NCBI RefSeq assembly: GCF_001767295.1
Contig: NZ_CP014944.1
Location: forward strand, 1,116,001 to 1,180,000
DNA length: 64,000 nucleotides
Reading direction: 5' to 3'
Origin: Colwellia sp. PAMC 20917
Lineage (GTDB): Bacteria; Pseudomonadota; Gammaproteobacteria; Enterobacterales; Alteromonadaceae
In this document: in pieces, positions 1-64,000 of the stretch
Numbering within the stretch: position 1 is the first letter of the stretch
How the letters are laid out: every line of letters begins with the position of its first letter
Translations under genes and position numbers: made by a program
Notes under the pieces: model-generated
The model's database searches: none
The model's input: only the letters and a program-made list of their open reading frames with translations
Told to the model about the DNA's origin: nothing

Positions 1-792
1 GTTTCTATTTTCATTTCTGAAGATGAAAATGACTATATTCAGCAATTTCTGATTCTTAATCTCGGCAAGCCATTAACATCCGTTCAGTTAAATGCTTTAG
101 CACTTAATGATGACATTTATAAGCCACCGGCATTAGCTATAAAGGCCTTTCCACTATCTATTTCAGAGGAACTAGGGTTTGGGGATAATAAAAATGGAAC
201 GCCTCCTTTAAAGGGACTTATCAAATCGAATGGCAACCCTTTAGGAAAAATTGCTGAATCATCAATTACTGAGTTTGTCTCTAACGTCGAAAGAATGATC
301 TTGAAGTCTATTAACGTAAGAGTCCATCAAGACTTAACGAAAGAGTCAAAGCAGTTGTTTGCTCAAATAATTAATCACTTTTGGATAGCGGTTACAATAG
401 TGTTCGAAACTGAATGGAAAAAGACCTCTAAAAGCATGAAAGATACTTATATCATTCATGGCACAAGCATATTTGGTTTCTCATTTCTATGTCGCCACAT
501 GATAAGAGTATTTCTCGAAGACAAACCTTTGAACGCAGTAAACATTCCCACTATTGAATTTTTTACTCAAGAGTTAAAGCTTATATCTAATAAATGCCAT
601 TTCAGTAAAACATCATGGAATTTGGGACTTATAAGAAGTGATGAAGAAGGTGGTGATGATATAAAGTTTTCTCGAAGGTGGCATGATTTTCAAAATACAA
701 CCTCAGAAAAGCAACTATTTGCCGGAAACTTATTAAAAATTTATGAAGTAGCTAAAGAATTTAAGAAAGATTACGATGTTTACTTTAGCTAA
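1..792 (+). CDS. dpdB: DpdB-like DGQHR-type protein, C-terminal part
   Basis: The reading frame is open from the first base of the window, so the gene starts to the left and only its last 263 residues are here. The visible part opens with a stretch including FLILNLGKPLTSVQLNAL, which resembles the region after the DGQHR motif in DndB/DpdB-like proteins. In Dpd islands a DGQHR/ParB-like protein, DpdB, works with the transglycosylase DpdA to put 7-deazaguanine derivatives into DNA. The DGQHR motif itself would lie outside the window. The gene is followed after 20 bp by queC, which supplies the preQ0 precursor, and this neighbour is the main support for the name. The domain match is by eye. Confidence 0.6.
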   Translation, partial: VSIFISEDENDYIQQFLILNLGKPLTSVQLNALALNDDIYKPPALAIKAFPLSISEELGFGDNKNGTPPLKGLIKSNGNPLGKIAESSITEFVSNVERMILKSINVRVHQDLTKESKQLFAQIINHFWIAVTIVFETEWKKTSKSMKDTYIIHGTSIFGFSFLCRHMIRVFLEDKPLNAVNIPTIEFFTQELKLISNKCHFSKTSWNLGLIRSDEEGGDDIKFSRRWHDFQNTTSEKQLFAGNLLKIYEVAKEFKKDYDVYFS

Positions 793-812
793 TTAGGAAG
801 GGAATTTAAGAA

Positions 813-1472
813 ATGAAAAAGCTTGTTGTTATATATTCTGGAGGCATGGACTCTTTTACGGCTTTAAACAAAGCAGTAAAAGAAGGCTTTGATGTATATG
901 CTCTATCTTTCAATTATGGTCAAAAGCATAATAAAGAACTCATTTACGCACAAAATGTGTGTAAAGAACTTAATGTTCCACATAAAATTTTAGATATCAA
1001 ATCTATCTCAACATTATTCACCAGTTCGTCACTAGTTTCTGACGATATTAATGTCCCTGATGGCCATTATGAAGCTGAAAATATGAAATCGACGGTTGTC
1101 CCAAACCGTAACATGATTCTCATCTCATTGGCCATTGGTTACGCCGTGGATATTGAGGCTGAAGGTGTTTGGTATGGCGCTCACTCTGGTGATCATTTAA
1201 TTTATCCTGATTGCAGACCTGAGTTTGTGAAAGTAATGGACCAAGCTTCCAAAGTAGCTAACTTTGAACCGGTCTATGTTCATGCTCCTTATTTAGATAC
1301 TGATAAGATAGGTATTCTTAAAGATGGCCTATCGATGGGATTAGATTATTATCAAACATGGACCTGTTATAAAGGGCAGGAAAAGGCATGTGGTAAATGT
1401 GGTTCTTGTGTAGAGAGGTTAGAAGCTTTTGAAAAAAATAATTGTAACGATCCTATTACTTATACAAACTAA
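813..1472 (+). CDS. queC: 7-cyano-7-deazaguanine (preQ0) synthase QueC
   Basis: QueC converts 7-carboxy-7-deazaguanine to preQ0 using ATP and ammonia. The 219-residue protein has the N-type PP-loop motif SGGMDS at residues 9-14 and a C-terminal zinc site with cysteines 185, 193, 196 and 199. Length and motif order fit the family. An AGGAAGGGAA stretch precedes the ATG. It lies 20 bp after the dpdB-like gene in the same direction, so the two are probably co-transcribed. With queE at 20.7 kb it suggests that the island carries its own preQ0 supply for DNA modification. FolE and QueD are not in the window. Confidence 0.95.
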
Positions 1473-1480
1473 TAATATAA

Positions 1481-1513
1481 TGATAACAGAGTTATGGTCT
1501 AATTCTGTTATCA
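1481..1513 (+). terminator. Hairpin after queC
   Basis: A 14-bp stem (TGATAACAGAGTTA pairing with TAATTCTGTTATCA, one G-T pair) around a 5-base loop begins 9 bases after the queC stop. The following bases are not a clear T-run, so intrinsic termination is likely but not proven; mRNA stabilisation is an alternative. Confidence 0.55.
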
Positions 1514-1901
1514 CAAATCTATTCCCCCCTTTACTAGCTTTGTTCTTTTTCTATAAATTATTTTTATGCTTGTTCTTGAAAAATTTTTCACTGATAAATT
1601 CTAATTTATTACCCATATTAATACAAAGAACTGCGCCGTTAAGACCCTTAGTTCAAAATTTTCAAAAGTTTTGTTTGCTTGTTTGTGCTTTGTTAATTAA
1701 TCAGGAGAATTCGGTGATTAAAATACTTAAATTGGACCATAAATATACACTTCACTGCTTAATAATATGAGCTTATATAAACAAATAACGAGAAAGTTTG
1801 ATGTGGTAACACCACTTATTTGAAAATGATAAAAATTTTATTATATTCATGAAAGTTCAATGGTAACATTAGCTTACCAAAAAAATATAGGAAAAGAATA
1901 C
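1514..1901. other. Intergenic, no gene recognised
   Basis: About 390 AT-rich bases between the queC hairpin and the next gene. Frames here are short and low in complexity, with no convincing ribosome binding site. The region may hold the promoter of the gene at 1902. Confidence 0.5.
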
Positions 1902-2450
1902 ATGAGTGAATTTAGATTCATCGCAGAAAGTATTTTACAAAAAATGCATGAACTTACCGAAGGGTTTGAGGGTGAGCGTGAAAACTTTATAAAGGATAGA
2001 AATAATCATTGGGACATTGAGAAGAACAGAAATCAAGATGGAGTGGATTGGCGTTGGAAACAACACATCCAACAAAAGAAAAATAACAATGTATCTATTA
2101 ATGAATTAGGAGATTGGCTCCTGGATCAGCACCATCATCAGATAAATTTTTATCCATCAAATTCGAATGGGTCGTGTTGTGACTTAGCTGTATTTTTGTC
2201 TATGACTTCCAAAAAATATAAAAAAACAAAAGATCCTCGGAATAATTTAAATTGTATTCTTGACGCTTTATCCAAACATATGCAGGGTGATTGTGCTGGA
2301 ATGACTAATAAATGCGTTATAATTACTGATAACTGGGACGCTGATGTCTGGGACAATTATAAATCGAGGATTAAACAGGTTATGAATAACGCGTATGTTG
2401 AAATCTATATGATCTCAGACCCATATATATCTGAAATAGAACTTAGCTAA
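1902..2450 (+). CDS. Hypothetical protein within the Dpd island
   Basis: A 182-residue protein that I do not recognise. The start at 1902 is chosen because AGGAAAAG lies just upstream; the frame also offers an ATG at 1860 with a weaker site. The protein is acidic to mixed, soluble, with no membrane segment. It has an HHHQ cluster and several cysteines (NGSCCDLAV, DCAGMTNKC) that could bind metal, but no named family motif is visible. It sits between queC and the IS256 remnant and is codirectional with queC, convergent with the dpd operon. A role in the Dpd system is possible by position only. Confidence 0.55.
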   Translation: MSEFRFIAESILQKMHELTEGFEGERENFIKDRNNHWDIEKNRNQDGVDWRWKQHIQQKKNNNVSINELGDWLLDQHHHQINFYPSNSNGSCCDLAVFLSMTSKKYKKTKDPRNNLNCILDALSKHMQGDCAGMTNKCVIITDNWDADVWDNYKSRIKQVMNNAYVEIYMISDPYISEIELS

Positions 2451-2462
2451 ATACCAACAAAT

Positions 2463-2717
2463 ATGATGACGTGTTTAAAGCTTGAATCTCTATCACGTGG
2501 CGCATCTAAATAGACTTGACCATCTTCTGCTCTGATAGTAATTATTTTGCTGAGATTGTTCGTGGCGAGAGTAACCAAGGTGTTCGTCTAGTTTGGCATT
2601 AAGCGCTGTTTCAACCGTTATCTTGGTTAATATTTTACGAAAATTAGTTAAGTCTGCTTCTGTCTTTGATTGATTTAGTCGCTTGCTTACCAAACGCTTC
2701 AAGTGCTTTCTATTCAT
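2463..2717 (-). pseudogene. IS256-family (Mutator-type) transposase remnant
   Basis: The leftward frame from 2717 encodes the typical N-terminal region of IS256-family transposases, ending in ALNAKLDEHLGYSRHE. The frame then breaks. Near 2520 the other frame continues with EDGQVYLDAPRDRDSSF, matching the conserved TDDGEIELDTPRDR-type segment of the family. The rest of the roughly 400-residue enzyme, with the DDE residues, is missing. Only the 5' end of the element remains, between the rightward and leftward arms of the Dpd island. A possible end of the element lies in 2718-2790, upstream of the ATG. Confidence 0.8.
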
Positions 2718-2823
2718 AATCTGCCTATCCTTAACCCTACATGGATATTAATAATAGGCAGTTATACAGATTTTGTTACTAAGCGCTTACAAGTAACTAT
2801 ATTTTTAAAATAATAGTTTAACC

Positions 2824-5022
2824 TCAACTTTTATTTAAGTAATCTAAAAGTGACCTCATAATAGAAGAACTACCTTTTCCATCACAATATATAATATCTT
2901 TATTAATTGCCTTAACAGCATAATATGATTGGTGCGCAGCACTCTTATTACAGAAAATAAAGTAATCTGCGGTTGAAGCAAGGTTCTTCAATTTGTCTGT
3001 GGCGACTTTATCATGGTTAAGCTTAACAACAACTCCAGGAAACAAGCTCTGTAATATTTCACCTGCTCGTTGTCCTGCCTTCTCCGTAAGTGTGGATATA
3101 CCGATTAACTTGTCTTTTAAAGATACTTTTACTTCTTCATTAGAGGAATCATCCTTATTCATTAAATGATCAAAAGACTTATCTTCTGGTGCTATGTGTT
3201 TATCTAGCCATGTAAGAACTGTTTGTAGTTCAAAATCAATATCAGACCAATGAGTTATCGAATATTGGCATATGCCATTCCAAAGTGGATATCTCACTAC
3301 TTCCGGTGACTTTATTGCATAATCAAACAACATTTCGCTAAATTCAATAATGATAGGTAGTGATTTTCTACTTATTTCTACCTTAACTATAACCTCAAAG
3401 GCTTCTATTGCTGAGGAGTACTGTTCTATAGAGTGGGGTGTATTGAGTAAGCCTTGAATTAAGTCTCTCATCAAGCCAATAGTTATGTATGAAGTTTCAT
3501 CATCCATTGCAATTAACTCAATAAGTCCTAACCAAAAAGCGCCAGTGGTTTCTATCTTATTATCATCTAGCCAACTTAGTAAGTGCGGTGCAACATTTCG
3601 AATACTCTCTGTATCAGCAGAGTTTGATATTTTCTCAGTAATGAAATTGATGTCAAATTCACACGGCTTCCATTCACTTATTAAATCAAAATTAATAAGC
3701 TCTCCACTAGAATAGTACTTAAACCAGTCATTCCAAGAGTTAATGACTGAGCCTTTAGACTTTTCGACTGTTGTATCAAAAATTTCACTTTCTTCAATAA
3801 TTACAGGATCACTGTTGCTACCATATATAAAATCTTCTAATAAACTCCATAACTTCCTAAAAGGAGCCGATGCTTTTGTTTTTTGACGAATTTCAAAAGG
3901 GAGCTCTTCTAACCAACTGAATATCTCACTAGCTTCAGAGGGCATACATACTTTTGAATAATCCAGAACTTGAGTAACCACATCAAGACTTATAGGGGAA
4001 TCAAATAAAGCTTGAAGTCCTGAAGACTCTATTGATAAAGCATTACGAGCTTCAATAAAGGATTCAATTTTTCCAAATAACTCACTCACCCACTCTTCTG
4101 TAATAAAGCTAGGTGAAAATGAAATGATATCGTTTTTATCGATCCCTATACTAATAGCCAAAGCAGACCAAGCTTCCCAGTCCTCTTTATATTTATCTTC
4201 TTCTTTCAGTCTAGGTTTAGATAGTAAAAATGACTCGTAATCGACTAAACTAGACTTTAAACCAACCCAGTCTACATTGGATAAATCTGTTAAATCTAAA
4301 TTATTTACATGCATCAATGCACGAACTAATAAGTGGTAGATTCTCGTGGGGATTATACCAGCTAAATAATCAGGTAAATTCTTATGTTCAAGTATTTCAT
4401 GCCATGAAGCGTTGATAGCCAAGGATTGAAGTTCAAGACCCACTAAATTCCTATGACTTAACTTACCTGAGCCTTTAGCTTCGTTATAAAAAACTAATGC
4501 ACTTTCTCCGTCACTTTCACGACTCGCTAAAAAGAAATCACGTAATATACGCCCTATTGGACGCAACCTTACACTGGGAAAGTTAGGCTTTGCTTCAAAC
4601 CGTGCAGAAACCTCATTTAACGTTGTAACTACATAGCTTGTATCTTGCTTAAAACTGTCAGTAATAACTTGAGAGAACTTAATTACGCCGTGCGATTGAT
4701 TCTGCAATAATGACTGTTCAAACTTAAGTTCAGGTGACTTTATTATTTCATAAGATGATGTATGTGAAGATCCTAATCCGTAATATAAGCAGTTTTTCAA
4801 CTCATTTAATGATTTTGTGTCTGGACACATACCATAGAAGTACAATTGACCATTTACATAAGCCGGTAAAAAGAATGGAGTTTTAGATTCCAAATTGCGT
4901 ATAGACTTTAATAATAATAAATTTATAGAGTCAGAGATTTCTTCAACCGGTTTCTCTAATTCGATTTCATTCTCGGCAGTAAAAAAGTCTACAAACCAAG
5001 ATGGATAGTTAGAAAAAGTCAT
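2824..5022 (-). CDS. dpdD: DpdD-like protein
   Basis: A large leftward protein of about 732 residues, last gene of the dpd operon. No enzymatic motif is evident. The sequence is soluble and mostly helical in appearance, with conserved-looking blocks near the C terminus (YFIFCNKSAAHQSYYAVKAINK) that could form a Rossmann-like fold. The frame allows a start at 5052, but the ATG at 5022 has GAGGAT about 8 bases upstream and gives only a 14-base overlap with dpdK, so it is preferred. The name rests on length and position: DpdD is the large protein of unknown function found with DpdE-K in these islands. Confidence 0.65.
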   Translation of the reverse strand: MTFSNYPSWFVDFFTAENEIELEKPVEEISDSINLLLLKSIRNLESKTPFFLPAYVNGQLYFYGMCPDTKSLNELKNCLYYGLGSSHTSSYEIIKSPELKFEQSLLQNQSHGVIKFSQVITDSFKQDTSYVVTTLNEVSARFEAKPNFPSVRLRPIGRILRDFFLASRESDGESALVFYNEAKGSGKLSHRNLVGLELQSLAINASWHEILEHKNLPDYLAGIIPTRIYHLLVRALMHVNNLDLTDLSNVDWVGLKSSLVDYESFLLSKPRLKEEDKYKEDWEAWSALAISIGIDKNDIISFSPSFITEEWVSELFGKIESFIEARNALSIESSGLQALFDSPISLDVVTQVLDYSKVCMPSEASEIFSWLEELPFEIRQKTKASAPFRKLWSLLEDFIYGSNSDPVIIEESEIFDTTVEKSKGSVINSWNDWFKYYSSGELINFDLISEWKPCEFDINFITEKISNSADTESIRNVAPHLLSWLDDNKIETTGAFWLGLIELIAMDDETSYITIGLMRDLIQGLLNTPHSIEQYSSAIEAFEVIVKVEISRKSLPIIIEFSEMLFDYAIKSPEVVRYPLWNGICQYSITHWSDIDFELQTVLTWLDKHIAPEDKSFDHLMNKDDSSNEEVKVSLKDKLIGISTLTEKAGQRAGEILQSLFPGVVVKLNHDKVATDKLKNLASTADYFIFCNKSAAHQSYYAVKAINKDIIYCDGKGSSSIMRSLLDYLNKS

Positions 5023-5611
5023 GTCCATCATCCTCATATTCTTCAATTTCAATAACTGGATTTTCTATCGCTTTTGTTTTTTGTTGATAGTTTTTAAAAT
5101 AAAGATTACTGAAATCAATCCTAGTGGTTGAAATCTGATGAGTATCACCTGAAATAGTGACTAACTCATCATTTCTATTTGCTCCTGAGAAAGTAAAGTT
5201 CATTGAACCATCAAAAAAACACGACTCTGTAACTAACCCTTTAATATGCACTTTATCTGATATTTCAAACCTAAATCCGTCTTCATTGACAAGCTTGTTT
5301 TTCAATAGGCTAAGTGCCGAATCATTTGTTTTAGTCTCATTAACTACAAGGTTGAGTTTACAACCATTCAGCACAGCTGTTTCTAATAACTCTATAAAGG
5401 TAACCATTCTATTACCCCAACTCGCATTAAGGTAACTCCAATTTCCAGAGCGATTATCGAGTATCTCAAAATCAGTAAACCAGGCTGTTACTAACCATAT
5501 TTCTTGCGGTGATAATATCAGCCCTGCAAAAGTACTTCCTAAAACCTCTTTTAAATGTCGCTTACCTAATGGCGTGTTTGTTAATATTTTACGATAATTG
5601 GAATTAATCAT
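5009..5611 (-). CDS. dpdK: DpdK, phospholipase D-like nuclease
   Basis: A 200-residue protein with a single HKD-like site: H122-I-K124-G followed by FFDGSMNFTFSG, the pattern of phospholipase D-superfamily nucleases that act as dimers. In Dpd islands DpdK is the PLD-fold component of the restriction part, expected to cut DNA lacking the 7-deazaguanine mark together with the helicases. It overlaps dpdJ upstream by 4 bases (ATGA) and dpdD downstream by 14. Co-translation is therefore likely. The nuclease role is inferred from fold. Confidence 0.8.
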   Translation of the reverse strand: MINSNYRKILTNTPLGKRHLKEVLGSTFAGLILSPQEIWLVTAWFTDFEILDNRSGNWSYLNASWGNRMVTFIELLETAVLNGCKLNLVVNETKTNDSALSLLKNKLVNEDGFRFEISDKVHIKGLVTESCFFDGSMNFTFSGANRNDELVTISGDTHQISTTRIDFSNLYFKNYQQKTKAIENPVIEIEEYEDDGHDFF

Positions 5612-8600
5612 TGAATAGCCTCCGCCAGCTCGACAAATAATATTATTTCACCTAATTGTCTATCAACTCTATTAACCCTAATGTGGAAAAACATACCTAG
5701 TTGATCTATCTGAATTGTATTTATTTTTAATATAATTTGATTTAATTTAGATAAGTGTTCAGGTGAAATTACAAGCTTAATTATCCCTTTACGACTAATT
5801 CTTTGTTGTAATTCTCCCTCCCAGCTATTTCCATAATTCATTGTTTCACTATTACCAGATATCATTTGTTCGACAATTAGCCTTTCTGTTCTATTGTTTC
5901 CACTTATGAAGCGATTATAAAACTGTGTACTGGACTGACGTATAACATTGCCTCTAGGCCATAACTGCCCAATGACCTTATCTTTAAGTTTGTTTATAGT
6001 TACATTCGTATCCGATGTGATTTCTTTAGCTATTAGAAAAGATGCTATGTTTAAAGGTATCTCTACTTTTAACTCTTTTTCAATTTCTCGCCATCTGTCC
6101 ATCCAGTTCTTTAAATCTCTATCTGTTTCTTTAGAACTGCCGGCTTTTAATACTCGAGTATGAAGAATGCTATTGAAGCTATGAGATAAAATGACTCCCA
6201 TCTTTCTTAAGTTTTCATTAATAGCCACATTTGCTTTAACTCGTGCACTAAATTTTTGTGAGTCTCTATGGGACTTAAAAGATGATTCTAAACTTTCGTC
6301 ACACTCTAATTTTGATAATAATTGATGAATATCAAAATCAACCTGCTCATAATCACCTGCCTGAAAACACCTAGAAAAATGATTTAGAATATTGAGAGGA
6401 TCACTACTGTATACGTTCTCAAACCTATTAATTATACCTACTCCACCTGATTCATTCTCAGTTAACCAAATAGTTAAATCATCACCCACCCATACCGGAT
6501 CTACATTTAAATCATTATCACCAACATCTGGTAATACCGTACTTACCAATTGATTAATGCCTCCAGAGAGCGTATTTGACATTAATATTCTCAACCATGA
6601 AAGATACGAATCACCTGACAATTCAGTATATAAAGGGGTTAATAAGTTACTAATTTCACCAATAATTAAATCGTTCGATAAAAGGGAAATCAACTCACTT
6701 TGTAACGCCTGCTCTTCATCTTCGTCCTCACTTAATACATTCAATTGAAATAATTCTAGAGGGATAGTATTTAGTAACTCTCGTCCTTCTTTTGAACTCA
6801 AAAACGTAACAGACTCTTGAATAGAAAAGTTTTTTTGCGTTGAAATGAATATCACTGTGGTGGTAACACACTCAAATACCCAATTTGCTTGAAATGTATT
6901 GTTAAAAATAGAAGAATTTACAAAGCAATCTTGAACAAAAGAAAAGCGTAAAGAAGACTCAACGTTTTCATTTGTCCCTAAACTAAGTAACTGCTCATCT
7001 GAGAATGTAAAGTTCCACCTCATTCCATCGACAAAGAGAATAGTCCCAATACCAACTGATTCACCTTGTTCTTGCCAATTAAATTTAATATTAGATGCTT
7101 CTTTAGTCTTAAATTTAATCTGAGCATTAGATCCCGTTGTATACCTTGTAACCTCAACTGGTTGCATATGTTTGTGCTCAAAAAAACAAACATTACTTAA
7201 ATGACGTTTCCAGTCACAATTAGCAGGAAGTGACAGTTGATGCTTGTCTTCATCAATTTCAAATATGCTCTCCCAGTTCAAAAAAGCATTACTTGTTTCT
7301 GTAACATTCTTTAGTTCAAGTCGTTTCGTTAGTATTTGCCTTGGTTGATAGATTTTCATCTGAGTACCAGGCTTATAAATTATTTCTTTAATAAAGTCTC
7401 TATTTAGTCCAAAAGCATCTTCAACTTCGAAGCCTATTTCACCATCAACTATTACCTCTGGCTCAAAACCTTCAGGGACTAGCCAATCAGTTTCATAACG
7501 GTTATTTAATGTAAATCGTTTCGAAATTCTTCCCGGAGCATATTCTTTTAATCCCTGAAAGAACCCCATACTTTGCCATTCCTGAGTTCTCTCCTCTTTA
7601 CTCCCCCTAAGTAAGGAGATATCAAGTGATGGGAGGATTAGTTCACTAAATAATGTAGCAGGTATAAACTCAGGCATAGGTGAACCTTTACTTTGAACAC
7701 CTAACCACTCTTGCCCATTTACAGACCAATTAGTTCGTAGCTTTTGTAATAAGCTGGGTAAGAAGTCCATTAATAAAGAGCGCGGAGGTTGCCAACAAAG
7801 CTTTTCAACTTCCTGACTATTAATCCCAAGAGATGAAGTCAAATAGGCTGTTAATGAATTCTTCTTACTTGAACCATCTAACAAGGCATTGATAGCTTTC
7901 TCTAATTTATAAAGGTATTTTTTATTATTTGAATATTGGTTGGGATTCCTTAGGTAATACCAAATACTTCCTTTACCAACCTCTCTACCTAACCACTCCA
8001 AAGTGGCCAAACTTGCTTGCATCTTTTGTATATGGTTATTTCCGACAGGTAGTTTGTTCACTTTAATTTCTGGATCTACCAAATTTTCATATCTATGAAA
8101 AGCTACTCTGTCACGCCCATAATCAGAAAGGACTGTAATCATCCAAGGTCTCATACCTCGAGATCGCCCTGCACGCCCTTTACGTTGAAGATATGATGCT
8201 ACGCCCCTTGGTGCTTTGTGTTGAATAACAGCTCCAACTTTTGCATCGTTGTAACCAACTTCTAAGGAGGCTGTTGCGACAATAATTTCAGCCGTTTCAC
8301 TTACCCCTGAATCTTGGCTTGAAGTTCGACCTACTTCCGCACGATCTTCTTCGTCTGTACTATGTCCGATATATTCACAGTTCGACCAATCTTGACCAAG
8401 CAGTTGAATTTGTTCTTTATTCGTCTGATAGTTAGGATGCTTTTCGCTTCTGAGAAATGCTAACGGCTCAGCTTCAGGAGTAAGTTTTTTAAATGCGTGA
8501 CTCCACCCCTCTGCATCTGCAATCATCTCAAAGAGTCGATTGTTAACATCTAAGTCATCTGTAAAAACAAATGTTTTGGTTCCAAAAGTGCCTTTTGATG

Positions 8601-10035
8601 CAGGCTCTTTATTACTATTACTATCTAACATACGTCGAGTTAGCATAGTTGTTTGAATTGTTGTTGAAAGAAGTGCTGATTGAGATACAGGATCGCCTCG
8701 CAAAGCCAATAGATATTCAGCACCTTCTTCTATTATTTCTGAGGGTAGAGGCTCAATTAACTCAACATTATGCTTTGCTGTTCCTGTTAAACTGCCAAAA
8801 AAACCAGCTGCGTCACTAAGGGTTGCTGATAGTCCAACAAAGTGGGGTTTATTGTCTGAACGCTTCATCCACCGTTTAAGTAAATAGGACGTTTGGGCAC
8901 CTGTTGTGCCTTCATATGTATGAACTTCATCAAGTAGAACTAGTGGGATTGGCTTGTTAGTATCAACGCCGAAAAGATGATTATATTTACTGTTTGCTAG
9001 ATGTTGGTTTAACATCTCAGTAGTTGTAAAAAGAATATCTGGTTCTGAAGATTGTCGAGTTAGTGCAACCTCATCATCATTAATTTTATGCCCACAGCGA
9101 CTACAAGTCAGTATTTCTTTCTTTAATTTTACATCTTCTTCTAACCACTTTAAATTTCCAGAGCATTTGCACTTTAATAAATCAAAATCAATGGCATTAA
9201 ACTTAAGCTTATCATTTAAATAATCACCATCTAATGTGTCTCCAAAAAAAGTACCTATTTTAATTTTTCGTTTATTATTGGTTAACAAGTAATCATCTAA
9301 TAGTCTTGCTTGTTTAAACGTTTCATTATACTGGTCTTTAAGTAATTCTTTTCGAGGATAGATTGCTAATATTTGAACTCGATTACTTTGATCACTGCAA
9401 ATATTTTGTGATAGTTGTGTCAAAGCTGGTAAGTAAAAGGAAAGAGTTTTACCACTACCAGTTCCTGAACACACAATAGTGCCCGAAGGTTGATTAGGCC
9501 TTGAAGTAGACATGTGCGTTGAGTACTTATCTAATACTCTTTCTGTAGCCCTTACTTGAAAGCCTGAAAGGTTGAATGATTTACTACCTCCACCTAACAA
9601 TGAGAGCAATACCTTACTGTGCTCATTTGACAGATTCAATTTTTCTTTTAGTTGGCTAATAGCCATTGAAGACGGCACGTTTCTGTTAGGATATTGGCGT
9701 GGTCGACGAATAAAACGAAAGTCGGAGACTAAAGTTTTGGCGCTTCTTAAATCTTGGCCATGAAACCACTGCCTCAAATTGCTATACAGATATATTGCTT
9801 CAGCCATTCGAGAGCGATAACAGTCAAAAATATAAGAAGACTTTACTTCAACAATTAGGCTTTGCTCACATAACTCTTCAAAAATCTCTTCCCAATCAGA
9901 TGGTGTTCGTAACTTTATGAGTTCTATAATCTCACTCTTATTAAAATAAAAACTCGTATCACCCCATGTTAATAATTTAATTTCTTTCTCTTCAATTAAA
10001 TCAAGACATGATAAAAGTAGGCTTTGTTCAATCAT
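5608..10035 (-). CDS. dpdJ: DpdJ, large DEAD/DEAH-box helicase
   Basis: A 1475-residue superfamily 2 helicase. Visible motifs: Walker A GTGSGKT at 191-197, DEVH at 369-372, SAT (GLSATLSD) shortly after, and motif VI in YLQRKGRAGR. Between Walker A and DEVH there is a CxC...CxxC insertion (Cys289, 291, 311, 314), probably a zinc site, as in large DUF1998-type helicases. The long C-terminal half has no motif I can name. The start has GAGGG upstream. It belongs to the overlapping operon and in Dpd islands is one of several translocases linked to restriction of unmodified DNA. Confidence 0.88.
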   Translation of the reverse strand: MIEQSLLLSCLDLIEEKEIKLLTWGDTSFYFNKSEIIELIKLRTPSDWEEIFEELCEQSLIVEVKSSYIFDCYRSRMAEAIYLYSNLRQWFHGQDLRSAKTLVSDFRFIRRPRQYPNRNVPSSMAISQLKEKLNLSNEHSKVLLSLLGGGSKSFNLSGFQVRATERVLDKYSTHMSTSRPNQPSGTIVCSGTGSGKTLSFYLPALTQLSQNICSDQSNRVQILAIYPRKELLKDQYNETFKQARLLDDYLLTNNKRKIKIGTFFGDTLDGDYLNDKLKFNAIDFDLLKCKCSGNLKWLEEDVKLKKEILTCSRCGHKINDDEVALTRQSSEPDILFTTTEMLNQHLANSKYNHLFGVDTNKPIPLVLLDEVHTYEGTTGAQTSYLLKRWMKRSDNKPHFVGLSATLSDAAGFFGSLTGTAKHNVELIEPLPSEIIEEGAEYLLALRGDPVSQSALLSTTIQTTMLTRRMLDSNSNKEPASKGTFGTKTFVFTDDLDVNNRLFEMIADAEGWSHAFKKLTPEAEPLAFLRSEKHPNYQTNKEQIQLLGQDWSNCEYIGHSTDEEDRAEVGRTSSQDSGVSETAEIIVATASLEVGYNDAKVGAVIQHKAPRGVASYLQRKGRAGRSRGMRPWMITVLSDYGRDRVAFHRYENLVDPEIKVNKLPVGNNHIQKMQASLATLEWLGREVGKGSIWYYLRNPNQYSNNKKYLYKLEKAINALLDGSSKKNSLTAYLTSSLGINSQEVEKLCWQPPRSLLMDFLPSLLQKLRTNWSVNGQEWLGVQSKGSPMPEFIPATLFSELILPSLDISLLRGSKEERTQEWQSMGFFQGLKEYAPGRISKRFTLNNRYETDWLVPEGFEPEVIVDGEIGFEVEDAFGLNRDFIKEIIYKPGTQMKIYQPRQILTKRLELKNVTETSNAFLNWESIFEIDEDKHQLSLPANCDWKRHLSNVCFFEHKHMQPVEVTRYTTGSNAQIKFKTKEASNIKFNWQEQGESVGIGTILFVDGMRWNFTFSDEQLLSLGTNENVESSLRFSFVQDCFVNSSIFNNTFQANWVFECVTTTVIFISTQKNFSIQESVTFLSSKEGRELLNTIPLELFQLNVLSEDEDEEQALQSELISLLSNDLIIGEISNLLTPLYTELSGDSYLSWLRILMSNTLSGGINQLVSTVLPDVGDNDLNVDPVWVGDDLTIWLTENESGGVGIINRFENVYSSDPLNILNHFSRCFQAGDYEQVDFDIHQLLSKLECDESLESSFKSHRDSQKFSARVKANVAINENLRKMGVILSHSFNSILHTRVLKAGSSKETDRDLKNWMDRWREIEKELKVEIPLNIASFLIAKEITSDTNVTINKLKDKVIGQLWPRGNVIRQSSTQFYNRFISGNNRTERLIVEQMISGNSETMNYGNSWEGELQQRISRKGIIKLVISPEHLSKLNQIILKINTIQIDQLGMFFHIRVNRVDRQLGEIILFVELAEAIQ

Positions 10036-10068
10036 AATTCCCTCTATGCTACTAAATTAGCTTATTCA

Positions 10069-10860
10069 CTAACGTGAAATTTTTAGATCAAGAAGACCTT
10101 GCTTGGTTAACCACTCAAGTACAGTCGGAGTTAAAAGTTTTAGTGTTGGCGTAGACCAAGGAGCATCAAGTTGCTTTAAAAACTCAGCCACACCTTCTGG
10201 AAGTTTAGATTTATCCATTTGGCCACGTAAACTAACCAATTTTTCTTTTAATGTATTGAGAGACCAAACCAAATCAACATTTATATTCATTGAAGATTTT
10301 TCCGTTTCAAAAATATTTTTATACTTATTATAATTATCATAAACTTCTTTTTTACCAAGATTGATTTGTTGTTTTAAAACGACCTCTTCGACAACAAAAC
10401 CATTCTCTAAATTAGCTAACCACTTGTCCCAATACTTATCATTTAATCCGCCAATTTTTTCAGTAAGATCTTTCAAGGACACAATTGAATTATGTAACGA
10501 GTCATCCTGCTGTGCTTTATGCTCTAACTCTTTCCATTTTTCAATAAAAAGAGAGGTGTCTTTTTTGGCATTAACTAACAAAGCCTTAACATCATCACCT
10601 AAAACTAATTCTGATGACTCATTAATTAGAAAACCTTCATTAACTTCATTGTCAATACGTGGAATTAACTGCTCATCCAGATCACTAACTACAGGCATAA
10701 CAGTAAATTTCGTTTTATTACTAGTAAGCTCCCTTAAAGACTTATTTAAGCGATTTAATATGTTTGTATTTGCTTTTATGATCGTTTCATTTTCCTGAGA
10801 ATTAGACGATAGCTTTATTTGGACTTGCAGTGCATCAACCTGGGATTTTAATGTACTCAT
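10069..10860 (-). CDS. dpdI: DpdI-like protein
   Basis: A 263-residue hydrophilic protein rich in Lys, Glu, Leu and Asn, with long helical, partly coiled-coil segments (about residues 1-60 and 110-220). No catalytic motif is visible. The start overlaps the dpdH stop by 4 bases (ATGA), and 33 bases separate it from dpdJ. The name follows gene order in Dpd islands, where DpdI is a small accessory protein beside the DpdH ATPase and the DpdJ helicase. A structural or bridging role is inference. Confidence 0.65.
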   Translation of the reverse strand: MSTLKSQVDALQVQIKLSSNSQENETIIKANTNILNRLNKSLRELTSNKTKFTVMPVVSDLDEQLIPRIDNEVNEGFLINESSELVLGDDVKALLVNAKKDTSLFIEKWKELEHKAQQDDSLHNSIVSLKDLTEKIGGLNDKYWDKWLANLENGFVVEEVVLKQQINLGKKEVYDNYNKYKNIFETEKSSMNINVDLVWSLNTLKEKLVSLRGQMDKSKLPEGVAEFLKQLDAPWSTPTLKLLTPTVLEWLTKQGLLDLKISR

Positions 10861-13800
10861 TTTACGTCCTCCAACACAAACTCTCCGAATTCATTCAGAA
10901 TAACTTCAATAGAGTTAATAGAATCATCTATCTCTTTATTCATTCTATCTACTTGCTGGGTGCCAGATGTATCGTTAATTTTCATTATTCTAGGAAGTAC
11001 GTGAATATTAAATTGCTGCCAATTTATTAAGACTTTATAAACATTTTTAATTATTTCACCATCCAACGATGAAAGTATTTCTAATTGCTTATTTTCATCT
11101 TGATCTGATAATAACTTGATACCTTTCATAATTTCAGACCATTGACAGCCTTCCATTAAGCTATTGATATCTTTGGTTAAAGTAGCTCTCGAATGAAGGC
11201 TACTAGGATAAAACCCCATACCTGAAATAGCTTTATAAATTAACTTTATTTCTTCAAGTAAAGTTATAAACTCATCTTTATTTGTACAATCCTTTAAACT
11301 GCGCTCTATTAAATCAAGCTTAGGTTCTAACTCTTTAACCGAATCATCTTTTAGTTTTTTTAAGTTTCGAGAAAGAGTTTCTTGATTTATTCTATTCGCT
11401 GCTTTCATTGCAGCGTTAAAAATATCCTTATCAATTGCTACATTGTTAATTTGAATTAAACTTAACCAAGCTTTCCTGGTCGTATCCCACTCATATAAAA
11501 GCTCATCTCTAAACTCCTGATATTTTTCATTTATAGCAGGTTTTAAATTGTCTTTTATATGAAAATATTTTTGGCTTAAAGTGTTAAGTACAGTACCTTC
11601 AGGTTTTATTCCTAAACCTTTCATTAGCAATACATGTTTCGCTAACGAATCAACCAAATATTCTCCTCTAATTTTTTTAAGCATAAAGTCAATCGCTTTA
11701 GGCACCCAAATTTCGGCAAATTTAGAGTAGTAAATAAAGTCGTCATAACCTCCAGGGTAATTCCAATCATTAGTTTCTTCTTTTTTGTTAAAACTATTGT
11801 ACCTAAGAATTGCTAATGCAGAGCGTTGAAAAAATAATGACTTTTTGTCATCTTTTAAATCATCTTCGGAGCAAAAGTCATATATACAGTTTGGGGAATT
11901 ATTTTCAGCAAAAGGTAATTTGATTAAAAACCTTGGCCCTTGTTTGAATATTTTTTCATACACGTTAACCTTTTTACTACCACTAAGGTATATATCGAGG
12001 TTTTCAAAGCCATTCCACCCTGATGGCTGAAAGTTTTTAATCATCTCGAAAAGTTGCATTCTTATATCATTAGCAGGGCTAGAGGGAAGAGGTTGATCTC
12101 GATTAAACCAGCCTTGGATTTCTTTCAGAATAAGATTATTTTTAGCTTGAGTAGGCGAAGGAGTTTCAACTTTTTCTAGATCAGGTCCAGTAGGTGCAGC
12201 ATTCGATCGCACTTCTATATCGCCAGACAGTTTATGTGCAAAATCCTCTATTGAAAAGGCCAGAGCGATATTACTATTTAAAGATTTTTGAATTGAACTA
12301 AGGTTATCTCCCTCTCCCCAAATAGTAGATAAAACTTGAGATCTTTTAGGTGAAATTAGCCCTAAATTTTGTATTTCAGTATTTAGTGTTGGAAAGGTTT
12401 TTTTAATAAACAAGTTCTGTGGAAAGTTTTGATCTAGGTAATCTTCTCTATGATCTCTCAGTAAGTTTAAAAGAATACTATTTATTACGTCTCTTGGGTT
12501 AAAAACAATATTGTTGTCTTGATCTATACAGTACCATTCAGACAACCTATTAATCGCTTGATTATTATAGGGAAATAATGGTATTCCGACTGATGATGTA
12601 CCAAAAGAATTTAACTGTTCAGATTCCTTTTCCGATAATTCACATTCCCATATCGGTAATACATCATTTTGATCTTCTAAGTTGACTTTTTTTTCAAGTA
12701 AACTTTTACCAAACCTAGCAGCATTTATATAACGGCTACAAAAATCAATAATTCGTTTAGGAATGTTTTCTTGGTTATCACTATCTTGTTCTATATGCCA
12801 TTCAAATTGAGCTCGTGACCTAATGGTAACCTGCCTACGCATGTACCCATGATATCCAGTTGTCACGGCAAGGACTGACCTCAATACACAAAGGTCTTCT
12901 TGACGCTCTTCTAATAAACAATCTATCAATACATCTTCTATTGCTGATATGGCAGCTAAATCTTCCACTAAAATAACTAATGTTCTATCAAGAGTTTTTA
13001 AATGCCTTCTAATTTCTTTGAATAGATCTTGAAAATTTCCATTATTAAACTGAAATAACTGCTGAAAAGCAGTTTGAGTCGCTTTGCCTATTGCTTCATT
13101 TAGCATGGCTACGGCTTTTATTCTTTGATCTTTATCGGTATCTAATCTAAGATCACTGATAACTTTTCTTGCTGGTAACGCCAAGTTGTCAATTTCTATT
13201 GACTCTAGCATCACCTCAAAATCTTTTAACGTAAGTTCATACTCCGTTTCATTTATTTCTTGGTCTGAAGCACCTTTAATCCACCTTGTAGCTATACTAA
13301 ATATGCAACTCTCACCACTCAACAATTGAGATTTAAAAAGAATATCTGTAATTAAAGTTGGTAATAAATTTGACATACTCATACGCTGTCTTAACTCGGC
13401 ATAATTGTCAGGCCGTTGATTAAAGCTCTTAAGATACTTAGCGGTTTCAATTCCAATGTCTTTGACTCGATGTGAAATAAAAGTAACAAATAGATCAGCT
13501 ACTTGCTCTTCGTTTAAAGCGCTACCAACTTGATCAATCCTCTTTCTTGCTTGGTCAAATACCTCACCTTCTAGTCCTTCCAATAGTAAATTTAACGTTT
13601 GTCTTAAGCTTGCGTTTTTGGGTAAACGAACTATTTGCCACTTCTCATCAGAAACAACTTTTTGAACTTTTAATTTTGCATGTAACCATCTAATTAGATG
13701 AGACTTCCCCATACCTGCTGATGCAACTATTGGAATAGGTCTTTCTATTTTTAAAAAGTGTTTTAGTAGATCGTTTTCTGTTGCATTATCTTTGGTTCCC

Positions 13801-13931
13801 TTTTCATCATATTTTTTCAAGTGCATAGGCTCATGCACTGATAGTAATGTATGATCGGACAATTCTTCAGCTTCAGTTTTAATACAATCGAAGATATTTG
13901 TTTTAGTGGGCCAATAACTTTGTAAATTCAT
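10857..13931 (-). CDS. dpdH: DpdH-like ATPase
   Basis: A 1024-residue protein with a P-loop near the N terminus (ASAGMGKSH, residues 70-78) and a Walker B-like LVILVEDLAAI about residue 330. The rest is long, helical and without a recognised domain, consistent with a STAND- or AAA-like ATPase. It starts on the TAATG shared with the dpdG stop and overlaps dpdI by 4 bases. In Dpd islands DpdH is the ATPase component whose exact job is unknown. A role in sensing or remodelling DNA is inference. Confidence 0.75.
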   Translation of the reverse strand: MNLQSYWPTKTNIFDCIKTEAEELSDHTLLSVHEPMHLKKYDEKGTKDNATENDLLKHFLKIERPIPIVASAGMGKSHLIRWLHAKLKVQKVVSDEKWQIVRLPKNASLRQTLNLLLEGLEGEVFDQARKRIDQVGSALNEEQVADLFVTFISHRVKDIGIETAKYLKSFNQRPDNYAELRQRMSMSNLLPTLITDILFKSQLLSGESCIFSIATRWIKGASDQEINETEYELTLKDFEVMLESIEIDNLALPARKVISDLRLDTDKDQRIKAVAMLNEAIGKATQTAFQQLFQFNNGNFQDLFKEIRRHLKTLDRTLVILVEDLAAISAIEDVLIDCLLEERQEDLCVLRSVLAVTTGYHGYMRRQVTIRSRAQFEWHIEQDSDNQENIPKRIIDFCSRYINAARFGKSLLEKKVNLEDQNDVLPIWECELSEKESEQLNSFGTSSVGIPLFPYNNQAINRLSEWYCIDQDNNIVFNPRDVINSILLNLLRDHREDYLDQNFPQNLFIKKTFPTLNTEIQNLGLISPKRSQVLSTIWGEGDNLSSIQKSLNSNIALAFSIEDFAHKLSGDIEVRSNAAPTGPDLEKVETPSPTQAKNNLILKEIQGWFNRDQPLPSSPANDIRMQLFEMIKNFQPSGWNGFENLDIYLSGSKKVNVYEKIFKQGPRFLIKLPFAENNSPNCIYDFCSEDDLKDDKKSLFFQRSALAILRYNSFNKKEETNDWNYPGGYDDFIYYSKFAEIWVPKAIDFMLKKIRGEYLVDSLAKHVLLMKGLGIKPEGTVLNTLSQKYFHIKDNLKPAINEKYQEFRDELLYEWDTTRKAWLSLIQINNVAIDKDIFNAAMKAANRINQETLSRNLKKLKDDSVKELEPKLDLIERSLKDCTNKDEFITLLEEIKLIYKAISGMGFYPSSLHSRATLTKDINSLMEGCQWSEIMKGIKLLSDQDENKQLEILSSLDGEIIKNVYKVLINWQQFNIHVLPRIMKINDTSGTQQVDRMNKEIDDSINSIEVILNEFGEFVLEDVK

Positions 13932-14881
13932 TACTTATCTCCAACAATTCGAATATGACTTACTGTTCGGGTTTCGCCATTAGGCAAGGGAAGTGAAACA
14001 GCATTGACTGAATCCGAAAGTCGGTCTAAATATAAATAACCTTCTAAATTTAAACGATATAGAGCATGACTTAAACTTTTAGATAGTGTGTGAGAAGAAC
14101 TTGGCTTCCAGTCACTTTTTTTAGTCTGCATCATAGCCTCTATTTCCACTCTGTATTCCCCTCCATCAAAAATAGGAATATAACTATTTAATTTCTCAAT
14201 AAATGTCTGAATATTGATCCTATCTTCGTTTAAATCTGTAAAAATGTCAGTCAGAAAAACCTTTATGAGCCGTGTTGGGTCTACAATATATTTATTTTTA
14301 CTTACTTTCTCCATATAACCTAAAAGTAGACCGTACTCTGCAAAAGCAAGTTGGTCGGAGTCATTGATGGTTAAGCGTGTATCATTTGTTGATCTACCGG
14401 GGATATATTTAGCACTTATTACAGGAATCTCCGTAGAGAGAAAAAATTCTTTCCCTGCAAAAGTACATTTGTCTAATGCCAGAAATAAACAAATACCTCT
14501 AATAAGAGGTTCTATTGATGAACCTATTTGCATATCATATTTTTGATTGAAAATAGTTCTTATGATTCGAGAAGCTATATTAGAATTATTGGATAACACA
14601 GAAAAAGCTTTAATTCCTTCAGGAGAACTATCCCAAAGACCTTGTTTTGTCCAAAACTCTATGGTTTCTGGTAGCTTTTTTTTAGGGTTAGCTTGTATTT
14701 TGAAGCTACCTTCGGAATCCTTTACTTCATCTTTGAATAAATTTTCGGGAGAGCTTTGGTTAATTATCGACTCAATTGAGATGAACTCTGATGATTTAGT
14801 GATGTTGCGGTTCAAAAGACGATCGACAAAGATCAAAGATGAAATGTGACTACCTGGATTCGCATTATTTATTACAGACAC
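13931..14881 (-). CDS. dpdG: DpdG-like protein
   Basis: A 316-residue soluble protein without a motif I recognise. Its length and position directly between the RecQ-like and ATPase genes match DpdG of Dpd islands. It overlaps dpdF by 10 bases at its start and shares TAATG with dpdH at its end, so translation is coupled. The segment near residues 260-310 looks like a winged-helix fold, but this is a guess from pattern. Confidence 0.65.
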   Translation of the reverse strand: MSVINNANPGSHISSLIFVDRLLNRNITKSSEFISIESIINQSSPENLFKDEVKDSEGSFKIQANPKKKLPETIEFWTKQGLWDSSPEGIKAFSVLSNNSNIASRIIRTIFNQKYDMQIGSSIEPLIRGICLFLALDKCTFAGKEFFLSTEIPVISAKYIPGRSTNDTRLTINDSDQLAFAEYGLLLGYMEKVSKNKYIVDPTRLIKVFLTDIFTDLNEDRINIQTFIEKLNSYIPIFDGGEYRVEIEAMMQTKKSDWKPSSSHTLSKSLSHALYRLNLEGYLYLDRLSDSVNAVSLPLPNGETRTVSHIRIVGDK

Positions 14882-17403
14882 GTATTTTTCTCAACTATTT
14901 TAATGAAGTTTGTTAATGGAATAGATTTATTATTATCTTGCCACCACAATCGATATTTATTTGATTTTGTTTTTTGGTTATATTCAGCTACAAAGAATGT
15001 TGCCTGCTCTTCAAAGGAAGGAATTAAGACCTCTGAATCAACAGATGAATTTATATGTAAAGATGGCCAAAGGTTACTGTTATCATGATAACTCTGAGAA
15101 ATCCAAAATGGTTTAAAAGACTTGAGTCCGTTCTTTTTCCCCGCGAGTCTTTTTAAGAATTCGAGGTCACCCTTGACAGCAAAAATGTATTTTCTATCAA
15201 GCATTAGTTTAATGAATAAAGACCATTTCCATTCTGATGTAAAATCCTGAGATTTGTCATAATAAACACTGCAAACATTATCAAAAGAGATGTAATCGTT
15301 TAAAGTGTTCGGCAGTAAGTGTGGCGAACTATAATTATCAACCGATACATCATCACCTACTGTCGGCAAAAAACCTTCACATGCGACACAACCTCCACAT
15401 GCTCTTTGAGGACTATTACCATTTACTGTGTAATACTTTACTAACTCTTTACAAATGGGTTGTTTTTGAGACGTTATATTCTCAGATAAAGTTAAAAAAC
15501 CATTATCTTGAGTCTTTTTTTCTTTTTTACGATGTTTTTGAATATTAGTTTCCCAATATGAATTAGAAAGATATTGCTCATTAAGAATTTGAACTAAAAC
15601 TTTGCTGTTATAACTTTTCCAATACTCTTTTCGTTGGGTATTATTCTCAAAATCATTTAATTCACTGTCATCTTCAATTTCTGGTACATCATAAAAAATT
15701 CGGATTAAACCTGCACGTTGCATAAACAGAAGTGTTAGCCAATTCCAATCTTCATTTCTATCGCTACGATTACTGAGTCCCTCGTGATAAAATGAAGTAT
15801 CTAACTGGTATAAGTCTCCTTTCAAAAACACATGAGAAGAGACTTCAACTTTACTATCCCACATACCTTTCCACTTTTTGAAGCCTAACTCTGTAGATAT
15901 AATACTTTCACTGTTAATTTTTTTTGCTTTAGCTATTTGCTTGTCATAATAAATGACTTCAGATGTCGCTGCTTTCCCGTCTCTACCTGCTCGGCCAATC
16001 TCTTGATAATAGCGATCGATATTATCAGGAATACAAGCATGGATAACACTTTTAACATCCACCTTATCCATACCGACACCAAAGGCCGATGTAGCAATAA
16101 TTATATCTAAGTCATCTTTTTGCCACTGCTCAATTATCTTCTCTCTTGAGCGTATATCAGTTTTACCGTTAAACAGGGCAATTCGATTCAGTCCTATCGC
16201 TTTCAAATGGTAACTTAAGTCAACAGAATCCTGAACAAGTGTTGTATATAAAATTAGTGGTTTCGGTAAAGTAATTACTCGTTCTACAACTGATTGAAGG
16301 TGGGTGTTCTCACCTTCATTCTTATAAGTTGAACTAACTTCTGGACGTAAAAAATTACCATTAACAATAATTGGTTTGTTATCGGATTCACAGTACAAAA
16401 TTGTTAATGAATCGATATTACTTTGAGTAAACGTTGCAGACATAAGAATTGTTTTGAAAGGAGAATTACTTACTTGCCTTAAAGACGCAACCAAGGCTCC
16501 AAACCGTTGAAATTCAGAGCGAAAATTACTCCCCCAAGTGTCAATCAAATGAGCTTCATCAATGATGATATTAGCTATAGAGTTTTGCTTAGCTAATCTA
16601 AATAATAAAGGTAATAAGCTCCCCGTAACAGATTCCGGAGAGGTAAAAATTACTTTTTGCTTATCATTGTGAATGTTATCCCTAATTTCAGATTTTTCAC
16701 CTTCCGACAATTGTCCATGCCAAGCATAATTTTGAACAGAATCATTGTCTGCACTTTCAAATAATTCTTTTGCTCTTTTACCTTGCTCTATAGCTAAACC
16801 AACAGTAGGGACAATAACTATTGTCAGCGCTTTACTTTTACTAAATAACATACATGCATGAGCAACTAATGTTTTACCACACCCCGTAGGTAAATTAATA
16901 AAAAGGGTCGAATCTTGAGGGCATGTTAAAGCAACCCTCACAGCCATTCTCTGCCCTGCACTAGAGTAGTGGCTATAGTTTTGGTCTGATAACCTTGAAA
17001 CTAAGGCTAAATCCATTTCTACCTTTTTCACTTTACGTTTTTGTTTCTGTTCGTACACATCCATTAATTTTTGAGTAATTACTGGGGATGATAGGGTAAG
17101 AAAGTTTGAACCAACTTGATAATTCAGCATAGCTTTATCACAGAGTACTCCTTCTTCACTAGATAAACCTCTAGGTATTGGAAAGTTATTGTGCTGGTTA
17201 TCCAATTCTTTTTGAGATGAGTACAAGTAATCTTTAATTGATAAAAACAAGTCTAATAAACTGGTGTTATCTCCATCAACTACTTTTTTTAACCTCTGTG
17301 CAAAATGGTTTTTTGGATAATTGATAATAATATTATAAACCGTCTGGTCTAAATCCCTTAACTCAGCCTTTGAAAACAATGAGGAAATAATTAAATTATG
17401 CAT
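14872..17403 (-). CDS. dpdF: DpdF, RecQ-like ATP-dependent helicase
   Basis: An 843-residue RecQ-type superfamily 2 helicase. Walker A is TGCGKT at 173-178, the DEAH box is at 282-285, and there is an SAT motif (ILMSATFTQ). The RecQ-like motif V/VI block reads SAFGVGMDKVDV ... YYQEIGRAGRDG. A later cluster ACGGCVAC suggests a zinc-binding subdomain. The N-terminal 130 residues are island-specific. It shares the TAATG with the dpdE stop. In the Dpd system it is thought to unwind or translocate on DNA during restriction of unmodified DNA. Confidence 0.88.
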   Translation of the reverse strand: MHNLIISSLFSKAELRDLDQTVYNIIINYPKNHFAQRLKKVVDGDNTSLLDLFLSIKDYLYSSQKELDNQHNNFPIPRGLSSEEGVLCDKAMLNYQVGSNFLTLSSPVITQKLMDVYEQKQKRKVKKVEMDLALVSRLSDQNYSHYSSAGQRMAVRVALTCPQDSTLFINLPTGCGKTLVAHACMLFSKSKALTIVIVPTVGLAIEQGKRAKELFESADNDSVQNYAWHGQLSEGEKSEIRDNIHNDKQKVIFTSPESVTGSLLPLLFRLAKQNSIANIIIDEAHLIDTWGSNFRSEFQRFGALVASLRQVSNSPFKTILMSATFTQSNIDSLTILYCESDNKPIIVNGNFLRPEVSSTYKNEGENTHLQSVVERVITLPKPLILYTTLVQDSVDLSYHLKAIGLNRIALFNGKTDIRSREKIIEQWQKDDLDIIIATSAFGVGMDKVDVKSVIHACIPDNIDRYYQEIGRAGRDGKAATSEVIYYDKQIAKAKKINSESIISTELGFKKWKGMWDSKVEVSSHVFLKGDLYQLDTSFYHEGLSNRSDRNEDWNWLTLLFMQRAGLIRIFYDVPEIEDDSELNDFENNTQRKEYWKSYNSKVLVQILNEQYLSNSYWETNIQKHRKKEKKTQDNGFLTLSENITSQKQPICKELVKYYTVNGNSPQRACGGCVACEGFLPTVGDDVSVDNYSSPHLLPNTLNDYISFDNVCSVYYDKSQDFTSEWKWSLFIKLMLDRKYIFAVKGDLEFLKRLAGKKNGLKSFKPFWISQSYHDNSNLWPSLHINSSVDSEVLIPSFEEQATFFVAEYNQKTKSNKYRLWWQDNNKSIPLTNFIKIVEKNTCL

Positions 17404-20400
17404 TACGACTTACCAACCAAAGTAACGGACCTCATAGTAGATAAATTGATGCCAAACTCTTCACTTGAAGATAAATCATATTGTTGATTAAGTTCTGAAC
17501 TTACTTTTTCTGTGCAATCCGATGCTACACTCAAAACTAAATCTCGCCATTCATCCTTATTTAAAAATGAATCAACGGCATCCCACATGTCCTGTTCACA
17601 ACCTACGCTGATATCATAATCTTTATATAATCCTTTAGCTTCATTTAGAGATTTAGCATACGGCATATTTAGAATATTTAGTAAAATCTTGTCTTTAATT
17701 TCATTACCTAATTCATCGATCCAGTATTCAATAATCTTGGGGGGAAATTTTCGATCATTATTTCTTTGATTTACTCTTGTTTGGAGATTACTTTCTAATG
17801 CACAAACCCAACTTAACTTGAATACAGTTTTAGGCTCATCAAATTTTACATTTATTTTTGCCGTTAGAGCCGAAGTTAATGGGTTGCTTAACTCTCTTAT
17901 GATTGCGTTAGATATCCCTAACGTAGTTTGCTGTGAAAATGAATAAACAGTATCTACAAACGGTTGTCCATACCTCAATGGATATGAACCTGTTTTCGCA
18001 CTTTGGTCTCTAGAAGCACTCATGGGCTTAGTAGAAGGGTTTTTTAAGCCGCTATCAAAATCCATGCCTAAGATGCAATGACTTATGAACTCGTCTACAT
18101 TTAATCGAGTTCGTCCTAATTTATATTGATACACAAAGTTATTATCTTCCGTTTTCCTAGAATCAAACCTAAGGCTCTTTGTAATCCACCCTTGCATATC
18201 CTTACTTAAATTATCCGCATTTTCATCAACAAGTCTTAGTCTTTCTGAGAATGTTTTTATTTCAGAAAGAGCTACCTGCATTCCATTCCATATTTCCTGG
18301 TCTGCAACTTTTTTCCTTTCTTTTATAAGTAGGCCAGAATCCCCTGAAATTTCCGAAGAAAGTTTGTCTAACTGTGCATAGCCCTTATTAATAATATTTT
18401 CATTATAAGATTCAATTTTTTCATCAAGTATCAACTGAATACTTGAGCAATTTTGATTAAAAACACCGACATCTGTTTTTAGTAAGTTAGCCCAAGAACT
18501 ATAAAAACCATCGCGATTAGGTGTAAGCACTACATTATCAACAGGAAGTACACCAGTGCTACTTGCACTATATCGATTCAAGCGACCAATTCGTTGTTCA
18601 ATTCTCATTACCGTTCTTGGTAAACTATAATGGACAGCTAAACGATATTTTCCTTGTAGGTTTAGCCCATCTTCTCCTGATTTATCGCATATAAGAACAT
18701 TATATTCAGATGATGTATTGAAAGCTGGAATTTCCCCATCTACATGCCTTTCAACGGAGGACAAGTGTTGTTCAATAAATTTATAGACATTATCAGCTAC
18801 AATTTTATCCCCACAAAAAACAACTATTTTTCCCTCTATGTTTGTTTCCAACCAAGCTGTAATCTCACCCAGTAATAATTCATCTTTATTTAATTGTTCA
18901 ACATGGCCCATTTCAATCATTGTTGTCAAAATCAGTTTTTCTTCATCTGTAATGTTATTATCCGATACCAATACTGCCTGTGCTTTTGCCATAACTGAAG
19001 ACGGAGATATGAGTAAAGCATCTAACCATTGAAAATAGTTTTCATGAGTAATTCCTACAAAATTATTATCACCATGCATTAAGCTATTACGATAATCGTC
19101 TAACTGCTCATCTAACGAAACAAGTTCACTGCCTATCTTCCATGGTGCTATCTTACAATCGCCTAACCCTGGAAATATTTGTTCAATATAGCTATTTTTA
19201 CTTCCTCGTCTGTTTCTTATGAAACGCTGGAATAATCTATACTTGTCTCCAAAGTAATCTTGTAATGCCTTTACCGCCGACTGACGCAGATTTTCATCTT
19301 TTTCTTCAGAGAAATAATCAATGTGAGGTTTGAGGTCCGCGATTAACAAATTTAATTCATTATCATTAAAAGCAAAATGTTCTATCTGCTCTACTATTCC
19401 CTCAAGTGTAAAATCATCACTATCTGGAACTAATGCACCATATAACCCTGAGTATTTTTCTCTTTCTTCTACCTTATTATTAAATGATGCGATTCCTTCA
19501 TCATTTAATTGGTAGGAATCTGGGTTCAAGCAATGCAGCATAGCCAAGAAATTTTTAGTATTTCCTGTTATAGGTGTACCTGATAGAACGATTGTGGATA
19601 TAGAGTTATGACAAGCAGATGCTATTTGTTTGAATATATCTTCTCCGTCTTTTCCCCAAGCAAAATCTCCCAGCTGATGGCCTTCATCTATAACAACCAT
19701 CGTAGGTTTTTTAGTAAAAAATCTAGTTGTCAAAATATTTTGGAAACTTCCGATAAAGATTTTTTGATCTTCTTCATCAAGATCCTCATCCATTACATCT
19801 TCTAAATGGAATTTCTGACTCATTTCAATCTGCCACTGCTGAACTAAAGAAGCTGGAGTTAAAATTAAGACACAGGCATTATCCTTATATTCTAATATAT
19901 GCTCACGAACTAAAAATCCAGCTTCGATGGTTTTCCCTAAACCGACTTCGTCGCCAAGAAGATATTTTTGCACGTCATCATTCAAAACCTGAATAACCAC
20001 AGAAAGTTGATGTATTTCTAAATTTACGGCACTACTAGGAATAGAAGATATTGATGCGCAAGAAGCTCTCTGATTGGTATAAGACTTATAAAAGGCTGAA
20101 CGGTCATTGATATACTTTGGAGAAGTAGTGGCTCTTCCGGCTAAGAAGTCAGCAGGACAATATTGCTGTTCTCCGAGAAAATTTGGAACAAATATATCAT
20201 CAATAGAGACAACATCAGAGTCATCATATTTGTATTTAATTAGGTGTTTATCATTTGGTCTTTGCCCATCATAAAAGCCTGTTCGCCAGTTCTGTGACTT
20301 CCCAACTTTACAATAAACCACCGTTTGATCAAACAATTTTGATTTACCAATAAGCTCTGAACCGGCAACTTCAATTTGATTAGAAATTGGAGATAACGGT

Positions 20401-20513
20401 GAAGTAAAGAACCCCACTGTTGCACTTTTTGTTTTGCTGGAAATAGAAACGATCTTACCTACACCTGAGAAGGCCGTTTTACTTTCGACTAAAGAACCTA
20501 TGCCTAATTTCAC
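17403..20513 (-). CDS. dpdE: DpdE, SNF2-like helicase
   Basis: First gene of the eight-gene leftward operon. A 1036-residue SNF2-family protein: GDEVGLGKT (187-195), DEGH (276-279), LSGTPITGN, and motif VI IEQRIGRLNR. The N-terminal 110 residues look like a beta-barrel domain. The start is a GTG at 20513, with AGGGAG 9-10 bases upstream. About 217 bases separate it from queE, so it could have its own promoter there. DpdE is one of the helicases kept in Dpd islands. Confidence 0.88.
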   Translation of the reverse strand: MKLGIGSLVESKTAFSGVGKIVSISSKTKSATVGFFTSPLSPISNQIEVAGSELIGKSKLFDQTVVYCKVGKSQNWRTGFYDGQRPNDKHLIKYKYDDSDVVSIDDIFVPNFLGEQQYCPADFLAGRATTSPKYINDRSAFYKSYTNQRASCASISSIPSSAVNLEIHQLSVVIQVLNDDVQKYLLGDEVGLGKTIEAGFLVREHILEYKDNACVLILTPASLVQQWQIEMSQKFHLEDVMDEDLDEEDQKIFIGSFQNILTTRFFTKKPTMVVIDEGHQLGDFAWGKDGEDIFKQIASACHNSISTIVLSGTPITGNTKNFLAMLHCLNPDSYQLNDEGIASFNNKVEEREKYSGLYGALVPDSDDFTLEGIVEQIEHFAFNDNELNLLIADLKPHIDYFSEEKDENLRQSAVKALQDYFGDKYRLFQRFIRNRRGSKNSYIEQIFPGLGDCKIAPWKIGSELVSLDEQLDDYRNSLMHGDNNFVGITHENYFQWLDALLISPSSVMAKAQAVLVSDNNITDEEKLILTTMIEMGHVEQLNKDELLLGEITAWLETNIEGKIVVFCGDKIVADNVYKFIEQHLSSVERHVDGEIPAFNTSSEYNVLICDKSGEDGLNLQGKYRLAVHYSLPRTVMRIEQRIGRLNRYSASSTGVLPVDNVVLTPNRDGFYSSWANLLKTDVGVFNQNCSSIQLILDEKIESYNENIINKGYAQLDKLSSEISGDSGLLIKERKKVADQEIWNGMQVALSEIKTFSERLRLVDENADNLSKDMQGWITKSLRFDSRKTEDNNFVYQYKLGRTRLNVDEFISHCILGMDFDSGLKNPSTKPMSASRDQSAKTGSYPLRYGQPFVDTVYSFSQQTTLGISNAIIRELSNPLTSALTAKINVKFDEPKTVFKLSWVCALESNLQTRVNQRNNDRKFPPKIIEYWIDELGNEIKDKILLNILNMPYAKSLNEAKGLYKDYDISVGCEQDMWDAVDSFLNKDEWRDLVLSVASDCTEKVSSELNQQYDLSSSEEFGINLSTMRSVTLVGKS

Positions 20514-20730
20514 TATTTACTCCCTGTGAGTATAAAAACATATCAATTATTGATAGTTTTTATAGAAAGGAAGGATTTTAATCAAAACGAGGCAATAGTA
20601 CTGTAAAAAATGTACTCGATACCATCCATGATATAAAAAATCCTTCTAGAACAAACAATTATACTTGCACAGTTAGACTATAATAAATTTACAATCAAAA
20701 CAAGTTGTTCTTTATAAATAACATTAGGAG

Positions 20731-21411
20731 CTATTGAATCCCAATGTATTTATGTACTTGTACCGATAGCCTCCAATTATTCTCAATGCATGATTTAATA
20801 GCTAGTTCTGTCGCACGTTTCTTTTGACTTATTGGCTGGATATAAATCTGTTTATTCACAATTTCATGTTCATCTAACAGCGCCTTAAGATCATCAATGT
20901 GCTGGTCAGTTGCGACAGGGTGCTTTATTTCATTCGCTCTTAACAAGGCTGAGTTTAATACTTTATAGCCCCCTTTCATATTTACCTTTGGAGATACTGT
21001 GACCCAGCATTTATCTGATACTTTAATTTCAAAAGTGCCAGAAGTTTCAACTTGGCAACTGTAGCCATTATTCTCTAAATCAATACAAAGAGGAGTCAAA
21101 TCATACATACATGGCTCACCTCCAGTTATAACGATATGCTTTGCTTGATATCCTTCCGAGAGAAATAACGCATTTAATTGTTCAATTGTAAAAATCCCCC
21201 AATTATCATTTTCTGATCTTTTAGAAATAATTTCTTTTCGTACCACTTTTTGTTCTAGTGATACTTCCCAAGTATGTTTAGTATCACACCAAGAACAACC
21301 CACAGGGCAACCTTGTAATCTTAAAAAGATTGAAGGTTGACCGGTAAAAGTCCCTTCGCCTTGAAGTGTTTCGAATATTTCATTTATTTTATACGCGATT
21401 TCTTTTTTCAT
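20731..21411 (-). CDS. queE: 7-carboxy-7-deazaguanine synthase QueE
   Basis: A radical SAM enzyme of 226 residues that rearranges 6-carboxytetrahydropterin to 7-carboxy-7-deazaguanine, the step before QueC. The cluster site is C35-x3-C39-x2-C42 (CPVGCSWC), followed by DTKHTW as in proteobacterial QueE. A conserved ITGGEP motif follows. It reads in the same direction as the dpd operon. It is placed about 20 kb from queC, at the other side of the island. A housekeeping copy for tRNA queuosine may exist elsewhere in the genome. Confidence 0.94.
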   Translation of the reverse strand: MKKEIAYKINEIFETLQGEGTFTGQPSIFLRLQGCPVGCSWCDTKHTWEVSLEQKVVRKEIISKRSENDNWGIFTIEQLNALFLSEGYQAKHIVITGGEPCMYDLTPLCIDLENNGYSCQVETSGTFEIKVSDKCWVTVSPKVNMKGGYKVLNSALLRANEIKHPVATDQHIDDLKALLDEHEIVNKQIYIQPISQKKRATELAIKSCIENNWRLSVQVHKYIGIQ

Positions 21412-21737
21412 ATGATCTTCTGATTAGCGAAATTCAATATTTTAGTTGTTTAAAAGATTTAAAATTTATATTTCAGTTAGGATTTTTTATTATTGATGGC
21501 TATAATTGAGACCAACGTTTATGTACCTCATCAAATTATTTTGAAAGGTGTTGTTGAGCTAATTCAGTAGCATTGTTGTTATAAAATTGCGGTGCCTATT
21601 ACATCATCCTAATTATGCACGCTGCTACATCATTGTCGTTTTATTAATGCGTTATACGTTAATACAAAACTTAACTAGCTAAGAACGAAAGGTAATCCTA
21701 GTTATATCTGTTCCTATAATGCTGTAAATATATTCCA
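21412..21737. other. Intergenic, upstream of queE
   Basis: About 326 AT-rich bases. It must contain the leftward promoter of queE. No clear operator, RNA gene or repeat was seen. Confidence 0.4.
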
Positions 21738-22295
21738 TTGTCTGTAATTATTTGTACTGTAATACAATTAAATGATCTCGATAAAATGTCAATCAATCCG
21801 CCTATTTATCACAAAAAGCAGATCAGTGCCAATATCAAGCGTTACCTCATTTCTAATCAAGCTCCTATTTGGAAAAGCTACAAAAAGATTAACCCCCTTG
21901 AATTTGTTCAACGTAAAAATGTGATGACTTTAGTATGCTCTTTCGGGAGATTTCACCAGAAAGCATATGAATTTCCTCTTGCTTTTATAAAAAATGTAGA
22001 AGTAACCAAAGATAATTGCATTGCCCCTGCTGATTATGACTTTGAAAAAGTTAAGCGTTTTTATTTTTCATCAAATAGCACGAGTAATGAAATAGCATTA
22101 AGTTTACTTATAAGAATAGACAGCTAATTTATTTTAAGTAATAGTAATTTAAATCATTAACTTATCATTGTTAAAACTGAGAAAGTTGAATTAGTTAAAC
22201 TCAATGCAATAATTTCTGATTCTGCAAAATTGAAAGCTTTTCTACAAGGTCTGGGAAATACGATTGAGGTATTAGAACCTATTTACTTAAGATAA
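21720..22295 (+). pseudogene. Decayed C-terminal part of a WYL-domain regulator
   Basis: One frame runs from 21720 to a stop at 22125-22127, contains a second stop near 22158, and then continues to 22295. The part before the stops, around TLVCSFGRFHQKAYEFPLAFIKNVEVT followed by APADYDF, resembles the core of WYL domains (ligand-binding, R-F-xx-xRI-xx pattern). The part after them, KLKAFLQGLGNTIEVLEPIYLR, looks like the usual WYL C terminus. All pieces share one frame, so this is a gene interrupted by nonsense changes. The HTH half is missing. The first 129 residues could still be translated from a TTG at 21738. Confidence 0.55.
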
Positions 22296-22522
22296 TATTT
22301 CAAATAATTAGCGTAAGGTTTATTAAAAAAATAGGGCTGATTTAAAGTTGTTTTTTCTATATTTACTCATTGCTTCAATAGAGTTAATCCAATGTAAGGA
22401 AGTGCTTTGAATAAATGTAGTAATTAGGATATAACTTGCTCAACATTCTACTTTTAGTTATTTGTTTTTCACTAAAAGTAACCTAATTAGGCGTTGTTAT
22501 TTTAAAATGGAGTTAATTATAT

Positions 22523-23065
22523 ATGAAATATGGAAAGGTTATTGAGCGAGTTAATGATGGAAAAATGTCTCGTGCAGATTTGGTCAAGTTAAAACGGAAT
22601 GCTGACGAAAAACATGTAAACGGCGACATTGACGCTGAGAAGGTTATTAATGCTATTAATAATGCTACGCCCACAGATTCCTACATCCTATTTATGGGGT
22701 TTTGTCCCGACGCGGATTTTAATGAACGTCTAGATACTGAATGGAAAGAAAAAGGTATTTGTAGGTTTGATTATCTTGAAAGCGAACATCAACTAGAAAG
22801 GTTTAAGACAATATGCAAAGGTGATTTAGTTGTCCTAAAAAAAAGAGAAGTATTTGGAAAAACAATGAATATATATGGCCATGGCCGTGTCCTTTCAGTT
22901 GCTTATGACGAAAATAACGTTAGATATTTAGTTATGAATTGGTCAAATCAGAAAAATATTATCGAAGTTCCATTGATGGGGTGCAACTCTACAGTAGATA
23001 TCAAGTCTATTGAAGTCGTAGAAGAAGAAATGCCGAAAGTATTTTTCGAATGGTTAAAGGTATAA
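22523..23065 (+). CDS. Hypothetical protein, possible PUA/EVE-like domain
   Basis: A 180-residue protein with a good start: GGAG about 12 bases upstream of the ATG. The N-terminal 45 residues are charged and helical (KMSRADLVKLKRNADE). The C-terminal 130 residues have a beta-rich pattern (KGDLVVLKKREVF, YGHGRVLSVAYD, RYLVMNWSNQ) resembling small nucleic-acid base-reading barrels such as EVE/PUA domains. I cannot confirm the family. It is intact and stands alone between a decayed regulator and a gene-poor stretch. Such readers of modified DNA often accompany modification-dependent restriction, which would fit the nearby Dpd system. Confidence 0.6.
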   Translation: MKYGKVIERVNDGKMSRADLVKLKRNADEKHVNGDIDAEKVINAINNATPTDSYILFMGFCPDADFNERLDTEWKEKGICRFDYLESEHQLERFKTICKGDLVVLKKREVFGKTMNIYGHGRVLSVAYDENNVRYLVMNWSNQKNIIEVPLMGCNSTVDIKSIEVVEEEMPKVFFEWLKV

Positions 23066-23582
23066 CAACTTGGCTTAACAAAAAGAGTCAGCCTACTTCA
23101 CGTCTTTTAAATTGAAAAAATGAATCATTCAGTGTGGCGTTTTTGACTGATTGATTCGAAAGGAAATAAATTTGTTACGGGCTTCTAATATTATATATCC
23201 ACCTATAATCTTTATGAGGCCTATAACTAGCGGTTACTCTGCGGGGCTGATAATAGTCATTTTTCCGGCTTCGTCAACAAAACCTCGATTCCAAACTTTG
23301 ATGATAATGATAACGCCTGTTCCATCCTACAACTTGGACTTGTGAAAAGATTGTTACCAATCTTTTTGTTCTACTTTATCCAGAATTTGTTTGAGCTTTA
23401 ACGATTTAGTACACAACTCAACTTCTTTACTATTATAAATAAAACTATCAATTCACTTATAGTTAATACGAGCACTAACTTCAGTGAGTATTTTATCCAA
23501 AACCTGACCGTCCAATCTTTCCTTTCATGCTCACAGTATACATCCATGACCTTATTAATAATCTGAAAATTTAATAAATATT

Positions 23583-23885
23583 TTCGGCTATGTCAGCCTG
23601 AGAAATCACCTATGCATCAGGTAGTACAATATCTAATAGACGTTATTGGTCACATAAAAAAAATAATATTCATTCAGTATTAACAATCATTTTTAATTAA
23701 AACCCTGATTATTTTTAATATGAAATTATATTCGGCTATGTCAGCCCGAATAAAACACCTCTGGACCATGCAAAAACAAAGTATCAGGCACTATCAGGCA
23801 CATAAAAAAACTAAAATTGATTTTTTACATTTAAATTTTTAGAATGTAATTGTTTCCAACTATTTAGTCTGAAAAACACCTACCC
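23583..23885 (+). repeat. Short direct repeats, two clear copies and one weak
   Basis: The 16-mer TTCGGCTATGTCAGCC occurs at 23583-23598 and 23731-23746. In each case it is followed after a few bases by a CACCT-type block. A third, degenerate copy ending in GTCTGAAAAACACCT lies near 23865. Spacing is about 148 and 130 bases. Recombinase arm sites, iterons and simple decay products are all possible. Confidence 0.55.
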
Positions 23886-24634
23886 ATTAAACCTATATGT
23901 TATTAAATACTATTAACTAGTTATAAAAAACTCTACCGTCTATGCATATTTAAAAATATTGATTAAAATCAGCTTAAAAATAAACAGACAGAGCAACGAC
24001 AACATACCGACAACAACAATAAACTTAAAAAACAACATCTTAAAGAACAACCTTTAGCTTATTCTGCTTGCATATTCAAAGTTTTCACGTATAATTTTTC
24101 TGGAATCAAAAACTGAATGAATCAACAAAGCCAGCCACTTTTTAATCAAGTCGGTAGGAGCTAAAATTTTTGCATCATGCATAATTTTGATTTTGTTAGT
24201 TTTAATAAAGGTATCTCAAACCATAAAAATGAGAAAACAACAATTTTTAGTGTGATGCTAAAAATACAACATTGAGCATCAACGATGCTCTAACACGCAA
24301 TTTAAAGTGCAATGTTCATATTGACTTTATCATTGCAACAAACTGCTAATTCACTAGAACAGCTAATAATTTAACCATAAATTATATTTATTGTTAACTT
24401 GAATCTTAAAATTCAAGATTTCAATTTATATATATTTCCTCAATTTAAGTAGTATTAATTAATATGCTAATAGCTATTAATTAATGTATTTTTAATTGAA
24501 ACTAGCAATTACATGCAGAACTAAAAGCAGGTATTTCATTATGCTTGCTGTGTATATTGATGTTTTTATCGATCTATAAAATTCTCTTTTTTGAATTTTT
24601 ATCTTATATACCCTTACTTTTCTCAGAGTAAAAC

Positions 24635-24652
24635 TTAGCTATTTCTAGCTAA
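24635..24652. repeat. Small palindrome upstream of the recombinase operon
   Basis: TTAGCTA-TTTC-TAGCTAA, a perfect 7-bp inverted repeat with a 4-base loop, followed 8 bases later by the palindromic-looking CGCGCTATGCGC. The pair lies about 200 bases before the recombinase operon and could be an operator or a crossover site. Confidence 0.4.
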
Positions 24653-24857
24653 AATCTTCGCGCTATGCGCTATCAAAAATCACGAATAACAAAAAAGTTT
24701 TCTTTAATTATCTAGATATTAGCAATATCTCAGAATTATCTATCGTGAATTTAATGCGACTTGATCAACGATAAACTTCATTGATCGATCTTCTTTATTA
24801 AGAGAGAAATAAATTAGATACATCTTACAAAATAAAATATAAATAATGAGGCAAACG

Positions 24858-25289
24858 ATGAAGAAAAGTAGAGTATTAAAATATAAAGCTGAAATTACTT
24901 TTCTTTTATTAAAAAAGCATAAGTACAGCAATATTGCAATCTGGTTAAGAGTTAAAAAAAGGATCAATATCGATGGTAATTATCTTAGAAAAATTGTTAA
25001 TTCAATTAATATTTCATCAATTAAACTAACAATGGATATAGATAAAGAAGCCGCACTTCATCATGAAATCAACGCGGTTCTAGAATTGGCTCGAACAAGA
25101 CGTAAGCGTGCTAGCTATAGATCAAAGCTAGATCCTATTAGAGATCAATTATTATCAGTATTTATATCATGTGAAAATTATCAACAAGCATATATCTTCG
25201 CTAAATCAAAGAACATCAACATCTCATACAGCACAGTAAGAAATTATATAAATAAGTACTTTAAGGAAATAAACATTGGGAACTCGTAA
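24858..25289 (+). CDS. Small basic protein coupled to a tyrosine recombinase
   Basis: A 143-residue, Lys/Arg-rich protein. The ATG at 24858 is preferred over 24846 because GAGG lies 7 bases before it. The pattern contains two helix-turn-helix-like segments: one near the N terminus (YSNIAIWLRVKKRI...GNYLRKIVNSI) and one near the C terminus (NYQQAYIFAKSKNINISYSTVRNYINKYF). It is probably DNA-binding. Its end overlaps the recombinase start by 14 bases, so the two are co-translated. A role as directionality or accessory factor of the recombinase is inference. Confidence 0.65.
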   Translation: MKKSRVLKYKAEITFLLLKKHKYSNIAIWLRVKKRINIDGNYLRKIVNSINISSIKLTMDIDKEAALHHEINAVLELARTRRKRASYRSKLDPIRDQLLSVFISCENYQQAYIFAKSKNINISYSTVRNYINKYFKEINIGNS

Positions 25290-26238
25290 CTCACAAATAG
25301 ATAACTTTATCTCTCGACAATGTAAACGAGCACATAAAAATAAAATTATTGGTTCTATCAGCACAGCTCAAGATAGTATGTCTTCAATGTACCAATTTGC
25401 CGACTTTGTTAATGAAAATTCATTTTTAATTAACGTCATTGATGATTCATTTTCATCACTTAAAAATTTATTAATGAATGTTGACTTTGAATTAGCAAAT
25501 GAATTCATAAACTACAGAGTAAGCATGGAACTTTCTAAGGCTACAGTCGAAAGAGACTGCCAAGTGCTTAATTTTTGGCTCGCGTATATAAGTAAATGCA
25601 CTAAGCCACAACCTAAGTTATTAGTAAAAAACTATAAAAATGTAACTATAATCCCTAGATTTACTCGGACATATACTACAGAACAAATTGATTTAGTTTG
25701 TTCACACATCACCGATAGAAATTCTTTTTCAGTGCGTATTTGTCAAGTTTCTAATATACGAGTACATGAACTTCTCACATTACGTAAATTAGAAGAGCAA
25801 GCGGCGAGTATTAGAGTATTAAGTAACATTAAATTACAAGCTCAAAAATTTAAATTTTTAGGTTTCTCAAGCGAATTTGTTTTGTATTCTGTGGTAGGCA
25901 AAGGTGGATTGATTCGAGAAATCGCGATTCCTTCAAAAATGGTGGAACAGCTGGAATCATTTAAGCTAGAAACTCCATCTGAAAAAACAGATCGTGGTAT
26001 TAATTACATACAGCATTATGATTTAGCGTTTGGTAAAGCACTCTCAAGCTCCTTTTCCTCTGCATCAAAACGGTGGCTTGGCTGGTCAACAGGAATTCAT
26101 AGTTTACGTCATGATTATGCTAAATTTCGCCTAAAAACATTGTTTAGATTATTGAAAGATTATGAGCTTGCAAAGCATGTTGTTTCGCAAGAGCTGGGAC
26201 ACTTTCGCCCAGATATAACTGATACTTATCTTTATTAG
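25276..26238 (+). CDS. Tyrosine recombinase / integrase
   Basis: A 320-residue site-specific recombinase. Visible catalytic residues are Arg in NIRVHELLTL, Lys in VVGKGGLIRE, HSLRH (H-x-x-R), His in ELGHF, and the nucleophile Tyr in ITDTYLY at the very C terminus. The N-terminal part has the core-binding SAM-like pattern. The start is a TTG with AAGGA upstream, inside the end of the preceding gene. No tRNA lies nearby, so the target site is not evident. The protein ends directly after the Tyr motif, which is short but acceptable for the family. Confidence 0.88.
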   Translation: MGTRNSQIDNFISRQCKRAHKNKIIGSISTAQDSMSSMYQFADFVNENSFLINVIDDSFSSLKNLLMNVDFELANEFINYRVSMELSKATVERDCQVLNFWLAYISKCTKPQPKLLVKNYKNVTIIPRFTRTYTTEQIDLVCSHITDRNSFSVRICQVSNIRVHELLTLRKLEEQAASIRVLSNIKLQAQKFKFLGFSSEFVLYSVVGKGGLIREIAIPSKMVEQLESFKLETPSEKTDRGINYIQHYDLAFGKALSSSFSSASKRWLGWSTGIHSLRHDYAKFRLKTLFRLLKDYELAKHVVSQELGHFRPDITDTYLY

Positions 26239-26359
26239 CCTCATAATAAAACTGAACTGACTCTGAACGTGTTATGGCTGATTCTAATTTATTAAATAAC
26301 AGCTTAGATGATTGAATGGATAGTGATTCGTAGTTATGTGGTTTAATAAAAAAATCAGA

Positions 26360-26661
26360 TTATTGATCCGCAATCATCAAAGACTTTAAAAAGTCATCAT
26401 CTAATGTGGGGTACATATCTCTAATACCACTGATAGCCGCAAAGTTTTGAATGACTTTTGTATTAATTTTACCTATAGATAAAGTACCATTCTCCAACTA
26501 TCATTAACCTTGATTAATGATAGAAAACGTAAGCGCTCGGTAATATATCTTTGTATGGTGCGATCAGAAGCTTGAAATTGCTCAGCAAGTTTTTTGGTAC
26601 TAACGGATTCACCGTTATTCAACATGTAAATTATTTCAGTAATTCGTTCGGCAAGCTTTAC
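26360..26661 (-). pseudogene. Decayed N-terminal part of an HTH/WYL regulator
   Basis: Read leftward, one frame encodes KLAERITEIIYMLNNGE followed by KKLAEQFQASDRTIQRYI, a clear winged HTH of the DeoR/WYL-regulator type. That frame stops near 26478. A +1 shift continues with GTLSIGKINTKVIQNFAAISG and PTLDDDFLKSLM, which matches the linker after the HTH in the same family, then ends at 26360. There is no good start codon and the WYL core is gone. It may be the counterpart of the WYL fragment at 21.7-22.3 kb or a different gene. Confidence 0.65.
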
Positions 26662-26795
26662 TTCCCCCCTTTAACATTAATTTTTATAAACTATAAAGGA
26701 ACACTTGAATAGTTTTCACTAAATTTCTGACAAAAAAGTGTAGCGTTCCTCTTTTAGTAATAATAGAAGAGGTGTAACCGCTAACAATCATCCAC

Positions 26796-27152
26796 TCACG
26801 ATTCAAAATAGGTATTGGCCGCCCAGCCGATCGCTTCCGTGATGGTAAAAGCGGTCGTTGCATTCAGTGAATTGCCCCAGCCCGGTATCCAACCGATTAA
26901 AAACTGTGAAATGGCGCGCCCGCCATAACTGGCTGTAAAAACTAATATTAAATCAGTGGCTGCAGTGCGTGTTATCGCAATGCCATGTTGGTCAGCGATA
27001 GCGACAATCATCGCTGTTTGAAAACCAGCAATAACTGGCATATCAGCACCAGGAAGTTGGGCAAGCCCCGCGCCGACTAATGCCGATGAAGTTGCTGCAC
27101 CATGAATAATTACGCCGACTTTCTTTGTGCTCGTTTTCGCTTGAGTAGTCAT
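26796..27152 (-). CDS. DUF697-like small membrane-associated protein
   Basis: A 118-residue hydrophobic, Ala/Gly-rich protein (GAATSSALVGAGLAQLPGADMPVIAGFQTAMI). The IPGAD-like and MIVAIADQHGI patterns resemble the helical DUF697 (YcjF-type) domain found in GTPase-linked membrane proteins. Two or three membrane-associated helices are likely. It has a good ribosome binding site (GGAG) and a palindrome ACAAGCTTGT 70 bases upstream. Its codon and base composition look GC-richer than the neighbouring DNA. Function unknown; family call by eye. Confidence 0.6.
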   Translation of the reverse strand: MTTQAKTSTKKVGVIIHGAATSSALVGAGLAQLPGADMPVIAGFQTAMIVAIADQHGIAITRTAATDLILVFTASYGGRAISQFLIGWIPGWGNSLNATTAFTITEAIGWAANTYFES

Positions 27153-27221
27153 AACTCGCTCCTTAAGGGATAAAATTTTCTAAAACAGAGTATGCAGTAA
27201 TTTGAAGCATGGGCAGTCCAA

Positions 27222-27231
27222 ACAAGCTTGT
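27222..27231. promoter_or_regulatory. Palindromic operator-like site 1, ACAAGCTTGT
   Basis: A perfect 10-bp palindrome 70 bases upstream of the start codon of the DUF697-like gene. Same sequence as at 30719, 32017 and 37610. Confidence 0.55.
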
Positions 27232-27305
27232 CGAGCAAGACTTGATCCGAAGACCTTTATATTAATGAATCAATACCTGTAATGACGATATTACGTAGTC
27301 CGTTC

Positions 27306-27833
27306 TCAAAACGGTATGTCGTCAAAGTCATCATAAACAGGCTCTGCCGTTATCGTGCCCCCTGTTCGGGTTGTTTGATTACGTGTATCTGTATTTTTAG
27401 TGTTAACTTTATTTACAGGTGCATTCGATTGATTACCTGACACAACAGTAGCCTGTGTATTTACATATGTAGTTTGACTACCATTTTCTTCACGTTTACT
27501 GTCAAGCATTTGCATTTGGTTGGCGTTTATCTCGGTTATGTAACGATCAAAACCACTTGCGTCTTGCCATTTACGTGTTTGCAAACGACCTTCAACATAT
27601 ATTTTTGAACCTTTCGTCAGGTACTTACCCACAATGTCAGCTAAATACCCAAACAAAACCACTCGATGCCATTCCGTTTTTTCACGTAATTGTCCGGTAC
27701 TTTTATCTTTCCACGATTCAGATGTTGCAATAGATAAATTTGCTACAGCAGCACCGTTAGCAAGTTGTTTAAGCTCTGGTGGTTGCCCTAAGTTACCAAT
27801 CAATATCACTTTATTAATGCCTTTACTCACCAT
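27306..27833 (-). CDS. ssb: Single-stranded DNA-binding protein
   Basis: A 175-residue SSB. The OB-fold spans residues 4-110 ([46 protein letters not shown]). A Gln/Asn/Thr-rich linker and the acidic tip DDFDDIPF, which recruits partner proteins, follow. AGGAG precedes the ATG. It is probably a second, element-borne copy, since it is next to a DinG-like helicase and a Toprim protein rather than uvrA. It follows the small gene at 27858 by 24 bases in the same direction. Confidence 0.95.
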
Positions 27834-27857
27834 AATGTTGTCTCCTAATTATTAACG

Positions 27858-28169
27858 TTAATGTGTATGTTTTCTTTGAACTGTTGGGCTATAAACTGAA
27901 AGTACTTCACCTAACTCTATGACTTGCCCTCTTTGCCAAAGCGCCTCGCCGTTATATTTAAAACCAATGACCTTGTAGGCCACTGATGATTTCTTTTTAC
28001 TTATGGAAACTTGATCCCAATATTCGCCATCAAGCCATACAACTTCATGCATTTTAGGATCAGGGCAAGCATTAACCATGCGCTGTTGCCACTTAGACAA
28101 TTCTCCCTTTCTACCTAAAGATTTTGGGGCCCATTGCTTGCTGTTTCTTTCTTCAAAAATATAAGACAT
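27858..28169 (-). CDS. Hypothetical small protein upstream of ssb
   Basis: A 103-residue protein starting MSYIFEERNSKQWAPKSLGRKGELSKWQQRM. It is basic at the N terminus and beta-rich after it, with a WLDGEYWDQVSISKK segment. No family is recognised. AGGTGA lies before the ATG. It is probably co-transcribed with ssb. The palindrome at 28252 lies 83 bases upstream of its start, so that site would serve both genes. Confidence 0.65.
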   Translation of the reverse strand: MSYIFEERNSKQWAPKSLGRKGELSKWQQRMVNACPDPKMHEVVWLDGEYWDQVSISKKKSSVAYKVIGFKYNGEALWQRGQVIELGEVLSVYSPTVQRKHTH

Positions 28170-28251
28170 AAAATCACCTGCTAATAAGTAAAAAGAATGT
28201 GTCCGTTTCAGTGGGTTTATAATAATGAAGTTTTAACGAAATTTTGAATTC

Positions 28252-28261
28252 GCAAGCTTGT
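28252..28261. promoter_or_regulatory. Operator-like site 2, GCAAGCTTGT
   Basis: The 8-bp palindrome core CAAGCTTG with one outer base different from the other copies. It lies 83 bases upstream of the small gene that precedes ssb. Confidence 0.45.
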
Positions 28262-28293
28262 GTGCAATTGTGCTATTACTACGGTTAATTTTT

Positions 28294-30585
28294 TCAGCGT
28301 TCAAATTGAAAATCTGGCGCTTTATACATAGGTAAACATTGTATTAACTGGGCGCCGTAACGCTGTGTATTTACGCGAGAATCTAAAATGACCACTTCGC
28401 CATGATCTTTTTCAGATCGGATCAATCGGCCAACACTTTGAATAAGTTTTTGTGAACATAACGGCAACATTTGCTTAATAAAAGCTCTCTCATTCTTCGC
28501 CTCTAAACACATGGTTTCGTATTTAAATAGTGGCGTTGATAAAAGCGGAAAAGGTAATTTAGTGATCACCACGCACGTTAAATAATGCTCAGGTAAGTCA
28601 ACACCTTCAGACAATCCGTCAACGCCAAATAAAATAGAAGTACTTCCATTATCAACATTTGCTTTATGCTGTTTAATTAATTCACTTTTACTGTGACTGT
28701 GCTGACGTAATATCAGCTTTTTTATTGTTGGAGGGCAAAGCTCATAAGTATTTTCTAATGCTTTTTTAGAAGTAAATAACACTAAAATGGCCTTATGCCT
28801 TGCCATTAATGGCATTAACTGGTTTGCCACAACCTTATTATGCTGTGGATCATTTGGGTTACCAGAACGAATAGGCGCACTTAACTGTGTGTTGTTATAG
28901 TTGAAAGGAGAGCTAAACAACTTCACCACATTATTAGGTTGGCGTTTATCAATAGCGAGTTCATTCAGAAATCCGTCACAACTGCCTAAGCGCTCTAACG
29001 TAGCGCTGGTAAGTACTACAGAATAATATTTTTTAGCAAAATACTCTTGAAAGCAAAAACCAACATTTAGCAAGTTACCATGAAATTCAAAATACGTGCC
29101 GTCTTGTTTACTTTCAGTACGAGTGATCCACCGAGCAACACCCGACTCTACTTTCGCTTTCTGCCCTTGTATCTCGGCAAAACTCGTATAGTAAGTTAAA
29201 CAAATAAGTGCATTGTTAACTTCCTGCTTTAAGGTATGTAAGTTCATCACTATGGTTTGCTTAAACTTGTCGGCTTTGTTTGATGAATCATTAAAATATG
29301 TTTCAGAGCTTTCATTGTTTTTTTTGCACACTGTATTCAACACGCTATATACAAAAATCAATTCCAGAGAGCACTCTTTAATCAACGTAGTTAATGTAGT
29401 ATTCATACTTGAAGGCGGCATTACCCAGGCATCTTTATCATCAAACTGCTTTACTTCACCGCGTAACACATTGAAATTGTTTTTTAAAAAATCATTTAAG
29501 GCAAGTACCCTTTTAATTGCGCGCTCGCATCCTCCTACCAGAGAACTTATTTCTGACTTAAGTGATTGAGCCTCATGCTGTTGCCCTGTTAATTGAGCAA
29601 AACCAACAAATTTAGTTGTTTTTTTCAACATTGCTGCCGGTTTTGTTAATAACTTAGTAAAGCGACCTAAAGAAAATCCGGCTTCGTTAGCATCTCGTAA
29701 TACGGATGGAAAACGGTGGCCCTCATCAATAACTAATAAATTGTCACCAAAACCACGCTCAGAAAAGGTTGAATGTCCGCCTAAAGTGGTACGAGATAAA
29801 AGCGCATGATTGGTAATAATAATATTCGCAAGTTGCACTTTTTTGCGCTGAATATAAAATGGACAAATGTCTGATTTGTTACATTTTTTATTACCTGGAC
29901 AATGGTTTACGTTACGGTTAACCTTAGATATAATTTTGCTATTTAGTGGTCTTACACTTTTATCTAAATCACCATCAAAAATATTATTTATAAAATCATT
30001 TTGCAGCCCATTAATGGCTCTTTTTTCATCTGAAGATATCTGTGTTTGTTCATCAATATCACTAAAAAAGTCTTGATTTTGATCAGCATCAACATTCATT
30101 GTTGAAGCAAGTGCATTAGTCGCACGTACTGGGCAAAAATAATGCCCAGCACCTTTTGCCACTTCAAAGGTTAATTCAGGGGCTAAATGAGCAATTAATT
30201 CGGGTAAGTCTTTTTCTTCTAATTGTGTTTGTAAAGCAACGGTATAGGTTGAAATAACCAGTTTCGTATTTTTTTGACTAAGTAGCGGTAATGCTCCTAA
30301 TACATAGCTCATTGTTTTACCAATTCCAGTTCCTGCTTGGGCTACTAATGTTTGCTTATGATAATTAGCACTAGCACAGGCTTTTATAATATCTTTTTGG
30401 CTGTTTCTAGACACAAAGCCAAGTTTTTTATTTGATAAATCTTCATAAAGATCCATCGCCTTTGTTTTAACTTCATTCACACATTCATAAGCTGCGGGAG
30501 TAATATCAGTACCACGACTTGGCTCGTTAAACTGTTTGCCAGAGCCGGTAATACTAAAAATATTATTAGATGATAACGAATGCAT
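28294..30585 (-). CDS. DinG/XPD-type ATP-dependent helicase
   Basis: A 763-residue superfamily 2 helicase. Walker A is AQAGTGIGKT near residue 84, the DEGH box is in LLVIDEGHRF, and motif VI is in QSVGRLIRSEKDHG. Cysteines around HYFCPVR and CPGNKKCNKSDICPF form the Fe-S site typical of DinG/XPD. It unwinds DNA 5' to 3' if it behaves like the family. A DinG relative is a hallmark of type IV CRISPR, but no csf genes are present. It is grouped here with ssb and a Toprim protein, an arrangement of mobile-element DNA maintenance. The palindrome at 30719 lies 134 bases upstream of its start. Confidence 0.9.
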   Translation of the reverse strand: MHSLSSNNIFSITGSGKQFNEPSRGTDITPAAYECVNEVKTKAMDLYEDLSNKKLGFVSRNSQKDIIKACASANYHKQTLVAQAGTGIGKTMSYVLGALPLLSQKNTKLVISTYTVALQTQLEEKDLPELIAHLAPELTFEVAKGAGHYFCPVRATNALASTMNVDADQNQDFFSDIDEQTQISSDEKRAINGLQNDFINNIFDGDLDKSVRPLNSKIISKVNRNVNHCPGNKKCNKSDICPFYIQRKKVQLANIIITNHALLSRTTLGGHSTFSERGFGDNLLVIDEGHRFPSVLRDANEAGFSLGRFTKLLTKPAAMLKKTTKFVGFAQLTGQQHEAQSLKSEISSLVGGCERAIKRVLALNDFLKNNFNVLRGEVKQFDDKDAWVMPPSSMNTTLTTLIKECSLELIFVYSVLNTVCKKNNESSETYFNDSSNKADKFKQTIVMNLHTLKQEVNNALICLTYYTSFAEIQGQKAKVESGVARWITRTESKQDGTYFEFHGNLLNVGFCFQEYFAKKYYSVVLTSATLERLGSCDGFLNELAIDKRQPNNVVKLFSSPFNYNNTQLSAPIRSGNPNDPQHNKVVANQLMPLMARHKAILVLFTSKKALENTYELCPPTIKKLILRQHSHSKSELIKQHKANVDNGSTSILFGVDGLSEGVDLPEHYLTCVVITKLPFPLLSTPLFKYETMCLEAKNERAFIKQMLPLCSQKLIQSVGRLIRSEKDHGEVVILDSRVNTQRYGAQLIQCLPMYKAPDFQFER

Positions 30586-30718
30586 ATAAGCCCCTAAAAA
30601 GATAAAAATTTATTGCGCGATTACGCATTACTGGTTACTAACAGACAATATTTAGTTCTACATCGCTCTTGTATTCAACATGAGTGATTATATTCTTTTA
30701 TATCGTTTTTGGACTTTA

Positions 30719-30728
30719 ACAAGCTTGT
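30719..30728. promoter_or_regulatory. Operator-like site 3, ACAAGCTTGT
   Basis: A perfect copy of the palindrome, between the Toprim gene stop and the dinG-like start, 134 bases upstream of the latter. Confidence 0.5.
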
Positions 30729-30742
30729 GTGATTTTCTGAGT

Positions 30743-31858
30743 TCAGAGTCTCGAAATTAACACATCGCCAATTTGATTATTCATGGCAGATAACCCTTCT
30801 AAACATAATAAGTCGTTAAAATCTGTTGGTTTTCTGCCTAAACTGGTGAAGTGAAACCTTGGACCTTGAACAATGTCGTCGCACTGTTTTGCCTTCATTG
30901 CGGCTTGACGACCAACATTTCCTACTTTTTGTTTCCACACATCTTCATCACAAAAAATAACAACCGATTTTTTTATATTTTTACGTACTGGTAATAAATT
31001 ATTAGCACTTAGCACTATGCGTATTTCACCCGGCCAAACTAGGCCAAGCGACAAGCCCGTAACCACGCCTTCACACAAAGCAATAGGAAGGTGAGCAAAT
31101 TCACTACACGCCGATACTTTGATATAACTCCCAGTAAAAACACCTATTTTTTTAGCAAAATGAAATTTTTTATCTTCATTTTCCGTATTTATTATTTTAT
31201 GAAATCCACTATGTTGGTGCTGGTCATGATAAAGCGGAAAAAGCAGAGTATTAGCCGTGCGTCTAACATTTACACGCGCAAGTAACGTAGGGCTTGCATG
31301 TGACATTAGCCTTTGCTTAAGCCAGACGTCTTGTATGGTTAATGGGTTAGCTATGCGATAATTTTCTTGTAAATTAATAAAGCGATATAAACGCTTTTTT
31401 TCTTCAACCGCATCTGTTGGTATAGTACTGCTTATAAAAGATTTAGCTTTTGTTACTACAAGCTGTTTAGACATGGTTCCAAAAGAGCCATTGGCTTTTT
31501 TTTCATATTGACTTGCTGAGCTATCAACCGTGTTTTTTTTTAAACTATTCTGTTCTTTTAGCCACGTTAACCCATTAAATTCAGATGTTAAGCCACCATG
31601 CTTAAAAGTTGAAAAACGTAAAAACGGCCAATACTCGCCGCTGTTTGTCTGATTAATATGCAACAGAACACTGCATGCCCCTCTATATTTTTTATGTATT
31701 ACCGGTACGCAGCTACCTTTCAACAAAGCACTACTAGCGGGAAGCAATTGCAAAAGCGTACTGGCATCAATGCCAACTTCTTTAGCAATAGCAATAATTG
31801 TGTAGATGGCGCTAGCAATAATAGACAACGCGTCTGTAGGTGTTCTGTAATTATGCAT
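30743..31858 (-). CDS. Toprim-domain primase-like protein
   Basis: A 371-residue protein. The C-terminal part is a Toprim domain: Glu in LPIALCEGVVTGLSLG, the DxD-like FCDED, and the GRKPTDFNDLL ending typical of phage and plasmid primase-helicase Toprim proteins. The N-terminal third is reminiscent of the P4-type primase N terminus, but the zinc-finger cysteines are missing. It probably makes primers or acts in mobile-element replication. It is divergent from cas2, with operator-like site 4 in the shared intergenic region. The start at 31858 has no strong Shine-Dalgarno sequence. Confidence 0.75.
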   Translation of the reverse strand: MHNYRTPTDALSIIASAIYTIIAIAKEVGIDASTLLQLLPASSALLKGSCVPVIHKKYRGACSVLLHINQTNSGEYWPFLRFSTFKHGGLTSEFNGLTWLKEQNSLKKNTVDSSASQYEKKANGSFGTMSKQLVVTKAKSFISSTIPTDAVEEKKRLYRFINLQENYRIANPLTIQDVWLKQRLMSHASPTLLARVNVRRTANTLLFPLYHDQHQHSGFHKIINTENEDKKFHFAKKIGVFTGSYIKVSACSEFAHLPIALCEGVVTGLSLGLVWPGEIRIVLSANNLLPVRKNIKKSVVIFCDEDVWKQKVGNVGRQAAMKAKQCDDIVQGPRFHFTSLGRKPTDFNDLLCLEGLSAMNNQIGDVLISRL

Positions 31859-32016
31859 AATTAATCAAATACCTTATTCATTTAATTTCACCTCGACATA
31901 AAACCTAATAAAACAATTACTCATATCAATTTCATTACTTAGATGAATTGTTTTTGGAGGCGCTATTTATTTAACTTGTTTAAATAATACAAAAAACATT
32001 AAGTTGGGTTGGGGTC

Positions 32017-32026
32017 ACAAGCTTGT
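32017..32026. promoter_or_regulatory. Operator-like site 4, ACAAGCTTGT
   Basis: A perfect copy in the divergent region between the Toprim gene (159 bases from its start) and cas2 (105 bases from its start). It could control either or both. Confidence 0.55.
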
Positions 32027-32062
32027 TAAATTTTTTAAAAATAGGTTTACATTTATTATTGT

Positions 32063-32115
32063 AGGGGGGAACTCCCCCTCTTTATAAATTACGGTTTCAC
32101 ATATTAATGTGTGAA
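32063..32115 (+). promoter_or_regulatory. Hairpin and palindrome just upstream of cas2
   Basis: Two structures in 53 bases: a GC stem AGGGGG-GAACT-CCCCCT at 32063-32079 followed by CTTT, terminator- or attenuator-like, and an imperfect palindrome TTCACATATTAATGTGTGAA at 32096-32115. Together with site 4 they suggest that adaptation gene expression is controlled. Confidence 0.45.
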
Positions 32116-32130
32116 GCTAAGTGAGGTATT

Positions 32131-32409
32131 ATGAGAAAGAAGCTTTATATATGTTGTTACGATATTAGCTGTAATAAAAGGCGTAAAAAAGTATTAACAG
32201 CAGTGCAAAAACAACAGGTTGGTGGACAGTATTCAGCCTATGAATGTTATTTAACACTTAGACAAAAAATACAATTTGAAAAACACCTCAACAGTCTTGT
32301 TGATCAATGTGACACAGTAAAATTACAAATTATTCATGATGTATCGAACATTATTATTTTGGGTGTGGCAAGTGCGCCGGTTAATGCTGAGTACATTTAT
32401 TTCGGCTAA
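32131..32409 (+). CDS. cas2: Cas2 (first copy)
   Basis: A 92-residue Cas2 with the N-terminal strand KLYICCYDIS, whose Asp is the conserved acidic residue, and the ferredoxin-like fold pattern. In the Cas1-Cas2 complex the dimer bridges two Cas1 dimers during spacer integration. The gene starts an adaptation set cas2-cas1-cas2. The SD-like AGTGAGGT is near the start. It has little similarity by eye to the second Cas2 at 33516, so the two are not a recent duplication. Confidence 0.85.
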   Translation: MRKKLYICCYDISCNKRRKKVLTAVQKQQVGGQYSAYECYLTLRQKIQFEKHLNSLVDQCDTVKLQIIHDVSNIIILGVASAPVNAEYIYFG

Positions 32410-32440
32410 TCGTTTTTTAAGCTGTAACGAGGAGTAACGT

Positions 32441-33430
32441 GTGGAAACAATATTTATAGACAGAAAATCAACTCAACTAAAGTGTAATCAAGAACGCTTA
32501 TACATCAGCAAAAGTGTAGGTAAAGACCAAGCTAAAGAAAGTAATGCAATGTCGAGTATTCCTCTGAGTCATTTACGCTCGTTAGTGATCAGCTGTGACT
32601 GCGCGTTGTCATCAGGAATGTTAAGGCAACTGGCTAAGTTTGACGTATCACTGATTTGTTTAAACAACAGAAACCCTGAAGCTAGCTTTATAAGTGTTAA
32701 TGAGAGCCACGGGAATGTGCTAAGAAAAATGAATCAATACTACTTATTAAGTTGTCAAAACTTACGTAGCCGATTTTCAGCCTTAATTGTTAAACGAAAA
32801 ATTAGTGCGCAGCGCACTTTATTGAAGAGCCTAAGTGATCATCGAAAAGAGCTTGCGGGCCCTTTATTTTTTGCCAACAAAACACTACGCGAACAACAAA
32901 TAAAGCTTAATAGCCAAAAAATCAGCGTTAATGAAATAATGGGCATAGAAGGCTATTCATCTAAAGTATATTTACAGGCATTCAAGCGCGCATTTCATTC
33001 AGAGCTAGAATTTACCAAACGCACTAAACGTCCGCCTAAAGACCCGGTGAACGTAATTTTATCGCTTAGTTATACGTTATTATATTACGAAGCACAGCGT
33101 GCGTGTCACGGGCAAAGCCTAGACCCAATGATACCTATTCTTCATTCCACTAGTTATGGTAGAGCTTCACTTGCTTGCGACCTACAGGAATGTTTACGTC
33201 CTGATGTAGATCATTGGGTATGGCAACTATTCCAACAAAGAATATTGCGCTTAGACCATTTTAATAAAGTCGACAATGCTTGTATTTTAAATAAAGCCGG
33301 TCGTAAACACTTTTACCAAGCGCTGCCTGATGTAATGACGCTATGGCGTAAAAAGTTAAGACGACACGCGCAATTTCTAGCACGCATTATTGACAGTACG
33401 TCTGAGTTTAATCAATCACAAAAGTTTTAA
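32441..33430 (+). CDS. cas1: Cas1 integrase
   Basis: A 329-residue Cas1. Metal-binding residues are Glu170 in IMGIEGYSSKVYLQAF, His235 in PILHSTSYGR, and Asp247/Glu250 in CDLQECLRPDVD. The start is a GTG with GAGGAG upstream. It catalyses spacer integration at the leader-proximal repeat. It is not fused to a reverse transcriptase, unlike some marine type III Cas1 proteins. It lies between two cas2 genes, 31 bases after the first and 85 before the second. Confidence 0.95.
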   Translation: METIFIDRKSTQLKCNQERLYISKSVGKDQAKESNAMSSIPLSHLRSLVISCDCALSSGMLRQLAKFDVSLICLNNRNPEASFISVNESHGNVLRKMNQYYLLSCQNLRSRFSALIVKRKISAQRTLLKSLSDHRKELAGPLFFANKTLREQQIKLNSQKISVNEIMGIEGYSSKVYLQAFKRAFHSELEFTKRTKRPPKDPVNVILSLSYTLLYYEAQRACHGQSLDPMIPILHSTSYGRASLACDLQECLRPDVDHWVWQLFQQRILRLDHFNKVDNACILNKAGRKHFYQALPDVMTLWRKKLRRHAQFLARIIDSTSEFNQSQKF

Positions 33431-33515
33431 TACACTCTTTAACGATAGTTATATCAAATCAATTTATGCCGTTTTCACAACAGCAAACTAATATAAAAAA
33501 TAAAAAGGTAGACTG

Positions 33516-33791
33516 ATGCAAAAATCCTATTTGATATGCTACGACATACGTGATGCAAAGCGATTATCAAGGGTACATAAAGTGGTAATTCATTATGGCG
33601 TACCTTTACAATTTTCGGTGTATTACAGCTTACTTGAACAACATACATTAACCGAAATGGTCGAGAAATTAATCGCCATTATTAATGATAAAGAAGACGA
33701 CATTCGTATTTATCCAATACAAGGTACTACCCTTGAAAATTGGCCTAAGCCAGGTTTTAGTGGAAGTGACAAATATTTATTAATAAACTAG
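33516..33791 (+). CDS. cas2: Cas2 (second, divergent copy)
   Basis: A 91-residue Cas2 with SYLICYDIRDAKRLSRVHKVV (written here in two parts: SYLICYDIRD, AKRLSRVHKVV), the Cas2 N-terminal pattern with Asp, then QFSVYYSLLEQ and the DDIRIYPI strand. The sequence looks closer to ordinary Cas2 than the first copy does. It is the last gene before the leader and array. Two different Cas2 proteins for one Cas1 might form a heterodimer or be used for different partners. Confidence 0.88.
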   Translation: MQKSYLICYDIRDAKRLSRVHKVVIHYGVPLQFSVYYSLLEQHTLTEMVEKLIAIINDKEDDIRIYPIQGTTLENWPKPGFSGSDKYLLIN

Positions 33792-34009
33792 TGATATATA
33801 TTGAAAAAAAACCATGAATTTAATAAGATAACTAAGTTATGACAGTATTGTTTACGGACTTTATATATGAATTTTTATGCATAAAATTTTTATACATGAA
33901 CCTTATGAAATCAAAATAAAACAAATTCACATCAACTTTGCATTAACGATTGAAAATTGTAAGACCTATTTTAATCGAATGATAAGTATAAAGAAAACAA
34001 ACGATAGGC
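33792..34009 (+). promoter_or_regulatory. CRISPR leader
   Basis: 218 very AT-rich bases between the second cas2 and the first repeat, with no gene. The opposite end of the array has the degenerate repeat, so this is the leader side where transcription and spacer insertion start. An exact promoter was not assigned. Confidence 0.75.
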
Positions 34010-35649
34010 CTCAGAACAACACCCTGCTAAAAAAGGGATTAAGACCCGCTAGTGGCGATGTGTTGTTTGCTGTGTCGAGCTCAGAACAACACCCTGCTAA
34101 AAAAGGGATTAAGACTTGCGCCTGTTTGTTTGAGATACGTCTCTGCTTACCTCAGAACAACACCCTGCTAAAAAAGGGATTAAGACCTGTAAGCGTAGAC
34201 GCTAACTGGTTTAAATAAACCTCAGAACAACACCCTGCTAAAAAAGGGATTAAGACTTGAGATGCGACGTTGTTTGCGTAGTGCTTGGACCCTCAGAACA
34301 ACACCCTGCTAAAAAAGGGATTAAGACTGCCGCTACTTCTACGAGTGCGCCTGATGCTCTCAGAACAACACCCTGCTAAAAAAGGGATTAAGACACTTTA
34401 CCGCGAATCATTTGAACGCTTTTTTCTGCTCAGAACAACACCCTGCTAAAAAAGGGATTAAGACATATCACACTGTTAGGTGCAAATAGAGTCTTATCTC
34501 AGAACAACACCCTGCTAAAAAAGGGATTAAGACATGTTTCTATATCAAACATTATGTTATTTACTTTCTCAGAACAACACCCTGCTAAAAAAGGGATTAA
34601 GACATGCGAAGATAGATTTGATTGTTGCGAACATAGCTCAGAACAACACCCTGCTAAAAAAGGGATTAAGACTTCTTCTGTGATTATGAATACGTTTGCT
34701 ATTGTTCTCAGAACAACACCCTGCTAAAAAAGGGATTAAGACGTGATACCGCGAGCGTGGTGGATGAACTCAACCACTCAGAACAACACCCTGCTAAAAA
34801 AGGGATTAAGACTATGGTGGACGCTGGACTATACATGAATTCGCTCAGAACAACACCCTGCTAAAAAAGGGATTAAGACTGCCATTTGACCACCTTTGAC
34901 ACTGAGTTCGCCCTCAGAACAACACCCTGCTAAAAAAGGGATTAAGACCGACTTAAGAGATGCTACATTCTCACTGAACTCTCAGAACAACACCCTGCTA
35001 AAAAAGGGATTAAGACTCACTGAACTGTTCACACACTATGAAGACTTCATCACCTCAGAACAACACCCTGCTAAAAAAGGGATTAAGACAATTTGTATAT
35101 CTTCTATGTACTCAGCTTCTCTAACCTCAGAACAACACCCTGCTAAAAAAGGGATTAAGACCTACTATGCTTGGTTACTCTTAAGCCTGATGATCTCAGA
35201 ACAACACCCTGCTAAAAAAGGTATTAAGACGACGTTGTTTGCGTAGTGCTTGGACCTCTTCAAGGCCCTCAGAACAACACCCTGCTAAAAAAGGGATTAA
35301 GACGAGTTAACTCTGGTGCTGGTGCTGCTGTATTTGTCTCAGAACAACACCCTGCTAAAAAAGGGATTAAGACTATTGGCATACACGATGCTCAAGCTCC
35401 TCTACTATCAGAACAACACCCTGCTAAAAAAGGGATTAAGACCTGGCTGTTGCGTAATACCGAACAGCTTTCCTCCTCAGAACAACACCCTGCTAAAAAA
35501 GGGATTAAGACAACTCAGGAATGTCACCATCTTCCGCAAGCTCACTCAGAACAACACCCTGCTAAAAAAGGGATTAAGACCAGTCGTAAAAGTCGTCCCA
35601 ATTTTCGGCTTGTCTCAGAACAACACCCTGCTAAAAAAGGGATTGTACA
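34010..35649 (+). CRISPR. CRISPR array, 24 repeats and 23 spacers
   Basis: The repeat is 36 bases, beginning CTCAGAACAACACCC and ending GGGATTAAGAC. Spacers are 31-37 bases, mostly 33-34. Repeat 18 (35195) has GGTATT instead of GGGATT. Repeat 21 (35407) has A at its first base. Repeat 24 (35614) loses the consensus after GGGATT, which marks the distal end. The CCCT...AGGG segment in the repeat can form a short stem for Cas6. Two pairs of spacers overlap in sequence: 4 with 18 (26 bases) and 14 with 15 (10 bases). The array serves the type III-D operon downstream. Confidence 0.98.
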
Positions 35650-35675
35650 GCGCAATAAATTTAAAGGGCAACACT

Positions 35676-35768
35676 ATGATGTTGTTAAAAAATAAAAGAC
35701 AACAGTCTTATTTAACAAGTCCTATTGGTATGTTGTGGGGGGTTACTTACCTTGCTAAAAATAATTAA
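35676..35768 (+). CDS. Very small possible gene after the array
   Basis: A 30-residue frame starting MMLLKNKRQQSYLTSPIGML, with AAAGGG about 9 bases upstream. It begins 27 bases after the last repeat. No family is recognised and expression is uncertain. The basic start and short hydrophobic centre are all that can be said. Confidence 0.3.
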   Translation: MMLLKNKRQQSYLTSPIGMLWGVTYLAKNN

Positions 35769-35800
35769 TCGCACTTGGAGAAACATAATTAAAATGGGTT

Positions 35801-35810
35801 ACAAGTTTGT
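35801..35810. promoter_or_regulatory. Operator-like site, one mismatch (ACAAGTTTGT)
   Basis: A degenerate copy of the palindrome, 129 bases upstream of the 24-residue frame at 35939. Included because it has the same kind of position as the perfect copies. Confidence 0.3.
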
Positions 35811-35938
35811 GAAAAAGACTGATATTTAATAACAAGTTATATACTTGTAATTGCCAATATATGGCTAAGGCTAATGCCGGATATTAAAAATGATGATCTT
35901 ATTTTATTAATTAATAAACTCCCCATACTGGAGAGAAT

Positions 35939-36013
35939 ATGCTGAATTTACTTAAATTTGTTGCGTTTATTTTTGCTTGCTTTGTAATGTTAAAACTTAT
36001 GTCTATTTTTTGA
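35939..36013 (+). CDS. Possible 24-residue membrane peptide
   Basis: A short frame, MLNLLKFVAFIFACFVMLKL then MSIF, with GGAGAG 5 bases before the ATG. It is almost entirely hydrophobic and would span a membrane once. It lies between the array and the CARF-nuclease gene. A toxin-like or membrane-effector role is speculation. A chance frame cannot be excluded in this AT-rich DNA. Confidence 0.35.
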   Translation: MLNLLKFVAFIFACFVMLKLMSIF

Positions 36014-36409
36014 ACATAAAGTTGCTATTTATATTGTGCGTAATAGGAGCCGACTATAAATTTTTTAGTGTGTTGACATCTTTTATTGTTTTTAAGTGAC
36101 ATTATTATCTTCCCTATTCAATATAATGAAAGTGACTATCTCTAAATACCATTCTGCTTACAGAAGTAATGGATCGTTTATTTTTGCCAGCGGATATTTT
36201 TCATATACCATTTAAAAATTTAAAATATTATCAATTTTTTCGTTAGATTTACCTCTTTTTTACACTCTAATTACGTCTAATTTTTCATTTAATCATTATC
36301 ACTTCAAATTGTTTCAATAGCCTTTCGCTTTAGTATGCAAGCAGATAGTATACACATCAATAATACCAAGTTAATTTAAAGCTCAACTTTTATATAAAAG
36401 GAACTTACA
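36014..36409. other. Intergenic before the CARF nuclease gene
   Basis: About 400 AT-rich bases with no gene seen. It is expected to contain the promoter of the gene at 36410. Confidence 0.4.
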
Positions 36410-37603
36410 TTGATAATTCATATAAATTTAATTTCTCATCAGTTATTGCCTAATGTTATTGGTACGTTTAGTAACACTGATAAAGAAATGAAAATTATTT
36501 TAGTATTAGGTGATAACAAGCTAAAAGAGAAAGCAGTATTACTCGAACATTTTTATCGAAATAAAGGTATTGCTAATATTGAAACCATTAATTGCCAAAC
36601 CAGTACAGACCATGCAAAACTTTTTGTACGGGCCGAAGCTTTATTTGAACAATTGAGGTTTCAATACCCTGATGCAATGATTGCGGTAAATGCAACTGGC
36701 GGAACAAAACCTATGTCTATCGCTTTCACTCAGGTTTTTGATAACTTAGCTGAAAAATCTATGGTGTTTTACACCGACACGATAGATAAACAAAATACTA
36801 TTTTAACCAACCCTCATAAAAATAAGTTCACGCCATTACCTTATGCCAATGTGTTGAATGTTCATGACTATTTATATTTAAATCAGTTCAATGTGAATAG
36901 TGAAGTGAATGAACATTGCCGTGAACACGACAATATTATGGAACGCCGCTCTAGCACTGGTTTTTTATTAGAACTGTGCAAACGCGAAGCGAATTTAATT
37001 TCTATGTTAAACGGCATTTCGGCTCAAACAGATTTTGGCAGTAACAATAAAAGCTTTAATGCTGTGGTTGCACAGGTGCCAAAGTTTAAAAGTATTGTGA
37101 ATTGTTATCAACAACTCGAAATTGCCAACTTAGTAACCTTCAACGAATGTGAAGCTACCCTTACTTTTACGTCAGAAGATGCAGCTCGTTATATTGGCGG
37201 TGCTTGGTTTGAAGAGTTTGCTTATTTAACCGCTGTTGATGCCGGTATTGATTATGTTTCAACAAGTGTAAATGGCCATTGGTTAGATAAAAACAATACT
37301 GAAAGCTCGGTAAGTAACGAGCTTGATCTTGTTCTGGTACATAATAACCAAATGATGCTTGTTGAATGTAAAACCAGCAACTGGAAAGAAGCGGGTAAAG
37401 GACAAAATGTTGCTTTAAAACTTGAAAGTTTAATGCGTAACCTTGGCGGTAGCCACGCCAAAGCGATATTGTTAAGTGTATTTGAGTTAAATGACCATAC
37501 GCATGATCGTGTGAAAAATTTAAATAATGTTACTCCCTTATCTGGCAGTGCTATTCATGGCCTAGCTAATCAATTAAAAACGTGGAAAGCAAAGGTAAGC
37601 TAA
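36410..37603 (+). CDS. CARF-domain nuclease, Can2/Card1 type
   Basis: A 397-residue type III effector. The N-terminal CARF domain has the signature NATGGTKPM at 94-102 for binding cyclic oligoadenylate. After a linker with a winged-helix-like part comes a PD-(D/E)xK nuclease: Glu268/269 in WFEEFAYLTAV, Asp306 in NELDLVLV, and Glu319-C-Lys321 in LVECKT. This is the DUF1887 architecture of Card1/Can2, which nick DNA and cut RNA when activated. The start is a TTG at 36410 with AAAGGAA upstream. It is separate from the cas10 operon and in the opposite direction. Confidence 0.9.
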   Translation: MIIHINLISHQLLPNVIGTFSNTDKEMKIILVLGDNKLKEKAVLLEHFYRNKGIANIETINCQTSTDHAKLFVRAEALFEQLRFQYPDAMIAVNATGGTKPMSIAFTQVFDNLAEKSMVFYTDTIDKQNTILTNPHKNKFTPLPYANVLNVHDYLYLNQFNVNSEVNEHCREHDNIMERRSSTGFLLELCKREANLISMLNGISAQTDFGSNNKSFNAVVAQVPKFKSIVNCYQQLEIANLVTFNECEATLTFTSEDAARYIGGAWFEEFAYLTAVDAGIDYVSTSVNGHWLDKNNTESSVSNELDLVLVHNNQMMLVECKTSNWKEAGKGQNVALKLESLMRNLGGSHAKAILLSVFELNDHTHDRVKNLNNVTPLSGSAIHGLANQLKTWKAKVS

Positions 37604-37609
37604 TTCTTC

Positions 37610-37619
37610 ACAAGCTTGT
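37610..37619. promoter_or_regulatory. Operator-like site 5, ACAAGCTTGT
   Basis: A perfect copy of the palindrome, 7 bases after the CARF-nuclease stop and 102 bases upstream of the darT start. Confidence 0.55.
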
Positions 37620-37720
37620 CAACAAAAGCAAAAATATTTAAGTCTGTAAACTTCTAATTATTGAAACAGGTGCTGCTTAACAAGCACACCTTTTTATTAA
37701 TAATTTAGAGGTACAGACAC

Positions 37721-38317
37721 ATGGCTTATAATTTTTCTGATGTTACAACCGTTGATCATATGACCCACATAGGAAATTTAGAAGGTATTTTGGCAAACGG
37801 ATTGCTTGCCCATAATAATCCGCATAAGAAAGTAGATATTAGTAATCAAGAAGTAAATGCTAGAAGAAGTGCCCTTGAGCCTATTTACAAAAAGAGCATG
37901 CATGATTACGTGCCTTTTTATTTTAACCCTAAAAATGCAATGTTGTATCGTAATCAGTGCCACTTTAAAAAAGGCGGCATTGTTGTATTGGGTTTTAATA
38001 AAAATATAATTGCAACACCTGGCGCCGTTTACACTAACGGTAATGCATCGCGAAAAGATACTTGTTTTTCTAATGATAAAAAATTTTTAGAGCAAATAAA
38101 TTGGGATTATGTATTTAGCCCTCGCTGGAATTATCAGGGTAATTCTTATGAAGCAATTAAAACAGCTATGATGTCTGAGTTATTAGTGCATGGCAAGGTC
38201 AGCATAGATAAGTTAGAAATAATCTTTTGTGAAACCGAACAAACTAAGCAGTATATTATTAACAATTTGAAGGTTGATGGTATTCGTGTTGAAGTTTGTT
38301 CACATATGTTTTTTTAG
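37721..38317 (+). CDS. darT: DarT-type DNA ADP-ribosyltransferase toxin
   Basis: A 198-residue DarT (DUF4433) protein. NAD-site features are THIGNLEGIL (His16), NARRS, the loop YVPFYFNPKNAMLY, and the catalytic Glu153 in MSELLVHGKV. DarT toxins ADP-ribosylate bases on single-stranded DNA and block replication, including phage replication. GAGG precedes the ATG. The antitoxin gene follows after 8 bases. It is placed between two type III CRISPR blocks, with operator-like site 5 in its promoter region. Base specificity cannot be told from the sequence. Confidence 0.9.
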   Translation: MAYNFSDVTTVDHMTHIGNLEGILANGLLAHNNPHKKVDISNQEVNARRSALEPIYKKSMHDYVPFYFNPKNAMLYRNQCHFKKGGIVVLGFNKNIIATPGAVYTNGNASRKDTCFSNDKKFLEQINWDYVFSPRWNYQGNSYEAIKTAMMSELLVHGKVSIDKLEIIFCETEQTKQYIINNLKVDGIRVEVCSHMFF

Positions 38318-38325
38318 GAGTTAGC

Positions 38326-39051
38326 ATGATTATTATTAAGCACGGAAATATATTTTCAACCCAGAGCCAAACAGTTGTTAACACCGTTAATTGTGTTGGT
38401 GTAATGGGTGCAGGCATCGCCTATGAATTTAAATTGAGATACCCAGCAATGTTTGATTTATACCAAGGCTATTGTGCTAAAGGACAATTAACAATGGGGA
38501 CATTATGGATATACAACGACCAAAGAAAGCAAGGTGCTTGCTCAAAGGTTTTAAATTTTCCAACAAAAACACATTGGAAAGATCACTCTTCACTTGATGA
38601 CATTAAATTAGGCTTACAAAAGTTTATCAGCACTTTTAAAGAGAAGGGGATCACCTCTATTGCTTTTCCTTTGTTAGGTGCAAGTTTAGGGGGGCTTAAA
38701 GAGTCTGAGGTGCTGTCTTTAATGAATGAGTACTTAACCGACACGGATATAGATATAGATATAGAAATTTGGTACTTTGATCCCAGTGCAGAAGACGATT
38801 TATATCCTCGCTTTCTTCAAATATTTAATACGTTAACTGATGATGAATTAAAAGTTCAGTCGGGGTTAAATTTAGCCGCTATTAAAAAAATTAAAGTGGC
38901 ACTGAATGAGCCAAATATTAATTCACTTAATGGATTGCTCAGAGTAAAAGGGATAGGTAAAACGACTGTTGAAAAATCGTTTCGTTTTATTATGAACAAC
39001 AAAACTGTTTTAAGTGATGCAACTGAACCAGTTGAACTTAGCTTATTTTAA
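38326..39051 (+). CDS. darG: DarG-type macrodomain antitoxin
   Basis: A 241-residue protein from the ATG at 38326 (AGGAG at 38316), although the frame is open further upstream. The N-terminal macrodomain (about 1-150) has VNTVNCVGVMGAGIA, the ADP-ribose binding loop of DarG. It removes the DNA ADP-ribose made by DarT. The C-terminal 80 residues, LKVQSGLNLAAIKKIKVAL and later INSLNGLLRVKGIGKTTVEKS (shown as LLRVKGIGKTTVEKS), form a helix-hairpin-like domain that probably contacts DarT or DNA. The gene ends at a strong terminator. Confidence 0.9.
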   Translation: MIIIKHGNIFSTQSQTVVNTVNCVGVMGAGIAYEFKLRYPAMFDLYQGYCAKGQLTMGTLWIYNDQRKQGACSKVLNFPTKTHWKDHSSLDDIKLGLQKFISTFKEKGITSIAFPLLGASLGGLKESEVLSLMNEYLTDTDIDIDIEIWYFDPSAEDDLYPRFLQIFNTLTDDELKVQSGLNLAAIKKIKVALNEPNINSLNGLLRVKGIGKTTVEKSFRFIMNNKTVLSDATEPVELSLF

Positions 39052-39187
39052 TAAAAATGGAAGGGTCATTAAAATATCTATATCCGACTTTCCGATCCCC
39101 TCATTCTATAAGCGATCTTAAAACTAGAATCTAATAGAAAATATTTCATGACCGATTTAGACCTATTTCTATCTACACTATCAACTT

Positions 39188-39258
39188 TTAAGGTGATATG
39201 TAAAATCTACTCTGAGCTAATACAAGTACCTTTATTAAGGTTTAAGCTATCACCTTAA
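39188..39258. repeat. Nested inverted repeats after darG
   Basis: TTAAGGTGATA at 39188-39198 pairs perfectly with TATCACCTTAA at 39248-39258. Inside the loop is a second hairpin, ACCTT-TATT-AAGGT. The structure sits in the 335-base gap between convergent genes and could be a small structured RNA, a terminator or a recombination remnant. Confidence 0.45.
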
Positions 39259-39334
39259 CTACTACTCAAATTTTATAATGGCTCCCAAGACCACATAAAA
39301 ATAGCATCATTTATTTTTATGTAAATAAAGTGCT

Positions 39335-39385
39335 TAAAGTAATTCATAACAGAGTTAGGTATATGAATTACTTTAGACTTTTTTT
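39335..39385 (+). terminator. Strong intrinsic terminator between darG and the NE0113-type gene
   Basis: TAAAGTAATTCATA (39335-39348) pairs perfectly over 14 bp with 39362-39375, then GAC and seven T. It ends rightward transcription from darT-darG, and the stem could also help the leftward cas operon, which ends at 39387. Confidence 0.85.
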
Positions 39386-39386
39386 A

Positions 39387-40553
39387 TTACAAAGCCTTTT
39401 TAGAAAGCACCATTACAGGCTCAACTTTAATCGGCTCTTTAGTAATTAACGTTATATTTTCTGGCGCTATCTTTAAACCGTATAACATTGCAGTTCCGTT
39501 TTCGTCTATTTTTTGAATAGGTTGTAAAATAAAGTTTTCTGCTGAGCGTTTTCCTAGTGCCTTATTGAAAGCCGATTTTACGTTTGTCTTTCTACCGTTA
39601 AAGTAAGTTTGATCCATACCTTTTCTCAAAGGACGATCAACTTTCTCCGTTATACCGTTATTAATTATCTCATAAAAATTTTTAAACGCTTCAGCATACT
39701 CTTTGTCAGGGTGGCCTTCATAAGGAATGCTGACTCCGTTTGACTTTTCTTTTGCTAAGTTTGCAAACCAAGCTAAAAAGGCTATTTCGGCATTCGCCAT
39801 AGGTATATTAATATTATTAGCTTTTACTATTTTCTGTATTAAATTTATCTCTAACTTAGGCGTTTCGTTATAAACATTCATTAACTCAATGGTTTCGGTG
39901 TAATTAGCTTTTCGTTTAATAATGCGATCCGGCATTTCATCACGCATGCGAACAAATGGAATTTCAGCCAATGTTACTTCAGCATTTTTTGCATTAAAAG
40001 AGATGTTATTGAAGTTGGTAACACGTTTATCTTTAAGTGTTGGATAAAAAAAATCTTTTACGTTCTCAAATTCTTCCGTAACTAACACATGTGATAAGCT
40101 ATCTTGAGCACGTCCGAATAAGCTCATTGCATAACCCATGAAAAAAGTCATGGTTTTGCGTCCGCCAGCTAAACTCGCAAAAATATTAACGTTATCCTGC
40201 TCAGTTAGCTCTCTTACATGATTGATTATATAATCAGCTAAGGCATTATGGTCACTTACGTTACGAGCATCAGCAACTTCTTTACCATTACTATCAGGAA
40301 TTACAAATATATTGTCTTTTGTAAATTTTATAGGCGGTAAATTATATTCATTACACAATTGCGTTAATTGTGATGGACTCTCACCATCTTCCATACCTAA
40401 ACTTATCCAGGCTTGATCTCGACCTTTTGATGTGGTAATTATTTGTATCTCATCAATAATTACGTTTTTATTAACGTATAAAGCATATATAGTTTCGGTG
40501 ACAACTTGAGGTGACATTCCGGTGACTGCTAATAAAATGTTATTCTTTTTCAT
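39387..40553 (-). CDS. CARF-domain protein of the NE0113 (TIGR02584) family
   Basis: A 388-residue CRISPR-associated protein, the last gene of the type III operon, 29 bases after cas6. The N-terminal CARF domain starts ILLAVTGMSPQVVTETIYAL and has the signature SLAGGRKTM at 127-135. The C-terminal half is winged-helix-like, ending with YGLKIAPENITL. No HEPN R-x4-6-H motif is found, so it is not a Csm6/Csx1 RNase as such. It may be a cyclic-oligoadenylate-regulated factor or a ring nuclease that switches off signalling. Its real activity is not known from the sequence. Confidence 0.8.
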   Translation of the reverse strand: MKKNNILLAVTGMSPQVVTETIYALYVNKNVIIDEIQIITTSKGRDQAWISLGMEDGESPSQLTQLCNEYNLPPIKFTKDNIFVIPDSNGKEVADARNVSDHNALADYIINHVRELTEQDNVNIFASLAGGRKTMTFFMGYAMSLFGRAQDSLSHVLVTEEFENVKDFFYPTLKDKRVTNFNNISFNAKNAEVTLAEIPFVRMRDEMPDRIIKRKANYTETIELMNVYNETPKLEINLIQKIVKANNINIPMANAEIAFLAWFANLAKEKSNGVSIPYEGHPDKEYAEAFKNFYEIINNGITEKVDRPLRKGMDQTYFNGRKTNVKSAFNKALGKRSAENFILQPIQKIDENGTAMLYGLKIAPENITLITKEPIKVEPVMVLSKKAL

Positions 40554-40582
40554 TTATTTATTTCCATTAATTATAAAACAAT

Positions 40583-41452
40583 TTATTCGATTAACTGGTA
40601 CTTGCCTAAACCGAAAGTTGTTTTTCCACCAATACTTAACTGCTCACCTATTTGTAACCATGGTAAGGCTTGTGCTATTTCACCATAATAACTGACCTGG
40701 CCTTTTAACCCACCAAACGGGAGTTGTCTTTGTTCTTTTAACGAAAAACGTTCCCAGTTTTCAAAGTAAATATGGTCACTTTGTTCATGCTCACCTAATA
40801 CGGGTAGTTCTTGATAAAGTGCTCTAAGAAGTTCTGGTTCATCGCAAACCCAAAACTGGCAAAGTTGACTAAAGCGACGAGATATTTGCTTTAGTAGTAG
40901 GGGTAGGTTAGGCGCTTGGTTTTGTAGTATTTTCCCGTGAAATTTTAAACGAACAGGCGTAATAAAGTTAACCGCTAGTTCTCGTTGTTCAAAAGCGTCG
41001 GGGCTAATAGTTAACCAATCAAGCAAACTCGTTATATGAATGCCCGCTTTGATTTTTCCCGGTAATAATGAGCTAACGCTGATCAAAGAAAAAGGTGTTT
41101 TTTGAGAGCCAAAACCTAACTTTTGTCCATACTCAAGCGCCTTAAAAACCGTAGGTGCTAGTTGTGTTATCTGTCCAATAAGGACAATATCGAAGTAATA
41201 AACTTCTTTTGCTTGCCAGTGCGTTTTGTGGTCTTCATTAGGGCATATAATATAGGGCTTAGGTTGCTGGTTGTCGTGCTCACCGTATAAAGCAAAAAAA
41301 GCACGTTCATCAATATGCTTTACTGCATGCCCTAACCAACCATGTAACATTGAGCCTTTAAAAGCGGGTAAAACAGTACTTTGCTTAAACTGAATATAAA
41401 TGCGCAGTTTAAGCAAGTCGCATTGTTGGGCGAGTAAGGTTAGTGCTTGCAT
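40583..41452 (-). CDS. cas6: Cas6 crRNA-processing endoribonuclease
   Basis: A 289-residue Cas6. The C-terminal half has the RAMP pattern and the glycine-rich tail LSIGGKTTFGLGKYQL, with GLKGQVSYYG before it. It cuts the array transcript in the repeats. The ATG at 41452 sits in a TGATG with the stop of the previous gene; the frame also allows a TTG one codon earlier. It is the only processing enzyme seen in the locus. Confidence 0.85.
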   Translation of the reverse strand: MQALTLLAQQCDLLKLRIYIQFKQSTVLPAFKGSMLHGWLGHAVKHIDERAFFALYGEHDNQQPKPYIICPNEDHKTHWQAKEVYYFDIVLIGQITQLAPTVFKALEYGQKLGFGSQKTPFSLISVSSLLPGKIKAGIHITSLLDWLTISPDAFEQRELAVNFITPVRLKFHGKILQNQAPNLPLLLKQISRRFSQLCQFWVCDEPELLRALYQELPVLGEHEQSDHIYFENWERFSLKEQRQLPFGGLKGQVSYYGEIAQALPWLQIGEQLSIGGKTTFGLGKYQLIE

Positions 41453-43671
41453 CAACTTTTTACCGTTAATTTATACACTTGGACTAATGACGTTATTTTC
41501 TCTTTACGAGGGGTTAGCTTTTTCTTATTTTTAATATTTAAGTATTCACACACTTTCTTATGGCTTGCTATGTTGTATAGCTCTTGCGCAGCGTCCTTTG
41601 AAATTTTAGTTTCGATAAAGTCATTAAGCATTGTTTCGATGGACACATTAAACTCTTGTTTTTCTTCAACAGTAATCGCTTTGGTTAACTCAAGTTTAAG
41701 TTGCATTACTTTTTTCATGTCTTCTGGCATATTTGCCATTTGCTCTACTAGTTTAGCTTCATGTATTGCTTTTAGTTTTTGTTCATTCTCAAAATCAAAT
41801 GACTGTTTTAATTTTACTTGTTTTTGTTTCTCGATATTAATCCAAGTATCGTCAGTAATTTCGGTTAAACACAACTCAGCTAAACGCCCTTTTGCGAAAC
41901 TTAATGAACCTGTAGATGCTTTACCATCACGACGGTTAATAGCTTTACCTAAATATGTCATCGGGGGTAATGAGGCTTTATCACTTTTTACATCCCTATA
42001 ATCACCGAGTGGCATATAACTCAAATCTCGATCTTTATTTTCTGCCATATTTGTCATAGCTAAGAAGTTTTGTAGTTGTACACTTTCACTCCAGCCACTA
42101 TCGTCTGAAGAATGTTGATCGTTCATATGATCAATAAATTGCTGAATATAATCATCAGTACCGCCACTTACCATATTTACAGCATCATTTGCTTTAATTG
42201 ATAAGTTATCCACTACCAGTTGTACAGCGCCAGCACCTAAAGGCTTGCCGTGGCCTAAGCCATGATATTGATTAGTAGCTTCTGCTTTTTTACCTAAAGA
42301 TAGACTCCAAAGTAAAGCACCTAATTCTTCATGCTTTAAGTTATGAAAAAATATTTTTCCTGAAAATCGACTATTAACATTTAAAAGTTCTAATTGGCTT
42401 TTAACTTTTAAATTTTTATTATCCGTTTGATTTTCCTTAAATTTAGTTTGAGTCACATAACGTTTCCAACCTGAAAGCTTAGCGCTTCCATCGTCATAAT
42501 CAGTATATTCGGTTTTGTTAGTTTGCTCTATATATGCACCTCTAAAGGTTGCTTTTGGCCCATTAAGGGTTACAGAGTTTGAAACTTTTATACCTTGATT
42601 TTTAATGACTGCCGCATCACTAAAAGCAACACGACTTTTTAAGCTAAAGCCTTGCTCTCTTAAGGTACCGAACATGAGTTCAGACATATCAAAATAATTG
42701 CCACTGGTACGAGCCTTTGTTTGCTGAATTGTTGCTAGGTCTGCAGCTGAATGGTTATAAAGTACTCTAGGCATTTTTGCCAAACCGAGTGAATGCAATT
42801 GGTTTTGACCTTTGTCAAACAATGCAAATACTGGGATACCTTTTTTAGACTGATTGTTTACTAAATACTGAATTTGCTCCTCGCCATGACTGATAAACAT
42901 TTTGTTGGCCTTATCATTAATGTCGTCACTTGAAGCGGAGACTGTTTTTTCTTCACCGTAAAAACAGTAACTAAATTCATAATCATCAGGTTTACTTTGA
43001 CCCATTCCTTTTATGCGATTATTACAAAAAACAAGGTGTGCTTCGTGTCCTGCTGAGCTGATATCTTCAACCCAAGTAACTCTGCCTTGCTTTCCTTCTT
43101 TTATATAAGTCGTAATATTAACAGGCTGAGACAGTGGTAATTTTTTATATTTAACAATGGCACTATCGTCATTTTTAATTGTTTTACCTAACGTCACCTT
43201 TAACTTACTATGCTTTACTTTAGCTAATTGGCAAGTAGTTAATTCCCAGCTACTATTTGTGGTATTAAATTTTAACCATGCAGGTAAAACAACTTTGTTT
43301 TGTATCACATTAGTTAAATAATGGCTTTTGCTTGATACGTCACGATAAGAAAAATGACTTTCATCAATTCCTGAAAACTTACCGAAGGAGGCAATTTCTA
43401 GTACGTTTCTGATCATGCCCTTTAAACTTGAACCAGGAATAACAGGATTACCCTTTGGATCTTTTGCCCATTGCACTAATGATGGCTGACCATCAATTTT
43501 TTTTTGCTCGCCACCTACACATAACGGGGTTGCATTGGTTAAGGTATAATCAATAACGCCTGAAATTCCATCTTTAAAAGGTACGTCATGGCTCACCAGA
43601 TGCGCCCAATCTGGCATGTAAATCCATTTTGATAATGGAACGAAGTGATAGGGAGTGTGAACTTGGCTCAT
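41452..43671 (-). CDS. Type III-D Cas7 with insertion (TIGR03986-type RAMP)
   Basis: A 739-residue RAMP protein. The N-terminal Cas7 part has the glycine-rich segment VIPGSSLKGMIRNVLE. The middle is long and not RAMP-like. A second G-rich loop YHGLGHGKPLGAGAVQL lies about residue 480, so one Cas7 fold with a large insertion is likely, as in the Cas7-insertion subunit of III-D and III-E systems. The C terminus (about 600-739) is helical and highly charged (EEKQEF, KKKLTPRKEK). It shares TAATG with the csx19-like gene. Confidence 0.78.
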   Translation of the reverse strand: MSQVHTPYHFVPLSKWIYMPDWAHLVSHDVPFKDGISGVIDYTLTNATPLCVGGEQKKIDGQPSLVQWAKDPKGNPVIPGSSLKGMIRNVLEIASFGKFSGIDESHFSYRDVSSKSHYLTNVIQNKVVLPAWLKFNTTNSSWELTTCQLAKVKHSKLKVTLGKTIKNDDSAIVKYKKLPLSQPVNITTYIKEGKQGRVTWVEDISSAGHEAHLVFCNNRIKGMGQSKPDDYEFSYCFYGEEKTVSASSDDINDKANKMFISHGEEQIQYLVNNQSKKGIPVFALFDKGQNQLHSLGLAKMPRVLYNHSAADLATIQQTKARTSGNYFDMSELMFGTLREQGFSLKSRVAFSDAAVIKNQGIKVSNSVTLNGPKATFRGAYIEQTNKTEYTDYDDGSAKLSGWKRYVTQTKFKENQTDNKNLKVKSQLELLNVNSRFSGKIFFHNLKHEELGALLWSLSLGKKAEATNQYHGLGHGKPLGAGAVQLVVDNLSIKANDAVNMVSGGTDDYIQQFIDHMNDQHSSDDSGWSESVQLQNFLAMTNMAENKDRDLSYMPLGDYRDVKSDKASLPPMTYLGKAINRRDGKASTGSLSFAKGRLAELCLTEITDDTWINIEKQKQVKLKQSFDFENEQKLKAIHEAKLVEQMANMPEDMKKVMQLKLELTKAITVEEKQEFNVSIETMLNDFIETKISKDAAQELYNIASHKKVCEYLNIKNKKKLTPRKEKITSLVQVYKLTVKS

Positions 43672-44198
43672 TATTTTCCTTCCTTAATATCGTTATTTAA
43701 AGTATTAAACCCTAAAAACTGTTGGCATATAGACAACCATCGTCCTTCATTAACGCCTTCGTTTTCAAGCTTCCACCATAAACGATAATTTGCACTTACC
43801 GCCTGCTCTTTAAGGTTTTTGCGAACAATAAGCTTTTGTTCGGTAAAAAATTGACTCTCGCTTTGCTTTTCGTTATTGCTTTCTTCAACAATAAAAGTAC
43901 TCAACTGGTAGATATCCCCCTGCTGCAATTTAATATGCAAGCTATGGTTTTTAGCATTACAATATTGCGCTTCTATTATGTAAGGCTTGCTAGGTACTTG
44001 GGCTGAAACAACCAGTTCATCTGTGTATTGCACCCAGCCTTGGGTAGCTGAGAATTTTTCAATAGCTTGCATTAATTCGCTTAGGCACACCATGCTTGCA
44101 TGCATGGTTAACTTTGCTGAAGACACGTTAGGCAGTTCTAACTCAGAGATATCAGTTTTAAGTTCATTGTACTGCGTTATTGATTCACTTAGGCTCAT
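43671..44198 (-). CDS. Csx19-like type III-D subunit
   Basis: A 175-residue protein between the two large RAMP genes, where csx19 (TIGR03984-type) lies in III-D operons. Beta-rich N-terminal two thirds, then YRLWWKLENEGVNEGRWLSICQQFLGF, a Trp-rich end. The sequence is not strongly recognisable and the call is mainly by size and order. It overlaps both neighbours by 1-4 bases. Confidence 0.55.
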   Translation of the reverse strand: MSLSESITQYNELKTDISELELPNVSSAKLTMHASMVCLSELMQAIEKFSATQGWVQYTDELVVSAQVPSKPYIIEAQYCNAKNHSLHIKLQQGDIYQLSTFIVEESNNEKQSESQFFTEQKLIVRKNLKEQAVSANYRLWWKLENEGVNEGRWLSICQQFLGFNTLNNDIKEGK

Positions 44199-45685
44199 GA
44201 GTTTGCTCCTTGTGTTTGTTCAGTTACTGAATAGCTATTTTCTGTTTTTATTATATCTAAATTTACCAGCCATGGTTTTTCTAGATTTGCCATCACTAAG
44301 CTTGTGCCTCTGCCACTTCCTGCTCCCATAGGTAATAAACCTAGTTTTAGGTCTTCCAAGGTATCACTTAGTGCTTGTTTTAATGAGGGCGATAACACGG
44401 TATCATTTTTGATATTTAGCGATAAGGTAAATTCAGGCTGATATAAAAGCTCTTCGCTGTAAAGTGCGCCTTTTCTAACACCGCCAGTAAATCGGTCAAT
44501 ACTATTGTGATGACGAATAGTCGTATCATTAAAGCTGATTCCGCAATCATCTACATATAAGCTTCCTGCAAGGCTGTTATCATGATCATTATCATCAGCA
44601 AAGCCTAATAATGCTTTCAAACCTTCAGGACGTGTTTCCCATTGTTTATGCGTTGCTGTTTCCATGTCTTCCGCCCACATGCTTTCTTTACCTAATAAAG
44701 CTTCATGACGTCGCCAGTGGAACGCAATTCGGTGGGCTAGAATGCCTTTTATGCTACTACCACATAGTACAGGTTTCGGGGCTGATATTATTGCATGGTT
44801 TTTCCCTGATACATTAGCCCATTCTACTTTTGGTTCACTGTAGGTGATCATAGAAATGCTTTTATCTGCTTCACCTTTATTATATTTCCCTAATAATTGA
44901 GAGCCTGCACCGGCGCGCCAATTATCGAGCGCCTTTAAAGGTAATTGGGCAAATAGTTGTTGTTCAGCTACAAAATTAATATTGTTCTTACTAGGTATAT
45001 TTTCTAATAAGGCATGATTATTCATTTTTTTAACAGCACCAGAAGCGTCATTTAAGTCAATAATTTCAACATTGCTGCCAATAACTTTTATTTTACCTAG
45101 ACCATTGCGCGTACTTGCACCTAATGCGAACAAGGGGTTTTGCCAACAGTTTAATAAGGCCTGCCATTCTAGTGTGATTGCGTTACTAGATAACTTGTCG
45201 TCATAAAACTTTATATCAATACAAAAGCGTACGCCTGAAGGTAATAAAATTTGGTCAAACTTACCTGTATTTTTCGCTACGCCTCTGTCATTAATACTCA
45301 CCCGTTCTCTATGATGAGGTCGAGCTTGAACCAACATGCTTAACAGAGTGTCTTGATTAATTTCTTCGGGAGTTAACAGGCCTTGAACAGGTTTGTTTTT
45401 ACTGTTGTGCAATATTCCACTACTTATTGTTAACGTTGATGATTGACTTTTATTGCCAGCATAGCCAAACCAGTTATCAATGCTTTTCTTATCAAGGTTT
45501 TCTTTATCGAAACATTCTTTTGCTAAGTGTTTCCATACACCCGCAATACTTGTTGCGGGTATATAAGGCAGGTTATTGGCATCTCTGGCAAGTTGACTGT
45601 CAAAACCGACTTCTCGGTTACCCGTATTAATGGCCATAGGGCTTTGTGTTTCTATAATTAAACGCGTTAAATAAACTTTACCCAT
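44195..45685 (-). CDS. Double Cas7 (Cas7-2x), Csm3-like
   Basis: A 496-residue protein from the ATG at 45685, which has GGGAG 8 bases upstream; the frame is open further. It has two RAMP units. The first has FDSQLARDANNLPYIPATSI, with the Asp that could cut target RNA, and the G-rich GASTRNGLGKIKV. The second has PKPVLCGSSIKGILAHRIAF and ends with LLPMGAGSGRGTSLV. Fused pairs of Cas7 are typical of III-D2 and III-E effectors. It overlaps csx10 by 8 bases. Confidence 0.82.
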   Translation of the reverse strand: MGKVYLTRLIIETQSPMAINTGNREVGFDSQLARDANNLPYIPATSIAGVWKHLAKECFDKENLDKKSIDNWFGYAGNKSQSSTLTISSGILHNSKNKPVQGLLTPEEINQDTLLSMLVQARPHHRERVSINDRGVAKNTGKFDQILLPSGVRFCIDIKFYDDKLSSNAITLEWQALLNCWQNPLFALGASTRNGLGKIKVIGSNVEIIDLNDASGAVKKMNNHALLENIPSKNNINFVAEQQLFAQLPLKALDNWRAGAGSQLLGKYNKGEADKSISMITYSEPKVEWANVSGKNHAIISAPKPVLCGSSIKGILAHRIAFHWRRHEALLGKESMWAEDMETATHKQWETRPEGLKALLGFADDNDHDNSLAGSLYVDDCGISFNDTTIRHHNSIDRFTGGVRKGALYSEELLYQPEFTLSLNIKNDTVLSPSLKQALSDTLEDLKLGLLPMGAGSGRGTSLVMANLEKPWLVNLDIIKTENSYSVTEQTQGANS

Positions 45686-47261
45686 GTGCGTAACTCCCTT
45701 TTTCGCTGGTTTTCGCATTGTATTCTTTAGATATTTCTTTTAATTGTTTATATTTAGATAAGTCGAATCGGCATAACTGCTCTAATAATAAACGCATGGT
45801 GGCAATATCTTGCTTTCCTATTAACGAATGGACCTCATCAGCAAACGTGGTCTGTCCGGTATTCTTTGCTAGTGTTATACCCCAACCTAACTCATCATTT
45901 TTAGCTTTACATATTGCTTGTTCACTCTCAAAAACGCCTTGCTGCCATTTGTCGTTATTTACACGCACTTCTTCACTGATTCTGCGCCATTGTGTTGATG
46001 ATGGCCCTGCCTCGTTGCTGTTCAATATGTGATGATATTTTCTGGCACTTTGGTATAAGTGGACAATATTTTGGATTAACTCGTTGACATTTTTTTGTAA
46101 TGTATCAGTTCGTTCTTGTTTACTTACTTGTGATGATAGCCATTTTAATAAAGGGCTATTATTGCTGGTTGGCGTTTGTCCTGATGTATCATTTATTTTT
46201 ATTGGTAAAGAAGTAAATAAAGCACTATCAGTTATTGCTCCTTCTAACGACCATGATGGGTTCACACTCAACCAACCTAAACCATATTGCTGGTTAATGC
46301 CCACACAATTGGCATCAATATCATTTAATACTTCTTGGCTTAACTTGCTAGTAAGTTTGTATGTTAGAACGCTACCTTTAGCTATTAATATTTGTTCAGT
46401 ATCTAGCCCTTGTCGTTTTTGATTAAAGCGATTTACCTTGATACTGCGAATAAAGCTTTTATCGCTAATTAACGTTGCTCCTTCTAACGCGGGATGAATG
46501 TTTTTACCTGCTGGCGTTAATGTCGGTAAACCAACATCATTAAAGAATTCACTGTCACTTATACACCATAAAACAAGTTCATTTGAATTGTTGGCAATCT
46601 TCTGTGTAGCAGGGGTTTCTACCATATTTAATTTTACGCGACCAAATTCAGTATTGCGTGAACGACCAATACGAATATTACTCACAAGTAAGGTCTTCAC
46701 TGCGTTATTGATTTCGATATCGCTGTCATTAAGGTCTACCCAACCGGCAAATGTTTGACCCGATTCAATAAAGCTGTAAGTAAATAGCTGTCCTTCTTTC
46801 GCACTACCTGTTTGACTATTTAATGCCGTTTTCGTGCTATTACCCATTTTTACATTAGCAACATTTCCGTTACTGTTTACAAATCCTGTTCGGCATTGCT
46901 TATATTGAATACTTTCATCTCGGCTAAAGTTAGCCGCACTATGATTAGTTAATATAGTGGTGTTGTATTTATCTTTATGAATAAGATTGTCACTTTGAGC
47001 TTTAGAAACATTCCAACTCGCTGGTGTAGGCAAAGCCATTTCATTATTTACCAACGGGTAACAAGGACTAAACTTTACTTCCCCAGAGTGAAATGCTTGC
47101 CAACTTTGGGTTGCCGAAAGCTTTGAATAATACTGAGCTGCAAAAGCACCTAAAATAGCACTACCAGGTATATAGTCTAAACATTCATGATTAGCTGTTG
47201 CTGCATTATTTTGACTAACAATAATGGGGTCTATGGTGGTTAATGTATAATAGATACGCAT
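45678..47261 (-). CDS. csx10: Csx10 (Cas5-like) with a helical C-terminal extension
   Basis: A 527-residue RAMP protein of the Csx10 type, the Cas5 subunit of III-D that holds the crRNA 5' tag. Visible features are YIPGSAILGAFAAQYY, the glycine-rich VSNIRIGRSRNTEFGRV, and QQYGLGWLSVNPSW about residue 335. From about 370 to 527 the sequence is helical and without Gly loops (QERTDTLQKNVNELIQNIV, RRISEEVRVNNDKWQQ, IATMRLLLEQLCRFDL). I suggest this is a fused small subunit (Cas11), since no separate Cas11 gene is present in the operon. Confidence 0.8.
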   Translation of the reverse strand: MRIYYTLTTIDPIIVSQNNAATANHECLDYIPGSAILGAFAAQYYSKLSATQSWQAFHSGEVKFSPCYPLVNNEMALPTPASWNVSKAQSDNLIHKDKYNTTILTNHSAANFSRDESIQYKQCRTGFVNSNGNVANVKMGNSTKTALNSQTGSAKEGQLFTYSFIESGQTFAGWVDLNDSDIEINNAVKTLLVSNIRIGRSRNTEFGRVKLNMVETPATQKIANNSNELVLWCISDSEFFNDVGLPTLTPAGKNIHPALEGATLISDKSFIRSIKVNRFNQKRQGLDTEQILIAKGSVLTYKLTSKLSQEVLNDIDANCVGINQQYGLGWLSVNPSWSLEGAITDSALFTSLPIKINDTSGQTPTSNNSPLLKWLSSQVSKQERTDTLQKNVNELIQNIVHLYQSARKYHHILNSNEAGPSSTQWRRISEEVRVNNDKWQQGVFESEQAICKAKNDELGWGITLAKNTGQTTFADEVHSLIGKQDIATMRLLLEQLCRFDLSKYKQLKEISKEYNAKTSEKGSYAHG

Positions 47262-47888
47262 TTATTGTTCCTGCTTCACGTTAACAATCACTTTACCTAA
47301 ACCTCTATGACGCTTAGCACCTATTTCTGTAATAAAACTAACAACTTGTGTTAACCACAAGGTGAGCTTCTCATCAAGTACGTCTTTATTATTTAAGTAG
47401 CCTATATGACATGTATTTACTGACACTTGTGTGGTTAATACCATTGGTACACAAACTTCCATGCTGCGTAAGCTGGTATTTTCAGCAACACCGGTTTCAT
47501 CGTTTATAGCGGTAGCATAGGTTACTTTATAGAGCTTAGATTTTGCTTGGGGGGTTTTTATTAAATAGTTAATTTCTTGTGACGATAAAACACCACTACT
47601 TATTTGCAATGCGCCTTGCTCTGACGTTCCGGCTTTACCTTCATTACCAAATAACACATCGACTAATGTTTCGGTGTTTTTGTCATTCTCATGGCTAAAA
47701 TCACTAAACCAGTTGTTTTTTTCAGCTCGAGAAAATGCATCGCGCAGTAGGCCTTTTATACTTTTACCTGGTAAATAAGGTAAATAATCGCTGTTTTTAA
47801 GCACTAAAGCATCGGCATAAGCACCACCTTCTTGGCCTGAGCCAATGTGCCAGTAGCTTTGAATATTAAATTTCATATTAAAAATCAT
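47262..47888 (-). CDS. csm3: Cas7 (Csm3-like) backbone subunit
   Basis: A 208-residue single-domain RAMP. YLPYLPGKSIKGLLRDAF is the typical Cas7 thumb motif. Asp26 in AYADALVLK lines up with the catalytic Asp33 of Csm3, so target RNA cleavage is probably retained. The C-terminal GAKRHRGLGKVIV is the G-rich loop. It starts in the TAATG with the cas10 stop and ends directly before csx10. Confidence 0.87.
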   Translation of the reverse strand: MIFNMKFNIQSYWHIGSGQEGGAYADALVLKNSDYLPYLPGKSIKGLLRDAFSRAEKNNWFSDFSHENDKNTETLVDVLFGNEGKAGTSEQGALQISSGVLSSQEINYLIKTPQAKSKLYKVTYATAINDETGVAENTSLRSMEVCVPMVLTTQVSVNTCHIGYLNNKDVLDEKLTLWLTQVVSFITEIGAKRHRGLGKVIVNVKQEQ

Positions 47889-49663
47889 TATGCGGTTTCC
47901 TTAGTGCTTGCATTACTGTGTTCTTCAGCGTTAACTATAGAAAAGTGATCTACTATTAACATGTCACTAATAGCCGACTGGAGATATGGTGATTCTTGAT
48001 TAGTTACTGACCAGTACCATTGAGTATTATCCGTATTGTCTCCAGATAATTTCTGTAATTGTTTTACTTGTTCTGAACCTGCTTTATTTTCACAAAGTGA
48101 CATTGCACGAGCATAAATTCTATCTGCTTCGACTTTGTCTCCTAATGCGAGTTCGGTGGCCATTTGACGCCACTTGGTCATGGAAACCGCTGTTTTTTCT
48201 TTATTGGAGAGTTTTATACATTCGAATAGATTGTCTAAACTTTGATGGCTGGCATTTTGGTCAACAACATAAGCGTTAACGCCTAAACTTAGTAACGACT
48301 CACCATGTACGTCTTTAACATTAAAAACCTGACTTTGGCGACAGAGTGTTTCGATATCACCAGTGACTGAATTAGATAACCTGAAAAAGGCTAATGCCGC
48401 AGGACCAATGTTAGGGTCAAGATCCTTAGTTAGCTTTTTAGCTTTAGCACACAAACCTTCCACTAAATGATGGCTATTTACAAAAGGGTGGCTTGCCTTG
48501 TGATATAAAATCCCACCACTTGCGGTTAAATACGGTTTAATTTTTTCTGCATTAAGTAAATGTTCTTTATACAACTGTGCTAACTCTTTTTGTGAGGACT
48601 CTTTAAATGCTTTACAAAACGTAGAGCTATATTTCAATGCTAGATCAGCTCGGCATAATAAAGTTACATCATCGCCACCGAGAACAAGCGGTCGCATAGG
48701 TAAGTATACTTTACTGCTGCCATCTAATTGGTAATTAGCAACATTGTATAACTCTTGCGTTGCTTGTTGCGCAGCATGTTGAGTTGCCTTTGCAAGTGCT
48801 TCAGAAAATTGACGGAATGCACGACAAAACTGTTCATCAGTTGCATTTTTCAATGCCCCTTGTAGTGCTCGTAATAAGAGTCCTAAGCCATTACCATCTA
48901 TATGAATGAGTGCAATGTCTTTAATTGCTTCTTTATCTGATTTTTTAATCGCGCTTTTAGCTATAAATTGAAAATCATTTTCTAAGTCAACTGGGTAATT
49001 AACTTTGCGGGGTGCACCTTTATTCGTTTTAAGGTTTTCAGGGGTAAACTTATCTTGTAGTGCAGCACCGTCTTTCATCGCTAAATTGCTATAAGCTTGA
49101 CGATGAAAATCAGTGTCTATATCTATCTTTTCATATTCACCACTCTCATCTTGGATACTTTCATACTTTACAACTTTAGACATTGGCGTTGCCGCAGATC
49201 CCGTTCGGCTAGAACGTTCAGATATGCTAGTAGCTATAGGGAACTTAACTGTTGGGGTGTTCCTGTCTGCTGCTAATTGTTTATGGCCGTTTTGGATAGC
49301 CGTTTGTAATGTATTAGCCGAAATTAAAGCATCAGTAAATTCGAGAGAGGGAAACATTTGTTGAACAGCCAATGTCCACAAACTTCTAAGTTTAACTAAT
49401 GAGGCTTTATTAGTGCTGTAACAATAAAAAGCACCGCCTTTGCAACGTATAAAGTTAATATCATTATCGAGTTGTTCGTCCTTACTGATAAGAAGATCTG
49501 AAGTTAACTTGGCTGCTTTAATTACCTTAAATAACAAGCTTTCTTCTTTGTCGTCGACAAGCAAGTCTAAACGTTCACTAGTGGCAATAATATCTTTCAC
49601 TTTCCCTGTTTTAAACAGGTACGTTTGAATAGATTTCGCTTCAAATAAATAGCTGTAAACCAT
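47888..49663 (-). CDS. cas10: Cas10 (type III-D), cyclase-type
   Basis: The signature large subunit, 591 residues. The palm has IHIDGNGLG (Asp256) and the cyclase motif GGDD at 329-332, so cyclic oligoadenylate synthesis is expected. The N terminus starts with a palm-like or adaptor segment (MVYSYLFEAKSIQTYLF) and no HD nuclease motif is visible, so ssDNA cutting by Cas10 is unlikely, as in many III-D systems. AAGGAA is before the ATG. It is the first gene of the leftward effector operon, which ends with the NE0113-type gene. Confidence 0.92.
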   Translation of the reverse strand: MVYSYLFEAKSIQTYLFKTGKVKDIIATSERLDLLVDDKEESLLFKVIKAAKLTSDLLISKDEQLDNDINFIRCKGGAFYCYSTNKASLVKLRSLWTLAVQQMFPSLEFTDALISANTLQTAIQNGHKQLAADRNTPTVKFPIATSISERSSRTGSAATPMSKVVKYESIQDESGEYEKIDIDTDFHRQAYSNLAMKDGAALQDKFTPENLKTNKGAPRKVNYPVDLENDFQFIAKSAIKKSDKEAIKDIALIHIDGNGLGLLLRALQGALKNATDEQFCRAFRQFSEALAKATQHAAQQATQELYNVANYQLDGSSKVYLPMRPLVLGGDDVTLLCRADLALKYSSTFCKAFKESSQKELAQLYKEHLLNAEKIKPYLTASGGILYHKASHPFVNSHHLVEGLCAKAKKLTKDLDPNIGPAALAFFRLSNSVTGDIETLCRQSQVFNVKDVHGESLLSLGVNAYVVDQNASHQSLDNLFECIKLSNKEKTAVSMTKWRQMATELALGDKVEADRIYARAMSLCENKAGSEQVKQLQKLSGDNTDNTQWYWSVTNQESPYLQSAISDMLIVDHFSIVNAEEHSNASTKETA

Positions 49664-50289
49664 TGAAATTCCTTTTATGTTAAATGTATTATTATCGTTT
49701 TATAAAATTATGCTTTTATTATGTTCCATAAAATTTAATTGTGGCACTGAATGTTGATCACGAATAAAAACTATATTTACTTTTGTGTTTATAATCATTA
49801 AATAATATCTTTATGTAAATGATTAATTTAGTATTTTTTAATATTAATCTAAAGTTTTATTTTGTTCGTAAATAAACAGATACCATTTAGGGAGATTATT
49901 TTGCTCTCGGCTTTCACATTCAGTCTAGATATTTTCTTCGAAGCCTGACCAGGTGAAAGCCTTCACCATATAAATAAATGATACACCGGCAATAATGGTA
50001 GAAATTAGTGACATGCTAAAAACTCTGTCTGTAAATGAATTTTTAACTTAAATTAAAATAATAAGCGCGCAACTTTGGGAACAGTTTTCAATTACAAAAT
50101 AGTTATCTTATACATGAATCTCAAAGGGACGTTTTTCTAAAGATATTTTGGTTTAATACAACATGTAAAGTTTTAGATTTTTGAAATATAAGGTATAAAT
50201 CAAGAGATACATTGTGATTTTAAGATAAATGATAATTACTCAAAATTTCACATTCATAGTGCTAAAAATATCACATCATGTGATCAGAT

Positions 50290-50530
50290 GGATAATTACA
50301 ACAGTTCTGCCACTCAATTACATCAGAGGAGCCAGTCATTATCGTCTAAAACTGCCACCAAATATCATTTACTGTGACCACTGAATTTCATTAGGTTTGC
50401 CACCAATAAATTAAGTTAACTTTCCACTAGCTGACCTTAGCTTTTGTTTCACTAACAATAAGTTCTCCGACTTTGATGACATTAGGTATTTGCAGAAGTT
50501 TACGACAACAACTAGCCATAAGCGATTACA
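50290..50530. repeat. Dispersed repeat family, copy A
   Basis: The segment with CAATTACATCAGA, TTAGGTTTGCCA, TAAGTTAACTTTCCACT and TTTTGTTTCACTAAC closely matches copy B at 60718-60900. Its right part (TCCGACTTTG onward) matches copy C at 58430-58490. Copies differ by many substitutions and are old. Origin unknown. Confidence 0.75.
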
Positions 50531-50855
50531 GCCAATTGGTGGAAAATATCTAGAAGCAGAACCACTTAATTGCATTTACCTAAGCCTACCAATTACATTT
50601 AACTATGCCACAATATTTCGGCCTTATTAAAGCTGTCACTTTGTATAAGTTGAACACTGCTAATGCTCACTTTTGCCACAAAGAACTAAGGTTTTAGTAG
50701 CATACCGACAGCTTTGGGGCGATAAGCGGTCATAAATCGAGAACCTACCACAATATCTAGCAGTCAATCACCCTATAGCTGCCATTGAGCTTTTGTGAAG
50801 CCATAATCATATTTAGAGTATATAGCCGATATACACTATATAGTTGTGAGGCTGG

Positions 50856-50921
50856 TTTGGTCTCATACCAACCAGTGGAATTCATTCTGAGAATACGACT
50901 TCAACCACTTCTCCCTTGGGA
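50856..50921. repeat. Foldable 66-bp repeat, copy 1
   Basis: A stretch starting TTGGTCTCATACCAACCAGT and ending CACTTCTCCCTTGGGA, almost identical to 61408-61473. TTGGT-CTCAT-ACCAA and ATTCT-G-AGAAT can fold. It resembles the end of a small non-autonomous element. Confidence 0.75.
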
Positions 50922-51009
50922 ATGAACGTTAATAGGGCTTTCTACTTTTTATTATGAATAGACCCGTTCTGCTTTTTACAGGCATTAAATGAAATAGAGT
51001 CGTTTAAAA

Positions 51010-51849
51010 TTACCTTAGAAATTTGGGGATATCTAATAATTCATTTTTATTCATTATTTTCTTGTTATGCGACTTATTAAAAACAGCACCAAGGTGAATA
51101 GAATATTCATTACTTGGTTGTATATTTGTATTGAATACAAAATCAATATCTTTGTTGATACACCCTTTTAACATAGCGCTACAGGCTTCAAATAAATCTA
51201 CCGAAAAGTCATCTTTTGCAGTAACGACCAATGAAAATCCTTTGGCCTCACCCAATTCAATTGAAACATTACGTATATTAACGAATACTTGAAACACCGC
51301 TAATGGAAGCTCATTTACTGTCGTCACAGTAATTTTCGATGCTTCAAAATAATATCCTGCCTCTAGAGAGCTGTAGATATCCGAAAACTCTACACATGCA
51401 ATAGCAAAACCACAGGATACATGGTTATACATAGCTATTAATGACTCTATCATCTTAGGCTGACATTGATTTACATGCAGAAAGGCAGCAGATGTTATTG
51501 TTTTTAATTCCTTGTGTAAATTGTTCAGTTCATCACTAAGTGGTAATTCAACTGAATCAACTATGATTATACCAATAACCTCAACTCCTCCATGATTTTT
51601 GTTAAGGTAGTCAATATATTTCATCAGACGTTTAATTGCGTCGATTTCATTATCAATAACGATCAAGTTAACATCTTCAATTCGTTTTAGTTTATCAATA
51701 TCCAATTGGCTAACGTTTAAACCTAGTTGGTGAGGAACGTAAATAGCCTCAAAGAAGTCGTATTGCCAATCGTTATTCATATTTGTTAAGGCTTGTTCAG
51801 CATTTCTACCACAGGCGATAAAGTTCTTTGTCAGCTTGCCATCATTCAT
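51010..51849 (-). CDS. Hypothetical protein, possibly FtsZ/tubulin-like
   Basis: A 279-residue soluble protein. The start FIACGRNAEQALTNM looks like a degenerate nucleotide-binding loop of FtsZ (GVGGAGGNAVNNM). A middle block, GVEVIGIIIVDSVELPLSDE, and a C-terminal block, GFSLVVTAKDDFSVDLFEAC then IQPSNEYSIHLGAVF, follow the order of FtsZ beta strands and its C-terminal domain. The GTP-binding GGGTG signature is absent, so it may not bind GTP. The similarity is by eye and weak. It is alone, between repeats and a small unknown gene. Confidence 0.5.
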   Translation of the reverse strand: MNDGKLTKNFIACGRNAEQALTNMNNDWQYDFFEAIYVPHQLGLNVSQLDIDKLKRIEDVNLIVIDNEIDAIKRLMKYIDYLNKNHGGVEVIGIIIVDSVELPLSDELNNLHKELKTITSAAFLHVNQCQPKMIESLIAMYNHVSCGFAIACVEFSDIYSSLEAGYYFEASKITVTTVNELPLAVFQVFVNIRNVSIELGEAKGFSLVVTAKDDFSVDLFEACSAMLKGCINKDIDFVFNTNIQPSNEYSIHLGAVFNKSHNKKIMNKNELLDIPKFLR

Positions 51850-52092
51850 CTCTTGCTATGTCCTATATATTGAGGTCATTTTCAAATAAGTGATTAGGTA
51901 CATATTGTACATTACTCTGTGTTTTTTATTTGATTATTCATGCTAATTATCATTCATTTAAGTCTATTCGTGATATTTTCGTTAGTGCTCAATCCATTCA
52001 AAAATCATAAAAAGAGAGTTCTTTAATATTAAGCTGTCATTGTGCTTTTTAGCTTGTTACATTAATTACATAGAATGATAAAGGAGTGTTTT

Positions 52093-52422
52093 ATGAAAAG
52101 CTATGAAGATACATATTTAGTCGCAAGTGCTGAAGTTTACGGTATTTATGTTATGGGTGTTGATGAATACAATAACGGGCAAGAGTCGTATTGGGCCTAT
52201 TTTTATGAAGGTGATCGCTTTGTCGTAGTATTGCAAAGCAACATTAAGGCATTTGTAAAGCCTAGCCAACTTTCTTTGTGTAAAAATGAATATGATGAAG
52301 AATTGAAAGGAGAAGCGTTAGAAGCATATATTAGAGATGGAATTAGAGCTTTTAGAGAAGAGTTGCCAAGACATAATCGTAATTTAGATTATATGGCTGA
52401 TAATCACCCAATAACGGACTGA
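52093..52422 (+). CDS. Hypothetical protein, end possibly cut by an IS
   Basis: A 109-residue protein from the ATG at 52093, with AGGAG at 52082. Acidic and aromatic-rich (YGIYVMGVDEYNNGQESYWAYFYEGDRF), with a helical C terminus. It is not recognised. Its stop codon lies at the edge of an IS3-type remnant (GTGGTCAACC from 52425), so the last residues and stop may come from the insertion. Confidence 0.6.
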   Translation: MKSYEDTYLVASAEVYGIYVMGVDEYNNGQESYWAYFYEGDRFVVVLQSNIKAFVKPSQLSLCKNEYDEELKGEALEAYIRDGIRAFREELPRHNRNLDYMADNHPITD

Positions 52423-52895
52423 CGTGGTCAACCAAATTCAGTCACACTAGTTAAGCAACCATTTCTAATTCTCTATTCACTATTCACTGATTCAAAACCA
52501 TTAGGACTTTGATAATCCAGCTATAAATGAAGTCGGTGGCTGTTGTAGCACATGGTTATGTAATTCAGCACATCTTGCTGTGCTGCATTACGTGTTTCAT
52601 AATTACGCCAATGAATTCGCTCTTTTTTCAAGCTTCCGAAGAAGCTTTCGGCAACGGCATTATCTCAGCAACACCCTTTTTTATTCATACTACCAACAAA
52701 CTCATTTGACTTGAGTAATCGACGATATTGATGGCTGGCATATTGAACGCCTTGATATGAATGAATTATTAATCCTTATTTGGGTTGTCGCTGCTAAATA
52801 GCCATGGTTAATGCATCAAAAAAAAGCTGCGCTTTCATTCTTGACCCCATGCTCCAACCCACGACTTTTCGTTAATATAAGTCAATCACGACAAT
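52419..52895 (-). pseudogene. IS3-family transposase OrfB remnant
   Basis: Read leftward from 52895, in broken frames, the DNA encodes KVVGWSMGSRMKAQLFFDAL, then IIHSYQGVQYASHQYRRLLK, and DNAVAESFFGSLKKERIHW followed by NAAQQDVLNYITMCYNSHRL. This is the C-terminal catalytic core of IS3-family OrfB. It contains a stop after TMAI, a stop in place of the residue before DNAVAE, and frameshifts. The left end at about 52419 keeps a terminal-repeat-like TGACGTGGTCAACC. The OrfA part is gone. Confidence 0.85.
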
Positions 52896-53093
52896 ATTAT
52901 TTATAAACAACACATGACCTTTTAGATTCTCTCCATAACACAGCAAATAAAACGCACAACAGACAACCACGCAACACAAAACAACTTAAAAACAAAAGCT
53001 TATACCACCCCATCAGTAGTTGCGCGTTTCACTTTTCGTTAGAAACTATAAAAGCACTCAGCCGCAGTGCCTATATTTATCTAGGGTTACGAA

Positions 53094-53219
53094 ATGAATA
53101 CAACTAAAGCTGCAAAGCTAGAACAGGCAATAAATAAAATTAACGAAATGTTTGGGAGTGAAGGAAAACCAGCAATAGGCAAACTATCCACCTTCAAGCT
53201 CAAAAAACAAAAGAAATAG
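53094..53219 (+). CDS. Small protein, paralogue 1
   Basis: A 41-residue basic protein starting MNTTKAAKLEQAINKINEMFG. The block AINKINE-x-F is shared with the small protein at 53621. An AGGG lies upstream of the ATG. Function unknown. About 200 bases of unassigned sequence lie between the IS3 remnant and this gene. Confidence 0.45.
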   Translation: MNTTKAAKLEQAINKINEMFGSEGKPAIGKLSTFKLKKQKK

Positions 53220-53362
53220 TAATACCTTAATCTATGACTTAGCCATTCAATCACTGACTAGCTAAGTCATTTGTGTTTTGAAGCGATAAGTCTAAAAAGA
53301 TTAGGCTGTAAGTTTAGATATTAAAAAAGCACTTCACATGACACACCCCAATAAAAACGATA

Positions 53363-53396
53363 GTTACTGTAGCAAATACCTGTTTGCTACAGTAAC
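53363..53396. terminator. Perfect 14-bp hairpin between the two small genes
   Basis: GTTACTGTAGCAAA (53363-53376), loop TACCTG, then the perfect complement to 53396; the flanking A and T extend the pairing. No long T-run follows. Terminator or structured element in the 400-base gap; nothing else was recognised there. Confidence 0.55.
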
Positions 53397-53620
53397 TTGT
53401 CTACTTTTCTGCTTCGCGAGAATTTATGCACTAGAATTCACACAGCGCACGCTTTTAAAATAGTAAAAAGATAATGCGTAAGTCAACACAGATAGACAAC
53501 CACCTACCCCCTTTAGAAACAGTCACTTAATAATCTCCCTTACAAATCACCCACTTTGGTTTTTGTTAGAGAATACAGCGGTACTAATACAAATTACTTA
53601 ATATTCTAAGGATTATAACC

Positions 53621-53740
53621 ATGACTACAATAAACGTTAAACATCTAAAGCGGGCAATAAATAAAATCAACGAGGAATTTGAGAGTAAAGCAGAATTGGT
53701 AATACGAAGAATAGCATCTAACCACTTAGACTCTTTATGA
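53621..53740 (+). CDS. Small protein, paralogue 2
   Basis: A 39-residue protein, MTTINVKHLKRAINKINEEF and further. It shares AINKINE-x-F with the gene at 53094 at the same position from the start. AAGGA lies about 10 bases before the ATG. It ends 27 bases before the convergent nucleotidase gene. A pair of related tiny genes with conserved starts suggests a real family, but the function is unknown. Confidence 0.45.
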   Translation: MTTINVKHLKRAINKINEEFESKAELVIRRIASNHLDSL

Positions 53741-53767
53741 ATTCCAAGGAATAGTAGAGCTCATCAA

Positions 53768-54205
53768 TCACAGGATTTTTTTCATTACAGACTTCCAATT
53801 TGGGAATTCGCAATTACCAAAGTGTATGAGTTTACCTTCAAATATTTCTTGCCCTCTACCACTTATATGATCATCAATCAGTATATCGCCTTTTAATAAT
53901 CCTTTGTTGCTGCAAATAATCAGTCTTTTAGTAAACTCATAATCAAAATGATCTTCAACCCACAAGCGTTTCTCAGTATACGAGAGAGGATTCTTAGTCG
54001 AAGGTGCTGTAAGGATATATAAATCAATGCCCCTTGTTGCTCTCAAGATCTCAATTGAGCTAATTGCATCGATTATAGGGTTTAGCTGTCTAAAAAAATT
54101 AGCTGTGCTCTGGGGGAATTCTATTTCAGGGCTATTAATTTTAGCTAACTCAATTTTTGTGCTGTAATCGCAGAGAACATCATCCATATCAACATAAACT
54201 ATCAT
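53768..54205 (-). CDS. 5'(3')-deoxyribonucleotidase-like HAD hydrolase
   Basis: A 145-residue protein of the NT5C family. HAD motif I is VDMDDVLCDY (Asp6 nucleophile, Asp8). Later YILTAPS carries the motif II Thr, and DILIDDHISGRG is the motif IV acidic pair. It removes phosphate from deoxynucleoside monophosphates. Small members are frequent in phages and mobile DNA. It stands alone and leftward. Confidence 0.85.
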   Translation of the reverse strand: MIVYVDMDDVLCDYSTKIELAKINSPEIEFPQSTANFFRQLNPIIDAISSIEILRATRGIDLYILTAPSTKNPLSYTEKRLWVEDHFDYEFTKRLIICSNKGLLKGDILIDDHISGRGQEIFEGKLIHFGNCEFPNWKSVMKKIL

Positions 54206-54457
54206 TTAATTTTATTCCCTTTTTTGTGGATTTTATCTATGGCTTTCAACCTTTCTAAATGGGATATTCGTCTTAATTAAAGCTCAAAATCACAAATTAC
54301 GACTTCTATATTTACTAACAAAATTACTATAAAATTTTCATTTTCTCTTACTCGAATCAAAGCAAACAGCAAGGTTATGATTGGTGTAGACCAAATAATA
54401 TAATCTACGCTTACCTTCTTATTTTGTCTAGTTGATATAGTTGTGTATGAAGTTATG

Positions 54458-54498
54458 AACTAATAGACGTTTTTCATTAACATAAACGTCTATTAGTT
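54458..54498. terminator. Strong hairpin after the S8 protease gene
   Basis: AACTAATAGACGTTT (54458-54472) pairs perfectly over 15 bp with 54484-54498, with an 11-base loop, about 20 bases after the protease stop on the minus strand. The flanks have only partial T content in either direction. The remaining part of the 313-base gap shows nothing else. Confidence 0.75.
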
Positions 54499-54518
54499 TG
54501 CTTTCATTTAATGGTTAT

Positions 54519-57500
54519 TTACTGACAAATTCCAGGTTTAGTTAGATTGTTCATGGTTTCTAGCGTAGCAAGACAAGAACTATCACTACATAACTCCAGC
54601 GTCACATCACCAAGGGCCCCATCATTGAATCGATTATCTACACCAGATAAAGAATAGCCCTGGGTACCACTTGAAAGCTTTAATGCGTATTCATCGTCAA
54701 ACACAATATCGTTATCGAGCGTAACGCCCCACCAACTACAAGCATCAGCTCCATTATCTATTTGCGCTTTCAAGTAACCTTGCTTATACCCATCAGTATA
54801 GTCGTGGTACTTATTGACAATTTCAGCTGTTACGTTTACCGGTTGAGCAATAGCTGAATTCACCGCGGCGTCGCTATTGGCAACTCCTGGCCCGCAGTCA
54901 GCACATTCTCGGTTAAAACCACCTGAGCTATTTTTAATGTGTTGTTGAGCAAGGGCTGTAGGAACCCCTTCTAAGTTTTGTTTAATCAAAGCCAATACTG
55001 AAGCTACGATTGGCCCTGAGAAGCTCGTTCCGTTCCACAAACTAAAGTTTTCCTCGAATGCAGTATCACCAATAACAATATCTAAAACTGGGACTTCAAC
55101 ACCGACAGCACTTGCATCAATAACGCCATTGATGTCGTAATTACTAAAATCAGCTCGGTTACCATTAATATCATTGGCACCAACAGCAACAATACCATGG
55201 CAATTTGCAGGCGCATTGGCAACTTTATCGCTATCGTTGCCTGACGAGGCAACGACAATAACGCCTTTTGCCAACGCATAGTTAATGGCTGATTGATAAT
55301 CGCTATTACACTCGCCGACGCCCCCTAAAGAAAGGTTGATAACATCAACCGGTGAACTAATGTCTTGCAAACCTTCAAAGCTATAGCCAGCAGCCCAACG
55401 TATCCCATTAGCGGCATCATGACCACTACCAAATCGCCCATTTTCAAAAACGCGAACAGGTACTATTTCTACGTTTGATAACGCACCAGCAATGCCGTAA
55501 TTATTATTGCTAATTGCGCCAATAACTGATGATACTGCCATGCCATGAAAGGCATAATCACCCGCTTGAGCTTCATCAAAAGTCACAAATGGCTCATTAT
55601 CCATTTCAACGGCATCAAAACCTTCAACAAAGTTAATTTCATCTGTGGGAATAAAGTTACCATCGATAACGGCAATACGAGAGGTACGAGTTTCAGTGAA
55701 GGTATCCTTTAACTTTAACAGGCTTTGCGCGCCTTTATAGGTAGGTTGATTTTTCATCCATAATTGGTCTTTAAAGTAGGGATCATTAAAGATTGGATCT
55801 TCGCTGCTTTGCGCCATCACTGAACTTTTATTTACCTTAATTGGTGGCGTAATTTTTTTCTCTGAACGAAAGCCAAGTGGATAAACTAATCGTTCTTGCT
55901 TTACGTCATTTGCTAAACCACTCTTTAATTTATCTTCTTTAGCGCGGTCACGCAGTTGCATCGCTTTCTCTGGCGTTACAGAACTACTGGCTTGTAACTC
56001 AGCATTTCCATTTAGCCAATACTTCATATCAACTACGGCTTGCAAATATTCATAGCCAGTATTAAACGCCCAAACATCATCTACGTAAGCTCCGATAGCC
56101 GTATCACCTACAAGGTTTGAATAGCTGTTGTCGCTGAGTAACTTCTTACTATTGTATTCAGGTTGCGCTGGAAAATTACTTTTGCCATAAAGTTCAATAA
56201 ATGCGGCAGTTTGCCAATAAAAATAATCAAACTCATAGAAGTTAGGATCAACATTATTTAGTTTGACGGCTAAGTCAGTGACTTCGCGGGGTAAGTAGTT
56301 TATTAAATTATTAAACGCTCTTTCTACTTGATTGAACTCATATGGTGTTGAAGGGGCATAAGTTATCGCAACCTCATCGTCGTATTCATCCACAGTGATT
56401 AGTTGATTGTTTTGTGCATAATCAAGCGTAAACATTTTAAGATGGTAATAGTCTTGCGAATGTTTAAATTCGTTTTTAGCTCTTTCAAAAGCCACATTTA
56501 AATTGTCATAAGGTGTTGTACTTTTGACTAAGCGAACGCCATGGACATTACCTCTTCCTCTTGACCCTAGCTCAGACCTTGTATTCGCTACAATGTAAAT
56601 TACAAGCCCTTCATTAGGGATTATCGCATCGTTTGCAGTTATGATTGTAATTTTATTGTTTTCATAAGAAGCGGTTAGCATACCCTCAACAGGGTCGTTA
56701 TTAGTGTCCGTCACTTCTAGTGGTAATTCTATTTTACTGCCATCGCCAATAACTGTTACTTCAGCTGTCTGGCCTGACAATAATATTAGAGGACCATCAA
56801 ATGATAGTATCTCGGCGGGCGTATCTTCAAGTTTTTTCAGGGTAAAAGTTACACTAGCTGTTTGCCCAATCGTATCGGTCACTGAGGCTACGCAATCTTC
56901 TTCATAATTAGGCTTTGAGTCATCCGTAGTAAACAATATCTCATTGTAGTTTATGGTAATGCTAAAGGTTTCACTTGGCTCCCGCGTGCATTCAATTGCT
57001 AAGCTAGTGTATAAAACACTTTCTGGCGTCAAGTCATCTATGGCAGTAAATGTTATTCGCCCGCCACCAACTTGTGCTACTTCTAAGAGGGTTTTATCTG
57101 CAGATAACTCAGGTGATGCATCCGTAAAAACAGTAACACTTACGGGATCTGATGCTTCTCCGCCATCGTTGTCAATAACGGTTAATTGAAAAACTAACGT
57201 TTCGTCTGTGGTGAGGTTGCTTGGAGTAAAAGAAGTTGAAGCTGTATCACTATTCGCTAGGGTAACACTCGTACCACCCGTTTGAATCCAACGGTATTGT
57301 GTGATACTTCCGTCTGTATCGCTTCCAATGCCGTTGAGCATTATCTCATCATTTAAAAAAGCACTTTGATCCGCGCCTGCGTCTACTGATGGCAATATAT
57401 TGACATTATTAACATTAACCGTAGTGGTAGCGGCCTTCGTTGCACCTTCATTGTCGGTTACCGTTAGTGTAAACGTAAATACTTGGTTACTGGTAACTTC

Positions 57501-57812
57501 CGGCGCTATAAACGAAGTGCTCGCTGAGTCAGTAGTGCTCAACATTACGTCAGTCCCACTGCTTTGAGCCCAACTATAACTAACAACAGTGCCGTCCGAG
57601 TCTGAAGCTGAGCCTAACAAAGATACCTCAGTGTTTTCATTTACTGCTTGGTTAACGCCAGCACTTACTGAAGGAGACTGATTCTGCACTGGCTGAGGTG
57701 TAGATGGGGTTGACGATGAACCACCTCCTCCGCCACAGGCAGGCAGAATTAAAGTTAGTAAAGATATAGTTAATATTATTTTTAAAGAATCATTTGAAAA
57801 AAATTGAGACAA
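54519..57812 (-). CDS. Secreted S8 (subtilisin-like) protease lipoprotein with PKD-like repeats
   Basis: A protein of nearly 1,100 residues. The start is probably the TTG at 57812, with AGAAGGA upstream; the frame allows a TTG at 57833. A lipoprotein signal, LLTLILPAC-GGGGGSSS, targets it to the outer membrane or beyond. Next come two PKD/cadherin-like repeats (QSPSVSAGVNQAV..., ILPSVDAGADQSA...), a further beta-domain region, a helical middle, and the S8 domain. In full-frame numbering the triad is Asp724 (IAVIDGNF), His763 (FHGMAV) and Ser937 (GTSFSGP). The last 130 residues are Cys-containing. Probably degrades external protein. Confidence 0.9.
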   Translation of the reverse strand: MSQFFSNDSLKIILTISLLTLILPACGGGGGSSSTPSTPQPVQNQSPSVSAGVNQAVNENTEVSLLGSASDSDGTVVSYSWAQSSGTDVMLSTTDSASTSFIAPEVTSNQVFTFTLTVTDNEGATKAATTTVNVNNVNILPSVDAGADQSAFLNDEIMLNGIGSDTDGSITQYRWIQTGGTSVTLANSDTASTSFTPSNLTTDETLVFQLTVIDNDGGEASDPVSVTVFTDASPELSADKTLLEVAQVGGGRITFTAIDDLTPESVLYTSLAIECTREPSETFSITINYNEILFTTDDSKPNYEEDCVASVTDTIGQTASVTFTLKKLEDTPAEILSFDGPLILLSGQTAEVTVIGDGSKIELPLEVTDTNNDPVEGMLTASYENNKITIITANDAIIPNEGLVIYIVANTRSELGSRGRGNVHGVRLVKSTTPYDNLNVAFERAKNEFKHSQDYYHLKMFTLDYAQNNQLITVDEYDDEVAITYAPSTPYEFNQVERAFNNLINYLPREVTDLAVKLNNVDPNFYEFDYFYWQTAAFIELYGKSNFPAQPEYNSKKLLSDNSYSNLVGDTAIGAYVDDVWAFNTGYEYLQAVVDMKYWLNGNAELQASSSVTPEKAMQLRDRAKEDKLKSGLANDVKQERLVYPLGFRSEKKITPPIKVNKSSVMAQSSEDPIFNDPYFKDQLWMKNQPTYKGAQSLLKLKDTFTETRTSRIAVIDGNFIPTDEINFVEGFDAVEMDNEPFVTFDEAQAGDYAFHGMAVSSVIGAISNNNYGIAGALSNVEIVPVRVFENGRFGSGHDAANGIRWAAGYSFEGLQDISSPVDVINLSLGGVGECNSDYQSAINYALAKGVIVVASSGNDSDKVANAPANCHGIVAVGANDINGNRADFSNYDINGVIDASAVGVEVPVLDIVIGDTAFEENFSLWNGTSFSGPIVASVLALIKQNLEGVPTALAQQHIKNSSGGFNRECADCGPGVANSDAAVNSAIAQPVNVTAEIVNKYHDYTDGYKQGYLKAQIDNGADACSWWGVTLDNDIVFDDEYALKLSSGTQGYSLSGVDNRFNDGALGDVTLELCSDSSCLATLETMNNLTKPGICQ

Positions 57813-57867
57813 AATTAGAGTCCTTCTAATCAATTAGTGTAACAATATGGAGATATATAAAAATAAA

Positions 57868-57876
57868 GGGGGGGGG
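57868..57876. repeat. Nine-G homopolymer upstream of the protease gene
   Basis: A run of nine G (C on the coding strand) about 56 bases upstream of the chosen protease start. In such AT-rich DNA it is striking. It is in a position where length changes could alter promoter or leader function. Confidence 0.7.
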
Positions 57877-58987
57877 AATTCCACTTTGATTTTTTATTTA
57901 CATTTCAAGTAAATAGCACACTCCATTGAAAATTAATATTCTCAATTAACTTTATTTATGTCAATAATTAAATAAGTTTTAATTGAAAAAACACAATGTT
58001 CTATTCAATGGAAAGCACTTTAAGCTGACCTTAGTCAGAGCATAACAAAGCTGGGTAACGATTAAAATTCAAACAGAACTCGTAATGTCTTTTTTCTAAA
58101 CTGTCCATCAGGAGGGATGAGTTTGGCTCACAAAAGCTGAGAACTAAGTGGTAAAAGTTAGCGTTTCAATATGACTTACCACTGACTGCTTCACTTCGAT
58201 TGATAACGCCACTTAGTAATTACTTCTTCAATTTGCCTCTAAGGTAAGTGCTTTTTGCGGACGTATTAGGAATGTTACTTGCTGTTTGGAAACTTGTGCT
58301 TAACCCTGAGTATTTACCAAGCGCGAAACCTTTAATAAACATGGAAAATGCGATTGAAAAGCCAGAAATATAATGGACTAAAACTTCCGTTCTAATGCTT
58401 AATGCCGTTACCTGTGTTTACGGGCGCTTTTCCGACTTTGCTGACATTAAGTATTTACAGAGGTTTACGGCAACAGCTAGCCATATATAGTCATAGAGCT
58501 TTTGTGTAACCATGATCATATTTGGGGTAATATCACCCTAAATTCGTTATTTTTGGGGCTGGTTTAAGCTGCTTGTGGTGTTTCATCTCGGAACACTATC
58601 TTTAAGAGACGTTATTTGACCTTGGTACATACAAGGGGAGGCTCTCTACGGATATATAGTTCTACTTTCTTATAAGATAGTCATAATACTTTCAAGAATA
58701 AGTGGTTTTGATTCGATTAAAATTTTATTGAAAACGAGGTAATTAGTATCCTTGCTCCTAAATGAAATTAAGACCTACGCATTTAAAAAAAAGTCTACTC
58801 ATATGACTATAATTGTTATCCCCAATTTTTTATTATCTTATTGGTATCTCTGAACATTCTTTATAAAGCAGTCGTTTTGTTTGCTTGTTTAACGCTTTGA
58901 GAGTTAATATAAATAATAAGCAATTGTTTGTAAAAATTAAGAGTATTTGAATGCTAGTACTTATAAAATATTAACAAAGAGTTAAAA
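57877..58987. other. Gap of 1.1 kb with decayed repeat
   Basis: It contains copy C of the dispersed repeat family at about 58430-58580 (TCCGACTTTGCTGACATTAA..., then GAGCTTTTGTGTAACCATGA and GGGGCTGGTTT). These also occur in the 50.4-50.9 kb block. No gene was recognised. The promoter of the cyclase gene probably lies in the last 100 bases. Confidence 0.6.
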
Positions 58988-60154
58988 ATGATTGATGGAA
59001 CGACAGTTAAAATAATTTTTATTTTGATAACATTACAATTTTTATTTACCAGCGTATTTTTTTATGAAAAAAATCGGCATATCAAAGGTATTAAACCTTT
59101 TACATTATCTTCATTATTTCTATTTTTTACATTCGTAATTTTAATGTTTCCCTCTGTATTATTAAATACAATTTACTATATTTTAAATAACGTTTTCTTT
59201 GCTTTATCTTATTATTTAATCTGTAGGGCATTCATAGAATTGTTGAATATTCGCTCTTTTATAAAGCTTGAAAAATACTGGCTTATTTTCACTATTCTGA
59301 CTCATGCTGGATTATCAGTTTTAGAGGTGAAACCATTTGTTCTGGTAGCTTACAATGAGTTTTTTATCGGAATAATTCCATTTGCCTATTTGAGTTACCT
59401 AATATCCTATAAAGTTAGATTTTCTGGAATTACTGAGGAACTTACCTTTTTATCGAGCATCTTACAATTAATTTTACTTGGCCATTTCATTTATCTAGGC
59501 ACAATTCTATTGCCGAAATTAATACCAAATTCCTTCGCACTAATGCAATTTATATCAGACTCATTGAATGAACAGATCAAAACAGTAAGTTTATTTTGGA
59601 TTATTTTTTGTCATATTTCTCTTCTCGTAACATTTTTAATCCTTGTTTTTAGGTTTAAAGAAATTGAGTTAAAAAAAGTGGGGGAAACTGATTATTTGAC
59701 GGGGATATATAATCGTAAAGCATTCTTTGAGAACGTATCTAATATATCTAATCAAGAGCAGTGTTACTTTATTATGATTGATGCAGATTATTTTAAAAAA
59801 ATTAATGATAATTATGGTCATTTAGTAGGTGATGTAGCACTTAAGCATATAGCTAAAACTATTCAAGTTAATATTCATGAAGGTGATCTCTTTGCTAGGT
59901 ATGGTGGTGAAGAATTCATAATTGCTATTGCAAATACTAGCGAAGAAGAGGTGAAAGTAATAGTAGAGCGTATACGTTTTCAAATGGAGAAATCACCATT
60001 GATTCATGATGAAATCACCATTCCGATTACATTAAGTATTGGAGTTTCAAAATGTGCTGGTGTTGACAGTTTACAGGATATTAATGAAGCAGATACTATG
60101 CTGTATCGAGCTAAGGAGAATGGTCGAAATCAAGCTGCTTTTAGCTTCATCTAG
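58988..60154 (+). CDS. Membrane diguanylate cyclase (GGDEF)
   Basis: A 388-residue protein. The N-terminal 220 residues have about six to seven membrane helices, a sensor of unknown ligand. The C-terminal GGDEF domain begins at DYLTGIYNRKAF, has MIDADYFKKINDNYGH, and keeps an active-type GGEEF at 306-310. It makes cyclic di-GMP from two GTP. The inhibitory I-site R-x-x-D is missing (HEGD at that place), so product feedback is probably absent. AAAGAG upstream of the ATG serves as weak ribosome binding site. Confidence 0.92.
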   Translation: MIDGTTVKIIFILITLQFLFTSVFFYEKNRHIKGIKPFTLSSLFLFFTFVILMFPSVLLNTIYYILNNVFFALSYYLICRAFIELLNIRSFIKLEKYWLIFTILTHAGLSVLEVKPFVLVAYNEFFIGIIPFAYLSYLISYKVRFSGITEELTFLSSILQLILLGHFIYLGTILLPKLIPNSFALMQFISDSLNEQIKTVSLFWIIFCHISLLVTFLILVFRFKEIELKKVGETDYLTGIYNRKAFFENVSNISNQEQCYFIMIDADYFKKINDNYGHLVGDVALKHIAKTIQVNIHEGDLFARYGGEEFIIAIANTSEEEVKVIVERIRFQMEKSPLIHDEITIPITLSIGVSKCAGVDSLQDINEADTMLYRAKENGRNQAAFSFI

Positions 60155-60235
60155 TTCTTAAATAATTTATACCATAAAGTGTTTGCTCTTATGTATTTGT
60201 AGGTCAATAATTTACAATTACTCCTTCAGTGAAAA

Positions 60236-60589
60236 TTAAGAGTTTACAGATCTAGAGTTTGTTCTCTTTTTTATTGAAATATTACTTTCACTAGATAAAA
60301 CAACACGTTGATTTATAAAACCGTAACTCCCAAAAGCTATTAATTCAAACACCAAAATTATGAATGCAATGTAATTTTTAGTTAGTATTGCATAAAAAAA
60401 AGTTGGCACTATAAGAATTAACGAACTGTATATTAAGCCCCTCTCACTAATTTGATATTCAATCGTTATTTTCGTTGAACAATGCATACAATCGAATATT
60501 CTATCGGGAGTTATAAACATAAATTTTCTTAAAACTACGTGTTTTCCACATTTTGGACAGTTAAAATTTTTAAAATTAAACTTCGGCAT
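60236..60589 (-). CDS. Small zinc-ribbon membrane protein
   Basis: A 117-residue protein. The N terminus has a zinc ribbon, CPKCGK ... CMHC (Cys residues about 14, 17, 34, 37). Two adjoining hydrophobic helices follow (LIYSSLILIVPTFFYAIL, YIAFIILVFELIAFGSYGF), then a basic tail. Function unknown; similar small proteins are often unannotated membrane proteins. It is convergent with the cyclase gene. Confidence 0.65.
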   Translation of the reverse strand: MPKFNFKNFNCPKCGKHVVLRKFMFITPDRIFDCMHCSTKITIEYQISERGLIYSSLILIVPTFFYAILTKNYIAFIILVFELIAFGSYGFINQRVVLSSESNISIKKRTNSRSVNS

Positions 60590-60712
60590 ATAATGAACTT
60601 GATAGTATTTAAATTTAATATCACATAGTTTTAACTAATATGAAAGCAGCTCAACATCTAATGAACACTAAAATAGCTCGTAAAGCTATTGATGCTAACG
60701 TCCTGTCATATC

Positions 60713-60900
60713 TTTGGACAATTACATCAGCTTTGCCACCCAATTACATCAGAACTGCCAGTCATTATCATCTGATACTGTCGCCTAATAACATTTACTG
60801 CGACCACTGAATAACATTAGGTTTGCCACTAATAACTTAAGTTAACTTTCCACTTAGCTGACCTTATCTTTTGTTTCACTAACGACAAGTTCTCCGACTA
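60713..60900. repeat. Dispersed repeat family, copy B
   Basis: It corresponds to copy A at 50290-50470, with blocks CCAGTCATTATC, TTTACTG-GACCACTGAAT, TTAGGTTTGCCA, AAGTTAACTTTCCACT and AAGTTCTCCGACT in the same order. The similarity fades after about 60900. The rest of the 60.6-61.27 kb gap has no gene. Confidence 0.75.
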
Positions 60901-61274
60901 AGCGGTCATTAGAAGTTAGTTGATCTTTAAGACAAGTGCTAGCCAATTTCGGACATTAAGCCCTTGCAAATTCATGAACATATTTATGGCAATATTAACC
61001 AAAATTTGCTGCTCACTTGTGGGGTTTGTTTAAGCTCATAGCTGTCAGTGATAGTTCCTCTCAGAATGTTAACGGGATTTCCGAGGCGATAAGGACTACT
61101 TTTACAGAGAGCGAAGTTCAAACATCAATCGTTCATCAAATACTAAATTCATTGAAGTATGTTGCCTCTAAAAAGCAACACTGTTAAATATTGATTTTAA
61201 ACATAGTCATACCTTGAGATGGTATTATTATAAGCATATAAAATACCTTATGAATAAATTTAGGAAGGATTCTT

Positions 61275-61442
61275 TTGTCAAAAAATAAAATATCAGACTT
61301 TGTTACTTATTGTGAGAATGAACTAGGTAAAGAAACGTGGATTCCTCTATTTAGAAACCTCGATTCTGATGATAAAACGGTTGATGGTTCGCAATACTCT
61401 TGTTTTTTTGGTCTCATACCAACCAGTGGAATTCATTCTTAG
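61275..61442 (+). pseudogene. Truncated gene start, cut by the 66-bp repeat
   Basis: A TTG frame with AGGAAGGA upstream encodes 55 residues beginning MSKNKISDFVTYCENELGK and running to DGSQYSCFF. From 61406 the frame reads into the foldable repeat and ends at TAG. The gene-like start and ribosome binding site suggest an N-terminal fragment of a former gene. The family is not recognised. Confidence 0.5.
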
Positions 61443-61473
61443 AATACGACTTCAACCACTTCTCCCTTGGGAA
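61408..61473. repeat. Foldable 66-bp repeat, copy 2
   Basis: Nearly identical to 50856-50921, with one or two base differences (ATTCTT versus ATTCTG). It joins directly to the truncated gene start on its left. Confidence 0.75.
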
Positions 61474-61625
61474 GTTCAAACGACTATCATCATAGATTAT
61501 TTTTACCTTCATATGCCTCACCATTTTTTTAAGCATCAATCTTATTATTACCGATAAAAAAATGGCTACAATCGCAAACTTAAACTCCAACTATAGCCCC
61601 TTGTTATGAAAAATTGGTGTGAACG

Positions 61626-62852
61626 TTAACCTTTATAGTCAGAGCGGATAGCTTCAAGCATGAAGAGGTATGTAAGGGGCGTAGCCTCATATGATATTTC
61701 ATAACCTTTATGAAACAATTTACTATCACGTTTAGCTAATAAACATTTTCCATACCTATCTACATTGCCTATTCCTTTAGAAATGGACAGTCTGACACCA
61801 CTACAAGGATATAAGAATTTATTTGATATCTGATTAGATACGTGTTGAGAAATTTTCACTCCATTCGTTGGTATCAATACATCCCATCCTTCATCATGCG
61901 AAGCTTTCAATAATAAATCAATTTTAGCTCGAGTCTCTTTAGCAACTATGTTGACAATGGTTGAATCTAATTTGGATGTTATTTTATTTAGAGGCTTAGT
62001 TTTCCAAGTTGAGTATTCATCAATAACTATACGATAAGGAGAACTGGCTATTAATGTGTAAGGTTCTTGAGTCAAAGGGTGTAACACTACAAATAGTTCT
62101 AAAATGTTCCTACCTTTTTCTGCTTTAATTCCAACAGAATAATATTGAGGATCAACATCTTTTGATAAAACGGTACCATCAGTAAGTGTGTAGTCGTAAT
62201 CAGAATAACTTGTATGGTCCATTTTCCTGACGTCACTTAAAAAGTACTGTTTTATTATATGACCATCCTCATCATGCAATCCAACAAATGAATTGAATTG
62301 TGAGTTAAAATGACCAATTCTTATAAACCTTAGCTTTTTTCCATTGGACCAGTGAAGCCAGCCAGTAGGACCATTTAAGTTTTTACTCAAAGAAAACTTA
62401 GACACTCTTATTTTTCTCAGTTTTTCACTAATGCCCCTATTAACAAAGTATGTATTCGAAAAATAATAATAAGAACCAGGTGTGATAGAAATCTTCGCTT
62501 GGGTTTCTCCTTGTTTATTACTACAGTAATAATCTGTAAAACCTATTTCGTGGTTGTTTGCCCAGATTTCATAACCAGCTTTTTCACAAAACTTCGTAAA
62601 CCCTTCACGAAAATGCAGATCATTCGCTCCCCAGACCGACTCATGTCCCCTTTTATATAGTTGATTTTTACTCTGATAAAATAGCTTTTTTAACCAGACA
62701 TCATATAACGTATCAAAATCAGAGTTTGCTTTAGCTATCATCTCATTTGACAGAAATAAAGAAAAATCGGGAGTATAAGAGGTTTTCGATTCTGTTGTGC
62801 TTTTACAGCTAATCAGGGCAGTTAACATCACCAGAAATATTGCTTTATTCAT
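61626..62852 (-). CDS. Hypothetical lipoprotein
   Basis: About 408 residues from the ATG at 62852, which gives a clean lipoprotein signal (MNKAIFLVMLTALIS-CKST); an upstream GTG is possible but would bury the signal. The mature part is soluble and aromatic-rich, with Trp/Tyr/Lys motifs (GWLHWSNGKKLRFIRIGHF, YYSVGIKAEKGRNIL). No family is recognised. It is probably anchored in the outer or inner membrane. Ser/Lys after the Cys rather than Asp favours the outer membrane. Confidence 0.7.
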   Translation of the reverse strand: MNKAIFLVMLTALISCKSTTESKTSYTPDFSLFLSNEMIAKANSDFDTLYDVWLKKLFYQSKNQLYKRGHESVWGANDLHFREGFTKFCEKAGYEIWANNHEIGFTDYYCSNKQGETQAKISITPGSYYYFSNTYFVNRGISEKLRKIRVSKFSLSKNLNGPTGWLHWSNGKKLRFIRIGHFNSQFNSFVGLHDEDGHIIKQYFLSDVRKMDHTSYSDYDYTLTDGTVLSKDVDPQYYSVGIKAEKGRNILELFVVLHPLTQEPYTLIASSPYRIVIDEYSTWKTKPLNKITSKLDSTIVNIVAKETRAKIDLLLKASHDEGWDVLIPTNGVKISQHVSNQISNKFLYPCSGVRLSISKGIGNVDRYGKCLLAKRDSKLFHKGYEISYEATPLTYLFMLEAIRSDYKG

Positions 62853-63989
62853 TGAAATCCATAGATAAAATAATTCAATACATAAATTTATCACAATATA
62901 CTGAGTATATTAAGACTTATTTGGAATAATTCAGTTTAGCTACTAAATATATGAAAAATATTCCCTAAAGTGGACATTAACAATAAATGAATCAGAGAAT
63001 ATAACTGTCCTGATTACAAAATCGTGGCCAAAGATAACTGTTATGAGTGATGTGATTGAGTGTCAGAGATCATGAAATCATCCAAAGTATTAAGCTTCGC
63101 TTGTCTTTAATCTGTTTCACATAATGAATTACCAATGAGCAAGGTGATTGCCTTGGTAATGTTACTCTTTACGTTTAATTGCATTCACTAAAATCGAAAA
63201 TAATGGTCGGAGCGTATAATTGTAATAATTTCGTATTATGACTCTAAGCCGACTTAAATTGAGGTGAGTATTAGTCAACATTTTTGACAGCTTTAGGCTC
63301 TGAACTGCCGTTAGCAACTCAAAAGCTAATGTCGGCAATTGGCTAACTGAAGAAGGCTCTAATACAATCTGACTCAATATTAAAAGGATAAGATATAGTT
63401 ATCCACATATATAAATATGCATTGTTTGACTATAAATATTACCGATTAATCGAATAATCTGACTGGCAAAGAAGACTATTTATTGTGGTGAATTCAAAGC
63501 GAAATTAGGACCGTTTTGTGCATTTTGCGACATTTTAGTAATATTATTTAAGTAATTAATTTATACATAGAAAATGCTACACATGCGCTAAAAATAAAAC
63601 GTTTAACTTGCAGAAGTTCGCTTTAAATTCTAATTTTGATTGGTTAGGTGATTTCCCTGTAAGTCATTATTAGGCCTTATAAGCCTATGGAAAATTGGTC
63701 ACATATGGATATTCAGGAAGAATATAATATAGTAATTAAGCTAGAATTCAGCTAAATCTCATTTCCTTTATGGCTATAGTTATATAGATTTGCTTAGGTG
63801 TTGGTTTAGCTTTTTCTGTAACCTTATGTGCGGACAGAGGGGTAAAGGTAAATTTGCATTGGTTAAACGGGCTTAATAAGTCGCTCAAGAGTGAAAATTT
63901 GCAGTTGGCTGTTTTCGCTCCGTTCAACATTTTACCCAACTACAAATTTCTCCTTAGCGGGGCTTTGGTACAATAATTAGAGATCAAAC
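62853..63989. other. Gap of 1.1 kb, no gene supported
   Basis: AT-rich. Two short leftward frames (63162-63377 and 63748-63939) lack good ribosome binding sites and family features. No repeat or RNA was recognised. Confidence 0.4.
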
Positions 63990-64000
63990 ATGAAAAAGAT
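63990..64000 (+). CDS. Possible start of a gene leaving the window
   Basis: An ATG followed by two Lys codons, the common MKK start, with a weak AGAG upstream. Only three and a half codons are visible. Confidence 0.25.

What the first reader, a model, noticed from the sequence alone, without database searches (positions are those of the whole stretch)
27222..37619. A shared palindrome, ACAAGCTTGT, links DNA-maintenance, CRISPR adaptation and DarTG genes
Perfect copies lie at 27222, 30719, 32017 and 37610, a one-base variant at 28252, and another at 35801. All are intergenic and 70-160 bases upstream of a start codon. My rough estimate for a 10-mer of this composition is well below one chance copy in 64 kb. 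One further perfect copy was found, inside dpdK. The pattern suggests one regulator controlling the whole 27-38 kb block, meaning it behaves as a single element. No copy precedes cas10.
Basis: partly seen in the sequence, partly recalled or inferred. Interest (0 to 1): 0.8.

Follow-up and report, generated by a model that had tools for sequence, protein, structure and literature searches.

The report
Type III CRISPR activator's DNA switch
A short mirror-image DNA sequence sits in front of several phage-defence genes in this bacterium and its relatives, and it looks like the docking site of a CRISPR-linked protein that would switch those genes on when infection is sensed.

Summary
The palindrome is real and far above chance: 5 perfect copies in the window against 0.04 expected. 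The 4 perfect copies in the 27-38 kb block are intergenic; 13 of 14 copies outside the window lie inside ORFs. A diverged Colwellia locus keeps it in 4 of 4 shared promoters.

New here: its centre lies 31-33 bp upstream of a -10-like hexamer at 17 of 18 site-orientations in three genomes (0 of 5000 permutations), and no -35 is evident. That is the layout of a promoter needing an activator.

The likely activator is the block's NE0113-family protein (39387-40553), a CARF sensor domain joined to a predicted OmpR/PhoB-like winged helix. CAAGCTTG is the commonest 8-mer upstream of 28 NE0113 genes (13 of 28), with similar -10 spacing, and recurs in three of eight newly read plasmid loci.

Proposed: type III alarm -> NE0113 -> induction of adaptation, helicase, SSB and DarTG genes. 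Binding and signal are inferred. Some NE0113 loci lack the site; some NE0113-less type III loci carry it. 'Single element' is not shown.

The parts
27222..27231 (-). operator copy ACAAGCTTGT before the 118 aa ORF; -10-like CATACT at 27189-27194 (- strand)
28252..28261 (-). operator copy GCAAGCTTGT before the 103 aa gene and ssb; -10-like TATTAT at 28219-28224
30719..30728 (-). operator copy before dinG-like gene; -10-like TATAAT at 30687-30692
32017..32026 (.). operator copy of a divergent promoter: TATTAT at 31984-31989 (to Toprim, -) and at 32054-32059 (to cas2, +), each 32 bp from the centre
35801..35810 (+). operator variant ACAAGTTTGT after the CRISPR array, pointing towards card1; only a poor -10 (TATATA at 32)
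37610..37619 (+). operator copy before darTG; -10-like TAAACT at 37647-37652
39387..40553 (-). NE0113-family protein: CARF domain plus predicted OmpR/PhoB-like winged helix; proposed activator
   Evidence: PF09623, model, profile
26796..27152 (-). 118 aa ORF, no family match; predicted target
27306..27833 (-). ssb; predicted target
   Evidence: PF00436
27858..28169 (-). 103 aa gene conserved in related loci, no family match; predicted target
28294..30585 (-). DinG-like helicase (type IV DinG profile in PADLOC); predicted target
30743..31858 (-). Toprim protein (Toprim_3 just under the Pfam cut-off); predicted target
32131..33791 (+). cas2-like, cas1, cas2; predicted targets
   Evidence: Cas2 PF09827; 32131 and 32441 homologous to annotated cas2 and cas1 of pMC64A
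36410..37603 (+). Card1-like CARF nuclease; possible target of 35801
37721..39051 (+). darT and macro-domain (DarG-like) gene; predicted targets
40583..49663 (-). cas6 and effector run starting with cas10 (GGDD at residue 329); no operator upstream in the window

Best explanation
The palindrome (core CAAGCTTG, longest form TTCACAAGCTTGTGAA) is the operator of the NE0113-family CARF-winged-helix protein encoded at 39387-40553. A dimer is proposed to bind about 44 bp upstream of transcription start, where a -35 would sit, and to recruit RNA polymerase to promoters that have a -10 but no evident -35 (class II activation). The CARF domain is expected to sense a nucleotide messenger made by Cas10. 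Target detection would then induce SSB and the 103 aa protein, the DinG-like helicase, Toprim and Cas2-Cas1-Cas2 (from one divergent promoter), and DarTG. Shown by sequence: placement, conservation, spacing, lack of a -35, enrichment near NE0113 genes. Inferred: binding, activation rather than repression, the messenger, and the physiological role.
For: Conserved in 4 of 4 promoters shared with G206. -10 at 31-33 bp from the centre at 17 of 18 site-orientations, 0 of 5000 permutations; 2 of 30 at copies outside the block. No -35: 0 of 18 above the background 95th percentile. NE0113 C-terminal part: predicted bb-aaa-bb winged helix; nine best PDB matches all OmpR/PhoB-type, none significant alone; profile hits outside NE0113 that were examined (5 of 8) are all OmpR-type response regulators. 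CAAGCTTG is top of all 8-mers in 300 bp before 28 NE0113 genes (13 of 28; next palindrome 3); 51 copies in 28 NE0113 stretches, next of 96 matched palindromes 15, median 3; -10 spacing peak at 33 for 16 such sites. L137: four sites before NE0113, an OMP-like gene, ssb and a 769 aa gene, no window cas protein matched there. Plasmid loci of Photobacterium toruni and two Allochromatium: 13 passing hits, 12 with an annotated gene 68-137 bp downstream, 0 in reversed sequence. NE0113 was predicted to regulate transcription in 2014 (PMC4012209, passages).
Against: Nine type III-B stretches from 8 genomes without NE0113 still hold 10 copies in 148 kb (0.068 per kb against 0.120), and 6 of 9 contain the core against 23 of 28, Fisher p 0.37. 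Aeromonas media and Halomonas NE0113 loci lack convincing sites, as do 5 of 8 further plasmid loci. 15 of the 28 NE0113 genes have no exact core within 300 bp, the window's own among them. 35801 has a poor -10. The winged-helix fold match is weak by E-value.
Confidence: 0.78

Rival explanations
1. The palindrome is an activator site, but another regulator binds it (a host factor, a WYL protein or a different CARF-HTH), and NE0113 is only a fellow member of the regulon.
For: Copies exist in type III-B loci of genomes without an NE0113 match, 7 of 10 in one genus, one just before cmr1; some NE0113 loci lack the site.
Against: CAAGCTTG is the commonest 8-mer before NE0113 genes; L137 has it before NE0113 and ssb with no window cas protein matched; a family-wide host regulon is unlikely, since TTCACAAGCTTGTGAA occurs in 5 of 395 family genomes and, outside G206, 3 of the 4 are in ORFs.
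Confidence: 0.15
2. NE0113 binds the palindrome as a repressor that is released by the messenger.
For: Autoregulated sites are common for repressors (general knowledge).
Against: The site lies upstream of the -10 at the place of the -35, and no -35 is evident at the 18 site-orientations, so the promoters should be weak without help.
Confidence: 0.12
3. The palindrome is a maintenance or partition site of an integrated element (ParB/KorB-like), not a promoter element.
For: Several dispersed copies beside ssb, helicase and Toprim genes; one copy in G206 lies between convergent gene ends.
Against: Fixed distance to a -10 and position before gene starts in several lineages.
Confidence: 0.03
4. Chance or word bias (the core holds a HindIII site).
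For: With one mismatch allowed the window excess is modest (4 of 100 shuffles).
Confidence: 0.005

Closest known systems
Csa3 (CARF-HTH transcription factors, mostly of archaea)
   Same: CARF sensor plus C-terminal DNA-binding domain; reported to regulate CRISPR adaptation and DNA repair genes (PMC9704534, passages). Csa3 2wte is among the Foldseek matches of the NE0113 model (E 6.7e-5).
   Different: Csa3 is tied mainly to type I-A; NE0113 is another CARF family with an OmpR/PhoB-like winged helix in bacterial type III loci, with a CAAGCTTG operator and a -10-spaced promoter; its targets here include darTG.
NE0113 family (PF09623, TIGR02584; NCBI name 'ring nuclease Csm6')
   Same: The protein at 39387-40553 is a member.
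   Different: Transcriptional role was a prediction (PMC4012209, passages); operator, promoter layout and targets are added here. No HEPN match was found.
CalpL-CalpT-CalpS
   Same: Transcriptional response to a type III messenger (PMC11229360, passages).
   Different: CalpL frees a sigma factor by proteolysis; here a one-component DNA-binding sensor is proposed.
OmpR/PhoB response regulators
   Same: Similar predicted winged helix; activation from near the -35 (recalled).
   Different: CARF in place of the receiver domain; inverted-repeat operator.

Membership tests
CARF-wHTH transcription factor (Csa3-like kind) | N-terminal CARF domain | tested here: met
   PF09623 E 1e-40; Foldseek matches to CARF structures, best E 1e-7
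[quoted passage not shown]
   Confident model (pLDDT 88.9); nine best PDB matches OmpR/PhoB-type but E 0.11-2; profile matches to response regulators, best E 9.5e-5 per genome
CARF-wHTH transcription factor (Csa3-like kind) | no C-terminal effector nuclease | tested here: met
   no HEPN or nuclease match
CARF-wHTH transcription factor (Csa3-like kind) | binds cyclic oligoadenylate and DNA | not testable with these tools
   needs the protein
class II activator-dependent promoter | operator at a fixed distance near -35 to -45 | tested here: met
   31-33 bp to -10 at 17 of 18; peak 33 at 16 held-out sites
class II activator-dependent promoter | weak or absent -35 | tested here: met
   0 of 18 above the background 95th percentile
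class II activator-dependent promoter | transcription depends on the activator | not testable with these tools
   no expression data
Csm6 ribonuclease (NCBI label of TIGR02584) | C-terminal HEPN domain | tested here: not met
   only Cas_NE0113 in Pfam for the whole protein; nothing for its C-terminal part at E 5
single mobile element spanning 27-38 kb | defined ends and joint gain and loss | not tested
   relatives differ in order and flanks; ends were not sought

The most novel reading that the evidence does not exclude
NE0113 proteins are a widespread class of bacterial one-component activators that turn the type III CRISPR alarm into transcription through a conserved CAAGCTTG operator, so that detection induces spacer acquisition, DNA processing and a second defence (DarTG): messenger-gated adaptation in bacteria.
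Probability: 0.55. Interest if true: 0.9.

Novelty: new variant of a known kind. Interest (0 to 1): 0.8.

Why it matters
It would give a CARF family that was predicted, but as far as searched not shown, to regulate transcription an operator, a promoter layout and a regulon. It suggests that type III detection in bacteria can switch on spacer acquisition together with SSB, a helicase and a toxin-antitoxin pair, which makes the question of how adaptation is timed directly testable. The operator-to--10 rule can be used to find further genes under the same control near NE0113 genes.

Tried and rejected
Chance and coding bias were rejected. A general host regulon is unlikely: relaxed 14-mer matches in the genome are about as frequent as in the backward control (56/61 against 50/47), and TTCACAAGCTTGTGAA occurs in 5 of 395 family genomes, the four outside G206 being three in ORFs and one intergenic. 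The 103 aa protein as regulator was not pursued: no family match and not detected in the 12.5 kb of L137 (tblastn). Searches with DinG in genome contigs and Cas1 in viral contigs confirmed no relative; Toprim gave three loci, one plasmid over most of its length, only partial Toprim-region matches in other genomes of the class sample, and one partial relative in 80 of 100 further family genomes. My negative control weakened any claim that the site is exclusive to NE0113 loci. The scan (31 loci: 27 hits called non-coding, 30 called coding, 12 in reversed sequence) relies on an ORF mask that is unreliable in GC-rich DNA, so its coding split is not used.

Rows dropped: for I used intergenic copies with at most one mismatch and left out those inside ORFs (817 and 5289 in the window, four in G206) and the G206 copy of L078, found later. 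Orientation followed the downstream gene; for 35801 and G206 52010 it was chosen by eye. Of the 31 genomes with NE0113, 28 stretches from 26 were fetched; some are short (five under 10 kb). The 28 genes include the window's own. Of 10 plasmid records, 8 were fetched anew, A. media was held already and the second Rhodothermus marinus was left out. In one search, 3 of the 13 hits lie inside the 3' end of the preceding annotated gene.
Full report
OBSERVATION. ACAAGCTTGT occurs five times in the window against 0.04 expected and 19 times in the 4.68 Mb genome. Of the 14 copies outside the window, 13 lie inside ORFs and one is intergenic; the window copy at 5289 is also in an ORF. The four perfect copies of the block are intergenic. 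The outside density predicts 0.03 copies in 10.4 kb. With one mismatch allowed the window excess is modest (8 against 3.4, reached by 4 of 100 shuffles).

CONSERVATION. A DinG search of 295 genomes of the family gave two diverged loci of the same kind: G206, whose contig is that of Colwellia sp. 12G3 by record and length, with about 65-88% protein identity, and G159, with about 31-47%. Aligned with G206, the palindrome is kept in 4 of 4 shared promoters (103 aa gene, where the window copy has one mismatch; DinG; Toprim/cas2; DarT); the DinG copy and part of the Toprim/cas2 region stand in otherwise diverged sequence. G206 has further copies before a DUF4145 gene followed by a second NE0113 gene, before a VWA gene (one mismatch), between the convergent ends of the darG and NE0113 genes (one mismatch), and upstream of an LRAT-like gene followed by cas10. 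In the last case the copy falls inside the longest mechanical ORF but upstream of the ATG that I chose. G159 has ACAAGTTTGT-type copies before Toprim, DinG and an 82 aa ORF. A partial Toprim relative in G745 also has one upstream.

PROMOTER GEOMETRY. From the palindrome's centre a -10-like hexamer begins 31-33 bp downstream at 17 of 18 site-orientations in the three genomes. The mean score peaks at 32, and 0 of 5000 random shifts reach it. The exception is 35801. At 32017 both directions have TATTAT at exactly 32 bp, giving a divergent promoter for Toprim and for cas2-cas1-cas2. Among 15 copies outside the block, 2 of 30 orientations score as well. No -35 is evident: 0 of 18 above the background 95th percentile. 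With the usual -10 placement the centre falls near -44, the place of a class II activator (general knowledge).

THE REGULATOR. The main candidate in the block is the NE0113-family protein 39387-40553 (PF09623), the last ORF of the run that starts with cas10. Its N-terminal half matches CARF structures. Its C-terminal part, modelled alone (pLDDT 88.9), has OmpR/PhoB-type regulators as its nine best PDB matches, although none is significant alone (E 0.11-2). A profile of that part, searched in 12 genomes, finds NE0113 proteins and, weakly, 8 other places; the 5 of these that I read are OmpR-type response regulators aligned on the DNA-binding domain (Trans_reg_C confirmed for one). Makarova et al. 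2014 predicted that NE0113 proteins regulate transcription directly (PMC4012209, passages). NCBI's label 'ring nuclease Csm6' is not supported as to a HEPN domain.

TEST IN OTHER GENOMES. PF09623 was found in 31 of 369 genomes of the class; 28 stretches from 26 of them were read. A scan for repeated palindromes gave, in L137 (GC 29%), four non-coding and no coding copies of TGACAAG[CT]TTGTCA-type sites, before NE0113 itself, a gene with a weak outer-membrane match, ssb and a 769 aa gene, each with a -10 at 32-33. A site model from window, G206 and G159 alone scores 8 or more before 12 of 29 NE0113 genes, 11 with rank p under 0.05 in their own locus. In the 300 bp before 28 distinct NE0113 genes (the window's own included), CAAGCTTG is the commonest of 256 palindromic 8-mers (13 of 28, next 3) and of all 8-mers. 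The 28 stretches hold 51 copies, in 23 of 28; the next of 96 composition-matched palindromes has 15, the median 3. For 16 sites before NE0113 genes the -10 distance peaks at 33, then 32 (0 of 5000 permutations). These loci were not used to derive the spacing.

NAMED PLASMIDS. In Photobacterium toruni five ACAAGTTTGT-type sites lie 68-95 bp before annotated genes, one before a small gene followed by NE0113, cas1 and cas2. Allochromatium vinosum and A. tepidum have sites before EcsC genes that precede NE0113 (in A. tepidum with a TnpB gene between) and before SHOCT or PEGA genes upstream of cas genes; A. tepidum also between PcfJ and csx16. In these three loci 13 hits (site-orientations) pass, 12 with an annotated gene 68-137 bp downstream and 3 inside the 3' end of the gene before, and 0 pass in reversed sequence. 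Five other plasmid loci (Vibrio gigantis, Photobacterium damselae, Vibrio casei, Rhodothermus marinus, Pseudoalteromonas donghaensis) gave 0 hits against 2 reversed.

RESULTS AGAINST. Nine type III-B stretches from 8 genomes without an NE0113 match (of 27 with Cmr2_N) hold 10 copies (0.068 per kb against 0.120), and 6 of 9 contain the core against 23 of 28 (Fisher p 0.37). Seven of the ten are in one genus, one of them just before a RAMP gene. So another regulator may share the site, or the gene may be missed there; one of the nine (L145) holds a piece of an NE0113-like protein. Aeromonas media and Halomonas, which have NE0113 and the Toprim gene, lack convincing sites. In the window NE0113 has no site of its own; in Colwellia the cas10 run may have one.

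MECHANISM. Shown by sequence: placement, conservation, spacing, lack of a -35, enrichment near NE0113 genes. Inferred: NE0113 dimers bind the palindrome; binding activates; the CARF domain is gated by a Cas10 product (GGDD present); the outcome is induction of SSB, DinG, Toprim, Cas1-Cas2 and DarTG. The closest known case is Csa3, reported to regulate adaptation and DNA repair genes (PMC9704534, passages).

PRINT. Searches for NE0113, CARF with transcription factor, CARF with autoregulation, CARF-HTH, CARF with transcriptional regulation, and the core sequence listed no paper whose title or abstract start reports this operator; passages were read in five papers. Subscription papers and the 2020 CARF classification are not held, so this is not proof that it is unreported.

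Noticed in passing
37668-37692: The predicted darT leader holds a terminator-like hairpin (fold z-score -2.74); leader and hairpin are almost identical in G206. It may be an attenuator, or card1's terminator.
   Followed up: partly
27306-33791; L049; L051; L053: ssb, 103 aa gene, DinG-like helicase, Toprim and Cas2-Cas1-Cas2 recur together beside type III effectors in the window, G206, G159 and Aeromonas media pMC64A, in different orders: possibly an extended adaptation module.
   Followed up: partly
26360-26625: Short ORFs on the - strand read like a broken WYL-type HTH regulator (by eye; no search made).
   Followed up: no
35939-36013: A 24-codon ORF with a purine-rich stretch before it lies about 130 bp downstream of 35801 (by eye).
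   Followed up: no
49664-51009; L078:2399-3460: Upstream of cas10 the window has 1.3 kb without a listed ORF of 80 aa or more, where G206 has an LRAT-like gene and an operator.
   Followed up: partly
L048:419-3247: G206 has a second NE0113 gene after a DUF4145 gene (weak PADLOC match PDC-M16A) with a perfect operator upstream.
   Followed up: partly
L142, L143, L149: G303 and G566 (one genus) carry CAAGCTTG sites in type III-B loci although PF09623 found no NE0113 gene in them.
   Followed up: partly
upstream of NE0113 genes in the loci: A second 8-mer, GGCCAGAA, is frequent there (10 of 28), unexplained.
   Followed up: no
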